In this document: positions 1 to 64,000 of the stretch, piece after piece
Layout: each line of letters begins with the position of its first letter
How positions within the stretch are numbered: the stretch's first letter is position 1
Source: Powellomyces hirtus
Lineage: Eukaryota > Chytridiomycota > Chytridiomycetes > Spizellomycetales > Powellomycetaceae
DNA length: 64,000 bases
Assembly: GCA_025526995.1 (NCBI GenBank)
Contig: JAHLKG010000001.1
Coordinates: forward strand, 1,178,001-1,242,000
Direction of reading: 5' to 3'
The notes under the pieces: generated by a model
Database searches by the model: none
The model's input: the letters and a program-made list of their open reading frames with translations, nothing else
Told to the model about the DNA's origin: nothing
Translations under genes and position numbers: made by a program

Positions 1-297
1 TAGAATGCGTGACCGTCATATCGGTAATGCTAAGAGCTGAATTGGATCACGTGTGATCACGTGATTGGAGAAAAAGTTGATTAGAATGCTTGACAAGCGA
101 GACAATACCGATAAGACTTAAGACACAAAATACATTCACATACATTACATCTCTGTGCATATGACTACGATACACCGTCATCTGCATCACAGAAGAGCTC
201 TGTAAACTCTTTACAAAGGCAATACAAGCAGGCTGCCTCGAATTCGTTCAATCCTCTGCAATTCCAATAAAGTTCAGGAAGTGCCTTTTCTCCAATA
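1..297 (+). repeat. Solo LTR of family B inside A1 gag (5' end off window)
   Basis: This is the right-hand 297 bp of a B-family LTR, matching the complete 366-bp copies at 14927-15292, 20057-20422 and 25187-25552. It ends in CTCCAATA and is followed by CAACA (298-302), the target-site copy seen in the other units. It keeps the paired CACGTG boxes near 46-65. The LTR interrupts the gag gene of A copy 1, whose start lies left of the window. Confidence 0.85.
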
Positions 298-3200
298 CAA
301 CAAGATTAAAAGGATGACCCAGGAACTTGCTGCCATTGGAGCTTCCGTTTCTGAGGAGGACCATGTGTTCTCCTTGCTCTCTTCCCTTCCAGAAGCCTTT
401 GACACCCTTGTGATGACTCTGGAGTCGACCAGTGAGAAGCTGGACTTGGCTTTTGTGACATCCAGGCTGTTGCAGGAGGAAATGAGGCGTGCAGATGGAA
501 AGAAGAACTCTGGAAAGGCAGCAAAAGCCTTCTTCACACAAGCTGACACCAAAGGGAATGCTCAGAAGACCAACAAGGCTGGGGGAAAGCCAGATTGGAA
601 GAAGGAGGCAGTCTGTCACTACTGCAACAAGAAGGGCCACATCAAGAAGGAATGCCACAAGAGGGCAGCAGACGAGAAGAAGGGCCTAAACCAGGCCAAC
701 TCGACTCAACAGACGCCTGGAGGCTTTGCTTTCACCACCATTGGAACTCAGATGCCATCCCTGACATCCAACACTTGGATTTTGGACTCAGGAGCCTCTC
801 AGCACATGACTGGCCGCAGAGAGCTGTTTGGGGACTATGAGAAGATGTCTCCTGTTGCCATTGAGATGGCAGACAATCACACATTGGAAGCTGTGGGGCA
901 TGGAACGCTTCACACATGGGTGATCAACACAGAGGGGAAGACAGTGCCCCTGCAAATCCAGAACTGCTGGCACGTCCCCAAGATGACCAAGAACCTCCTA
1001 TCACTGGCTCGCCTTGCCAAAGCTGGAGCTTGTTTTGAAGTGGGACCACAGGCTGCTCGGATCATTGCAAAGGATGGGACGGCTTTCCTTGCCAAAGAGA
1101 ACCAATTTGTCTACACATTCGAGACAACACATGGGCAGGCAAATGCTGGGATTGCCCACAACGTTGGAAGGGACACAACAAGTCAGGACTTGTCCCTATG
1201 GCATCAGAGACTCGGCCATTTGAACGTTGCAGACATTGGAAGGCTCACCAAGCTTGCCAAGGGCGTTCAAACCAGTGGGAGCTTGAGCATTTGTGACACT
1301 TGTGCACTCAGCAAAGCAAGCAGAGCGCCATTCCCCAAGGCACAGGCCTCCAGAGCATCAGAGAAGCTGGGATTGATCCACACAGATGTCTGGGGACCAG
1401 TTGAACCACTCACAATCACTGGATATCGCTATTTCGTCACATTCATTGATGACAAGACGAGATATTTCCATGTTTGCCTTATGAAGACCAAGGGAGAAGT
1501 TGCTAGGCACTATCAGGAGCTGGAAGCAGCACTCGTCCCCCTACATGGAAAGCAGATCAAAGCTGTCAGATCCGACCCAGGAGGCGAGTACATGAGCAAC
1601 TTGCTAAGGGACCACTTCAAGGAGAAGGGCACACAGCATCAGAGGAGTTCAGTAAATACTCCACAGCAAAATGGTGTTGCTGAACGAGCCAACCGTACCC
1701 TTGTGGAGATGGGGAGATGTTTGTTGAAGCAGTCAGGCTTGGACAAGCGTTTCTGGGGAGAAGCAATCATGACAGCAGTCTATCTGAGGAACAGATCTCC
1801 CACTGTTGCATGCCCCAAGACACCTTATGAGATGTTCCATGGTATCCCACCATCTCTGGACATTTGAGGACGTTTGGATGCATTGCCTATGCCTACATTC
1901 AACCCAACAAGCGCCAGAAGCTGGATGATGCTGCCGTGAAGTGCATCATGCTGGGGTATAGCTCCCACAGCAAGGAATACCGGCTTATGGACATACTCAC
2001 TAAGAAGATCCTGTTCTCCAGAAGTGTCAAATTCGATGAGAAGAGCTTCATTCCATCCCTCCAGTCTGCTCAAACGCCTTAAGTGCCTGCTGAGAGCCTG
2101 GAAGTGGGAATTGGGCCTGAAATGAAGCTGCAGGATGTCAGTGACGAGCTGCAGGATGTCAGTGACGAGCTGCAGGATGTCAGTGACGACTCTGAGGACA
2201 CAGCCATGTCAGAGGGAGAGGAGAACATGAGGGAACGGACCCCTGAGCCGTCCTCTGACTATGAGAGTGCTGCAGAGCCTTCTCCAACCCCCAAAAGACT
2301 CAGGAAGCTGCCAGGAGAATGGTGGAAGGCTTCAAGCAATGCTGCAAACGTTGCTGCAGTTGCCTATGCTGTCTCCTTTGTCTCAAACAAGCCCACAAGC
2401 TACAAGGAGAGCCAGACGATGCCAGATGCTTCACAATGGCGTCAGGCTGCTCAGGAAGAGATGGATGCTCTTGCCAAGAATGGGACATGGCAACTTGTGG
2501 ATCTGCCAACCGGCAGAAAAGCTATTGGATGCAAGTGGGTCTTCAAACGAAAGCTGAAGGACACAGGAGAGCTTGACACAAGGCACGACTTGTTGCCAAA
2601 GGATTCTCTCAGAGAGAAGGATTGGACTATCAGGAGACATTTGCTCCCGTTGCCAAGTTTGGTCCCATGAGACTGCTGTTCTCCATCATTGCCACAGACA
2701 ACTTGGAGGCACATCAGATGGACGTGAAGACAGCATTCTTGCAAGGGGATCTGGACTATGTGTTCTACATGCGTCAACCGGAGGGCTTTGAGGATTCCAA
2801 GCATCCAGGACGAGTCTGCAAGCTTGGAAGACCCCTCTACGGCCTCAAGCAATCAGCAAGGCGCTTCAACCACAAGATTGACCACAAACTGAAGTCTATG
2901 GGCTTTGTGCAGTTGATTGCAGAGTCTTGCATGTACTACAGGAGCCAGAATGGGACAACAGAGAACATTCTGATCTATGTGGACGACCTCATTGTGGCCT
3001 CATCAAGCAAGGAACAGCTGGGGGATGTCAAGAAGGACCTGAGGCAAGCTTTTGAGATGACAGACCTTGGAGAGCTGAATTACTTCCTTGGGATTCACAT
3101 CAGATGCAGCAGAAGCACCCGCACCATCTGGTTGTCTCAGAAGAAGTATGTTGAAGAGGTTGTTTCGAAATTCAACATGGGAGATGCCAAGGTTCATGCC

Positions 3201-3903
3201 GAACATGGACTGCACCTCAGAAACAACATGGCACCTCAAAATGAGACAGACGAGCTGGAGATGAGCTCTGTGCAATACAGGAATGCAGTTGCCAGTTTGA
3301 TCTATGCCATGTTAGGAACTGCCTGGAAAGGAGCATTGGAGTGCTGCCAAGCGGATCATCAGATACCTGAAGGGCACAAGCGAACTTGGAATTCTTCTGG
3401 GAGGCAAAGACAATGCCTCTGAGGCTAGGAAGCTGGTTGGATACTCGGATTCCGACTATGCTGGATGTTTGGACACAAGTAGATCAACCACTGGATTCAT
3501 CTACATGTTCAATGGGCCTATCACCTGGCAATCCAAGCGGCAGACCACTGTAGCTCTTTCAAGCACGGAAGCAGAGTACATGGCACTAACCCAGTGCACC
3601 ACGGAAGCTGTTTGGCTTCGTCTGCTTGCAGGGGAGCTCGGATTCAAGCAGGATGGACCCACAATGCTCTTTGAGGACAACCAGGGTGCCATTGCTCTTG
3701 CTAAGAACCCGACATTGCATGCCAGCACCAAACACATTGAAGTGAGGTACCACTTTATCAGAGAAGCACTAGGACGCTTGGAGATTGCATTAGAGTATCT
3801 CTCGACTCAGGACATGGTTGCAGACATCTTGACAAAACCACTGGCTAGGGATCAGTTCTTGAAACTGAGGGACGCCTGTGGGATCACAAAACATGTTTCG
3901 TGA
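298..3903 (+). pseudogene. Family A copia gag-pol, copy A1 (defective)
   Basis: Ty1/copia polyprotein resuming after the solo LTR. In order it shows the gag C-terminus, a CCHC knuckle (CHYCNKKGHIKKEC), protease LDSGAS, the integrase HHCC finger (LWHQRLGHLN...CDTC) with core HTDVWGP, RSDPGGE and NGVAERAN, reverse transcriptase (MDVKTAFLQGDLD, YVDDLIVAS) and RNase H ending KHVS at 3903. The three integrase acidic residues are intact. The frame is broken several times: a 1-bp loss near 1858 puts a stop at 1867; a CCCCAA to CCTTAA change gives a stop at 2080-2082; a 4-bp loss near 2575 shifts the RT frame; and a deletion near 3320 joins LGT to KEHWSAAK out of frame. It cannot make a full polyprotein. 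Confidence 0.9.
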
Positions 3904-3910
3904 GTGGGAG

Positions 3911-4409
3911 TGTTGGAATCTACCTGTGGGCGCCTCTGGGAGGACTTAGAGCACACGGGACATGTGGGAGGACATCCACTTGTGTCTAGAATGGTCTGGA
4001 ATGGTCCAGAATGGTCTAGAACGATCCAGAATAGCTGGAGAGGGCCTGGGAAGGCCTAGAACACGTCTGGAGCGCTGATAGAAGCGCCAAGAAAAGGCAA
4101 AAAGACACCCTGTGATTGGGAACAATACTAGGCCAGGCCAGGGCCGTCTTGGCCAAGCTAGGGCACAGTTAGATTGTCACTACACATGTACTATGATCCA
4201 AATTGTTATAAAAGGACGCCCTCTGGGCATCCCCAACCAATATAATAACAGTCCAACACACTCTACTTGTCTAGTACACTCTGCCAAACACTACAGGCGA
4301 CCTTCCCTACCTTGGGAAGCACCTTCAGACCCTCTGCAAGTCTTGACAACCACCTAGCAACCTATCTGGTATGCTGAGTTCCTGTTTGTAGATGTCAAGA
4401 CGTCTCAAC
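3911..4409 (+). repeat. LTR of family A, subtype I (shared by A1 and delta-A2)
   Basis: It starts TGTTGGAATC directly after the purine-rich tract GAGTGGGAG, which follows the RNase H stop codon. It ends in TCTCAAC, one base short of the intact CAACA end. A TATA box (TATAAAAGG) lies at 4207-4215. The next base belongs to an RT-coding segment rather than a primer-binding site, so the LTR is fused to a deletion junction. Confidence 0.88.
3988..4032 (+). promoter_or_regulatory. 10-bp-stepped GAA repeat resembling a step-type heat-shock element
   Basis: GAA triplets begin at 3989, 3999, 4009, 4019 and 4029, exactly 10 bp apart in an imperfect 10-bp tandem repeat of the form ATGGTCYRGA. Fungal HSF is known to bind step-type arrays with this spacing. 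The block lies about 175 bp upstream of the LTR TATA box, where an upstream activating site would be expected. It recurs in the LTR at 5949 and in the inverted LTR at 35820-36321; subtype II LTRs keep about three steps. Heat or stress responsiveness is an inference. Confidence 0.45.
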
Positions 4410-5941
4410 TCTCCTTTGTCACAAACAAGCCCACAAGCTACAAGGAAAGCCAGACCATGCCAGATGCTTCACAATGGCATCAGGCTGCTCAGGAAGAGAT
4501 GGATGCTCTTGCCAAGAATGGGACATGGCAACTTGTGGATCTGCCAACCGGCAGAAAAGCTATTGGATGCAAGTGGGTCTTCAAACGAAAGCTGAAGGAC
4601 ACAGGAGAGCTTGACACAAGGCACGACTTGTTGCCAAAGGATTCTCTCAGAGAGAAGGATTGGACTATCAGGAGACATTTGCTCCCGTTGCCAAGTTTGG
4701 TCCCATGAGACTGCTGTTCTCCATCATTGCCACAGACAACTTGGAGGCACATCAGATGGACGTGAAGACAGCATTCTTGCAAGGGGATCTGGACTATGTG
4801 TTCTACATGCGTCAACCGGAGGGCTTTGAGGATTCCAAGCATCCAGGACGAGTCTGCAAGCTTGGAAGACCCCTCTACGGCCTCAAGCAATCAGCAAGGC
4901 GCTTCAACCACAAGATTGACCACAAACTGAAGTCTATGGGCTTTGTGCAGTTGATTGCAGAGTCTTGCATGTACTACAGGAGCCAGAATGGGACAACAGA
5001 GAACATTCTGATCTATGTGGACGACCTCATTGTGGCCTCATCAAGCAAGGAACAGCTGGGGGATGTCAAGAAGGACCTGAGGCAAGCTTTTGAGATGACA
5101 GACCTTGGAGAGCTGAATTACTTCCTTGGGATTCACATCAGATGCAGCAGAAGCACCCGCACCATCTGGTTGTCTCAGAAGAAGTATGTTGAAGAGGTTG
5201 TTTCGAAATTCAACATGGGAGATGCCAAGGTTCATGCCGAACATGGACTGCACCTCAGAAACAACATGGCACCTCAAAATGAGACAGACGAGCTGGAGAT
5301 GAGCTCTGTGCAATACAGGAATGCAGTTGCCAGTTTGATCTATGCCATGTTAGGAACTGCCTGGAAAGGAGCATTGGAGTGCTGCCAAGCGGATCATCAG
5401 ATACCTGAAGGGCACAAGCGAACTTGGAATTCTTCTGGGAGGCAAAGACAATGCCTCTGAGGCTAGGAAGCTGGTTGGATACTCGGATTCCGACTATGCT
5501 GGATGTTTGGACACAAGTAGATCAACCACTGGATTCATCTACATGTTCAATGGGCCTATCACCTGGCAATCCAAGCGGCAGACCACTGTAGCTCTTTCAA
5601 GCACGGAAGCAGAGTACATGGCACTAACCCAGTGCACCACGGAAGCTGTTTGGCTTCGTCTGCTTGCAGGGGAGCTCGGATTCAAGCAGGATGGACCCAC
5701 AATGCTCTTTGAGGACAACCAGGGTGCCATTGCTCTTGCTAAGAACCCGACATTGCATGCCAGCACCAAACACATTGAAGTGAGGTACCACTTTATCAGA
5801 GAAGCACTAGGACGCTTGGAGATTGCATTAGAGTATCTCTCGACTCAGGACATGGTTGCAGACATCTTGACAAAACCACTGGCTAGGGATCAGTTCTTGA
5901 AACTGAGGGACGCCTGTGGGATCACAAAACATGTTTCGTGA
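4410..5941 (+). pseudogene. Family A deletion derivative delta-A2 (RT and RNase H only)
   Basis: The sequence joins the LTR end directly to the RT-coding region, starting at TCTCCTTTGTCACAAAC. The leader, gag, protease, integrase and about 3.1 kb in total are missing compared with the 5,130-bp unit. It keeps the RT core (YVDDLIVAS) and RNase H, ending KHVS at 5941. It shares with A1 the 4-bp loss near the RT start, a 9-bp loss near 5238 and the LGT/KEHWSAAK deletion, so no functional RT is encoded. It is one period of a 2,038-bp tandem repeat. Confidence 0.88.
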
Positions 5942-5948
5942 GTGGGAG

Positions 5949-6447
5949 TGTTGGAATCTACCTGTGGGCGCCTCTGGGAGGACTTAGAGCACACGGGACA
6001 TGTGGGAGGACATCCACTTGTGTCTAGAATGGTCTGGAATGGTCCAGAATGGTCTAGAACGATCCAGAATAGCTGGAGAGGGCCTGGGAAGGCCTAGAAC
6101 ACGTCTGGAGCGCTGATAGAAGCGCCAAGAAAAGGCAAAAAGACACCCTGTGATTGGGAACAATACTAGGCCAGGCCAGGGCCGTCTTGGCCAAGCTAGG
6201 GCACAGTTAGATTGTCACTACACATGTACTATGATCCAAATTGTTATAAAAGGACGCCCTCTGGGCATCCCCAACCAATATAATAACAGTCCAACACACT
6301 CTACTTGTCTAGTACACTCTGCCAAACACTACAGGCGACCTTCCCTACCTTGGGAAGCACCTTCAGACCCTCTGCAAGTCTTGACAACCACCTAGCAACC
6401 TATCTGGTATGCTGAGTTCCTGTTTGTAGATGTCAAGACGTCTCAAC
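5949..6447 (+). repeat. LTR of family A, subtype I
   Basis: Copy of the LTR at 3911-4409, exactly 2,038 bp downstream, with the same purine tract before it, the same TATA box (6245-6253) and the same truncated end fused to RT sequence. Confidence 0.88.
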
Positions 6448-7336
6448 TCTCCTTTGTCACAAACAAGCCCACAAGCTACAAGGAAAGCCAGACCATGCCA
6501 GATGCTTCACAATGGCATCAGGCTGCTCAGGAAGAGATGGATGCTCTTGCCAAGAATGGGACATGGCAACTTGTGGATCTGCCAACCGGCAGAAAAGCTA
6601 TTGGATGCAAGTGGGTCTTCAAACGAAAGCTGAAGGACACAGGAGAGCTTGACACAAGGCACGACTTGTTGCCAAAGGATTCTCTCAGAGAGAGGGATTG
6701 GACTATCAGTAGACATTTGCTCCCGTTGCCAAGTTTGGTCCCATGAGACTGCTGTTCTCCATCATTGCCACAGACGACTTGGAGGCACATCAGATGGACG
6801 TGAAGACAGCATTCTTGCAAGGGGATCTGGACTGTGTGTTCTACATGCGCCAACTGGAGGGCTTTGAGGAGTCCAAGCATCCAGGACGAGTCTGCAAGCC
6901 TGGGAGACCCCTCTACGGCCTCAAGCAATCAGCAAGGCGCTTCAACCACAAGATTGACCACAAACTGAAGTCTGTGGGCTTTGTGCAGTTGACTGCAGAG
7001 CCTTGCATGTACTACAGGTGCCAGAATGGGACAACAGAGAACATTCTGATCTATGTGGATGACCTCATTGTGGCCTCATCAAGCAAGGAACAGCTGGGGG
7101 ATGTCAAGAAGAACCTGAGGCAAGCTTTTGAGATGACAGACCTTGGAGAGCTGAATTACTTCCTTGGGATTCACATCAGATGGAGCAGAAGCACCCGCAC
7201 CATCTGGTTGTCTCAGAAGAAGTATGTTGAAGAGGTTGTTTTGAAATTCAACATGGGAGATGCCAAGGTTCATGCCACACCTATGGAACATGGACTGCAC
7301 CTCAGAAACAACATGGCACCTCAAAACGCGACAGAC
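6448..7336 (+). pseudogene. Family A deletion derivative delta-A3, left part (RT)
   Basis: Same LTR-RT fusion as delta-A2, but with more substitutions (for example DCVFYMRQLEGF in place of DYVFYMRQPEGF). It keeps the 9 bp encoding TPM before EHGL that the other A copies have lost. The RT segment stops at GCGACAGAC, where B1 is inserted; AGAC (7333-7336) reappears at 13097-13100. Confidence 0.85.
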
Positions 7337-7704
7337 TATTGTAGATATCGGCGTTTCCAGTACTTTATCGGAAATGCAGAGGATTGACCGAATTCGATGT
7401 GGTCTCCAGTAAACTTCGTAAAGGGGGGTTTACAGAGCTCTTCTGTGATGCAGATGACGATGTAGCGTTGTCAGATGCACAGAGATGTAATGTATGTGAA
7501 TGTATTTTTATGTCTTAAAGTCTTTTCGGTAATGTCTCGCTTCGAGCGTTCTAATCTACTTTTTCTCCAATCACATGATCACACGTGATCCAATTCAGCT
7601 CTCAGCGTTACCGGTATGGTGGTCACGCGTTCTAGTCGGAGGATCCAAGTAAGGATCTAATGTAAGGACCAAACGTTGAGTGCGCAAGTCTCAACATTCC
7701 AACA
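7337..7704 (-). repeat. 3' LTR of B1
   Basis: On the minus strand it runs from TGTTGGAATG to CTACAATA, 368 bp. Its U5 end (plus-strand positions 7337 to about 7435) differs from that of the 5' LTR while the remainder is nearly identical. Confidence 0.88.
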
Positions 7705-7743
7705 CACCCCCTGTCCGAGCAATCGATCCGCGATGATGGGATT

Positions 7744-10700
7744 TTACTCATTCGGGAGCTCCGTCATAGACGCTTTCGTCATTGGCGTGATGGTGTTGTC
7801 GTAGTGCTTGATGCACATGCTTTTGCGATGGTATTTGAATGCCGGGGCTGGTAAAGGCTTCGTGAGCGAGTCGGCTACCATTTCAGCGGTGGGTAAGTAC
7901 TCCAGGTGAATCTCCTTATCGATGTGATCACGAATGAAGTGATGTCGAATGTTGATGTGCTTGGTACGGGCGTGATGCACGGGATTCATTGCCAACGAGA
8001 TGCATGACTGATTGTCTTCGTAGATCGTTGTAGGCCGAGCACTTTCATCGAGATATTCGGGGATTTGGAGTTCTTGCAGAAGTGAGCGAAGCCAGATTGT
8101 CTCTTGAGTGGCGAAGGAAAGTGCCATGTATTCAGCTTCGGTAGATGAGAGAGCAACAGTGGGTTGGCGCTTCGAAGCCCAAGTAACGGGGCCCGCATTT
8201 CCAATGTAGAAAAGGTAGCCAGTGATTGACTGTCGATCAATGATGTTGTTTCCCCAATCGGCATCGCTGTAGCCGTGAAGGGTGACGTTATTTCCGCCGA
8301 TGCAGAGGCTGTAATCTGATGTTCCCCGTAGGTAGCGAAGAACGCGCTTGGCAGCTTGCAGATGTTGAGGCGAAGGGTTGCTTGCGAAGCAAGAAAGCAT
8401 ACTGACCGCGACAGCGATGTCAGGACGCGTGCATATCATCAGGTACATGAGAGAACCAACGATTTCGCGATATTCTCCTTCTTGCGGATTAGGTGAAGTC
8501 TTTGTATTTTCGACTTTGTAGGGTTCGAGCTTGGTCTGGTCCATCGGAGTGTTGACGGGCTTGCAATCTTGCATACCAAAGCGCTCAAGGATGTCATTTA
8601 CATATGACTCTTGATCAAGGTAGATGACGTGCCTTGAGTAATCGCGTCGAACTCTCATTCCTAGGTAGTGGTTGACTTCGCCTAGGTCTGTCATGTTGAA
8701 CTCGTTGTGCAGGGATGTCTTGATTGACGAGATTTCCGATTCGGTCTTTGCGAAGATGAGGAGATCGTCGACGTAGACGGAGATGTACTGCGATGAGTCA
8801 CTTTCAGGTAGAGTTCTGATGTAGACGGCATTGTCATTTGCCAGGCGCTTGAATCCCAAAGAAGTCAGTTCTTTGTGAAGTAGGGAGTACCATTCGCGCG
8901 GGGCTTGTTTCAGACTGTAAAGGGCCTTTCGGAGTCGAAGGATGGTCCCGGGCGGAAAGCCAGAGCCTTCAGGGGCATAGATTAGGATGGTCTCGGTAAC
9001 AATCCCATTCAGGAATGCGGTTACTACATCCATTTGATGGCATTTCAAGCCTAGGCTGGCGGCGAGAGCGAGAAGGACGCGTTGGGTAGCAATCTTGGCA
9101 ACCGGAGCGTAGGTTTCGTTGTAGTCGATGCCGTAGCGTTGTTCGAAGCCTTTCACTACAAGCCGGGCCTTGTATCGTTGGGGTTGACCATTCAGGTCTC
9201 GCTTAATCTTGAATACCCATTTAGTGCGGATGGGCCGTTGATTGTGCGGTAAGGATTTGGGGTTAATGACTTCCCATGTTTCATTGGTATGAAGGGACTT
9301 CAATTCGGCATTTATGGCCTCGGTCCACTTCGGCGCGTCGTCTGATGAGAGCGCTTGTTTGTAAGTTTGGGGTTCTTCGGTACTTGCAGCTGAAAGAGCG
9401 CTTGCCGTCTTCTCGTTGATGTAGTCAGCGAAGACTGTCAAATGATTGACATTTTCGAGCGGTTCCCATGTATTATCTTTGTCTTCGAATCCTAGCCATT
9501 TGCAGAGGAATTCGGGGCCTTCCGGGCCATCACGTGAGTCGAGAATCTCTTCGACTTCGTAGAGTTCTTTGGGCGGAATGTAGTCTTTCGCGAGTTCGAG
9601 TGCTGAGTTTTCGTCGAACGTTACATCACGAGAAATGACTATTTCTTGACGGTTGTCATCCCAACAGCGGTAAGCGCCGTCAAATTCGTAACCAATGAGT
9701 TTGAGACGTGTGGCGCGCGGTGCCAACTTTGAGACTTGTTTTCTCTTGACAAGATGCACGAAGGCATCGGCCCAAATCACATGAAGGTGAGAAAGTGAGG
9801 GCTCTTTGCCGTTGAGTCGTTCGTACGGCGAAATGTTGTTATTGGACTTGTGGGGTAGGCGATTCCGTAAGTAGACTGATGTAGCCGCTAACTCGGTCCA
9901 GAGTTGTTTCGGGATGCCGTATGAGTGTTCCAAAGAACGAATGGTGTCGAACAGGGTGAGGTTGAACCTTTCAGCTACACTGTTAGACTGTGGGGAATCT
10001 GCAGCGGTGAGTTCGTGCAGAATGCCCTTTTTCGAAATGAATTCTTTCAGATCGTGATTGACAAACTCCACCCCTCGATCGGAATGAAGTTGTCTGACCC
10101 TTTCGTTGGTCTGTTTTTCGATGAAATTGATGAATTCAATCAATTTTGCAGTAGATTCGCTCTTCGTCTTCAAGAAGAAGATCCATGTGAAGCGTGAATA
10201 GTCATCAATCGCAATGAGGGCATATTTCTCATCGCCAACCGCGGGTATGTGCGGACCGTTTAGGTCGAAATGTAGGCGATCGAGTGGCGTCTTGGACCGT
10301 GTCATCGTACCGTTGAATGGTGAGCGCTTGTGCTTACCAAACTCGCAACCTTTGCAGACTTTGTTGGTCATTGGGAGCTTGAGTTGCTTCATGATGTGAG
10401 TGCCAGGATGGCCCAATCGGTGATGCCAGAGGGTTCCTTCGTTGACAGGAGAAAAGGGACCAGAACAAGCCCCAGAAGAAGCCGCCGAAGCAGCGGCGGC
10501 GGCGGCATCGGCGGATGGTGCCCCCGAGGGGGCACCATCCTTGGCATCATCCGATGCCTTTGGGGCGGCCGGCCCCCCACCACAGCACCCACAACTCTCA
10601 CTCTCCAGTGGGGGGCTGGCCAGCCCCAAATTGGGGCGGCCAGCCCCCTCACTGGAGAGTATGGGGCCGGCTGGCCCCCCATTCGGGGCAGCCGGCCCCT

Positions 10701-12615
10701 CCGACGTGGCTTGGAGCGGGGTAGAAAGCGTGACCGCCATACCGGTAGCGTCTGTCGACAGGTTGAGTGCTTGAATCGATGTATCGGACGCGTGTGTCGG
10801 TACATTGGACGCGTTTGTCCATTTTGTCAATTCGGTAGATGTATTTTTCGACGCGTGTGTCGGTACTTTGGACGCGTGTGTCCTTGAGCAAGTTTGAGTA
10901 GCGAAAGCCATCGGAGTTGGCGAGATGTGATACATTCCTCGAACGAGAGGTATGGTGATGTCGTTTGTAGTGCCATTGCAGTCTTGAATGATAGCGCTCT
11001 CATCTTCAAAGGTGACTCTCTTTCCATCTTTGGTGAGTGCGGAGACCGAGATGAGAGTCTTGGCGAGCTTCGGAACGTAGAGAACATCTGTGAGGGGTAC
11101 ATCTCCATCTGGAAGCTTCAAGATAGCGTTCCCTTTCGCTTTGGCATTGAGAAAGGCGTTGTTTCCAAATCTGACACGCGTTGAGTGCTCTTCGTAGGAT
11201 TTGAGAATGGAAATGTCATTCGTCATGTGCTGTGAGCAGCCCGAATCCAGGTAAGCCAATGTAGTGGCGTTATGTGCTTCTGCAATGTTGGCATTAGCAG
11301 CGGGTTTTAAGGCTTCGACTGCCTTGGCTTTGAGGGGACAATTGAATGGGGTATGTTCATTCGAATTGCATAACCAACAGGGGAAGTTCTGTCTCTTCTT
11401 CGAGTCTGTGGTCTTCTTTGCGTCGGTCTTCTTGTGACTTGAGCCGTCTTTCTTTGAAGGTTGGGCTTCGAGCGCGATGTTTTCGCTCTTCTTGGCGAAA
11501 CGATTGTTGTTTTGGTTACTCTTGTTACTTCCGTTATCCAGACGCTTGGCAGCTGCCATGAGACCATGGAGATCCTTGAAACTTTGAGTTCTGACGAGCT
11601 CTGCATAATGTTCATTCATTCCGCGAAGATAGAACCACTTGTAGATTTCGAACGGCACCTTCAAGGGGATCTGACTTGTGATCTTCGTGAATGAGGGATT
11701 GTACTGCGAGATGGAATGACTTCCTTGTCGGAGTCTTTCAAGTTGAGTGAGCAAAGTCTCTTTGTGATTGGTTGGTTGGTAACGCAAAAGGAAAGGAGGC
11801 TTGAAGGATTCCCAGTCTGTGATGGGCTCCACCATCCCTTGTTCGGCATCTTTCTGATGATTACGATACCATTGTTTTGCTTCGCCAGAGAGCTTCGTGA
11901 AGATGAATGAGAGTTGTTCTTCTTCAGATACAGGTTTTAGGCGAAAGACTAGAGTAAGTTGATCGATGAAGTCGGCAAGTTTTGAGAGATTTCCCGTCCC
12001 GTCGAATGTAGATACTGCATCAATCGCAGATTTGAAGTACGCAAATGATGTACGTTGTGCGTCACGGTCATCGCTCTTTCTGCTGCTCGTAGTTGTTGTG
12101 CTTTCCGTTGGGGAAGATGGACGAAAGTGAGGGGCAACTGGGGCTTCAACTTCGCCGTGAGTAATGTGTTGATGTAGGAAAGGGTACTCAAGGCCCGCTT
12201 TTGGGCTTCTCATCGGTGAAACGGCCATAGGATGACCACCGATATGAGGCTTTTCGTACTTCTCGGGTTGTTGATGGGAAGTTGATGTAGCGAGAGGGTT
12301 TGAACTAGTCAATAAAGTCCTCTCCAACCTGTCCATCCGATGGTCGAGCTTTTCGTTGATTTCCATCTTGAACCTCTGCAGAATTTGCATGACGATGTCA
12401 GTCGGTACTTCGGACGGTACTATCGCCGAGTCTGCATGAATTTCTCCATGATTCATCTCATCCACATCGGCATCTGCGTTGTGAGAATCATGGTAGATCG
12501 AGGCATCGATATTAACGTCTTTTTCAGCGTCAGGACCCCGTTGGGCTTCTCGTGTGGCTTGACGGGCTTGTTGGCGGGTCTGCACTCCTAGAATGGGAGA
12601 TCTTGCAGTAGGCAT
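7744..12615 (-). CDS. Family B copia gag-pol polyprotein with chromodomain (B1)
   Basis: A single frame of about 1,623 residues. The start chosen is the methionine of MPTARSP, conserved in all B copies; the frame is open to 12702 but that part is leader. Order: gag; CCHC knuckle (CWLCNSNEHTPFNC); protease LDSGCS; Ala/Gly/Pro-rich spacer; integrase HHCC finger (LWHHRLGHPG...CKGC) and core HFDLNGP, HSDRGVEF, NSVAERFN; chromodomain-like segment YEVEEILDSRD...CKWLGFEDKDNTWEP (about 9419-9570); RT ([18 protein letters not shown]); RNase H (YSDADWG, ALSSTEAEYMAL, EDNQS). This is the usual copia order with the chromodomain added after integrase. Gly to Val beside the second integrase Asp and LYSLKQAP in place of LYGLKQAP may weaken it. 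It is the best-preserved coding copy here. Confidence 0.93.
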   Translation of the reverse strand: MPTARSPILGVQTRQQARQATREAQRGPDAEKDVNIDASIYHDSHNADADVDEMNHGEIHADSAIVPSEVPTDIVMQILQRFKMEINEKLDHRMDRLERTLLTSSNPLATSTSHQQPEKYEKPHIGGHPMAVSPMRSPKAGLEYPFLHQHITHGEVEAPVAPHFRPSSPTESTTTTSSRKSDDRDAQRTSFAYFKSAIDAVSTFDGTGNLSKLADFIDQLTLVFRLKPVSEEEQLSFIFTKLSGEAKQWYRNHQKDAEQGMVEPITDWESFKPPFLLRYQPTNHKETLLTQLERLRQGSHSISQYNPSFTKITSQIPLKVPFEIYKWFYLRGMNEHYAELVRTQSFKDLHGLMAAAKRLDNGSNKSNQNNNRFAKKSENIALEAQPSKKDGSSHKKTDAKKTTDSKKRQNFPCWLCNSNEHTPFNCPLKAKAVEALKPAANANIAEAHNATTLAYLDSGCSQHMTNDISILKSYEEHSTRVRFGNNAFLNAKAKGNAILKLPDGDVPLTDVLYVPKLAKTLISVSALTKDGKRVTFEDESAIIQDCNGTTNDITIPLVRGMYHISPTPMAFATQTCSRTHASKVPTHASKNTSTELTKWTNASNVPTHASDTSIQALNLSTDATGMAVTLSTPLQATSEGPAAPNGGPAGPILSSEGAGRPNLGLASPPLESESCGCCGGGPAAPKASDDAKDGAPSGAPSADAAAAAASAASSGACSGPFSPVNEGTLWHHRLGHPGTHIMKQLKLPMTNKVCKGCEFGKHKRSPFNGTMTRSKTPLDRLHFDLNGPHIPAVGDEKYALIAIDDYSRFTWIFFLKTKSESTAKLIEFINFIEKQTNERVRQLHSDRGVEFVNHDLKEFISKKGILHELTAADSPQSNSVAERFNLTLFDTIRSLEHSYGIPKQLWTELAATSVYLRNRLPHKSNNNISPYERLNGKEPSLSHLHVIWADAFVHLVKRKQVSKLAPRATRLKLIGYEFDGAYRCWDDNRQEIVISRDVTFDENSALELAKDYIPPKELYEVEEILDSRDGPEGPEFLCKWLGFEDKDNTWEPLENVNHLTVFADYINEKTASALSAASTEEPQTYKQALSSDDAPKWTEAINAELKSLHTNETWEVINPKSLPHNQRPIRTKWVFKIKRDLNGQPQRYKARLVVKGFEQRYGIDYNETYAPVAKIATQRVLLALAASLGLKCHQMDVVTAFLNGIVTETILIYAPEGSGFPPGTILRLRKALYSLKQAPREWYSLLHKELTSLGFKRLANDNAVYIRTLPESDSSQYISVYVDDLLIFAKTESEISSIKTSLHNEFNMTDLGEVNHYLGMRVRRDYSRHVIYLDQESYVNDILERFGMQDCKPVNTPMDQTKLEPYKVENTKTSPNPQEGEYREIVGSLMYLMICTRPDIAVAVSMLSCFASNPSPQHLQAAKRVLRYLRGTSDYSLCIGGNNVTLHGYSDADWGNNIIDRQSITGYLFYIGNAGPVTWASKRQPTVALSSTEAEYMALSFATQETIWLRSLLQELQIPEYLDESARPTTIYEDNQSCISLAMNPVHHARTKHINIRHHFIRDHIDKEIHLEYLPTAEMVADSLTKPLPAPAFKYHRKSMCIKHYDNTITPMTKASMTELPNE
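10513..10699. repeat. GC-rich palindromes in the protease-integrase spacer of B1
   Basis: A perfect 13-bp-arm palindrome with a 2-nt centre lies at 10513-10540. A near-perfect palindrome of about 59 bp lies at 10601-10659 (arms starting CTCTCCAGTG). A 123-bp in-frame segment between the direct repeats GGGGCRGCCGGCCCC (10562-10576 and 10685-10699) is absent from B3. Because of the symmetry the opposite strand is also open (10442-10774), but that reading frame is a shadow. Confidence 0.8.
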
Positions 12616-12714
12616 CTTGACGGTGTGCTCGGTACTTTCTTGGCACTTGAATTTGACGGAAGACTTGTAGTTTACAGGTTTTACGAAGGGAGAATGATTC
12701 AAATTCGACCGGTC

Positions 12715-12729
12715 TCAGGGCTCATAACC
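12715..12729 (-). other. Primer-binding site of B1 (initiator tRNA-Met anticodon arm)
   Basis: The minus strand reads GGTTATGAGCCCTGA immediately after the 5' LTR. Its complement TCAGGGCTCATAACC is the anticodon-arm sequence of eukaryotic initiator tRNA-Met, including the CAT anticodon. Drosophila copia is known to prime from a half-tRNA cut in this loop. Confidence 0.8.
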
Positions 12730-13096
12730 TTTTGGAGATATCGGCGTTTCCAGTACTTTATCGGAAATGCAGAGGATTGGCTGAATTCAATGTGGCCTCC
12801 AGTATACTTCGTAGAGGGGAGTTACAGAGCTCTTCTGTGATGCAGATGACGATGTAGCGTCGTCAGATGCACAGAGATGTGATGTATGTGAATGTATTTT
12901 TATGTCATAAAGTCTTATCGGTAATGTCTCGCTTCGAGCGTTCTAATCTACTTTTTCTCCAATCACGTGATCACACGTGATCCAATTCAGCTCTCAGCGT
13001 TACCGGTATGGTGGTCACGCGTTCTAGTCGGAGAATCCAAGTAAGGATCTAATGTAAGGACCAAACGTTGAGTGCGCAAGTCTCAACATTCCAACA
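12730..13096 (-). repeat. 5' LTR of B1
   Basis: 367 bp, ending on the minus strand in CTCCAAAA next to the primer-binding site. It carries paired CACGTG-type boxes, as in other B LTRs. Confidence 0.88.
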
Positions 13097-13752
13097 AGAC
13101 AAGCTGGAGATGAGCTCTGTGCAATACAGGAATGCAGTTGGCAGTTTGATCTATGCCATGTTAGGAACTGCCTGGAAAGGAGCATTGGAGTGCTGCCAAG
13201 CGGATCATCAGATACCTGAAGGGCACAAGCGAACTTGGAATTCTTCTGGCAGGCAAAGACAATGCCTCTAAGCCTAGGAAGCTGGTTGGATACTTGGATT
13301 CCGACTATGCTGGATGTTTGGACACAAGTAGATCAACCACTGGATTCATCTACATGTTCAATGGGCCTATCACCTGGCAATCCAAGCGGCAGACCACTGT
13401 AGCTCTTTCAAGCACGGAAGCAGAGTACATGGCACTAACCCTGTGCACCAAGGAAGCTGTTTGGCTTCGTCTGCTTGCAGAAGAGCTCAGATTCAAGCAG
13501 GATGGACCCACAATGCTCTTTGAGGACAACCAGGGTGCCATTGCTCTTGCTAAGAACCCGACACTGCATGCCAGCACCAAACACATTGAAGTGAGGTACC
13601 ACTTTATCAGAGAAGCACTAGGACGCTTGGAGAATGCATTAGAGTATCTCTCGACTCAGGACATGGTTGCAGACATCTTGACAAAACCACTGGCTAGGGA
13701 TCAGTTCTTGAAACTGAGGGATGCCTGTGGGATCACAAAGCATGTTTCGTGA
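13097..13752 (+). pseudogene. Delta-A3, right part (end of RT and RNase H)
   Basis: Continuation of delta-A3 after B1, beginning AGACAAGCTGGAG. It contains the LGT/KEHWSAAK frame-breaking deletion and the whole RNase H segment ending KHVS at 13752. RNase H has YLDSDYAG where other copies have YSDSDYAG; the catalytic Asp is kept. Confidence 0.85.
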
Positions 13753-13759
13753 GTGGGAG

Positions 13760-14259
13760 TGTTGGGATCTACCTGTGGGCGCCTCTGGGAGGACTTAGAG
13801 CACACAGGACTTGTGGGAGGATCTCCACTTGTGTCTAGAATGATCTGGAATGATCCAGAATGGCTTGAGAGGATCTGGAAAGGCCTGGAACACGTCTGGA
13901 GTGCTGATATAAGCACCAAGGAAAGACAGAAGACACTCTGTGATTCAGGAACAATACTAGGCCAGATCAAGCCTGACTCAGAAAGGCCAGGGGTGTCTCG
14001 GGCAAGCTAGGGCACAGTTAGATTGTCACTACACATGTACTATGATCCAAGATGTTATAAAAGGACGCCCTCTGCACATCCCCAACCAATACAAAAACAG
14101 TCCAACACACTCTACTTGTCTAGTACACTCTGCCAAACACTACAGGCAACCTTTCCTACCTTGGGAAGCACCTTCAGACCCTCTGCAAGTCTTGACAACA
14201 ACCTAGCAACCTATCTAATATGCTGAGTTCCTGTTGATAGATGTCAAGACATCTCAACA
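13760..14259 (+). repeat. LTR of family A, subtype II (before A4)
   Basis: Exactly 500 bp, TGTTGGGATC to TCTCAACA, flanked by the polypurine tract on the left and a primer-binding site on the right. It serves as 3' LTR of delta-A3 and 5' LTR of A4. TATA box at 14056-14064. It differs from subtype I in the block around 13940-14010. Confidence 0.9.
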
Positions 14260-14274
14260 GGTTATGAGCCCTGA
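14260..14274 (+). other. Primer-binding site of A4 (initiator tRNA-Met anticodon arm)
   Basis: GGTTATGAGCCCTGA directly follows the LTR end CAACA and is identical to the primer-binding sites of B1, B2 and B3. The same site follows the LTRs at 19390-19404 and 24520-24534. Confidence 0.8.
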
Positions 14275-14926
14275 CACAGCTGTCTGAACATTACTGACTC
14301 CACCTCTATCCCTTGAAGGGAAACACGTCATTGTGTCTATCACTGGTACTGCTGAGGACTTGGAGAACTGTTTGAGCACTCGAGAGCCTAGATAGCAGAG
14401 CATAGGACACCTGCGTCTGACCATCAAACGAGCTATTGTCTGGACTGGACTGGACTGGAGTGGATTTTCTGGAGCAGGTTCTGACCACTTGCAGTTGAAC
14501 ACTGGGACTATCGCATTTTGCCACACTCTTTGCACAAGATGGCTGATGATTCTGACATCCGAGTGTCCATTGAGAGGTTCACTGGGGAGAACTTTCACCT
14601 TTGGAAGTTGAAAATGAAGATGCTGTTGATTGAGAAGGGACTTTGGGATGCCATTGACATCAAGGACAGCTCTGGAACTGCCAAGGCCACCAACACAGCA
14701 TCAGACAACTGGATACATCGCGATGAGAGAGCTCTGACTCTGCTGATCATGTCTTTGAACGATGAGCAATTGATGCATGTTCATGAGGCCGAATCCGCCC
14801 TTGAAGCATGGGAAAAACTGAGGGAGGTGCATGGGAAGAAGGGGGTTGCCAACAGACACTTTGTAAGACGTTGGTTCCTCACTGTGACAATGGACCCAAC
14901 TGATTCCATGACCATCCACATCAACA

Positions 14927-15292
14927 TATTGGAATGTTGAGCTTTGCGTACTCAACGTTAGTCCTTACATTAGATCCTTACTTGGAATCTCTGGCTAGAA
15001 TGTGTGACCGTCATATCGGTAATGCTAAGAGCTGAATTGGATCACGTGTGATCACGTGATTGGAGAAAAAGTAGATTAGAACGCTTGACAAGCGAGACAT
15101 TACCGATAAGACTTAAGACACAAAATACATTCACATACATTACATCTCTGTGCATATGACTACTATACACCGTCATCTGCATCACAGAAGAGCTCTGTAA
15201 ACTCTTTACAAAGGCAATACAAGCAGGCTGCCTCGAATTCGTTCAATCCTCTGCAATCCCGATAAAGTTCAGGAAGTGCCTTTTCTCCAATA
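14927..15292 (+). repeat. Solo LTR of family B in A4 gag
   Basis: 366 bp, TATTGGAATG to CTCCAATA (inverted ends TATTGGA/TCCAATA), flanked by CAACA at 14922-14926 and 15293-15297. This is a perfect 5-bp target duplication. The remnant is a single LTR, as left by LTR-LTR recombination. Confidence 0.93.
15015..15107 (+). promoter_or_regulatory. Paired CACGTG boxes within an inverted repeat (B LTR)
   Basis: Two CACGTG hexamers (15043-15048 and 15053-15058) lie one helical turn apart. They sit between perfect 10-bp inverted repeats ATCGGTAATG (15015-15024) and CATTACCGAT (15098-15107). CACGTG is the bHLH (Cbf1/Pho4-type) box. The arrangement recurs in other B LTRs; a regulatory role is inferred. 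Confidence 0.4.
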
Positions 15293-18200
15293 CAACAAGA
15301 TTAAAAGGATGACCCAGGAACTTGCTGCCATTGGAGCTCCCGTTTCTGAGGAGGACCATGTGTTCTACTTGCTCTCTTCCCTTCCTGAAGCCTTTGACAC
15401 CCTTGTGATGACTCTGGAGTCGACCAGTGAGAAGCTGGACTTGGCTTTTGTGACATCCAGGCTGTTGCAGGAGGAAATGAGGCGTGCAGATGGAAAGAAG
15501 AACTCTGGAAAGGCAGCAAAAGCCTTCTTCACACAAGCTGACACCAAAGGGAATGCTCAGAAGACCAACAAGGCTGGGGGAAAGCCAGATTGGAAGAAGG
15601 AGGCAGTCTGTCACTACTGCAACAAGAAGGGCCACATCAAGAAGGAATGCCACAAGAGGGCAGCAGACGAGAAGAAGGGCCTAAACCAGGCCAACTCGAC
15701 TCAACAGACGCCTGGAGGCTTTGCTTTCACCACCATTGGAACTCAGATGCCATCCCTGACATCCAACACTTGGATTTTGGACTCAGGAGCCTCTCAGCAC
15801 ATGACTGGCCGCAGAGAGCTGTTTGGGGACTATGAGAAGATGTCTCCTGTTGCCATTGAGATGGCAGACAATCACACATTGGAAGCTGTGGGGCATGGAA
15901 CGCTTCACACATGGGTGATCAACACAGAGGGGAAGACAGTGCCCCTGCAAATCCAGAACTGCTGGCACGTCCCCAAGATGACCAAGAACCTCCTATCACT
16001 GGCTCGCCTTGCCAAAGCTGGAGCTTGTTTTGAAGTGGGACCACAGGCTGCTCGGATCATTGCAAAGGATGGGACGGCTTTCCTTGCCAAAGAGAACCAA
16101 TTTGTCTACACATTCGAGACAACACATGGGCAGGCAAATGCTGGGATTGCCCACAACGTTGGAAGGGACACAACAAGTCAGGACTTGTCCCTATGGCATC
16201 AGAGACTCGGCCATTTGAACGTTGCAGACATTGAAAGGCTCACCAAGCTTGCCAAGGGCATTCAAACCAGTGGGAGCTTGAGCATTTGTGACACTTGTTC
16301 ACGCAGCAAAGCAAGCAGAGCACCATTCCCCAAGGCACAGGCCTCCAGAGCATCAGAGAAGCTGGGATTGATCCACACAGATGTCTGGGGACCAGTTGAA
16401 CCACCCACAATCACTGGATATCGCTATTTCGTCACCTTCATTAATGACAAGACGAGATATTTTCATGTTTGCCTTATAAAGACCAAGGGAGAAGTTGCTA
16501 GGCACTATCAGAAGCTGGAAGCAGCACTCGTCCCCCTACATGGAAAGCAGATCAAAGCTGTCAGATCCTACCCAGGAGGCGAGTACATGAGCCACTTGCT
16601 AAGGGACCACTTCAAGGAGAAGGGCACACAGCATCAGAGGAGTTCAGTAAATACTCCACAGCAAAATGGTGTTGCTGAACGAGCCAACCGTACCCTTGTG
16701 GAGATGGGGAGATGTTTGTTGAAGCAGTCAGGCTTGGACAAGCGTTTCTGGGGAGAAGCAATCATGACAGCAGTCTATCTGAGGAACAGATCTCCCCCTG
16801 TTGCATACCCCAAGATGCCTTATGAGATGTTCCATGGTATCCCACCATCTCTGGGACACTTGAGGATGTTTGGATGCATTGCCTATGCCTACATTCAACC
16901 CAACAAGCGCCAGAAGCTGGATGATGCTGCCATCCAATGCAGCATGCTGGGATATAGCTCCCACAGCAAGGAATACCCGCTTATGGATGTACAGACTAAG
17001 AAGATCCTGTTCTCCAGAAGTGTCATATTCAATGAGAAGAGCTTCATTCCATCTCTCCAGTCTGCTCAGATGCCCCAAGTGCCTGCTGAGAGCCTGAAAG
17101 TGAGAATTGGGCCTGAACTGAAGCTGCAGGATGTCAGTGACGTGCTGCAGCATGTCAGTGACAACTCTGAGGACACAGACATGTCAGAGGGAGAGGAGAA
17201 CGTGAGAGAACGGACCCCTGAGCCGTACTCTGACTATGAGAGTGCTGCAGAGCCTTCTCCAACCCCCAAAAGACTCAGGAAGCCGCCAGGAGAGTGGTAG
17301 AAGGCTTCAAGCAATGCTGCAAACGTTGCTGCAGTTGCCTATACTGTCTCCTTTGTCACAAACAAGCTCACAAGCTACAAGGAGAGCCAGACCATGCCAG
17401 ATGCTTCACAATGGCGTCAGGCTGCTCAGGAAGAGATGGATGCTCTTGTCAAGAATGGGACATGGCAACTTGTGGATCTGCCAACGGGCAGAAAAGCTAT
17501 TGGATGCAAGTGGGTCTTCAAACAAAAGCTGAAGGACACAGGAGAGCTTGACAGATACAAGGCAAGACTTGTTGCCAAGGGATTCTCTCAGCGAGAGGGA
17601 TTGGACTATCAGGAGACGTTTGCTCCTGTTGCCAAGTTTGGTCCCATGAGACTGCTGTTCTCCATTATTGCCACAGACGACTTGGAAGCACATCAGATGG
17701 ACGTGAAGACAGCATTCTTGCAAGGGGATCTGGACTATGTGTTCTACATGCGTCAACCGGAGGGCTTTGAGGATTCCAAGCATCCAGGACGAGTCTGCAA
17801 GCTTGGAAGACCCCTCTACGGCCTCAAGCAATCAGCAAGGCGCTTCAACCACAAGATTGACCACAAACTGAAGTCTATGGGCTTTGTGCAGTTGATTGCA
17901 GAGTCTTGCATGTACTACAGGAGCCAGAATGGGACAACAGAGAACATTCTGATCTATGTGGACGACCTCATTGTGGCCTCATCAAGCAAGGAACAGCTGG
18001 GGGATGTCAAGAAGGACCTGAGGCAAGCTTTTGAGATGACAGACCTTGGAGAGCTGAATTACTTCCTTGGGATTCACATCAGATGCAGCAGAAGCACCCG
18101 CACCATCTGGTTGTCTCAGAAAAAGTATGTTGAAGAGGTTGTTTCGAAATTCAACATGGGAGATGCCAAGGTTCATGCCGAACATGGACTGCACCTCAGA

Positions 18201-18889
18201 AACAACATGGCACCTCAAAATGAGACAGACGAGCTGGAGATGAGCTCTGTGCAATACAGGAATGCAGTTGCCAGTTTGATCTATGCCATGTTAGGAACTG
18301 CCTGGAAAGGAGCATTGGAGTGCTGCCAAGCGGATCATCAGATACCTGAAGGGCACAAGCGAACTTGGAATTCTTCTGGCAGGCAAAGACAATGCCTCTA
18401 AGCCTAGGAAGCTGGTTGGATACTTGGATTCCGACTATGCTGGATGTTTGGACACAAGTAGATCAACCACTGGATTCATCTACATGTTCAATGGGCCTAT
18501 CACCTGGCAATCCAAGCGGCAGACCACTGTAGCTCTTTCAAGCACGGAAGCAGAGTACATGGCACTAACCCTGTGCACCAAGGAAGCTGTTTGGCTTTGT
18601 CTGCTTGCAGAAGAGCTCAGATTCAAGCAGGATGGACCCACAATGCTCTTTGAGGACAACCAGGGTGCCATTGCTCTTGCTAAGAACCCGACACTGCATG
18701 CCAGCACCAAACACATTGAAGTGAGGTACCACTTTATCAGAGAAGCACTAGGACGCTTGGAGAATGCATTAGAGTATCTCTCGACTCAGGACATGGTTGC
18801 AGACATCTTGACAAAACCACTGGCTAGGGATCAGTTCTTGAAACTGAGGGATGCCTGTGGGATCACAAAGCATGTTTCGTGAGTGGGAG

Positions 18890-19389
18890 TGTTGGGATCT
18901 ACCTGTGGGCGCCTCTGGGAGGACTTAGAGCACACAGGACTTGTGGGAGGACCTCCACTTGTGTCTAGAATGATCTGGAATGATCCAGAATGGCTTGAGA
19001 GGATCTGGAAAGGCCTGGAACACGTCTGGAGTGCTGATATAAGCACCAAGGAAAGACAGAAGACACTCTGTGATTCAGGAACAATACTAGGCCAGATCAA
19101 GCCTGACTCAGAAAGGCCAGGGGTGTCTCGGGCAAGCTAGGGCACAGTTAGATTGTCACTACACATGTACTATGATCCAAGATGTTATAAAAGGACGCCC
19201 TCTGCACATCCCCAACCAATACAAAAACAGTCCAACACACTCTACTTGTCTAGTACACTCTGCCAAACACTACAGGCAACCTTTCCTACCTTGGGAAGCA
19301 CCTTCAGACCCTCTGCAAGTCTTGACAACAACCTAGCAACCTATCTAATATGCTGAGTTCCTGTTGATAGATGTCAAGACATCTCAACA
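18890..19389 (+). repeat. LTR of family A, subtype II (between A4 and A5)
   Basis: 500 bp, nearly identical to 13760-14259, followed by the same primer-binding site at 19390-19404. Confidence 0.9.
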
Positions 19390-19668
19390 GGTTATGAGCC
19401 CTGACACAGCTGTCTGAACATTACTGACTCCACCTCTATCCCTTGAAGGGAAACACGTCATTGTGTCTATCACTGGTACTGCTGAGGACTTGGAGAACTG
19501 TTTGAGCACTTGAGAGCCTAGATAGCAGAGCATAGGACACCTGCGTCTGACCATCAAACAAGCTATTGTCTGGACTGGACTGGACTGGAGTGGATTTTCT
19601 GGAGCAGGTTCTGACCACTTGCGGTTGAACACTGGGACTATCGCATTTTGCCACACTCTTTGCACAAG

Positions 19669-22600
19669 ATGGCTGATGATTCTGACATCCGAGTGTCCAT
19701 TGAGAGGTTCACTGGGGAGAACTTTCACCTTTGGAAGTTGAAAATGAAGATGCTGTTGATTGAGAAGGGACTTTGGGATGCCATTGACATCAAGGACAGC
19801 TCTGGAACTGCCAAGGCCACCAACACAGCATCAGACAACTGGATACATCGCGATGAGAGAGCTCTGACTCTGCTGATCATGTCTTTGAACGATGAGCAAT
19901 TGATGCATGTTCATGAGGCCGAATCCGCCCTTGAAGCATGGGAAAAACTGAGGGAGGTGCATGGGAAGAAGGGGGTTGCCAACAGACACTTTGTAAGACG
20001 TTGGTTCCTCACTGTGACAATGGACCCAACTGATTCCATGACCATCCACATCAACATATTGGAATGTTGAGCTTTGCGTACTCAACGTTAGTCCTTACAT
20101 TAGATCCTTACTTGGAATCTCTGGCTAGAATGTGTGACCGTCATATCGGTAATGCTAAGAGCTGAATTGGATCACGTGTGATCACGTGATTGGAGAAAAA
20201 GTAGATTAGAACGCTTGACAAGCGAGACATTACCGATAAGACTTAAGACACAAAATACATTCACATACATTACATCTCTGTGCATATGACTACTATACAC
20301 CGTCATCTGCATCACAGAAGAGCTCTGTAAACTCTTTACAAAGGCAATACAAGCAGGCTGCCTCGAATTCGTTCAATCCTCTGCAATCCCGATAAAGTTC
20401 AGGAAGTGCCTTTTCTCCAATACAACAAGATTAAAAGGATGACCCAGGAACTTGCTGCCATTGGAGCTCCCGTTTCTGAGGAGGACCATGTGTTCTACTT
20501 GCTCTCTTCCCTTCCTGAAGCCTTTGACACCCTTGTGATGACTCTGGAGTCGACCAGTGAGAAGCTGGACTTGGCTTTTGTGACATCCAGGCTGTTGCAG
20601 GAGGAAATGAGGCGTGCAGATGGAAAGAAGAACTCTGGAAAGGCAGCAAAAGCCTTCTTCACACAAGCTGACACCAAAGGGAATGCTCAGAAGACCAACA
20701 AGGCTGGGGGAAAGCCAGATTGGAAGAAGGAGGCAGTCTGTCACTACTGCAACAAGAAGGGCCACATCAAGAAGGAATGCCACAAGAGGGCAGCAGACGA
20801 GAAGAAGGGCCTAAACCAGGCCAACTCGACTCAACAGACGCCTGGAGGCTTTGCTTTCACCACCATTGGAACTCAGATGCCATCCCTGACATCCAACACT
20901 TGGATTTTGGACTCAGGAGTCTCTCAGCACATGACTGGCCGCAGAGAGCTGTTTGGGGACTATGAGAAGATGTCTCCTGTTGCCATTGAGATGGCAGACA
21001 ATCACACATTGGAAGCTGTGGGGCATGGAACGCTTCACACATGGGTGATCAACACAGAGGGGAAGACAGTGCCCCTGCAAATCCAGAACTGCTGGCACGT
21101 CCCCAAGATGACCAAGAACCTCCTATCACTGGCTCGCCTTGCCAAAGCTGGAGCTTGTTTTGAAGTGGGACCACAGGCTGCTCGGATCATTGCAAAGGAT
21201 GGGACGGCTTTCCTTGCCAAAGAGAACCAATTTGTCTACACATTCGAGACAACACATGGGCAGGCAAATGCTGGGATTGCCCACAACGTTGGAAGGGACA
21301 CAACAAGTCAGGACTTGTCCCTATGGCATCAGAGACTCGGCCATTTGAACGTTGCAGACATTGAAAGGCTCACCAAGCTTGCCAAGGGCATTCAAACCAG
21401 TGGGAGCTTGAGCATTTGTGACACTTGTTCACGCAGCAAAGCAAGCAGAGCACCATTCCCCAAGGCACAGGCCTCCAGAGCATCAGAGAAGCTGGGATTG
21501 ATCCACACAGATGTCTGGGGACCAGTTGAACCACCCACAATCACTGGATATCGCTATTTCGTCACCTTCATTAATGACAAGACGAGATATTTTCATGTTT
21601 GCCTTATAAAGACCAAGGGAGAAGTTGCTAGGCACTATCAGAAGCTGGAAGCAGCACTCGTCCCCCTACATGGAAAGCAGATCAAAGCTGTCAAATCCTA
21701 CCCAGGAGGCGAGTACATGAGCCACTTGCTAAGGGACCACTTCAAGGAGAAGGGCACACAGCATCAGAGGAGTTCAGTAAATACTCCACAGCAAAATGGT
21801 GTTGCTGAACGAGCCAACCGTACCCTTGTGGAGATGGGGAGATGTTTGTTGAAGCAGTCAGGCTTGGACAAGCGTTTCTGGGGAGAAGCAATCATGACAG
21901 CAGTCTATCTGAGGAACAGATCTCCCCCTGTTGCATACCCCAAGATGCCTTATGAGATGTTCCATGGTATCCCACCATCTCTGGGACACTTGAGGATGTT
22001 TGGATGCATTGCCTATGCCTACATTCAACCCAACAAGCGCCAGAAGCTGGATGATGCTGCCATCCAATGCAGCATGCTGGGATATAGCTCCCACAGCAAG
22101 GAATACCCGCTTATGGATGTACAGACTAAGAAGATCCTGTTCTCCAGAAGTGTCATATTCAATGAGAAGAGCTTCATTCCATCTCTCCAGTCTGCTCAGA
22201 TGCCCCAAGTGCCTGCTGAGAGCCTGGAAGTGAGAATTGGGCCTGAACTGAAGCTGCAGGATGTCAGTGACGTGCTGCAGCATGTCAGTGACAACTCTGA
22301 GGACACAGACATGTCAGAGGGAGAGGAGAACGTGAGAGAACGGACCCCTGAGCCGTACTCTGACTATGAGAGTGCTGCAGAGCCTTCTCCAACCCCCAAA
22401 AGACTCAGGAAGCCGCCAGGAGAGTGGTAGAAGGCTTCAAGCAATGCTGCAAACGTTGCTGCAGTTGCCTATGCTGTCTCCTTTGTCACAAACAAGCTCA
22501 CAAGCTACAAGGAGAGCCAGACCATGCCAGATGCTTCACAATGGCGTCAGGCTGCTCAGGAAGAGATGGATGCTCTTGTCAAGAATGGGACATGGCAACT

Positions 22601-24012
22601 TGTGGATCTGCCAACGGGCAGAAAAGCTATTGGATGCAAGTGGGTCTTCAAACAAAAGCTGAAGGACACAGGAGAGCTTGACAGATACAAGGCAAGACTT
22701 GTTGCCAAGGGATTCTCTCAGCGAGAGGGATTGGACTATCAGGAGACGTTTGCTCCTGTTGCCAAGTTTGGTCCCATGAGACTGCTGTTCTCCATTATTG
22801 CCACAGACGACTTGGAAGCACATCAGATGGACGTGAAGACAGCATTCTTGCAAGGGGATCTGGACTATGTGTTCTACATGCGTCAACCGGAGGGCTTTGA
22901 GGATTCCAAGCATCCAGGACGAGTCTGCAAGCTTGGAAGACCCCTCTACGGCCTCAAGCAATCAGCAAGGCGCTTCAACCACAAGATTGACCACAAACTG
23001 AAGTCTATGGGCTTTGTGCAGTTGATTGCAGAGTCTTGCATGTACTACAGGAGCCAGAATGGGACAACAGAGAACATTCTGATCTATGTGGACGACCTCA
23101 TTGTGGCCTCATCAAGCAAGGAACAGCTGGGGGATGTCAAGAAGGACCTGAGGCAAGCTTTTGAGATGACAGACCTTGGAGAGCTGAATTACTTCCTTGG
23201 GATTCACATCAGATGCAGCAGAAGCACCCGCACCATCTGGTTGTCTCAGAAGAAGTATGTTGAAGAGGTTGTTTCGAAATTCAACATGGGAGATGCCAAG
23301 GTTCATGCCGAACATGGACTGCACCTCAGAAACAACATGGCACCTCAAAATGAGACAGACGAGCTGGAGATGAGCTCTGTGCAATACAGGAATGCAGTTG
23401 CCAGTTTGATCTATGCCATGTTAGGAACTGCCTGGAAAGGAGCATTGGAGTGCTGCCAAGCGGATCATCAGATACCTGAAGGGCACAAGCGAACTTGGAA
23501 TTCTTCTGGGAGGCAAAGACAATGCCTCTGAGGCTAGGAAGCTGGTTGGATACTCGGATTCCGACTATGCTGGATGTTTGGACACAAGTAGATCAACCAC
23601 TGGATTCATCTACATGTTCAATGGGCCTATCACCTGGCAATCCAAGCGGCAGACCACTGTAGCTCTTTCAAGCACAGAAGCAGAGTACATGGCACTAACC
23701 CAGTGCACCAAGGAAGCTGTTTGGCTTTGTCTGCTTGCAGAAGAGCTCAGATTCAAGCAGGATGGACCCACAATGCTCTTTGAGGACAACCAGGGTGCCA
23801 TTGCTCTTGCTAAGAACCCGACACTGCATGCCAGCACCAAACACATTGAAGTGAGGTACCACTTTATCAGAGAAGCACTAGGACGCTTGGAGAATGCATT
23901 AGAGTATCTCTCGACTCAGGACATGGTTGCAGACATCTTGACAAAACCACTGGCTAGGGATCAGTTCTTGAAACTGAGGGATGCCTGTGGGATCACAAAG
24001 CATGTTTCGTGA
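19669..24012 (+). pseudogene. Family A copia gag-pol, copy A5 (split by solo LTR, defective)
   Basis: Same organisation and lesions as A4: gag from 19669, solo LTR in gag, integrase Asp to Tyr, TGG to TAG at 22428-22430, and the RT-RNase H deletion. Private changes include LDSGVS at the protease active site, in place of LDSGAS, and KSYPGGE in integrase. RNase H restores YSDSDYAG and ends at 24012. Confidence 0.9.
20057..20422 (+). repeat. Solo LTR of family B in A5 gag
   Basis: Copy of 14927-15292 at +5,130 bp, with CAACA on both sides (20052-20056 and 20423-20427). Confidence 0.93.
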
Positions 24013-24019
24013 GTGGGAG

Positions 24020-24519
24020 TGTTGGGATCTACCTGTGGGCGCCTCTGGGAGGACTTAGAGCACACAGGACTTGTGGGAGGACCTCCACTTGTGTCTAGAA
24101 TGATCTGGAATGATCCAGAATGGCTTGAGAGGATCTGGAAAGGCCTGGAACACGTCTGGAGTGCTGATATAAGCACCAAGGAAAGACAGAAGACACTCTG
24201 TGATTCAGGAACAATACTAGGCCAGATCAAGCCTGACTCAGAAAGGCCAGGGGTGTCTCGGGCAAGCTAGGGCACAGTTAGATTGTCACTACACATGTAC
24301 TATGATCCAAGATGTTATAAAAGGACGCCCTCTGCACATCCCCAACCAATACAAAAACAGTCCAACACACTCTACTTGTCTAGTACACTCTGCCAAACAC
24401 TACAGGCAACCTTTCCTACCTTGGGAAGCACCTTCAGACCCTCTGCAAGTCTTGACAACAACCTAGCAACCTATCTAATATGCTGAGTTCCTGTTGATAG
24501 ATGTCAAGACATCTCAACA
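24020..24519 (+). repeat. LTR of family A, subtype II (between A5 and A6)
   Basis: 500 bp, as at 13760 and 18890; primer-binding site at 24520-24534. Confidence 0.9.
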
Positions 24520-24798
24520 GGTTATGAGCCCTGACACAGCTGTCTGAACATTACTGACTCCACCTCTATCCCTTGAAGGGAAACACGTCATTGTGTCTAT
24601 CACTGGTACTGCTGAGGACTTGGAGAACTGTTTGAGCACTCGAGAGCCTAGATAGCAGAGCATAGGACACCTGCGTCTGACCATCAAACGAGCTATTGTC
24701 TGGACTGGACTGGACTGGAGTGGATTTTCTGGAGCAGGTTCTGACCACTTGCGGTTGAACACTGGGACTATCGCATTTTGCCACACTCTTTGCACAAG

Positions 24799-27700
24799 AT
24801 GGCTGATGATTCTGACATCCGAGTGTCTATTGAGAGGTTCACTGGGGAGAACTTTCACCTTTGGAAGTTGAAAATGAAGATGCTGTTGATTGAGAAGGGA
24901 CTTTGGGATGCCATTGACATCAAGGACAGCTCTGGAACTGCCAAGGCCACCAACACAGCATCAGACAACTGGATACATCGCGATGAGAGAGCTCTGACTC
25001 TGCTGATCATGTCTTTGAACGATGAGCAATTGATGCATGTTCATGAGGCCGAATCCGCCCTTGAAGCATGGGAAAAACTGAGGGAGGTGCATGGGAAGAA
25101 GGGGGTTGCCAACAGACACTTTGTAAGACGTTGGTTCCTCACTGTGACAATGGACCCAACTGATTCCATGACCATCCACATCAACATATTGGAATGTTGA
25201 GCTTTGCGTACTCAACGTTAGTCTTTACATTAGATCCTTACTTGGAATCTCTGGCTAGAATGTGTGACCGTCATATCGGTAATGCTAAGAGCTGAATTGG
25301 ATCACGTGTGATCACGTGATTGGAGAAAAAGTAGATTAGAACGCTTGACAAGCGAGACATTACCGATAAGACTTAAGACACAAAATACATTCACATACAT
25401 TACATCTCTGTGCATATGACTACTATACACCGTCATCTGCATCACAGAAGAGCTCTGTAAACTCTTTACAAAGGCAATACAAGCAGGCTGCCTCGAATTC
25501 GTTCAATCCTCTGCAATCCCGATAAAGTTCAGGAAGTGCCTTTTCTCCAATACAACAAGATTAAAAGGATGACCCAGGAACTTGCTGCCATTGGAGCTCC
25601 CGTTTCTGAGGAGGACCATGTGTTCTACTTGCTCTCTTCCCTTCCTGAAGCCTTTGACACCCTTGTGATGACTCTGGAGTCGACCAGTGAGAAGCTGGAC
25701 TTGGCTTTTGTGACATCCAGGCTGTTGCAGGAGGAAATGAGGCGTGCAGATGGAAAGAAGAACTCTGGAAAGGCAGCAAAAGCCTTCTTCACACAAGCTG
25801 ACACCAAAGGGAATGCTCAGAAGACCAACAAGGCTGGGGGAAAGCCAGATTGGAAGAAGGAGGCAGTCTGTCACTACTGCAACAAGAAGGGCCACATCAA
25901 GAAGGAATGCCACAAGAGGGCAGCAGACGAGAAGAAGGGCCTAAACCAGGCCAACTCGACTCAACAGACGCCTGGAGGCTTTGCTTTCACCACCATTGGA
26001 ACTCAGATGCCATCCCTGACATCCAACACTTGGATTTTGGACTCAGGAGCCTCTCAGCACATGACTGGCCGCAGAGAGCTGTTTGGGGACTATGAGAAGA
26101 TGTCTCCTGTTGCCATTGAGATGGCAGACAATCACACATTGGAAGCTGTGGGGCATGGAACGCTTCACACATGGGTGATCAACACAGAGGGGAAGACAGT
26201 GCCCCTGCAAATCCAGAACTGCTGGCACGTCCCCAAGATGACCAAGAACCTCCTATCACTGGCTCGCCTTGCCAAAGCTGGAGCTTGTTTTGAAGTGGGA
26301 CCACAGGCTGCTCGGATCATTGCAAAGGATGGGACGGCTTTCCTTGCCAAAGAGAACCAATTTGTCTACACATTCGAGACAACACATGGGCAGGCAAATG
26401 CTGGGATTGCCCACAACGTTGGAAGGGACACAACAAGTCAGGACTTGTCCCTATGGCATCAGAGACTCGGCCATTTGAACGTTGCAGACATTGAAAGGCT
26501 CACCAAGCTTGCCAAGAGCATTCAAACCAGTGGGAGCTTGAGCATTTGTGACACTTGTTCACGCAGCAAAGCAAGCAGAGCACCATTCCCCAAGGCACAG
26601 GCCTCCAGAGCATCAGAGAAGCTGGGATTGATCCACACAGATGTCTGGGGACCAGTTGAACCACCCACAATCACTGGATATCGCTATTTCGTCACCTTCA
26701 TTAATGACAAGACGAGATATTTTCATGTTTGCCTTATAAAGACCAAGGGAGAAGTTGCTAGGCACTATCAGAAGCTGGAAGCAGCACTCGTCCCCCTACA
26801 TGGAAAGCAGATCAAAGCTGTCAGATCCTACCCAGGAGGCGAGTACATGAGCCACTTGCTAAGGGACCACTTCAAGGAGAAGGGCACACAGCATCAGAGG
26901 AGTTCAGTAAATACTCCACAGCAAAATGGTGTTGCTGAACGAGCCAACCGTACCCTTGTGGAGATGGGGAGATGTTTGTTGAAGCAGTCAGGCTTGGACA
27001 AGCGTTTCTGGGGAGAAGCAATCATGACAGCAGTCTATCTGAGGAACAGATCTCCCCCTGTTGCATACCCCAAGATGCCTTATGAGATGTTCCATGGTAT
27101 CCCACCATCTCTGGGACACTTGAGGATGTTTGGATGCATTGCCTATGCCTACATTCAACCCAACAAGCGCCAGAAGCTGGATGATGCTGCCATCCAATGC
27201 AGCATGCTGGGATATAGCTCCCACAGCAAGGAATACCCGCTTATGGATGTACAGACTAAGAAGATCCTGTTCTCCAGAAGTGTCATATTCAATGAGAAGA
27301 GCTTCATTCCATCTCTCCAGTCTGCTCAGATGCCCCAAGTGCCTGCTGAGAGCCTGGAAGTGAGAATTGGGCCTGAACTGAAGCTGCAGGATGTCAGTGA
27401 CGTGCTGCAGCATGTCAGTGACAACTCTGAGGACACAGACATGTCAGAGGGAGAGGAGAACGTGAGAGAACGGACCCCTGAGCCGTACTCTGACTATGAG
27501 AGTGCTGCAGAGCCTTCTCCAACCCCCAAAAGACTCAGGAAGCCGCCAGGAGAGTGGTAGAAGGCTTCAAGCAATGCTGCAAACGTTGCTGCAGTTGCCT
27601 ATGCTGTCTCCTTTGTCACAAACAAGCTCACAAGCTACAAGGAGAGCCAGACCATGCCAGATGCTTCACAATGGCGTCAGGCTGCTCAGGAAGAGATGGA

Positions 27701-29142
27701 TGCTCTTGTCAAGAATGGGACATGGCAACTTGTGGATCTGCCAACGGGCAGAAAAGCTATTGGATGCAAGTGGGTCTTCAAACAAAAGCTGAAGGACACA
27801 GGAGAGCTTGACAGATACAAGGCAAGACTTGTTGCCAAGGGATTCTCTCAGCGAGAGGGATTGGACTATCAGGAGACGTTTGCTCCTGTTGCCAAGTTTG
27901 GTCCCATGAGACTGCTGTTCTCCATTATTGCCACAGACGACTTGGAAGCACATCAGATGGACGTGAAGACAGCATTCTTGCAAGGGGATCTGGACTATGT
28001 GTTCTACATGCGTCAACCGGAGGGCTTTGAGGATTCCAAGCATCCAGGACGAGTCTGCAAGCTTGGAAGACCCCTCTACGGCCTCAAGCAATCAGCAAGG
28101 CGCTTCAACCACAAGATTGACCACAAACTGAAGTCTATGGGCTTTGTGCAGTTGATTGCAGAGTCTTGCATGTACTACAGGAGCCAGAATGGGACAACAG
28201 AGAACATTCTGATCTATGTGGACGACCTCATTGTGGCCTCATCAAGCAAGGAACAGCTGGGGGATGTCAAGAAGGACCTGAGGCAAGCTTTTGAGATGAC
28301 AGACCTTGGAGAGCTGAATTACTTCCTTGGGATTCACATCAGATGCAGCAGAAGCACCCGCACCATCTGGTTGTCTCAGAAGAAGTATGTTGAAGAGGTT
28401 GTTTCGAAATTCAACATGGGAGATGCCAAGGTTCATGCCGAACATGGACTGCACCTCAGAAACAACATGGCACCTCAAAATGAGACAGACGAGCTGGAGA
28501 TGAGCTCTGTGCAATACAGGAATGCAGTTGCCAGTTTGATCTATGCCATGTTAGGAACTGCCTGGAAAGGAGCATTGGAGTGCTGCCAAGCGGATCATCA
28601 GATACCTGAAGGGCACAAGCGAACTTGGAATTCTTCTGGGAGGCAAAGACAATGCCTCTGAGGCTAGGAAGCTGGTTGGATACTCGGATTCCGACTATGC
28701 TGGATGTTTGGACACAAGTAGATCAACCACTGGATTCATCTACATGTTCAATGGGCCTATCACCTGGCAATCCAAGCGGCAGACCACTGTAGCTCTTTCA
28801 AGCACAGAAGCAGAGTACATGGCACTAACCCAGTGCACCAAGGAAGCTGTTTGGCTTTGTCTGCTTGCAGAAGAGCTCAGATTCAAGCAGGATGGACCCA
28901 CAATGCTCTTTGAGGACAACCAGGGTGCCATTGCTCTTGCTAAGAACCCGACACTGCATGCCAGCACCAAACACATTGAAGTGAGGTACCAGTTTATCAG
29001 AGAAGCACTAGGACGCTTGGAGAATGTATTAGAGTATCTCTCGACTCAGGACATGGTTGCAGACATCTTGACAAAACCACTGGCTAGGGATCAGTTCTTG
29101 AAACTGAGGGATGCCTGTGGGATCACAAAGCATGTTTCGTGA
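24799..29142 (+). pseudogene. Family A copia gag-pol, copy A6 (split by solo LTR, defective)
   Basis: Same organisation and shared lesions as A4 and A5: solo LTR in gag, integrase RSYPGGE, stop at 27558-27560, RT-RNase H deletion. Protease is LDSGAS. Private changes include LAKSIQ for LAKGIQ in the integrase linker and RYQFIREAL for RYHFIREAL in RNase H. It is the last unit of the array and ends KHVS at 29142. Confidence 0.9.
25187..25552 (+). repeat. Solo LTR of family B in A6 gag
   Basis: Copy of 14927-15292 at +10,260 bp with CAACA on both sides (25182-25186 and 25553-25557). Confidence 0.93.
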
Positions 29143-29149
29143 GTGGGAG

Positions 29150-29628
29150 TGTTGGAATCTACCTGTGGACGCCTCTGGGAGGACTTAGAGCACACAGGAC
29201 TTGTGGAGGACCTCCACTTGTGTCTAGAATGATCTGGAATGATTCAGAATGGCTGGAGAGGGCCTGGGAAGGCCTAGAACACATCTGGAGCGCTGATATA
29301 AGTGCCAAGAAAAGGCAAAAAGACACCTTGTGATTGGGAACAATACTAGGCCAGGCCAGGGCCGTCTTGGCCAAGCTAGGGCACAGTTAGATTGTCACTA
29401 CACATGTACTATGATCCAAATTATTATGAAAAGACACCCTCTGCGCATCCCCAACCAATACAAAAACATTCCAACACACTCCACTTGTCTAGTACACTCT
29501 GCCAAACACTACAGGCGACCTTCCCTACCTTGGGAGGCACCTTCAGACCCTCTGCAAGTCTTGACAACAACCTAGCAACCTATCTGGTATGCTGAGTTCC
29601 TGTTTATAGATGTCAAGACATCTCAACA
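29150..29628 (+). repeat. Terminal LTR of the A array, subtype I
   Basis: 479 bp, TGTTGGAATC to TCTCAACA. It is of the subtype found at 3911 and 5949 rather than the subtype of the LTRs inside the 5,130-bp array. It marks the right end of the plus-strand array; the next bases (AGAAC) belong to the C integrase gene. Confidence 0.87.
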
Positions 29629-30050
29629 AGAACTTGTAGGGAAGGCCACCTTGGAGCAGCAGACATTGAGCCATCTCAACAAGGGTCCTGTTCAAACGCT
29701 CTGCAACATCATTCTGCTGAGGTGTGGCAACAGAACTGAGCTGGTGTTGGGTGCCTAAGGACTGAGTGAAGTTTGAGAATGCCTTGGACAGGTATTCTCC
29801 ACCATGGTCAGACTGAAGAACTTTGAGCAAGCATCCTGTCTCTGTTGCAGCTGCTGCAGCCAAGATTTTGAAGGTGGGAAGTGTCTCTGCCTTGGTCTTG
29901 AGCAGATAGGGGCAAACTGCCCTGCTCTTGTTGTCAATGAAGAGGACAAAATAGCAAGCTCCTCCAATTGTGAGCGTCCTCATTGGCCCACAGACATCTG
30001 AACGCACCAGTTCCAAGACTTCTGAAGCGCGGGATGAGCGCTCCTTAGGG
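29629..30050 (-). pseudogene. Copia integrase core fragment (family C)
   Basis: The minus strand encodes an integrase core related to family A: VRSDVCGPM, QSDHGGEY and PQQNDVAERLN carry the three acidic residues, followed by LVEMAQCLLLQGGLPYKF. It is cut on both sides, by the A array (29628) and by B2 (30051). Orientation and similarity suggest it belongs to the same element as the gag at 36322-36819 (inference). Confidence 0.75.
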
Positions 30051-30418
30051 TATTGTAGATATCAGCGTTTCCAGTACTTTACCGGAAATGCAGAGGATTG
30101 ACCGAATTCGATGTGGCCTCCAGTAAACTTTGTAAAGGGTGGTTTACAGAGCTCTTCTGTGATGCAGATGACGATGTAGCGTTGTCAGATGCACAGAGAT
30201 GTAATGTATGTGAATGTATTTTTATATCTTAAAGTCTTATTGGTAATGTCTTGCTTCGAGCGTTCTAATCTACTTTTTCTCCAATCACGTGATCACACGT
30301 GATCCAATTCAGCTCTCAGCGTTACCGGTATGGTGGTCACGCGTTCTAGTCGGAGAATCCAAGTAAGGATCTAATGTAAGGACCAAACGTTGAGTGCGCA
30401 AGTCTCAACATTCCAACA
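30051..30418 (-). repeat. 3' LTR of B2
   Basis: 368 bp, U5 tip ending CTACAATA on the minus strand, the same variant as the 3' LTR of B1. Confidence 0.88.
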
Positions 30419-30457
30419 CACCCCCTGTCCGAGCAATCGATCCGCGATGATGGGATT

Positions 30458-33400
30458 TTACTCATTCGGGAGCTCCGTCATAGACGCTTTCGTCATTGGC
30501 GTGATGGTGTTGTCGTAGTGCTTGATGCACATGCTTTCGTGATGGTATTTGAATGCCGGGGCTGGTAAAGGCTTCGTGAGCGAGTTGGCTACCATTTCAG
30601 CGGTGGGTAAGTACTCCAGGTGAATCTCCTTATCGATGTGATCACGAATGAAGTGATGTCGAATGTCGATGTGCTTGGTACGGGCGTGATGCACGGGATT
30701 CATTGCCAACGAGATGCATGACTGATTGTCTTCGTAGATCGTTGTAGGCCGAGCACTTTCATCGAGATATTCGGGGATTTGGAGTTCTTGCAGAAGTGAG
30801 CGAAGCCAGATTGTCTCTTGAGTGGCGAAGGAAAGTGCCATGTATTCAGCTTCGGTAGATGAGAGAGCAACGGTGGGTTGGCGCTTCGAAGCCCAAGTAA
30901 CGGGGCCCGCATTTCCAATGTAGAAAAGGTAGCCAGTGATTGACCGTCGATCAATGATGTTGTTTCCCCAATCGGCATCGCTGTAGCCGTGAAGGGTGAC
31001 GTTATTTCCGCCGATGCAGAGGCTGTAATCTGATGTTCCCCGTAGGTAGCGAAGAACGCGCTTGGCAGCTTGCAGATGTTGAGGCGAAGGGTTGCTTGCG
31101 AAGCAAGAAAGCATACTGACCGCGACAGCGATGTCAGGACGCGTGCATATCATCAGGTACATGAGAGAACCAACGATTTCGCGATATTCTCCTTCTTGCG
31201 GATTAGGTGAAGTCTTTGTATTTTCGACTTTGTAGGGTTCGAGCTTGGTCTGGTCCATCGGAGTGTTGACGGGCTTGCAATCTTGCATACCAAAGCGCTC
31301 GAGGATGTCATTTACATATGACTCTTGATCGAGGTAGATGACGTGCCTTGAGTAATCGCGTCGAACTCTCATTCCTAGGTAGTGGTTGACTTCGCCTAGG
31401 TCTGCCATGTTGAACTCGTTGTGCAGGGATGTCTTGATTGACAAGATTTCCGATTCGGTCTTTGTGAAGATGAGGAGATCGTCGACGTAGACGGAGATGT
31501 ACTGCGATGAGTCACTTTCAGGTAAAGTTCTGATGTAGACGGCATTGTCATTTGCCAGGCGCTTGAATCCCAAAGAAGTCAGTTCTTTGTGAAGTAGGGA
31601 GTACCATTCGCGCGGGGCTTGTTTCAGACCGTAAAGGGCCTTTCGGAGTCGAAGGATGGTCCCGGGCGGAAAGCCAGAGCCTTCAGGGGCATAGATTAGG
31701 ATGGTCTCGGTAACAATCCCATTCAGGAATGCGGTTACTACATCCATTTGATGGCATTTCAAGCCTAGGCTGGCGGCGAGAGCGAGAAGGACGCGTTGGG
31801 TAGCAATCTTGGCAACCGGAGCGTAGGTTTCGTTGTAGTCGATGCCGTAGCGTTGTTCGAAGCCTTTCACTACAAGCCGGGCCTTGTATCGTTGGGGTTG
31901 ACCATTCAGGTCTCGCTTAATCTTGAATACCCATTTAGTGCGGATGGGCCGTTGATTGTGCGGTAAGGATTTGGGGTTAATGACTTCCCATGTTTCATTG
32001 ATATGAAGGGACTTCAATTCGGCATTTATGGCCTCGGTCCACTTCGGCGCGTCGTCTGATGAGAGCGCTTGTTTGTAAGTTTGGGGTTCTTCGGTACTTG
32101 CAGCCAAAAGAGCGCTCGCCGTCTTCTCGTTGATGTAGTCAGCAAAGACTGTCAAATGATTGACATTTTCGAGCGGTTCCCATGTATTATCTTCGTCTTC
32201 GAATCCTAGCCATTTGCAGAGGAATTCGGGGCCTTCCGGGCCATCACGTGAGTCGAGAATCTCTTCGACTTCGTAGAGTTCTTCGGGCGGAATGTAGTCT
32301 TTCGCGAGTTCGAGTGCTGAGTTTTCGTCGAACGTTACATCGCGAGAAATGACTATTTCTTGACGGTTGTCATCCCAACAGCGGTAAGCGCCGTCAAATT
32401 CGTAACCGATGAGTTTGAGACGTGTGGCGCGCGGTGCCAACTTTGAGACTTGTTTTCTCTTGACGAGATGCACGAAGGCATCGGCCCAAATCACACAAAG
32501 GTGAGAAAGTGAGGGCTCTTCGCCGTTGAGTCGTTCGTACGGCGAAATGTTGTTATTGGACTTGTGGGGTAGGCGATTCCGTAAGTAGACTGATGTAGCC
32601 GCTAACTCGGTCCAGAGTTGTTTCGGGATGCCGTATGAGTGTTCCAAAGAACGAATGGTGTCGAACAGGGTGAGGTTGAACCTTTCAGCTACACTGTTAG
32701 ACTGTGGGGAATCTGCAGCGGTGAGTTCGTGCAGAATGCCCTTTTTCAAAATGAATTCTTTCAGATCGTGATTGACAAACTCCCCCCCTCGATCGGAATG
32801 AAGTCGTCTGACCCTTTCGTTGGTCTGTTTTTCGATGAAATTGATGAATTCAATCAATTTTGCAGTAGATTCGCTCTTCGTCTTCAAGAAGAAGATCCAT
32901 GTGAAGCGTGAATAGTCATTGATCACAACGAGGGCATATTTCTCATCGCCAACCGCGGGTATGTGCGTACCGTTTAGGTTGAAATGTAGGCGATCGAGTG
33001 GCGTCTTGGACCGTGTCATCGTACCGTTGAATGGTGAGCGCTTGTGCTTACCAAACTCGCAACCTTTGCAGACTTCGTTGGTCATTGGGAGCTTGAGTTG
33101 CTTCATGATGTGAGTGCCAGGATGGCCCAATCGGTGATGCCAGAGGGTTCCTTCGTTGACTGGAAAAGAGGGACCAGAACAAGCCCCAGAAGAAGCCGCC
33201 GAAGCAGCGGCGGCGGCGGCGGCGCCATCGGCGGATGGTGCCCCCGAGGGGGCACCATCCTCAGCATCATCCGATGCTTTTGGGGCGGCCGGCCCCCCAC
33301 CGCAGCACCCACAACTCTCACTCTCCAGTGGGGGGCTGGCCAGCCCCAAATTGGGGCGGCCAGCCCCCTCACTGGAGAGTATGGGGCCGGCTGGCCCCCC

Positions 33401-35332
33401 ATTCGGGGCAGCCGGCCCCTCCGACGTGGCTTGGAGCGGGGTAGAACGCGTGACCGCCATACCGGTAGCGTCTGTCGACAGGTTGAGTGCTTGAATCGAT
33501 GTATCGGACGCGTGTGTCGGTACATTGGACGCGTTTGTCCATTTTGTCAATTCGGTAGATGTATTTTTCGACGCGTGTGTCGGTACATTGGACGCATGTG
33601 TCCTCGAGCGAGTTTGAGTAGCGAAAGCCATCGGAGTTGGCGAGATGTGATACATTCCTCGAACGTGAGGTATGGTGATGTCATTCGTAGTGCCATTGCA
33701 GTCTTGAATGACGGCGCTCTCATCTTCAAAGGTGACTCTCTTTCCATCTTTGGCAAGAGCGGAGACCGAGATGAGAGTTTTGGCGAGTTTCGGAACGTAG
33801 AGAACATCAGTGAGAGGTACATCTCCATCTGGAAGCTTCAAGATAGCGTTCCCTTTCGCTTCGGCATCGAGAAAGGCGTTGTTTCCAAATCTGACGCGCG
33901 TTGAGTGCTCTTCGTAGGATTCGAGAATGGAAATGTCATTCGTCATGTGCTGTGAGCAGCCCGAATCCAGGTAAGCCAATGTAGTGGCGTGATGTGCTTC
34001 TGCAATGTTGGCATTAGCAGCGGGTTTTAAGGCTTCGACTGCCTTGGCTTTGAGGGGACAATTGAATGGGGTATGTTCATTCGAATTGCATAACCAACAG
34101 GGGAAGTTCTGTCTCTTCTTCGTGTCTGTGGTCTTCTTCGCGTCGGTCTTCTTGTGACTTGAGCCGTCTTTCTTTGAAGGTTGGGCTTCGAGCGCAATGT
34201 TTTCGCTCTTCTTGGCGAAACGGTTGTTTTGGTTACTCTTGTTACTTCCGTTATCCAGACGCTTGGCAGCTGCCATGAGGCCATGGAGATCCTTGAAACT
34301 TTGAGTTCTGACGAGCTCTGCATGATGTTCATTCATTCCGCGAAGGTAGAACCACTTGTAGATTTCGAACGGCACCTTCAAGGGGATCTGACTTGTGATC
34401 TTCGTGAATGAGGTATTGTACTGCGAGATGGAATGACTTCCTTGTCGGAGTCTCTCAAGTTGAGTGAGCAAAGTTTCTTCGTGATCGCTTGGTTGGTAAC
34501 GCGAGAGGAAAGGAGGCTTGAAGGATTCCCAGTCTGTGATGGGCTCCACCATCCCTTGTTCGGCATCTTTCTGATGATTACGATACCATTGTTTTGCTTC
34601 GCCAGAGAGCTTCGTGAAGATGAATGAGAGTTGTTCTTCTTCAGATACAGGTTTTAGGCGAAAGACTAGAGTAAGTTGATCGATGAAGTCGGCGAGTTTT
34701 GAGAGATTTCCCGTCCCGTCGAATGTAGATACTGCATCGATCGCAGATTTGAAGTATGCAAATGATGTACGTTGTGCGTCACGGTCATCGCTCTTTCTGC
34801 TGCTCGTAGTTGTTGTGCTTTCCGTTGGGGAAGATGGACGAAAGTGAGGGGCAACTGGGGCTTCAACTTCGCCGTGAGTAATGTGTTGATGTAGGAAAGG
34901 GTACTCAAGGCCCGCTTTTGGGCTTCTCATCGGTGAAACGGCCATAGGATGACCACCGATATGAGGCTTTTCGTACTTCTCGGGTTGTTGATGGGAAGTT
35001 GATGTAGCGAGAGGGTTTGAACTAGTCAATAAAGTCCTCTCCAACCTGTCCATCCGATGGTCGAGCTTTTCGTCGATTTCCATCTTGAACCTCTGCAGAA
35101 TTTGCATGACGATGTCAGTCGGTACTTCGGACGGTACTATCGCCGAGTCTGCATGAATTTCTCCATGATTCATCTCATCCACATCGGCATCTGCGTTGTG
35201 AGAATCATGGTAGATCGAGGCATCAATATTAACGTCTTTTTCAGCGTCAGGACCCCGTTGGGCTTCTCGTGTGGCTTGACGGGCTTGTTGGCGGGTCTGC
35301 ACTCCTAGAATGGGAGATCTTGCAGTAGGCAT
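30458..35332 (-). CDS. Family B copia gag-pol polyprotein with chromodomain (B2)
   Basis: Intact 1,624-residue frame from MPTARSP with the same domain order as B1: gag, CCHC knuckle, protease LDSGCS, low-complexity spacer, integrase, chromodomain-like segment (YEVEEILDSRD...CKWLGFEDEDNTWEP, about 32135-32286), RT (LYGLKQAPREW, YVDDLLIF) and RNase H. The second integrase motif is the consensus HSDRGGEF. The first catalytic Asp is Asn (HFNLNGTH, where B1 has HFDLNGPH), and a nearby IDDYS is INDYS. Integration by its own enzyme is therefore doubtful although no stop is present. Confidence 0.93.
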   Translation of the reverse strand: MPTARSPILGVQTRQQARQATREAQRGPDAEKDVNIDASIYHDSHNADADVDEMNHGEIHADSAIVPSEVPTDIVMQILQRFKMEIDEKLDHRMDRLERTLLTSSNPLATSTSHQQPEKYEKPHIGGHPMAVSPMRSPKAGLEYPFLHQHITHGEVEAPVAPHFRPSSPTESTTTTSSRKSDDRDAQRTSFAYFKSAIDAVSTFDGTGNLSKLADFIDQLTLVFRLKPVSEEEQLSFIFTKLSGEAKQWYRNHQKDAEQGMVEPITDWESFKPPFLSRYQPSDHEETLLTQLERLRQGSHSISQYNTSFTKITSQIPLKVPFEIYKWFYLRGMNEHHAELVRTQSFKDLHGLMAAAKRLDNGSNKSNQNNRFAKKSENIALEAQPSKKDGSSHKKTDAKKTTDTKKRQNFPCWLCNSNEHTPFNCPLKAKAVEALKPAANANIAEAHHATTLAYLDSGCSQHMTNDISILESYEEHSTRVRFGNNAFLDAEAKGNAILKLPDGDVPLTDVLYVPKLAKTLISVSALAKDGKRVTFEDESAVIQDCNGTTNDITIPHVRGMYHISPTPMAFATQTRSRTHASNVPTHASKNTSTELTKWTNASNVPTHASDTSIQALNLSTDATGMAVTRSTPLQATSEGPAAPNGGPAGPILSSEGAGRPNLGLASPPLESESCGCCGGGPAAPKASDDAEDGAPSGAPSADGAAAAAAASAASSGACSGPSFPVNEGTLWHHRLGHPGTHIMKQLKLPMTNEVCKGCEFGKHKRSPFNGTMTRSKTPLDRLHFNLNGTHIPAVGDEKYALVVINDYSRFTWIFFLKTKSESTAKLIEFINFIEKQTNERVRRLHSDRGGEFVNHDLKEFILKKGILHELTAADSPQSNSVAERFNLTLFDTIRSLEHSYGIPKQLWTELAATSVYLRNRLPHKSNNNISPYERLNGEEPSLSHLCVIWADAFVHLVKRKQVSKLAPRATRLKLIGYEFDGAYRCWDDNRQEIVISRDVTFDENSALELAKDYIPPEELYEVEEILDSRDGPEGPEFLCKWLGFEDEDNTWEPLENVNHLTVFADYINEKTASALLAASTEEPQTYKQALSSDDAPKWTEAINAELKSLHINETWEVINPKSLPHNQRPIRTKWVFKIKRDLNGQPQRYKARLVVKGFEQRYGIDYNETYAPVAKIATQRVLLALAASLGLKCHQMDVVTAFLNGIVTETILIYAPEGSGFPPGTILRLRKALYGLKQAPREWYSLLHKELTSLGFKRLANDNAVYIRTLPESDSSQYISVYVDDLLIFTKTESEILSIKTSLHNEFNMADLGEVNHYLGMRVRRDYSRHVIYLDQESYVNDILERFGMQDCKPVNTPMDQTKLEPYKVENTKTSPNPQEGEYREIVGSLMYLMICTRPDIAVAVSMLSCFASNPSPQHLQAAKRVLRYLRGTSDYSLCIGGNNVTLHGYSDADWGNNIIDRRSITGYLFYIGNAGPVTWASKRQPTVALSSTEAEYMALSFATQETIWLRSLLQELQIPEYLDESARPTTIYEDNQSCISLAMNPVHHARTKHIDIRHHFIRDHIDKEIHLEYLPTAEMVANSLTKPLPAPAFKYHHESMCIKHYDNTITPMTKASMTELPNE
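33233..33419. repeat. GC-rich palindromes in the protease-integrase spacer of B2
   Basis: Same hairpin-forming block as in B1: a 28-bp perfect palindrome at 33233-33260 and the longer near-palindrome at about 33321-33379. The coding frame is kept. Confidence 0.75.
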
Positions 35333-35446
35333 CTTGACGGTGTGCTCGGTACTTTCTTGGCACTTGAATTTGACGGAAGACTTGTAGTTTACAGGTTTTA
35401 CGAAGGGAGAATGATTCGAATTCGACCGGTCTCAGGGCTCATAACC

Positions 35447-35812
35447 TTTTGGAGATATCGGCGTTTCCAGTACTTTATCGGAAATGCAGAGGATTGGCTG
35501 AATTCGATGTGGCCTCCAGTATACTTCGTAGAGGGGAGTTACAGAGCTCTTCTGTGATGCAGTTGACGATGTAGCGTTGTCAGATGCACGGAGATGTAAT
35601 GTATGTGAATGTATTTCTTGTCTTAAAGTCTTATCGGTAATGTCTCGCTTCGAGCGTTCTAATCTACTTTTTCTCCAATCACGTGATCACCCGTGATCCA
35701 ATTCAGCTCTTAGCGTTACCGGTATGGTGGTCACGCGTTCTAGTCGGAGAATCCAAGTAAGGATCTAATGTAAGGACCAAACGTTGAGTGCGCAAGTCTC
35801 AACATTCCAATA
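35447..35812 (-). repeat. 5' LTR of B2
   Basis: 366 bp, with the primer-binding site GGTTATGAGCCCTGA next to it (35432-35446). U5 tip CTCCAAAA, as in the 5' LTR of B1. Confidence 0.88.
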
Positions 35813-36321
35813 CATAACCTGTTGAGACGTCTTGACATCTACAAACAGGAACTCAGCATACCAGATAGGTTGCTAGGTTGTTGTCAAGACTTGCAGAGGG
35901 TCTGAAGGTGCTTCCCAAGGTAGGGAAGGTCGCCTGTAGTGTTTGGCAGAGTGTACTAGACAAGTAGAGTGTGTTGGACTGTTATTATATTGGTTGGGGA
36001 TGCCCAAAGGGCGTCCTTTTTTATAACAATTTGGATCATAGTACATGTGTAGTGACAATCTAACTGTGCCCTAGCTTGGCCAAGACGGCCCTGGCCTGGC
36101 CTAGTATTGTTCCCAATCACAGGGTGTCTTTTTGCCTTTTCTTGGCGCTTCTATCAGCGCTCCAGACGTGTTCTAGGCCTTCCCAGGCCCTCTCCAGCTA
36201 TTCTGGATCGTTCTAGACCATTCTGGACCATTCCAGACCATTCTAGACACAAGTGGATGTCCTCCCACATGTCCCGTGTGCTCTAAGTCCTCCCAGAGGC
36301 GCCCACAGGTAGATTCCAACA
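35813..36321 (-). repeat. Inverted family A LTR (subtype I) with primer-site remnant (A7)
   Basis: The minus strand reads an A LTR, TGTTGGAATC (from 36321) to CAACA (35820), followed by GGTTATG (35813-35819), the first seven bases of the primer-binding site. It is the 5' LTR of a minus-strand A element whose internal region is lost at the B2 junction. Its other side lies in family C gag. Confidence 0.87.
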
Positions 36322-36819
36322 GGACTCCAGAGACACAATGAGTGACTCAAAGCTCTCTGGCAGGCTGTAGAGCAGTGTGGTGATGATGTCCTCATTGTCC
36401 ACCTTTGCCTCAATGGCCTCCAGCTGTTGAGCCATCATCTTGACCTTGTTGATGTGTTCCAGCATCCCATCTCCATCCTCCATCACCACTGTTAGAAACT
36501 TGCATCTCAGATAGAGCTTGTTTGCAATCCCCTTCCCCTCATGCACCTCATTCAGCTTCCTCCAGACCTCAGCAGCAGTTGGAGCGTTCTACACATGCAT
36601 GAGTTGCGTGTCTCCCAACAACACCACCAAGGCAGCCATAGCCTTCTCCTCCTTCCTGCAAGCATCCTGGTCGCAGGTGTCCAGAGGGAGTGTCCGTTGG
36701 AGGGCACTCCACAAGCTCTTGGCTTTTAGCATGGCCTGCATCTTGAACTTCCAGAGGTGGAAGTTTTTGCCAGTGGACTTGTCAATGGTGAGGCAGCCGG
36801 CGTCAGGTTCAGAGGACAT
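36322..36819 (-). pseudogene. Copia gag fragment (family C)
   Basis: Starts MSSEPDAGCLTIDKSTGKNF at 36819. It resembles family A gag (NFHLWKFKMQAML here, NFHLWKLKMKMLL in A; HINKVKMMAQQLEAIEA here, HINKIKRMTQELAAIGA in A). One TAG stop near 36591 (MHV then NAPTAAEVW) interrupts it, and the A7 LTR cuts it at VSLES. Diverged sister of family A. Confidence 0.78.
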
Positions 36820-36882
36820 GATGAGTTCGTTGAAGGAGGTGGGAGGTTGGGAAAGAGAGGAATAACAGGAAAGGGAATGGGT

Positions 36883-37259
36883 TGTTGGAGTTGATGTTGA
36901 TTTTCTTGATTGATCAAGATTGATTAAGATCTTGGTTGCTGGCCTTTTATAGAAGACTATCTGTACACCGCCAAGGATGCCAAGTCCCTTGGTATGGCTG
37001 TGCCTGGTCTTGGCAGACCCTGGCTGAGCAGTGTCAAGCCATGCTGCATTCTCTGTGGGCGCTTTGAGACTGCTCTGAGCATTGCCAAGATCCTTGGCAG
37101 AGGCTCAGCTCAACCAACACAGCCTCAGGATGTAGCCTGCCACAACTGGGTCAGCTTTGGCTCTATCTAACTCAAACAAAGCGCGTTGGCTCCCGCACAA
37201 CCCGGGCTATTCAACACCACCCACAGTCTGGGGATCGTGCGCCTACAGGCAGAGATACA
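36883..37259 (-). repeat. Probable 5' LTR of family C
   Basis: The minus strand runs TGTATCTCTGCCTGTAGGCGC (similar to the A LTR start) to CTCCAACA, with a TATA box (TATAAAAGG on the minus strand) at 36943-36951 and gag starting about 60 bp beyond. The ends are approximate and no initiator-tRNA primer site was found. Confidence 0.45.
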
Positions 37260-38188
37260 GACTCTGACACCTTGCAAATACCTTTTAAGTTGAGATAGTA
37301 AGTTTTCTCTCTGTACAATTGAGAACACTGAAGGAGAGGCTGCTTGAAAGTTAACCAGTTGGTAATGGGAGGAAATTTTCCTTCATCAGCCATCTTGCAG
37401 TAATTCTGGTACCAATGCTTTGCATTGCCAGTGAGCTTGCCAGATATAAACAAAAGTTGTTCATCTCCAGGTACCAATTTGATACAAAAGACCACATTGA
37501 CCTGATCAACAAAGTTGACGAGTTTTGTGATGTTTTCTGTTCTGCTGTACTTTGTGACATTATTCATCACTGATTTCAAGAATTTGAATGAGTGGTGCTG
37601 AGCTTCTCAGTTGTCACTTCAACTCCTTGTGGTTGTGATGCTCTTTGTTGGAGAATTCGGACAACAGTGAAGAGCAATGGCGGCTTTAACTTTGCAGTGA
37701 GTAACGCGATTTTGAACAAAGGGATAATGTGACTCTAGGCTTGCTTTTGGACTGTTCATTGGTGAAATGGGTGAATCTTGCATTGTACACGTTGAGCTGT
37801 TGTGATTGCTGATGTGAGTGTATCTAGTTTTGATCTTTTCATGTTGCAGATGAGAAGATGATGTAACAAGAAGATTTGACTTTGTCAAGAGATTCTTCTC
37901 CAGCTTCTCCGTCTGATGATCGATCTTTTGGTCCTTTCCATTTGAAACCTTTGCAAGATGTGCAAGACTATATCAGTCTGCAGCCCAGAGAATTCTGTTG
38001 CCAGTTGGGTGTGCATTTCTCCAAAATACATTTCATCTGCACCAGCATTTTCATTGTGATGATCATGGTAGATTGAGGCTTCAATGTTAATGTCTCTTTC
38101 AAGGTCAAAACTCCGTTCAGCTTCTGTGGCTTGATGAGCTTGTTGGTGGGTTTACACTCCGCAAAATGGGAGATCTTGGAGTTGGCAT
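37260..38188 (-). pseudogene. Degenerate family B-like gag (B')
   Basis: The minus strand begins MPTPRSPIL, as in B gag, and retains NITKLVNFVDQVNVVFCIKL and NAKHWYQNYCK, matching NLSKLADFIDQLTLVFRLK and EAKQWYRNHQK of B. Stops and frameshifts are present, and the gene is cut at 37260 by the C LTR. It is clearly older than B1-B3. Confidence 0.75.
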
Positions 38189-38303
38189 CTTAATGGTGTG
38201 TTTGGTACTTTTTTGGCACTTGAATTTGATGGAAAACTGGTAGTTCCAGATTTTACAAAGGGAAAATGTTTCAGTTTGACCAGTGTTCTCAAGGCTCAGA
38301 AGC

Positions 38304-38924
38304 TATAGGAAATATTATTGTTTTCAGCACGTTATCGGAAATGCAAAAGGTTGGCCAAGATTCGAACACTCAGCTTGTATTGCCATTGTAGAGAGTTACA
38401 GAGCTCTTCTGTGATGCAGATGATGATATAACATTGTCAAATGCACGGAGATTTATGTATGTGAATTTATATATATGTCTTAAGTCTTAACAAGAAGGTC
38501 TTGCTTGTGCAGTGAAACTATCTACTTTTTCTTCAATCATGTGATCACAAGTGATTCAGTTCAGCTCGTTGGGTTACCTGTATTGTAATGGGGTGTGGCT
38601 AACCAGCCTAAGCCTAGAAATGCATCTGGGAAAGCCTCGTGTGAGATGTAGACTAATGTAAGTACCTTCAAGGGTACTATGCCTTAGAGATGGCCACGTA
38701 TGGTCATCATGTGACTGCGACTGCTTCACGGTCAAGAAAAAAAGATACATACTCCAATAAGGGCGTATTCAAAAGTTAAACCACTTACAGTTAGAATGAA
38801 ATATAGAGATATCCCAAATAGAAGACTAGACTCTGGCAACGGACTTAACATTATAACAGGTATGTCAGTCACGTGTTCCAAGCAGGGATTTCAAGTTAGG
38901 CTCTAATGTAGGGACCCACATTGA
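38304..38924 (-). repeat. 5' LTR of B', left part, with internal insertion
   Basis: Degenerate B LTR running from TATAGGAAATATT to ...GGGACCCACATTGA, where element E is inserted. A 280-bp segment at 38579-38858 is extra relative to B LTRs. The remaining LTR end lies at 49378-49402. Confidence 0.75.
38579..38858. repeat. 280-bp insertion in the B' LTR
   Basis: It starts TGTATTG and ends TATAACA and splits the LTR exactly where B LTRs read GTTACC-GGTATG. TG...CA ends suggest a solo LTR of an unidentified family, but no target duplication is seen. No coding sequence. Confidence 0.4.
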
Positions 38925-39185
38925 TGTTGGTCTGAAAGTATCTGGGTAGATAGTTGAGGAAGCTTTCAGGGTAGTTGACTGGGCAAAACAACGAACTAAC
39001 TTAATCCCGCTCTACTGGAGAAAAAGAGAAAAGTCCCATTGATATATTAAGTATGGAAGGAAAACTACTTATATCGGAGTTAATCACGTGGTTTGCACGT
39101 GATCGTGTGACTCATCATAGTGGCGTAGCATACGCCCTGCGATGGCGCAGTTGTGACTCGATGACAGAGTCTGTACACGTTAACA
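38925..39185 (-). repeat. 3' LTR of E
   Basis: 261 bp. Next to it at 39186-39196 the minus strand reads GAGTGGGGG, the polypurine tract. It contains two CACGTG boxes (39085-39090 and 39096-39101). Confidence 0.88.
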
Positions 39186-39220
39186 CCCCCACTCAGACCT
39201 GGCAGTCTGTCAGTGAGAGA

Positions 39221-40167
39221 GTCGCCGTGAGTAATGTGTTGATGTAGAAAAGGGTACTCAAGGCCCGCTTTTGGGCTTCTCATCGGTGAAATGGCCATAG
39301 GATGACCACCGATATGAGGCTTTTTGTACTTCTCGGGTTGTTGATGGGAAGTTGATGTAGCAAGAGGGTTTGAACTAGTCAATAAAGTCCTCTCCAACCT
39401 GTCCATCCGATGGTCGAGCTTTTCGTCGATTTCCATCTTGAACCTCTGCAGAATTTCCATGACAATGTCAGTCGGTACTTCGGACGGTACTATTGCCGAG
39501 TCTGCATGAATTTCTCCATGATTCATCTCATCCACATCGGCATCTGCATTGTGGGAATCATGGTAGATCGAGGCATCGATATTAACGTCTTTTTCAGCGT
39601 CAGGACCCCGTTGGGCTTCTTGTGTGGCTTGACGGGCTTGTTGGCGGGTCTGCACTCCTTGAATGGGAGATCTTGCAGTCGGCATCTTGACGGTGTGCTC
39701 GGTACTTTCTTGGCACTTGAATTTCGACGGAAGACTTGTAGTTTACAGTTTTTACGAAGGGAGAATGATTCGAATTCGACCGGTCTCAGGGCTCATAACC
39801 TATTGGAGATATTGGCACTTCCAGTACTTTATCGGAATTGCAGAGGATTGGCCGAATTCGATGTGGCCTCCAGTATACTTTGTAGAGGGGAGTTACAGAG
39901 CTCTTCTGTGATGCAGTTGACGATGTAGTGATGTCAGATGCACGGAGATGTAATGTATGTGAATGTATTTTCTTGTCTTAAAGTCTTATAGGTAATGTCT
40001 CGCTTTGAGCGTTCTAATCTACCTTTTCTTCAATCACGTGATCCCACGTGATCCAATTCAGCTCTTAGCGTTACCGGTATGGTGGTCACGCGTTCTAGTT
40101 GGAGAATCCAAGTAAGAATCTAATGTAAGGACCAAACGTTGAGTACGCAAGTCCCAACATTCCAATA
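39221..40167 (-). mobile_element. Truncated B4 element (5' LTR and part of gag)
   Basis: 5' LTR at 39801-40167 and primer-binding site at 39786-39800. Gag from MPTARSPIQG (39685) keeps about 155 codons and ends abruptly near 39221 against sequence next to the E 3' LTR. The junction removed most of B4 together with the RT-RNase H part of E. The open frame running on to 39080 is a fusion artefact. Confidence 0.85.
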
Positions 40168-42519
40168 GTTACGTGGACGCTTGGTGAGCTCCCATGTACC
40201 GTTGTCGACCAGGGATTGGTACTCAATGCGTGCAGCCTTGAGAAATTCCTCCTTCTGAGGGGTTTTCATCGCTTGCTTCCATGTCATGGCGTCTTCGTTG
40301 ATAGTTGCTTGAGTCCGCGCGCGAGCGGCGTATGCGGCGATGGGGTCATTCCGTCGTATGCCGACATCGTACGCGGCTACTCAATTCTCCCAGTCATCCA
40401 ATGCTGTAGTATCGAGTAGTGAAAGTCGGGACTCCCAAGTAGGTTTGTGATATCCCTCCCACTTAACCAAGTACTCTTTTGTGTGCACCTTACTGCGGCG
40501 CTCGTCGATAATCGCCCCCACGGTGTATTCGACATCATCCTCCTGACTCTCCTCATCTAGAAGGTCAAGATGTGCTGGATCCTGCTGATATTTGGGTTCG
40601 AGTCCCAAGTCTTCTTTGAAGATCACATCTTGTGACACTTCGACCTTGTCAGTAACAGGGTCCCATACCAGATACACCTTGGTACCTGTGGGTTGAGCAT
40701 AGCCTACCAAGTAAGCCTTCTTTGCTCAATTCCCCATCTTATCTCGTCCTTTGCTTGTTAGAACGGAATACGCCACGCAACCAATACGCCGGAGATGGGC
40801 AATATCAGGACGTCAGCCATATAAGATTTCATGCGTCGTCTTCTTGTTGATGCGGTTGTACGTAAGGGAATAGATGTAACCAGCTGCTACCAGTAGAGCA
40901 GGCCAGAACCTTTGGGGTAGTTTTGTGTCCGCGAAGGTGGCGCGGACCCTGTCCAGCACTGTGCAATGCCATCGTTCGGCAATCCCGTTTTGCTGACTCG
41001 AATAGGCCGCGGACTTTTGATGAGTGATGCCATTTTTCAATAGGTACTCTAGAACCTCGCCAAAGTATTCGGTGCCTTGATCCGTACGTAGAATCTTGAT
41101 TTGTCGGTCAGTCTGTTTCTCAATCCAAGCCTTGTAGATGAGAAACTTTTCAAGTATGACTGCTGAATCCTTTGAAGGAATAGGGAAAACAGTCACGTAT
41201 CTGGATGTGTGTTCAATGAACTCCAGCGAATAGCGTGATCCTTTGTAACCAGGTATACGAAATGGTCCCTGTAGGTCTGAATGAATCAGCTCACAGATCT
41301 CCCTGGTTTCAACATTACCAAGGGAGAATGGAAGACGAGCGGCTTTTCCTAGTACGCAGACTTCACAATGTTTGAAGTCACTTAGGTCCCCCACTACGGA
41401 CCAACCGTCCGTAACCGATGCCATCTTCTCCAGGAGGTGTTTGCCAACGTGTCCAAGACGAGCATGAGCGAGTGTAGGAGAGACTTCGACAGTGCATACT
41501 TCTGAATCTGACCACAGACTTTCAGACAGTAGTGTACCTTGCAGGTAATATGCGTTGTTGCGGCGTACGCCTTTGGCGATATCTTTGCCGTCTCACATGA
41601 AAATGACGTCTCCATTCGATTTGAAGAGCACATCAACGCCTTGATCGTTACATTTCGCTACCAATACAAGATCTTGTTGTAATCCTGGCACATGCAGGAC
41701 TCCGCCCAACTCGAGCGGATTCGGATAGTCGTTAACTTCTACTCGTACCATACCTCAAACTGTAGAGGGTAGTGATGTTTTGTCAGCATGCATAACAGCT
41801 CTGACATCACTGTACACGGTTGAGTGATCCAAGGTCTCTTTGTGAGGTGTCATGTGGTCCGTAGCGCCAGAGTCGATGAGGGCTTCATACGGTTGTTCTT
41901 GGCAGACCCAGACATGTAATGCTTCCACAGCATTTGTGCTAACAGCACTATCAGACGACTGCTTCATCTTGTTCTTCTCCATCTCGGATCGGAACTTCTT
42001 TAACACTTGACACTCCTGTGTCCGGTGTTTAGGGTCTCCACAGGCCCAACAACCCGACTTGTGTGGTTGGCCTTTGTTTGATGGAGTGGATTCCTTGTCC
42101 TTCTTGCCGGTTGTTGACTTCTCCCCGTGGGTCTTGCTACCCTTTGGTTTCTTAGAGGCGTCAGTGTATGCGGCACCTGGTCGCCTATCCGTTGTGGTCC
42201 CGCTAGGTTTCTTAGCCATGTTGGCGGCGATCCTGGATGTAGCAGCCTGTAAACTGCTCAAATCAGTTATGTTTTCTTCATTAGCCTGAACCAAGGCCGC
42301 AAGGTCTGGTGTTAGCGTGTTGATGAAGTAATCCTGAAGGACGTAATCCGGTGTTTTCGGCAGAGAAAATGCCAGCATGTTGAATTGAGTGATGTACTCA
42401 TCCATGCGGCCTTTGGGACGCAATTCCCGTAATTTCTGCAGCGAATCTCTTGTGTGGTTTCGTGGCGCAAAACGCGCCAGAAGGGCGGACCTAAGACCGG
42501 TGTTGTTTCTACCTGAATC
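40168..42519 (-). pseudogene. Element E gag-pol, 3' portion with chromodomain (defective)
   Basis: Continues E gag past the B3 insertion. In order: gag core (ELRPKGRMDEYITQFNML), CCHC knuckle (CWACGDPKHRTQEC), protease (LIDSGATDHM), HHCC finger (LAHARLGHVGKHLLEKM), integrase core (HSDLQGP, RTDQGTEYF, NGIAERWH), chromodomain-like segment (VEYTVGAIIDERR...KEYLVKWEGYHKPTWE, about 40405-40530) and the first residues of RT (NGTWELTKRP), where B4 cuts in. Five in-frame stops (41755-41757, 41593-41595, 40813-40815, 40726-40728, 40381-40383) are all TGA at positions where Arg is plausible. Confidence 0.88.
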
Positions 42520-42885
42520 TATTGGAATGTTGAGACTTGCGTACTCAACGTTTGGCCCTTACATTAGATCCTTACTTGGATTCTCCGACTAGAACGCGTG
42601 ACCACCATACCGGTAACGCTAAGAGCTGAATTGGATCACATGTGATCACGTGATTGGAGAAAAGGCAGATTAGAACGCTTGAAGCGAAACATTACCGATA
42701 AGACTTTAAGACATAAAATACATTCACATACATCACATCTCCGTGCATCTGACGACGCTACATCGTCATCTGCATCACAGAAGAGCTCTGTAACTCCCCT
42801 CTACGAAGTATACTGGAGGCCACATCGAATTCAGCCAATCCTCTGCATTTCCGATAAAGTACTGGAAACGCCGATATCTCCAAAA
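42520..42885 (+). repeat. 5' LTR of B3
   Basis: 366 bp, TATTGGAATG to CTCCAAAA, followed by the initiator-tRNA primer site. Confidence 0.9.
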
Positions 42886-42999
42886 GGTTATGAGCCCTGA
42901 GACCGGTCGAATTCGAATCATTCTCCCTTCGTAAAACCTGTAAACTACAAGTCTTCCGTCAAATTCAAGTGCCAAGAAAGTACCGAGCACACCGTCAAG

Positions 43000-45900
43000 A
43001 TGCCTACTGCAAGATCTCCCATTCTAGGAGTGCAGACCCGCCAACAAGCCCGTCAAGCCACACGAGAAGCCCAACGGGGTCCTGACGCTGAAAAAGACGT
43101 TAATATCGATGCCTCGATCTACCATGATTCTCACAACGCAGATGCCGATGTGGATAAGATGAATCATGGAGAAATTCATGCAGACTCGGCGATAGTACCG
43201 TCCGAAGTACCGACTGACATCGTCATGCAAATTCTGCAGAGGTTCAAGATGGAAATCGACGAAAAGCTCGACCATCGGATGGACAGGTTGGAGAGGACTT
43301 TATTGACTAGTTCAAACCCTCTCGCTACATCAACTTCCCATCAACAACCCGAGAAGTACGAAAAGCCTCATATCGGTGGTCATCCTATGGCCGTTTCACC
43401 GATGAGAAGCCCAAAAGCGGGCCTTGAGTACCCTTTCCTACATCAACACATTACTCACGGCGAAGTTGAAGCCCCAGTTGCCCCTCACTTTCGTCCATCT
43501 TCCCCAACGGAAAGCACAACAACTACGAGCAGCAGAAAGAGCGATGACCGTGACGCACAACGTACATCATTTGCATACTTCAAATCTGCGATCGATGCAG
43601 TATCTACATTCGACGGGACGGGAAATCTCTCAAAACTCGCCGACTTCATCGATCAACTTACTCTAGTCTTTCGCCTAAAACCTGTATCTGAAGAAGAACA
43701 ACTCTCATTCATCTTCACGAAGCTCTCTGGCGAAGCAAAACAATGGTATCGTAATCATCAGAAAGATGCCGAACAAGGGATGGTGGAGCCCATCACAGAC
43801 TGGGAATCCTTCAAGCCTCCTTTCCTTTTGCGTTACCAACCAACCAATCACGAAGAGACTTTGCTCACTCAACTTGAAAGACTCCGACAAGGAAGTCATT
43901 CCATCTTGCAGTACAATCCCTCATTCACGAAGATCACAAGTCAGATCCCCTTGAAGGTGCCGTTCGAAATCTACAAGTGGTTCTATCTTTGCGGAATGAA
44001 TGATCATTATGCAGAGCTCATCAGAACTCAAAGTTTCAAGGATCTCCATGGTCTCATGGCAGCTGCCAAGCGTCTGGATAACGGAAGTAACAAGAGTAAC
44101 CAAAACAACAATTGTTTTGCCAAGAAGAGCGAAAACATCGCGCTCGAAGCCCAACCTTCAAAGAAAGACGGCTCAAGTCACAAGAAGACCGACGCAAAGA
44201 AGACCACAGACTCGAAGAAGAGACAGAACTTCCCCTGTTGGTTATGCAATTCGAATGAACATACCCCATTCAATTGTCCCCTCAAAGCCAAGGCAGTCGA
44301 AGCCTTAAAACCCGCTGCTAATGCCAACATTGCAGAAGCACATAATGCCACTAGTTTGGCATACTTGGATTCGGGCTGCTCACAGCACATGACGAATGAC
44401 ATTTCCATTCTCGAATCCTACGAAGAGCACTCAACGCGCGTCAGATTTGGAAACAACGCCTTTCTCGATGCCGAAGCGAAAGGGAACGCTATCTTGAAGC
44501 TTCCAGATGGAGATGTACCCCTCACAGATCTTCTCTACGTTCCGAAGCTCGCCAAGACTCTCATCTCGGTCTCCGCACTCACCAAAGATGGAAAGAGAGT
44601 CACCTTTGAAGATGAGAGCGCTATCATTCAAGACTGCAATGGCACTACGAACGACATCACCATACCTCTCGTCCGAGGAATGTATCACATCTCGCCAACT
44701 CCGATGGCTTTTGCTACTGAAACTCGCTCAAGGACACACGCGTCCAATGTACCAACGCACGCGTCGAAAAATACATCTACCGAATTGACAAACTGGACAA
44801 ACGCGTCCAATGTACCGACACACGCGTCCGATACATTGATTCAAGCACTCAACCTGTCGGCAGACGCTACCGGCATCTCGGTCATGCGTTCTACTTTGAC
44901 CCAAGCCACGTCGGAGGGGCCGGCCGCCCCAAAGGCATCGGATGATGCCGAGGATGGTGCCCCCTCGGGGGCACCATCCGCCGATGCCGCCGTCGCCGCT
45001 GCTTTGGCGGCTTCTTCTGGGGCTGGTTCTGGTCCCTCTTCTCCTGTCAATGAAGGAACCCTCTGGCATCACCGATTGGGCCATCCTGGCACTCACATCA
45101 TGAAGCAACTCAAGCTCCCAATGACCAACGGAGTCTGCAAAGGTTGCGAGTTTGGTAAGCACAAGCGCTCACCATTCAACGGTACAATGACACGGTCCAA
45201 GACACCACTCGATTGCCTCCATTTCGACTTAAACGGTCCGCACATACCTGCGGTTGGCGATGAGAAATATGCCCTCGTTGTGATCGATGACTATTCACGC
45301 TTCACATGGATCTTCTTCTTGAAGACGAAGAGCGAATCTACTGCAAAATTGATTGTATTCATCAATTTCATCGAAAAACAGACCAACGAAAGGGTCAGAC
45401 AACTTCATTCCGATTGAGGGGGGGAGTTTGTCAATCACGATCTGAAAGAATTCATTTCGAAAAAGGGCATTCTGCACGAACTCACCGCTGCAGATTCCCC
45501 ACAGTCTAACAGTGTAGCTGAAAGGTTCAACCTCACCCTGTTCGACACCATTCGTTCATTGGAACACTCATACGGCATCCCGGAACAACTCTGGACCGAG
45601 TTAGCGGCTACATCAGTCTACTTACGGAATCGCCTACCCCACAAGTCCAATAACAACATTTCGCCGTACGAACAGCTCAACGGTGAAGAGCCCTCACTCT
45701 CTCACCTTCGTGTGATTTGGGCCGATGCCTTCATGCATCTTGTCAAGAGAAAACAAGTCTCAAAGTTGGCACCGCGCGCCACACGTCTCAAATTCATTGG
45801 TTACGAATTTGACGGCGCTTACTGCTGTTGGGATGACAACCGTCAAGAAATAGTCATTTCTTGCGATGTAACGTTCGACGAAAACTCAGCACTCGAACTC

Positions 45901-47748
45901 GCGAAAGACTACATTCCGTCCGAAGAACTCTACGAAGTCGAAGAGATTCTCGACTCACGTGATGGCCCGGAAGGCCCCATATTCCTCCGCAAATGGCTAG
46001 GATTCGAAGACGAAGACAATACATGGGAACCGCTTGAAAATGTCAATCATTTGACGGTCTTTGCTGACTACATCAACGAGAAGACGGCAAGCGCTCTTTC
46101 GGCTGCAAGTACCGAAGAACCCCAAACCTACAAACAAGCGCTCTCATCAGATGACGCGCCAAAGTGGACTGAGGCCATAAATGCCGAATTGAAGGCCCTT
46201 CATACCAATGATACATGGGAAGTCATTAACCCCAAATCCTTACCGCACAATCAATGGCCCATCCGCACTAAATGGGTTTTCAAGATTAAGCGAGACCTGA
46301 ATGGTCAACCCCAATGATACCAGGCCCGGCTTGTAGTGAAAGGCTTCGAACAACGCTATGGCATCGACTACAACGAAACCTACGCTCCGGTTGCCAAGAT
46401 AGCTACCCAACGCGTCCTCCTCGCTCTCGCCGCCAGTCTAGGCTTGAAATGCCATCAAATGGATGTAGTAACCGCATTCCTGAATGGGATTGTTACCGAG
46501 ACCATCCTAATCTATGCTCCTGAAGGCTCTGGCTTGCCGCCTGGGACCATCCTTTGACTCCGAAAGGCCCTTTACGGTCTGAAACAAGCCCCGCGCGAAT
46601 GGTATTCCCTACTTCACAAAGAACTGACTTCTTTGGGATTCAAGCGCCTGTCAAATGACAATGCCGTTTACATCAGAACTCTACCTGAAAGTGACTCATC
46701 GCAGTACATCTCTGTCTATGTTGACGATCTTCTCATTTTTGCAAAGACCGAATCGGAAATCTCGTCAATTAAGACATCCCTGCACAACGAGTTCAACATG
46801 ACAGACCTAGGCGAAGTCAACCACTACCTGGGAATGAGAGTTCGACGCGACTACTCAAGGCACGTCATCTACCTTGATCAAGAGTCATATGTAAATGACA
46901 TCCTCGAGCGCTTTGGTATGCAAGATTGCAAGCCCGTCAACACTCCGATGGACCAGACCACGCTCGAACCCTACAAAGTCGAAAATACAAAGACTTCACC
47001 TAACCCGCAAGAAGGAGAATATCGCGAAATCGTTGGTTCTCTCATGTACCTGATGATATGCACGCGTCCTGACATTGCTGTCGCAGTCAGTATGCTTTCT
47101 CGCTTCGCAAGCAACCCTTTGCCTCAACATCTGCAAGCTGCAAAGCGTGTTCTTCGCTACCTACGGGGAACATCAGATTACAGCCTCTGCATCGGCGGAA
47201 ATAACGTCACCCTTCACGGCTACAGCAATGCCGATTGGGGAAACAACATCATTGATCGACGGTCAATCACTGGCTACCTTTTCTACATTGGAAATGCGGG
47301 CCCTGTTACTTGGGCTTCGAAGCGCCAACCCACCGTTGCTCTCTCATCTACCGAAGCTGAATACATGGCACTTTCATTTGCCACTCAAGAGACAATCTGG
47401 CTTCGCTCACTTCTGCAAGAACTCCAAATCCCCGAATATCTTGATGAGAATGCTCGACCTACAACGATCTACGAAAACAATCAGTCATGCGTCTCGTTGG
47501 CAATGAATGCCGTGCATCACGCCCGTACCAAACACATCAACATTCGACATCACTTCTTTCATGATCACATCAACAAGGAGATTCACCTGGAGTACTTACC
47601 CACCGCTGAAATGGTAGCCGACTCACTTACGAAGCCTTTACCGGCCCCGGCTTTCAAATACCATCGCAAAAGCATGTGCATCAAGCACTACGACAACACC
47701 ATCACGCCAATGACGAAAGTGTCCATGACGGAGCTCCCGAATGAGTAA
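43000..47748 (+). pseudogene. Family B copia gag-pol with chromodomain (B3, three stops)
   Basis: Starts MPTARSP and keeps the B domain order, including the chromodomain-like segment (about 45920-46076). Three TGA stops (45415-45417, 46315-46317, 46555-46557) stand exactly where B1 and B2 have CGA (Arg). RNase H has YSNADWG and ENNQS, replacing two active-site Asp with Asn. The spacer lacks the 123-bp palindromic segment of B1 and B2 but keeps the 28-bp palindrome (44952-44979). No frameshift was seen. Confidence 0.92.
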
Positions 47749-47787
47749 AATCCCATCATCACGGATCGATTGCTCGGACAGGGGGTG

Positions 47788-48153
47788 TATTGGAATGTTG
47801 AGACTTGCGTACTCAACGTTTGGCCCTTACATTAGATCCTTACTTGGATTCTCCGACTAGAATGCGTGACCACCATACCGGTAACGCTAAGAGCTGAATT
47901 GGATCACGTGTGATCATGTGATTGGAGAAAAAGTAGATTAGAACGCTCGAAGCGAGACATTACCGATAAGACTTTAAGACAAGAAATACATTCACATACA
48001 TTACATCTCCGTGCATCTGACAACGCTACATCGTCAACTGCATCACAGAAGAGCTCTGTAACTCCCCTCTACGAAGTATACTGGAGGCCACATCTAATTC
48101 GGCCAATCCTCTGCAATTCCGATAAAGTACTGGAAGTGCCGATATCTCCAATA
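47788..48153 (+). repeat. 3' LTR of B3
   Basis: 366 bp, TATTGGAATG to CTCCAATA, next to the GAATC target duplication. Confidence 0.9.
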
Positions 48154-49016
48154 GAATCAACGTCTTCGAAGTCATGCCACGTCGTAATTTCGTTCCTTTT
48201 ACTTGGGGAGAGCGACTTCCACCAAGTGTATGCCCATCCTGTGAGTTTTGCAGCCACAAAATCTACGAGAAACTTGGGCGGAACCATTTCGTACTTCACA
48301 ACTGTCTCAATCTTGTCGATGAACGTTTGAAGTTTGACCATATTGGATTCTCCATTGTAGGACCCAATATCTTTCAGCGTTCCATCCACGAAAGCCTTCG
48401 CACCTCGACTGTCGACGATTTTGGTTGTCACGCTGTGTATGCTTGATGTCGGTGACGTAGGGCGGCGTTCGGTTGGAGAACGTTGGTATTCCTGTTGAGC
48501 TCCAATCTCCTGATTGTACTCTGTCCACGGTGCAGCAAACCCGTCGTTGCGAGTGGGTGATGGTGTGCGTACGCGCCGTTGCGCCGTACGTACCTGAGAG
48601 TTGATCGGGATGTTCACATCCTGATCCATGCGCCATTTCATTTGGAGCATTTCCGTTAGTTGGGCTAGAGAATTCTCAAGCCGATCTATCCTATCCATGT
48701 CCGCCCCACGCGGGCGGACATGCACGGTGTTCACTGATTCCCCACTTGGGAATGCTGCTGGAGTACTGTAGTTGATCGTTCTGTGATCATCCGTACTGCT
48801 TGATAGGGGACGGGTTTCGACCTTGCCATCTCGTCGGTCCATGTTTTGGGTACGCCCTTCCAATGCGTCGTTGCCCTCGTTGGCATCGACACTCAAAGGT
48901 GTTGGCTCTGCCAGTGTATCATTACCGGCAGAGTTCCCTCCATTGCTTGGTGATGTCCATTCACCAGGCACTCGTGCGCTTTTCTTAGCGGCACAATCTA
49001 CGGCTCGCTGTAGCAT
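48154..49016 (-). pseudogene. Element E gag, 5' portion
   Basis: Methionine at 49016, about 80 bp after the primer-binding site, then an N-terminal region rich in Thr, Ser and charged residues, a predicted helix (MDRIDRLENSLAQLTEMLQM) and a capsid-like part (VKLQTFIDKIETVVKYEMV, AYTWWKSLSPSKRNEITTW). It ends at DFEDVDS, where B3 was inserted, and continues in frame at 42519. No stop was seen in this part. Confidence 0.8.
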
Positions 49017-49097
49017 ATTGGACTGGGGTCCGTCGATCCACTAGGCGTCTTAACATACTACGAGTGTACCAAGGGCTCATTTCGTTGCCTACCATTC

Positions 49098-49111
49098 CAG
49101 GGCTCATAACC
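49098..49111 (-). other. Primer-binding site of E
   Basis: The minus strand reads GGTTATGAGCCCTG directly after the 5' LTR, the same initiator-tRNA anticodon-arm complement as in A and B. Confidence 0.75.
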
Positions 49112-49372
49112 TGTTGGTCTGAGAGTATCTGGGTAGATAGTTGAGGAAGCTTTCAGGGTAGTTGACTGGGCAAAACAACGAACTAACTTAATCCCGCTCT
49201 ATTGGAGAAAAAGAGAAAAGTTCCATTGATATATTAAGTATGGAAGGAAAACTACTTATATCGGAGTTAATCACGTGGTTTGCACGTGATCGCGTGACTC
49301 ATCATAGTGGCGTAGCATACGCCCTGCAATGGCGCAGTTGTGACTCAATGACAGAGTCTGTACACGCTAACA
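49112..49372 (-). repeat. 5' LTR of E
   Basis: 261 bp, close copy of 38925-39185, flanked on the right by ATTGA (49373-49377). Confidence 0.9.
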
Positions 49373-49377
49373 ATTGA

Positions 49378-49402
49378 ATATGCAATCCTTAACTTTCCAA
49401 TA
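49378..49402 (-). repeat. Right end of the B' LTR (edge of the transposon nest)
   Basis: After the ATTGA duplication the sequence resumes the B' LTR interrupted at 38924 and ends CCAATA, the B LTR terminus. Sequence to the right shows no retroelement similarity. Confidence 0.75.
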
Positions 49403-50615
49403 CTCCTTGCATGAGCCTAACGCTTTTGGTTGGCCACACTCAATTTCAGCAAGAATAACCACTCCACCGAGCATCACCCAATAATATGTAATTTGTTATC
49501 TAAATAACATAGATTAGCATTAACATAGATAGATGTAGAAAGATCACATAGAATGTTACATTAATCAAAATTCTCTTAATGCTCAGTATATACATTGTGT
49601 TGGGATATCAAAGAGCTTCGGCCAGTCACTCAGAATCTTTTGCTTCTATTCTTCTACCATGGACACTATCATACTGTGCCATTCACGCTTCTTTGGATGG
49701 TACATGGCTATTTCCACTGCTCTGCTACCTACAAACTGTGCCACCTACATGTCTTAAGTTGCACACAGTTTAATGATTAACCCTTTACCACTATGCGTCT
49801 TTGGTGGCACAGCCCCCACTTGGTTCCCATTGTTCTCCTTGCATTGTGACAATAGGCCCCTTGCGTTCCTTTCATTTGCATGGCTTCTTCATTTCCCATT
49901 GTTCTAGAGCCGCTGCTGTCTTCACTCATTTTATTCTGAAGCCCAAGGGCATTTTACTCCCGCCACTGCTCTGAGAGAAATTTATGAAAGACTTATTATA
50001 CTATCAACAATACACTATCTTTTGCTCTTTGCTACTTGCACCTTTAAGCTTGGCCGTTCAGCAATTTACCCTCCAGCGCACCTACTTACAACGCATGGAA
50101 ATGCTGATTTCAATATATGTAGATCTGAGTTGTCAAGATTTTCTGACATATTGCTCATTGACAAGTTCACAATTCTATACTGTGAACTTGGATAGTTGTG
50201 TGAATTTCCAGTGATGTTTGAGTACATTTGATTTGGATTAACTGATCAAGATTTTGCAATTTCATATACAGTATACAAAATGTTGATTTCATTTCAATGA
50301 ATCCCTTCCAGCTATTCAAAAGTTGAGGAAATGTTTCTCACTCAAGCCAAATTTTCTGTCCAATACCGTACAACCAGTTCAATGTGCATTTTGTGAAGTT
50401 TCTTGGTCTGCTGGTCTGTGGGCTCAATTGTTTCAACATGGCATCAATACAAACCACAGTCATAAACAAAGCAGTAGCAGGGGATGGTTCTTGAGAATTA
50501 TCAGGAAATGACGAGCACTTAGTGTGCAAGGCCTGTTACATATGTGCTTCACATCTAGCGCTATGCCTGCTCATGGGTACCAGAGGATATGCTGCGTGCT
50601 AACGAGTCGGCCTGA
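49403..50615. other. AT-rich intergenic stretch, no gene seen
   Basis: Only short unrelated reading frames; no protein family, RNA gene or repeat recognised. It lies between the nest edge and the formin stop codon and presumably contains the formin terminator. Confidence 0.6.
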
Positions 50616-53600
50616 TCAATGGGTAGCCTTTCTGTCATTGACCGATTCTGCAGTCTCGATTGCGACAAGCGATGGTGAGGTTTCTTTGCATACCGCAGCG
50701 CTGGGCATCGAAAGGTCTCGGCCAGACTCCTCGCTCCCATGGCTGGAAGGTCCATCGGACATGCTCGGAAAAATCTCTACTGTGGCGTTCGAACTGGCGG
50801 ACTGGCTGGGCGCTGTGACTTGATCGTTGTGTAAGACATCTGCGCCGCTGTCAACATCGGGAACGGAGCTGTCGGGACCCGCATTCAGATCAGCGAGGTG
50901 CATCGTAGAGGGCTTCCTATTACTAGCCATCATCTTTTTCTTTAGAGTGACTCTGGCCTTCAGCAAGGACCCGGTTTTCATGAGTCGTGCGGGTTCGGTC
51001 AAACCGCCTCCCAAGTCTAGATTTCCTGTCCCCTCATCGTCGTCGCCATCCTCAGACCGAACCAGACCACCATCGTCAAAAGTCGATGCGTGATGCAAGG
51101 CAGGGGGCGGAGTCGACATGCGGATTATCGCTGGATGCACAATGGGTGTGGGATCTATGGTGTTTTCGAGCTGGACTCTTTCCTCCTCCAATGGTGCATC
51201 GGAAGCAGTGATCCCGTCTGCGTCGACTACTTGGAAGCGGGGTATCTGCGGAAGCTCGTACGTAGCGGCCGTTGGTGCGCCGTCAGCCCTCTGCAACGAT
51301 GTTGACGGGGAGTCCTCGGCGGAATCATCCATCAAAAAGCCAACGTCCGAGTATGTAGGGTTATAATCATCGTATTCTTCAAAAGAGTTTTCATCCAGAT
51401 CCTCCTGAGTCCCGCCCTGAGTCCCGCCAAGGTAGAGATCTTTGGGAGTAGAGCGCCGTACCGTACCTCGCTGGAAGAATGGCTTTTCTCCGTCAACTGG
51501 TTTTAAACGCAAAATATCTTCTTCCGATGCCCCAACCAATGCCAGGAAGGTCCCATGTGGTGCGTTTTCACGCGAAAATTGCTTCGAAGCAGATAGTGCC
51601 TGATAATCTGTTGCCGGATATTCTGGCCCGTCAATATCTCCGCCGTGGACAGATCGAAGCAACGTTTCCCGAAGATCGGCGAACGAGGTTTGCTGAGAAT
51701 TTATGGAAGACAATGTGTTTTGCTGATCTGCATCAATAGAGGTTTCTGCTTCGCTGTTCTTTTTCTTGGCTCTCATGGCAGCTATACGTTGTGCATGCAT
51801 CTCTTTTTGCTGCGCCTGACGCCGGGCTGTTTCATTTTCGATGCGAGCTTGGTGCAAGGCGGTTGAGAAGGATGTAAACACCGCGAAGAAGTCCTCCGGG
51901 GAATCGGCTCTGTCCTTGGGGTCATCGCCAAAGAAGGCAATAAGTTCGTTGAGATTCTTTTCAGCAACGGCTGCCTGGTACTCCAACCCCGAAACTCGCA
52001 TGCTGGCTTTGGCGTTGAATGGCGTCATCACCGATACGAAGCGATCATCATCACTTAATTGATCCAGCTTTTGCAGTTCCAGAAGCTCTGCGGCCGCTGC
52101 GTCGACTCCTCTTCGTAGCTCTTTGACAGAGGCTAGGAGCGCCGGTATACACACTCTAGCTGCCACCTCCGCTCTTGGCATCTCGCGCAAGAAATCGATC
52201 AGTTCGGGCTCAGTCTGTTCTAGTTTCATGACCAGATAGTGAAGTAATGTCGGTAACAATCGCGTGCTTTCCCGATTGGCCCGGGTGTCGCGAAGGTTGA
52301 GCAAGGCGTCCAGCTTGAAGCCGTGCGCCTCTCCTCTGAATGACGTTCCATTGAGGTAGTTGCCCAAGACGAGGACTTGTTTTAGTAGAGTGCGAAGTCG
52401 CTTTGAATTGCGAACCTGTTCGCAAGCGAGCAACACAGTCTCCATGTCTGGCACCACCTCTTCGACCTCTTCCTCGAAACGTTTGCGAAATAGCATATGC
52501 TCCAATCTGTGGCACAATCGAGGGATGTGCATAACCTCTCGAATATAACGTTCCGCATTTCCTAGCTCCTCGAAGTCACCATCGTAACCATGCACGAGAT
52601 CGCACTCTTCAACTGTCGGGGCCCAGAGTCGAAGAGCTTGCAACCTATCAATGGACAGAACGGCTTCATCCATTTCTACGATCGCTCGGCGGATCTTGGC
52701 ATATGGCAATCGTACACCACCAAGCATAATTGCGATGTTTTGCGCGCGTCGACTGTCAATCAGCGTTTTGGTAACCTTTTTCATTGCCACATCTTTCTTC
52801 GGGTTTGGAACCGTTTGAGGTACTGGTTCTTCCTTCTTGAAAAGTTCCAACAACCCCTCCTCATCTAGCACTTTCTGCTCATCTGTAGGCCTCGTATACG
52901 CCTCTTCCACCACGTCCTCCCAAACAGTCGCCTTCGTTGCTCTGTTCGGGATCTTTACCCACTGCAACGGCTTCATGGCTTTCGAAGCTTTAATAATCTG
53001 TATGCTAAGAGACGGTGCGCCGAGCCCCGGCAAAGCCGGAGGGGCAGGTGGTCCGCCCAGGGGCGCTGGAGGCGGAGGGGGTGGCGGGGCTGCACCCGAA
53101 TTGAGTGGAGGGGGCGGCGGGGGGGGCGGGGGTGGTGGAGGCGCGGGTGTCTCCTCCACAGAATTAGAGGGAATTGGCGAAGCTGTTTGATCAGATCCCA
53201 CATCCTCAGCGTGATCTGCATTTACTATGTTTGGAAGGAACTCTTCCATTCGGTCAGCCTTCATCGGTGTCGCGGCGCCTCTAGCCTCACCAGTGAATAT
53301 TGAGGTACGATCCGGTGTTGCGGCATTTGCGCTTCGCAATTCTGCCACAAGATTTTCCAAGCGCCGGATCTCCTCCCAGAGAAGGCCGACGCCCGCTCCA
53401 GCGTTTAGTCTGGCGGACACGAGCCGCGTATCTTGCCCGTGAACGACTCCGTCCTGCGGTTCAGAGCTGGAAAAGGTAGCAAATGAGCCGGAATCACGAT
53501 GATGACGTTCAGTGCGTGGAGGTACAGGTGGGGCAATTCCTGAAAGGGATCCGGAACGCCTCGGCGGCACGGGCAGCGGTCGTTGACCCAACTGTTTCCG

Positions 53601-56269
53601 CAGTTGCTGTATTTCCTTCTCCTGTGACTCACTTGCAGCCAACGTTGCAATGTACTGCATCTTAGTAGCCTCCAGTTCCCTCATGGAGTCTAGTGAGGAT
53701 CCCGCAAGCCGATGACCAAAGGCCGTACCAAGCGAATGTCGTACAGATACTCCGGCGATGTCTTCCACACTTTGAACCAAGTCTTCTGCGAGAGCTTGGA
53801 ATTTTCCTTCTCTACTAGTTTTTTCGGAGGTCCCGTGCACAGAAAACCTGTTGCTGATGCTCTCCATAGTACGATGTATGAGAGTTAGGGTTTCTGACGC
53901 ATCCTCACGCAATTCAAGGTCTGTATCTATACTGAGGGTCGAGAGATTCGTTCGCTCCTGTACTGGTATCGGAATCGGGGTAGTTCTTTCGTGTACGGCT
54001 TGAACGACATGCGCCATATGTTCTATTGAGGTGACAAGGATATGACGAGCGCGTTGTGGATCCGGCAGCGCCTTTGCAGTTTCCAACAGGCGCGCGAGTA
54101 TTGCCTGTGGATCCCCTAGTGATGCACTGCGCTCACGGAAACTAGCTTCCATCAAATCCAAATCCTCCAATCGATCCTCCTCATATGCCTCCAATTGTAT
54201 GCGCAAGGCGTCGGGAGCATCCATGTCCTGCAACACCCGCATAACGGTCCTAAGTCCACGATGTTCCACCTCCCTACGAATCGCCCATCGTTCCCTGGAT
54301 TCTTCGGGAGCAGAGATTAATCCGTTCAAAAAAATCATGATTGCCGTCCGATAGTCCCACACCGCAGAGCAGTCTCCCATATTTCGCTCGTCTTCAGGCG
54401 TGCCTGTATACGTGTCGGTAGGGTTTGCAAATGGATCGAGCAACGAATGAACAATGAAGTGAAATCTTGCTGGTTCTTTTTGCATTGCAGCAAGGTCCGC
54501 CATAGAAGAGAGAGCCAGCAATCGACCTTGCTCGGACAGGAGGCACATTGGCCCAAGGATCTCCGCAACAGCTGTGCGCAAACCCAGATTGGCTCGCCGC
54601 ACGCGGACATCGGTTGACGGATTCGATGTAGATAGCTCCGGTGCAGCCAAACAACAAGCAAGTTGCCTCATCAGCGACGGCGAGGCCAGAACGGCGGCGC
54701 AACCGACATCCGCGTTCATAATTAGTTTCAAGCAGCGCACGGTTTCGAGACCCAGCTCGTCTTCCAGCACCGCATCTGCGTACGATGCCTGCCCTCCAGC
54801 TCCTTGAGCCATTCGCTTGCTTACGGTGTAGCTCCGATATGGTCGGGGCCCCCTCGTGGCCGGCGGCATGCTTGCATCCAGGTGTCGCAGTTTCTTAGCC
54901 TCTGACACGCGATCAAGAACCACTTCTAATGCCCCAACCCCTCGAATACCATTTGAACCTAGGTAAGGAACATCGGCCTCTACCACTTCACAGATGAAAC
55001 TGGGTCCGGAGAGTGATAGCGTGATTCGGAATGCAGTCAAGTGACGATAGAGCGCTTTGAGTGGAGTGTTTCTGTTTGCCAGTAATGCCACAAATCTTTG
55101 CGGTGTTTGTTCTCCCAGCGTATTGAATAGTCCTGGAGCGTCTTTCTGTAATGAGTCTGATCGCTCCGGACAGTTGGAGAGGACATTCTGTTGTACAGTG
55201 CTCTGTCTCTGTTCAAAGTTTGAAACAATCGGTTGCTTCCCCAGCTTGGAATCAATCTCCTTTCGACGCACATAGTGGTACTGCCTTATGATTGCTCGCT
55301 GTCGATCTTCATCCATTGTCAACATATTATCCCGTGCAGATCCTTTGATGTCAAGCTCATCCTGCGGTAATGGCATACGTGAACCGGAAGAATGAGTCAC
55401 CAAATATTTATCATAGTGCGGATAGCTATTCCAATATCTATCAGACGACTCCATTTACTCACCAAAACGTTTCGAAACACGTTATTCAGATCATGGGAGT
55501 GATGATTATCCATTGCTGTGCCAAATTGTCCTGACATCCTCGCTGCTTGTGATTGAGGAGTTGGCATCATTGGTCTAGGCGCAGGATAGGCGCCCGGGAT
55601 ACTGTTGTTTGCTTCAGCCTCCCGTCGTTTTTCAATTTCGCGTCGTTTGCGATACTGCTGGATGATCTTCGTGCACGTGTAAGAAATAAGTAGCAACTGA
55701 TTAATAAGAGAGGCGCTTACCTCGGCTTTTTTCTTGCTGTCGAGAGTACGAGTCATCGTAACCTGGGCAGGTTCCGGAATTTTCAGTCGCTGCAAAACAG
55801 CCAAGAAAGTTCTTTCGAGCCGTTCGTCAGAGTCCCCGTTCAACGAGGCAATAGAAGACTTGGCCTTCACAGACTTTGGGTGCACTCCTGTGGCACCGAC
55901 ATCCGGTGACAATGCTAATCCCGACACTGATTGCGGGACCATCAGGTTGCTTGGTGGCATGAGTCTCGCACCTGAAGGTGGCCCGCCTGGGCGACTCTGC
56001 TGCCAGTCCATCAAGAGACGTCTCTTGCGGCTGTCATCCAGACGTAGCATGTTCTGTCTGGCAGAACCTGATATCCCTCTATCGTCCAACATTTTCTCAT
56101 ATGACGCCTCCACGCCCCCGTCTACCGGGCGGTCTTGCTCGTCGTGCCCGGCCTTGAACAGCTTTTGCCCCAACCTAGCCAGCTTGCCCTCCATTTTCTT
56201 TATGGACAAGGGACCGTGAGAAGACGTCCGCCGACCTTGGCCTGGACTAGAGGACGCCGGCCTGTACAT
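50616..56269 (-). CDS. Formin (Bni1/SepA/diaphanous class), three exons
   Basis: Actin nucleator of about 1,832 residues. Exons: 56269-55721, 55666-55463 and 55361-50616. Intron 1 (54 bp) has no stop and can be read through. Intron 2 (101 bp) hides the false start MESSDRYW at 55454. Order: a short helical motif DDRGISGSARQNML (residues 62-75) repeated after intron 2 as DELDIKGSARDNML; FH3/armadillo region (about 275-650); coiled coils; polyproline FH1 (DNA 53020-53160); FH2 (about 1040-1430) with MKPLQWVKI, RRAQNIAIML, GNYLNGTSFRGEAHGFKLD; Ser/Thr-rich tail with basic stretch LKARVTLKKKMM. It should act at polarity sites and the septum. An upstream in-frame Met at 56395 would add 42 residues. 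Confidence 0.9.
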
Positions 56270-56395
56270 TTCGAAATTGCCCAAAAAATACCGCTGCAGA
56301 GTGGCAGAAGAGTTTATGTAGCGACAAGCTGAAGGACTGTTGAACTGCCTGGCGTAATGATAGCACCAGCCACCTGCGCAGCGGACGCGTTCCAT

Positions 56396-56803
56396 GCCAA
56401 AAACAAATTAACAGCAGACGAACGCTAATGAAATACAGGACTCCAAGTCAATAGAGCAATTCACCAAAGCGTTGACAATGACATTGTCGCTCTCCTCCTC
56501 CCAATCATTCAAGGCAGGAAACAAAGGTGAATGGTCGTTCTCTTGACTGAACTTGGAGACTGTCGCTTAGAATAATGGGCGACAACTTTCTGAGAAAAAC
56601 ATTCCGGCTAAGACCGCGGAACCATGAGGTAACATGATCCAGGTCTGATCATAACAACAGTTAGCACTTGCTGAATTGGGACACAACTCAAACCCTGATC
56701 CTACAACTGCACTGTACAACGGTTTAATGTGGTGTTGTATCCAAATGGAATAATCCTCATTTATATTTGTTGTGAAATCGCCATATTCTACGCGTCAAGT
56801 CGT
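56396..56803. other. Intergenic region between formin start and Sec66 stop
   Basis: No coding sequence seen. It should hold the formin promoter and the Sec66 3' end, both genes being on the minus strand. Confidence 0.55.
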
Positions 56804-57679
56804 CTATTTTGTCTTCCGCTTGGTTTTGGATCCTTTTCCTGCCGTCCCCGCCTTCCCCGTCTTTGCAGCGCGCCTCTTCTCCTCCTCCTCTTCGGCCATC
56901 AATTCATTCGCTATGCGCTGACTGCGCTCGGCATCAGTCTCTGTTGGAGACCCGCTAACGGACTTTTGCTCGTCGGCGGAACCGACATTCGCCGTGGCCG
57001 CCGCGCGCTCCGCATTCTGTTGGGCTTGCTGTTGGGCCGTGAGTTGGGCTTCTCGTTGCGCTTGCATCTGTACTATTTGCGAAGCCTCTTGAAAAATGGT
57101 TTTTCCCCAGCCAGCTTTGTACATCTCTGCTTCCTCCATGACCTGCATCGTTGTGGAATTAGGGTCAAATCGCACTCCACACTAACATAACCTATACTAC
57201 CAACGAACCTCGTTGATTTCGCCCTCCAGCTCCTGCTCTGCGGTCACCAGTTTCTCGAGCAAATCTTCACCGACAGTTCCTTTATTCACCAATTGTTGGA
57301 GTGGTGGTTTCTCCTCTCGAATATGAAAGACGCGTTGAACGTCCGTAAGGGCCCGCTTCATCAGTGCTGTCATAAGAAGTTTGAGGCCGTTCGGATCCTC
57401 AGGAGAATACATTTCCGCGAGCTCATTGTATTGCGTCCGCGCAGTGTGTGGCGGAAAGTAACCATCTGTGTGCGCATCTGTGCAAAGAGAAACAGTCCAC
57501 CTGGATAAGCATCATGCTACCAACCACCGGTACGGCCGTGTTGGTGGACTTTCAGGTTACTCACGTTCGACCGCGACCAACTGTTTCGCGCGATTCCACC
57601 GAACATATGCGGTGAACAGCAAGCCAATGCCGATAAGGTACAACACAGGAGTCCAGAAAGCTGCGTTGGCAGACGTCAT
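56804..57679 (-). CDS. SEC66: Sec66 (Sec71), subunit of the Sec62/63 ER translocation complex
   Basis: Three exons (57679-57565, 57477-57209, 57142-56804) give 240 residues. A short N-terminus is followed by one membrane segment (FWTPVLYLIGIGLLFTAYV, about residues 8-26). The cytosolic domain has GYFPPHTARTQYNEL, LMTALMKRALTDVQRVFHIR, LLEKLVTAEQELEGEINEV and YKAGWGKTIFQEASQIV, all typical of fungal Sec66. The tail is rich in Gln, Ala and Lys. Splicing is supported by GTGAGT...CAG and GTTCGT...CAG and by continuous frame. Exon 2 has two in-frame acceptors 12 bp apart (57477 and 57465). The protein assists post-translational import into the ER. Confidence 0.9.
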
Positions 57680-57949
57680 GGTAAACTCAAATGGCCCACA
57701 ATAGAATAATGAACTAATGTTCGACGATTTGCTCGTGGTGGTTTCTTCTAGCGTCGTCGATCTACCGGTATCCGTTAGGTCACATGCTGCTGAGACTCTC
57801 ACGTGACTGTCTGGCTGGTTCAGTGTGCTACGCGTAACTAAGCCTCCAGTCGACTTGGCACCTGTCAAACTAATAACTCGAGCTTGAGCACACTCCACGT
57901 CTGGCCAGATACTTGGCCTTTCCGGGCCCATTGACATTGGCAAAACCAC
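57680..57949. other. Sec66 upstream region
   Basis: The Sec66 frame stays open to 57949, but the membrane segment starts best at the Met at 57679. The rest has no recognisable coding character and probably holds the promoter. Confidence 0.4.
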
Positions 57950-58660
57950 TCAAGGCTCACAGAAAATGACAATCAGACTCCCATTGACAGTGACGGCAAC
58001 CACCAGCGCGATGGTCAGGACAATGTGGTCCAAAACACCGTTTTCTCACTATTCTCTTTTGACAACGGTGAAGAGTTAGTAGGCAAGCCTGCCGGCCGTG
58101 GCGACCCCATCCCATTTGACTGTGGACTTGACAATCGTGAAGACGATAACAACTCTGCCCCTGCCAACCCGAATACCACCAACAAACTGAAGCTATAACC
58201 GGTGCACTCAAAGAACTCGATTCCAAAGTCCTCGCTTTGAAAGACCCGAATCCCATGGACGTCACCGGCAAAGATACTTTATCCAACGACACTTTATCGG
58301 ATCGCTTATAAAGACCTCCCCGTCAAATCTGTCAAAGATGGCACGTCGGATGACCCCACTTATCGAAGACGACGCAACCAAAGACAGTTTGTTGGGTGAC
58401 AGCTCATGTAAAGACGACGCATCGAAAGACCACAGTTCCAGAGATAGATTATCCGATGAGCCAATTCTGGGGAGCACATTTCCAAAAAAGACACATCCAT
58501 CCATGACAGCCCCGACACAACCCGGGTCACAACCCCGGCCACAACCCTGGCAGTAAAACTCCAGGCGGTTCGGAGGACGAAGATGACTCCGAGTCCGAGC
58601 GAGAGGAAACAGAGAAATCAGAGCCCATCTCCTGTACGTTTATCTAATTGCAAAAACATG
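57950..58660 (+). pseudogene. Degenerate acidic Asp/Asn/Ser-rich coding-like sequence, unrecognised
   Basis: The plus strand shows successive frame fragments with coding-like composition: DNVVQNTVFSLFSFDNGEEL (near 58033), LKELDSKVLALKDPNPMDV (near 58209), DDATKDSLLGDSSCKDDASK (near 58370) and an acidic GGSEDEDDSESEREE (near 58570). Stops and frame changes separate them. The low-complexity acidic style is reminiscent of fungal retroelement gag regions, but no family motif is visible. Confidence 0.25.
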
Positions 58661-58993
58661 GCCTGTTGCAACAAACCGGATCCCCAGACATAACGCCACG
58701 GTCACACTCGATCCTCCGTGGAGGGAGTCTCTGGAGGCCCAAGGTGTCAATCGTCCGCCATCTGGGAGTACAAGTAGCGCTTCGGCTCCGCAACCACCTT
58801 TGTCTTTGAGACGAATTGCCTGAACGCGAACCCATTGATGGCCACACCTTTCGTCTGACACATCCCACCGACGGTTGGGCACTGGAGTTTGAACAGCACC
58901 CGATGTCGACGTTCGAGCCGAACTGTTTTTGCTGACATCTTGTTGGCCTTCATAAAGATCCTTCTCACCTGAAACAATTCCCACCATCTACGT

Positions 58994-59389
58994 ATGTCGC
59001 ATCATTTCCCGAACAGCCCATTGTACGGGATGGGGCCGCCGGTGGACGCCAGTTTTAATATACCGCTGAGAGAGGTGGCCGGCGCCAAGGACCTGAACCC
59101 AGCTCAACGAGTAGTCGAACCTTCTCCGGACGAGCCTAGGGCCAAAAGGCAGCCTTACCGGCGAGCTGACAACAATGGACTTTGTCAACCGCCGGAACGT
59201 GCCCTTCTGCTGCTCCAGTGCCTGGCTCAAGCATATGATAAAGAGCACAAGTTACTTCCTTGGCCGAAAGAAGTGCAAGACATGTTTTCCAACCTTTCTT
59301 CAAGTGGAGCTCAACTCAGCCCAAGTGACATTGGACCACTCGACGTCGACCAAGGCCCGGTTCCAAGGCGTGCGATGGGTGTTGTCTAG
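58994..59389 (+). other. Unrecognised 131-codon reading frame
   Basis: Open frame starting MSHHFPNSPLYGMGPP; no domain recognised. Other frames of the same stretch are also open, so coding status is doubtful. It lies in the gene-poor interval between Sec66 and the arrestin-like gene. Confidence 0.2.
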
Positions 59390-60029
59390 TTTCAGAATTT
59401 GGCCAATGTCTGGGGTCGCCTGAGGAGAGAAATCGTCCCGCTAGCGGGCTCCTCACGTCCCGGCACCCACAATGACAGGTTGCCATAGCTGGAGCAATCC
59501 TGTCTATTGTTCCAGAACGGGGTTCGACGAACCAATGTCATAACGCCACTGCTGAATAGAACATCCAGAGGTTGCGGATTGTCCGAATAATTTTTTAGGT
59601 TACTCCAGTTCGTAACGAGTCCCAGTCAGCAACGTTCTTCTGAACTCCTTGCCATAAAATTTGATACCTGTATGTCACCAACCAGCAAACAGCGCGGCGC
59701 TGATTATTATGCAACGAAAAATCAAGAGCAAAAGAAACAAAAATTGTGGATGCGACATGAAAAACCTTCTATATCAAGTTCGATCTCCTTTGTGATGCCG
59801 AACATCACCGACGAGGCGGGGGCCGTCGAGGTTTCAGCCACGGTCACAGTGAAGAGTTCGATACTGTAGTAGACTTGCTTGCTTCGATCCTTTCTCTCCT
59901 CGCTGTTTCACGGAACGCAACTGCTACACAAACCCTGAAATTCAGCAACGAAAAAAGCTCAATCGAAACATACTGTATTCCTGCCTCCTTCCGCTCTAAC
60001 GTATACCCCCTCCCCTGCCTGACTTCCTC
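59390..60029. other. Upstream region of the arrestin-like gene
   Basis: No supported gene. Pyrimidine-rich tracts just before 60030 suit a fungal promoter or 5' leader. A 65-codon frame at 59672-59869 has no recognisable content. Confidence 0.45.
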
Positions 60030-61679
60030 ATGCCTGTGACCTCTGATGAGCGTTTGTCCGCTTCATTTCACGATACCCGTCCTTCTCGCAGCACCCCTAC
60101 CACCAGCAACAACAACACTCTTAACAGTATCAGCAACCCTGGTCGAAGCTCGTCAGCACCACCACCGTCTCGTCGTCCTCCGCAACTGTCTGGGACTCAC
60201 CACCAACGGTCGCATTTTGACATGGTCGAGCTCACTCATGTCCAGCCGCCACCCCCAGGCGCGCCTGGTCCGACGCCCGCTGAAGTTCGGCGTACTAAAG
60301 CCGGCGGAAAAAATATACGACGATTTGACATCGAGATTGAGGGCAATAAAACTACTTTCCTCCCCGGTCAGCAGATCAAAGGGAAGATTGTACTGGCCTT
60401 GGAAGATGTGTGTCCGGTAAAGTTGCTGCGGATCCGTTTCTCCGGGATCATACAAACGCAGATGTTCAAGACAGAGACTTCGTATGTATCATCCTTCTTG
60501 ATGTCACCCCCTGTCCGACAGATTCTGTGTGAACAATTGTCATAGAGTGGTCTTCACCGGCGCGAGTTCTCACCATTTTTCCTCAACTGTAGGATAACAA
60601 ATCAAAACACATCGACTATCACCTTGTTCAAGGAGCTGGAGACATTTCTAGGCACAATTCTTCCTAATGCTGAGCCGGAAATGCTCGAGCGAGGCGAACA
60701 CCATTTCCCATTCGTATTCCGCGTGCCGCCAGCACAGCTTCCTGCATCGTTTGAGGGTCGCAGCGGCCGCGTCCGTTACGAGATTGCGGCTGTCCTCGCC
60801 AGGCCCGGAAATCTGAATAAGCTCATACATTGTCCCATAACTGTGCCGAGCACCCTGGATTCCACAGATCTCGATATGCTGGAACGTTGTCAGGCCGGAG
60901 ACGGAGCACCTGTCGGGCGTTGGTTCTGGAAATCTGGTAATTGCCCGCGTTGCTTTTGACCTGGCCTTCCTATACATTTGAGATTGCGCAAATTATCCAC
61001 CAATCGCTTACTGCTCGTATTTACGTCATATTCTCTTGCACAATAAGGTCACTTGGAGGTTGTTGTTAGTCTTCCCAAAACAGGCTATACGAGCGAGGAA
61101 GTTGTTCCTTTGAAGATTGAGTTGACGAATCATTCAGGGAGTGGAGCCATCTTGAAGGACATATCAATGAAACAGCGAGTCATGTACAAGATAGTCAATA
61201 CGTAAGTACAGCGTGATGCGATCCAAACTCGGAAGATAATTTCCTGATGCTCCTGTCCTTGTGGCGCGAAACCTGCCTTCCATGTCTGTAGCGTGCGAGG
61301 CCCTGACACGGAACGAATACACCGCATCAATTTCACAGAGCGTTTTTCTTCCCAAACACGGAAAGTCAACCGGTACATCAACTTCCCAATCCCACCCACC
61401 ACAGTGATGTCGCCCTCCATCTCCTCCACAATTCTCAATGTCACCCACGTCCTCGTCGTCAAAATCGTGTCCAAAGCACGATTCAGCAAGCCCATCAAGG
61501 TGGAGCTCCCAATCGTTGTCACGGGCTTCCCAGCGGTGTATTTCGATAACCAGATTGCTAGTGTGGAAACACTGCCACTATATCAGCAACCAGAAGAAGT
61601 GATTCATAGTCGGGAGGTGCTGACATTACCTCCAACCCCAATATTACCAGGTAGCCTTTCCGACGATGATGCGGACTGA
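60030..61679 (+). CDS. Arrestin-domain protein (four exons)
   Basis: Exons 60030-60481, 60593-60936, 61048-61201 and 61292-61679 give 445 residues in continuous frame, with GTATGT, GTAATT and GTAAGT donors. A Ser/Pro-rich N-terminus of about 90 residues precedes the arrestin N-domain (RRFDIEIEGNKTTFLPGQQI, GKIVLAL, LRIRFSGIIQT, HHFPFVFRVPPAQLPASFEG, GRVRYEIAAVL) and the C-domain (HLEVVVSLPKTGYTSEEVVP, LKIELTNHSG, RYINFPIPPT). This is the alpha-arrestin pattern; yeast relatives act as ubiquitin-ligase adaptors in endocytosis of membrane proteins. The tail has LPLYQQPEE and LPPTP but no clear PPxY. The specific orthologue is not assigned. Confidence 0.85.
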
Positions 61680-62040
61680 TTGGACACGCCGGCGTATATA
61701 CTTTTATTATTCTTTCTTATGTACATTTTGATAGATGGGTGGAATAGATAGTCTGCAACATGTGAATGAGCCTCTGAAATCATCAAATCGCTCGCATATA
61801 GCGCTGACGTGTGGACGGTTCGTAAAACCTTCAAGCTCTGGTAGGATATTTGATGTAAAGGCGTGAAGGTCGCCGACCGCGATCGTAATTTGCTTGGTCG
61901 CTCAACGACGTGTTCACGTGTCGGATGGCAAAACGGACGGAACGAATGCTGATGAGGGGACAGCTGAAGTGCTTAAACCGGTATAGTTGATGATGGCAAC
62001 AGTTCGAGTGTGTGAACCGGTGTTGTGTTCCTTTTTTGCA
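61680..62040. other. Convergent 3' region between the arrestin-like gene and SF3B6
   Basis: The two genes end tail to tail 361 bp apart. No further gene seen; terminators of both should lie here. Confidence 0.5.
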
Positions 62041-62662
62041 CTAATCCTCCATTCCCAGCTTGTCTTTCATTTCCGAGACCTCGGCTTCCTTTTTGTCGAG
62101 ATCTTTCTTCTTCGTGGCTTTTGTCGTTGAATAGTACAGCACAATCAGATATCTCCCCATTATGTTGAATCCACTTAGGTGATCGCAAGCTGCCTTGGCG
62201 TCAAATATGTCTTCGTAAACTATTATGGAGAAGAGATTTCAGAGACAGTAGCAGCCATGCAAACTTGAATCAATCACGTACCGACGAAAGCTGTTCCACG
62301 TGTGTCTGTGGCGGTTCCTACTCTGATTTGTCTGATTGGACCGTACTTTCCCTACACGAACAAGACGGTATGAGTACCAGCGCATCTACAGTCTCTCAAG
62401 ATACCAGCTTCGGCAACCCAGGAACCGCCGCATAAACACATCAGTGGCATGCTTACAAAAAGATCGTACATGTCCTCAGCAGTGATTTTGAAAGGAAGAT
62501 TTCGAACGAACAGGACGCGATTAACTTCTGGGGGCAAGCGAACTAGATTCCAGAAATACAATAATCTACGAGTTAGTTCCTAGTACTTGAAGCGTTTGTC
62601 AGTTGGCTTCTCGTGCATTGCATTGCCATACCATTCGCGCGAGACTTTGCTGCCATAGCCAT
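62041..62662 (-). CDS. SF3B6: Splicing factor 3B subunit 6 (p14)
   Basis: Exons 62662-62632, 62542-62457, 62351-62282 and 62219-62041 give 121 residues (human 125). The product starts [20 protein letters not shown] and carries one RRM: RNP2-like [13 protein letters not shown]1-like RGTAFVVYED, then [13 protein letters not shown] and YLIVLYY, ending in a charged helix. The sequence is very close to metazoan p14 over its length. As part of the U2 snRNP SF3b complex it contacts SF3B1 and lies near the branch-point adenosine. The three introns (89, 105 and 62 bp) have GTATGG, GTAAGC and GTACGT donors. Exon 1 is only 31 bp. Confidence 0.95.
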
Positions 62663-62958
62663 TTTGACGAGGATATATGATATGGGCTTGAAAGAAAGGG
62701 GGGAGACCAAACGTTCTTCGATATGACGGAAAAGAGACTTTTGCGGTGGATTTAATGAGCTTCGTAGGGTAATTTCATGCTGAATCTCTTCGCAGAAGTT
62801 ACAGTGCCGGGGGTGACATTCTGGCTCGAGCCGGATGCTCTGCTTACACGCATGCTTGCGCCACACTGTCACCGCTACTTGTCTTTTGGCCAACGAAATA
62901 CGAGGTCCATCAAAGAGACGGCACTCAAGAGGTACTTGCGTGGCGATATATACCACTG
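62663..62958. promoter_or_regulatory. Divergent promoter between SF3B6 and the next gene
   Basis: The start codons of two divergent genes are 296 bp apart, so both promoters must share this interval. No specific element was identified. Confidence 0.5.
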
Positions 62959-64000
62959 ATGCATTCGCCAGCAGTCAGTGTCCGATGTGTGCTCGCAAGC
63001 GTTGCTCCGCGCGGGCATATACTAGGCAACTCCATTCGCCGTCCACAGTCACTCCAGCCACGGCCGTGTCTGCCAGTACTCTCCAAACCATCCTTTCCTA
63101 CCGCATTCCGACTACAGCATTCATCCACTCATAAGGGGCCGAAGGGATCTTGGAGCAATCCTGACGGACAGGTAGCGTTCGCTCATTTCCTTCTTCCGCT
63201 TTAGCATCTTTGACCCACGCTCATACAATGTGTTCAGGAAAGCGGTATTAAACTGCTCGCCAACGACCTTCTCATCGATCTTTCTTACCGCGCGTGGGCC
63301 AAGCTCATATTAGTGGCAATCACCGGAATCACTGCGGGCTGCCTCGCTGCCGAGCACGGGTCGGCTCTCCTGGCGCACACCGGCATTTTTGTATACCAAC
63401 CTGATGACGACGATGATGATGAAGATAACACGGCTGAGGCGCTCGTAGATGGCGCAGAAGGCGGGCAGACCACTGCGGGTGGGCAGGTCAAGTCTGCGGC
63501 TGATAAACAAGAGGCGCACTCCCAGGAGTTGGCGGCTTTGTTTGGGGATTTCCGCGTCAATCTTGCGTATAACTGGACTGCCGCAGATGGTAAGCATCCG
63601 CCTTGAAAGTTCTTTGCGACTGAATGATTATGGGTGTAAACACATTGCGTGTGAGAAGGCGCGTTCAATGGGAGATCTAGACTGGCGTTGCAGTGCATTG
63701 GAGAGAACTAGCTGCCCTAATGCCTTGTGAAACATCCTCTTGCTGAACGCTTCCTGTACTGAACACGCCTCCCCATTTTCTCACAGCGACGTACGTTACC
63801 CTGGCACGAGAGAAGCTCCACACGTCGTTGCATGAACTCGACACTATCGTGGCCAAATGGGAAGCCTCGCCCACCAGCACGTCCACGACCGCACAGGACA
63901 AGAAGGAAGTTGCATTGATCCGCAAATTCTTACAGGACAATCTTGACCTATTGGACGCTCGCGCGCGCGAGCTGGCTACGCTTCCTGGTTCTTCGCTGCT
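62959..64000 (+). CDS. Probable mitochondrial membrane protein, unrecognised (5' part)
   Basis: Predicted exons 62959-63171, 63238-63589 and 63787 onwards run past the window end in continuous frame. The N-terminus (MHSPAVSVRCVLASVAPRGH) is rich in Arg, Ser and Pro with almost no acidic residues, like a mitochondrial presequence. A hydrophobic segment (LILVAITGITAGCLAAE) follows, then an acidic run (QPDDDDDDEDN), and later helices (YVTLAREKLHTSLHELD, LIRKFLQDNLDLLDARAREL) that could be tetratricopeptide-like. Donors GTAGCG and GTAAGC, acceptors TTCAG and CACAG. The first donor is unusual, so exon 1 is the weakest part. Function not recognised. Confidence 0.5.

Follow-up and report, generated by a model that had tools for sequence, protein, structure and literature searches.

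A Ty1/copia retrotransposon family with a predicted HP1-type chromodomain at the end of its integrase

The 64-kb stretch of DNA analysed here (the window) contains three copies, B1, B2 and B3, of a retrotransposon family, B, which from its sequence is assigned to Ty1/copia and whose integrase is predicted to end in a chromodomain of the HP1 or H3K9me-reading type. In all three copies a chromodomain of 52 residues was found between the integrase and the reverse transcriptase (RT), at 9409–9564 on the minus strand in B1 (LYEVEE...INEK, with cage residues Tyr, Trp and Phe), at 32123–32278 on the minus strand in B2 and at 45928–46083 on the plus strand in B3. An earlier note on this DNA had placed such a domain right after the integrase in each copy, and the profile search which it proposed agreed, with significant matches to Pfam Chromo (PF00385) of 45.9, 45.6 and 37.8 bits for B1, B2 and B3 (E-values of 5e-12, 7e-12 and 2e-9) against a curated cut-off of 25.1 bits. 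The positions it gave lie within 12 bases of the measured domains, no strand having been named, and a plus-strand reading from 9419 meets stops in its first frame. A 66-residue comparison with B2 gives identities of 95% for B1 and 94% for B3; the CKW-containing motif that had been read in all three copies is present in B1 and B2, with RKW in its place in B3. The Pfam match covers positions 1–42 of 53 only. The domain follows the SH3-like domain of the integrase and, since the RT match starts approximately 40 residues past its end in B1, it lies mid-polyprotein, the Pfam order of SH3_retrovirus, Chromo and RVT_2 bearing out the proposed placement at the integrase C-terminus.

The fold was modelled from B2 (window 32078–32545, minus strand). 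It is predicted to consist of a three-strand sheet and a helix, the outcome looked for in the structure check suggested by the note, and the model matches the chromodomains of CBX1 and Rhino bound to H3K9me3. The closest solved relatives, both by sequence and by fold, include H3K9me3 readers. The Tyr, Trp and Phe of the domain, already read as an aromatic cage in the note, do align with the Tyr, Trp and Phe of HP1beta/CBX1, which we take to be the cage positions. By profile, closest solved relatives and predicted fold, this is a genuine chromodomain. The domain recurs at the same place in the three copies of the window, at 52 of the 150 Chromo places that were scored in the genome, and in 13 other proteins, which rules out chance or artefact.

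The gag-pol ORF is open in B1 (7744–12702, minus strand, 1652 aa) and B2 (30458–35332, minus strand, 1624 aa). That of B3 (43000–47748, plus strand) is broken into several frames, with open stretches at 43000–45417, 45559–46317 and 46633–47748, so that the description of the three copies as full-length holds for their span and not for the coding state of B3. Pairs of LTRs of approximately 368 bp were found in all three copies: in B1 the 3' LTR at 7337–7704 and the 5' LTR at 12729–13096 (minus strand, 15 differences in 367 aligned columns), in B2 the 3' LTR at 30051–30418 and the 5' LTR at 35446–35812 (minus strand), and in B3 the 5' LTR at 42520–42886 and the 3' LTR at 47788–48153 (plus strand). 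A clean 5-bp target duplication, GAATC, stands just before and just after B3. The duplication of B1, AGAC flanking the 5' LTR, is clean over 4 bp, or 5 bp with one mismatch, and no matching target duplication was found at the two ends of B2. The primer-binding site of B1, GGTTATGAGCCCTG (12716–12729, minus strand), is a 14-base complement to the anticodon arm of tRNA-Met(CAT). It is identical after the 5' LTR of all three copies, and the matching 17-base string CAGGGCTCATAACCCTG occurs without mismatch at four genomic places, each within a tRNA-Met(CAT) gene. Priming from the anticodon arm of what is presumably the initiator tRNA-Met is, we assume, that of a hemivirus-type copia element. The polypurine tract ACAGGGGGTG (7705–7714, minus strand) lies directly before the 3' LTR of B1.

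Within B1, Pfam matches on the minus strand locate a Gag capsid of the Ty3_capsid/Retrotrans_gag type, not of the copia type PF14223 (11530–12024), the integrase core (rve, 9991–10275), the SH3-like C-terminal domain of the integrase (SH3_retrovirus, 9604–9810) and a copia-type RT (RVT_2, 8542–9285). A zinc knuckle CX2CX4HX4C was recognised by motif at 11335–11379 (minus strand), and a DSGC motif at 11215–11253 (minus strand), near a Pol_BBD match, is taken to be the protease. The complete Pfam order in B1 and B2 is Ty3_capsid/Retrotrans_gag, Pol_BBD, gag_pre-integrs, rve, SH3_retrovirus, Chromo and RVT_2, with the RNase H region located by motif only. Scans of the window for promoter-like sequences and tRNAs gave nothing of use.

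B1 is inserted in a unit of a tandem array, the uninterrupted form of which is seen at 18210–18250. This array (13097–29628) comprises approximately 3.2 tandem units of 5130 bp of a family called A in the window and D elsewhere (as read from locus L070), an ordinary copia that has a PF14223 Gag and lacks a Chromo match. The array shares its sequence with a second tandem, of 2038 bp, located at 2372–7336. At the D gag of each array unit, stretches at 14927–15290, 20057–20420 and 25187–25550 show approximately 85% identity to the B LTR. They probably derive from a solo LTR, of a family related to B, that had inserted there before amplification of the array, and the Gag of L070 continues through this stretch. 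Elsewhere in the window are a diverged relative of B (37331–38586, approximately 69%), a B-related 5' fragment (39222–40168, approximately 95–96%), a minus-strand ORF with a Ty3_capsid match that overlaps and flanks the end of B3 (48069–49016) and, adjoining the repeat island, a host formin gene (50616–56395, minus strand; FH2, Drf_FH3, Drf_GBD).

The assignment to Ty1/copia rests on several features. The RVT_2 matches of B1 and B2 reach 214.2 and 217.1 bits against a cut-off of 31.6, both copies have the copia order Gag-PR-IN-RT-RH with the integrase ahead of the RT (RH by motif), and the LTRs and short target duplication of Ty1/copia elements are present, the latter in B1 and B3. The PF14223 Gag, which is typical of copia but not defining, is absent. 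One trait of chromoviruses, a chromodomain at the integrase C-terminus, is present in B, but a gypsy RT and an integrase after RNase H are not; a chromovirus with a rearranged pol is ruled out, RT and integrase both being of copia type. A chromodomain match beside an integrase is thus no safe mark of gypsy when fungal transposons are annotated.

A Pfam Chromo search of the genome, in which 150 of 455 candidates were scored, gave at least 150 places. Of the 150, 21 fell within B hits and 69 had a gypsy H2C2 place 0.5–3.5 kb upstream, a sorting that drew on part of 150 H2C2 places. The remaining 60 loci, which were fetched, comprised 31 of B, nine of a second family, C, five host genes (by eye) and 15 without an adjacent copia RT; the 21 and the 31 make up the 52 B places given above, the window copies among them. 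The 15 loci were taken as gypsy-like, partly from absence of evidence, and one of them, L021, has a marginal integrase match (E 0.001). Family C (L009–L015, L017, L018 and L069) is a second copia family with a chromodomain, distant from B at approximately 30% identity in integrase and 38% in RT. In L069 (C23:550300–556600) a single frame contains Pol_BBD, gag_pre-integrs, rve, SH3_retrovirus, Chromo (62.5 bits) and RVT_2. The Gag frame of C (403 aa) matches no Pfam family and weakly matches the Gag profile of the B relatives, at 40.9 bits, a score equalled by some ordinary copia proteins.

Two homologue searches (the best 120 of 1093 and the best 120 of 946) yielded 232 different proteins, 13 of which, among the matches listed, have a clear chromodomain together with a copia RT (P0001–P0007, P0009, P0010, P0137, P0140, P0146 and P0215); P0011 has a decayed chromodomain of 14.7 bits. 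P0215 bears the name of Powellomyces hirtus, a chytrid, and P0009, which carries a bacterial bin name, is probably contamination. The Gag type of these relatives was taken from precomputed Pfam labels, a Pfam scan of three and a Gag profile search. By the precomputed labels, Retrotrans_gag is present in ten of the 13, the others being P0009, which begins within pol, P0140 and P0215. The last matches the Gag profile at 167.7 bits, being itself in the set from which the profile was built. The profile was built partly on the conventional copia protein P0015 and spans the zinc knuckle and the start of the protease, so that weak matches (P0015 at 77 bits and lower) mean little. A protein search for the distribution of the Gag gave no match at E <= 1e-5, and none of the B relatives sought in viral_contigs was confirmed. 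A plant protein, P0179 of Tanacetum coccineum, is labelled Retrotrans_gag, Ty3_capsid and RVT_2 with no Chromo, and is either a gene-prediction fusion or another mixed element.

A tree of integrase and RT (IN+RT) was constructed from 64 proteins with the chromodomain excluded. It placed the 15 chromodomain rows and P0011 in one clade (97/80), recovered in 96% of 200 bootstrap trees, a bootstrap which had not settled (correlation 0.987); in a quick tree the same 16 rows grouped together with an SH-aLRT of 85. Chromodomain elements were the queries of the searches that supplied the rows; P0132 was excluded for its long branch and further proteins by filters on identity and length, and C and P0137 are on long branches. 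Within this sampled set, the sequences place B in a deep clade of chromodomain copia elements, most of which would also have a Ty3-type Gag.

It is possible, and is put forward tentatively, that a chromodomain was gained more than once in this clade, a chromovirus-like one in the branch of B and an HP1-like one in that of C, the latter possibly from a host HP1 gene. The chromodomain of C is closer to that of host HP1 (41%) than to that of B (32%), and a chromodomain tree groups the B-branch domains with a gypsy domain (94/84), with C, P0137 and host HP1 grouping weakly (79/27). However, both the identities and the 94/84 grouping come from an alignment of 58 columns only, C and P0137 are long branches, and the domain most identical to that of B, at 43%, belongs to the host (L016), so that such low identities cannot tell the sources apart. 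The IN+RT tree, moreover, requires a single gain, and a single clade of all copia chromodomains was not rejected (p-AU 0.097, two long host rows excluded). A wider reading, which we think rather unlikely, is that an old fungal copia lineage extending from the chytrid to the genome studied here is a mosaic in which copia pol is combined with a Ty3-type Gag and an integrase chromodomain that reads H3K9me, that it converged on the heterochromatin homing of chromoviruses, and that in C the domain was replaced by a host HP1 copy.

As to function, it is suspected with moderate confidence that the integrase chromodomain of B docks on H3K9-methylated nucleosomes and so steers B into heterochromatin, this being the best explanation as a whole, anatomy included. 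The protease would cut the polyprotein so that the mature integrase retains its chromodomain, which would then dock the pre-integration complex on H3K9-methylated nucleosomes. New insertions would thereby be directed to heterochromatin already in place and kept from genes, which is what has been proposed for chromoviruses. Homing to H3K9-methylated chromatin is suggested by the host having both HP1 and a match to Pre-SET, by CpG decay in B and by the nearness of B to gypsy elements, for which D has no excess. The host is regarded as a fungus on the basis of 14 Fungal_trans matches. Its HP1-like gene, at C12, comprises both a chromo and a chromo shadow part; the Pre-SET match is a single place, and the genome also has 14 DNA_methylase places (exons, duplicates and gene types pooled). 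Between copies, 54 of 89 transitions fall at CpG/TpG for B1 and B2 (17 transversions), 89 of 147 for B1 and B3 (39 transversions) and 90 of 165 for B2 and B3 (46 transversions), approximately 13% of bases being in CpG. A smaller share is seen when the two LTRs of one copy are compared (4/10, 6/15 and 7/13 transitions). As raw counts, these differences look like the decay of methylated CpG.

B places were compiled from 29 genome-search hits and the 31 sorted Chromo loci, and 49 of these 60 lie on 24 contigs of known length of at least 300 kb. Of the 49, 36 have a gypsy H2C2 place no more than 25 kb away, against a uniform mean of 7.9, and 12 have one no more than 10 kb away, against 3.9; neither count was reached in 2000 runs, although the copies are non-independent and the uniform null disregards repeat islands, nesting or local duplication and selection against gene hits. 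The chromodomain-less D shows no such excess, with 22 of 103 within 25 kb (uniform 17.9; 336 of 2000 runs as high) and 5 of 103 within 10 kb (uniform 8.1; 1840 of 2000 runs), its places being those on the contigs considered among 150 scored of 630 candidates, with D defined by RVT_2 score and only L070 and the window array read.

B might instead pile up passively in heterochromatin, where nested islands grow and insertions elsewhere are lost to selection, the chromodomain adding little. Nesting alone is weak evidence for a tether, because transposon islands also form in other ways, and B1 is itself located inside a D unit. The contrast with D argues against such passive accumulation, which we consider unlikely, and is better evidence for a tether than nesting, though indirect and not clean. 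It is not decisive, since D may have targeting of its own, and not clean, since an excess within 50 kb of D copies is seen for both B and gypsy as well (22 of 34, uniform 5.1, and 25 of 71, uniform 10.7; 0 of 5000 runs for each), a count made on the 16 contigs that hold at least two D copies. Within 10 kb the counts are 5 of 34 for B (uniform 2.2; 271 of 5000 runs) and 3 of 71 for gypsy (uniform 4.3; 4115 of 5000 runs). With enrichment at 50 kb and not clearly at 10 kb, B and gypsy seem to share a zone around the D clusters and not the clusters themselves, B1 being the exception. D copies (RVT_2 places only) lie in dense clusters, mostly one per contig (C8:380–441k, C28:3–59k, C16:513–599k and others), which may mark centromeres.

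Less likely still, the chromodomain is genuine but no longer reads H3K9me, aiding instead the binding of integrase to DNA, RNA or itself, with B landing by other cues. Such a role has been argued for some gypsy integrase chromodomains, and some, that of Tf1 among them, function with no clear reading of H3K9me. Ligands vary among chromodomains, and the last part of the B domain, beyond the Pfam match, has diverged. Against this, the aromatic cage is complete in 31 of 31 B loci and nine of nine C loci (loci selected for a good chromodomain score), all three cage places are aromatic in each of the 15 chromodomain copia proteins of the alignment (the decayed P0011 retaining Trp alone), and H3K9me3 readers are among the closest solved relatives, as described above. 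The genome lends itself to a comparison of the effect of the domain on where elements accumulate, one nucleus holding two chromodomain copia families, an abundant chromodomain-less copia and gypsy.

The earlier note, whose author knew of no well-described copia lineage with this domain, needs correcting here: a putative integrase chromodomain was reported in 2009 for CoDi-A (CoDi-I), a Ty1/copia lineage of diatoms (PMC2774666 and PMC5348765, in the parts available). The available part of PMC2774666 remarks that no other copia with a chromodomain was then known. A fungal copia with a chromodomain was not found in the open-access papers searched, a coverage leaving out most subscription papers and bioRxiv preprints; 'chromo' is absent from the main text of PMC5445492, which covers 27 fungal copia clades, as is 'chromodomain' from the main text of PMC6875170. 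Mavericks and chromoviruses are named as chromodomain carriers in the part of PMC10799480 available, and in the literature surveyed, in the portions accessible, it is mainly with Ty3/gypsy chromoviruses that homing to heterochromatin through an integrase chromodomain is associated. With CoDi-A in print since 2009 and no fungal case found in the open-access papers searched, chromodomain copia elements are already known as a kind, and the clade described here, with its predicted Ty3-type Gag, appears to be new. The Ty3-type Gag of B, the second chromodomain copia family C and the wider clade go beyond the earlier note.

Like B, CoDi-A belongs to Ty1/copia, and its putative chromodomain is likewise placed at the C-terminus of the integrase and so mid-polyprotein (PMC2774666, PMC5348765). 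It differs in belonging to diatoms and not fungi, and the available parts of these papers make no mention of a Ty3-type Gag. Integrase chromodomains outside the classic chromoviruses are also described, in the passages available, for Chronos of oomycetes and for gypsy lineages of Ectocarpus, both of which differ from B in being Ty3/gypsy (PMC5348765, PMC12477816). The chromodomains of HP1/CBX1 and Rhino are like that of B in fold, cage and closest solved sequence; unlike the B integrase, they belong to host chromatin proteins. Ty5 of yeast, also a copia element, is likewise primed by a half-tRNA-Met, and it targets heterochromatin through the C-terminal region of its integrase, but there the region is a short Sir4-binding peptide and not a histone-reading domain. 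The chromoviruses share with B the chromodomain on the integrase C-terminus and the Ty3-type Gag, and in this genome B is found close to gypsy integrase places; B differs from them in its RVT_2, its copia-type integrase and protease matches and its PR-IN-RT order, by reason of which its chromodomain is internal and not at the end of pol. If a clade of chromodomain copia elements does use this device of the chromoviruses, homing would be portable between superfamilies and workable from the middle of a polyprotein.
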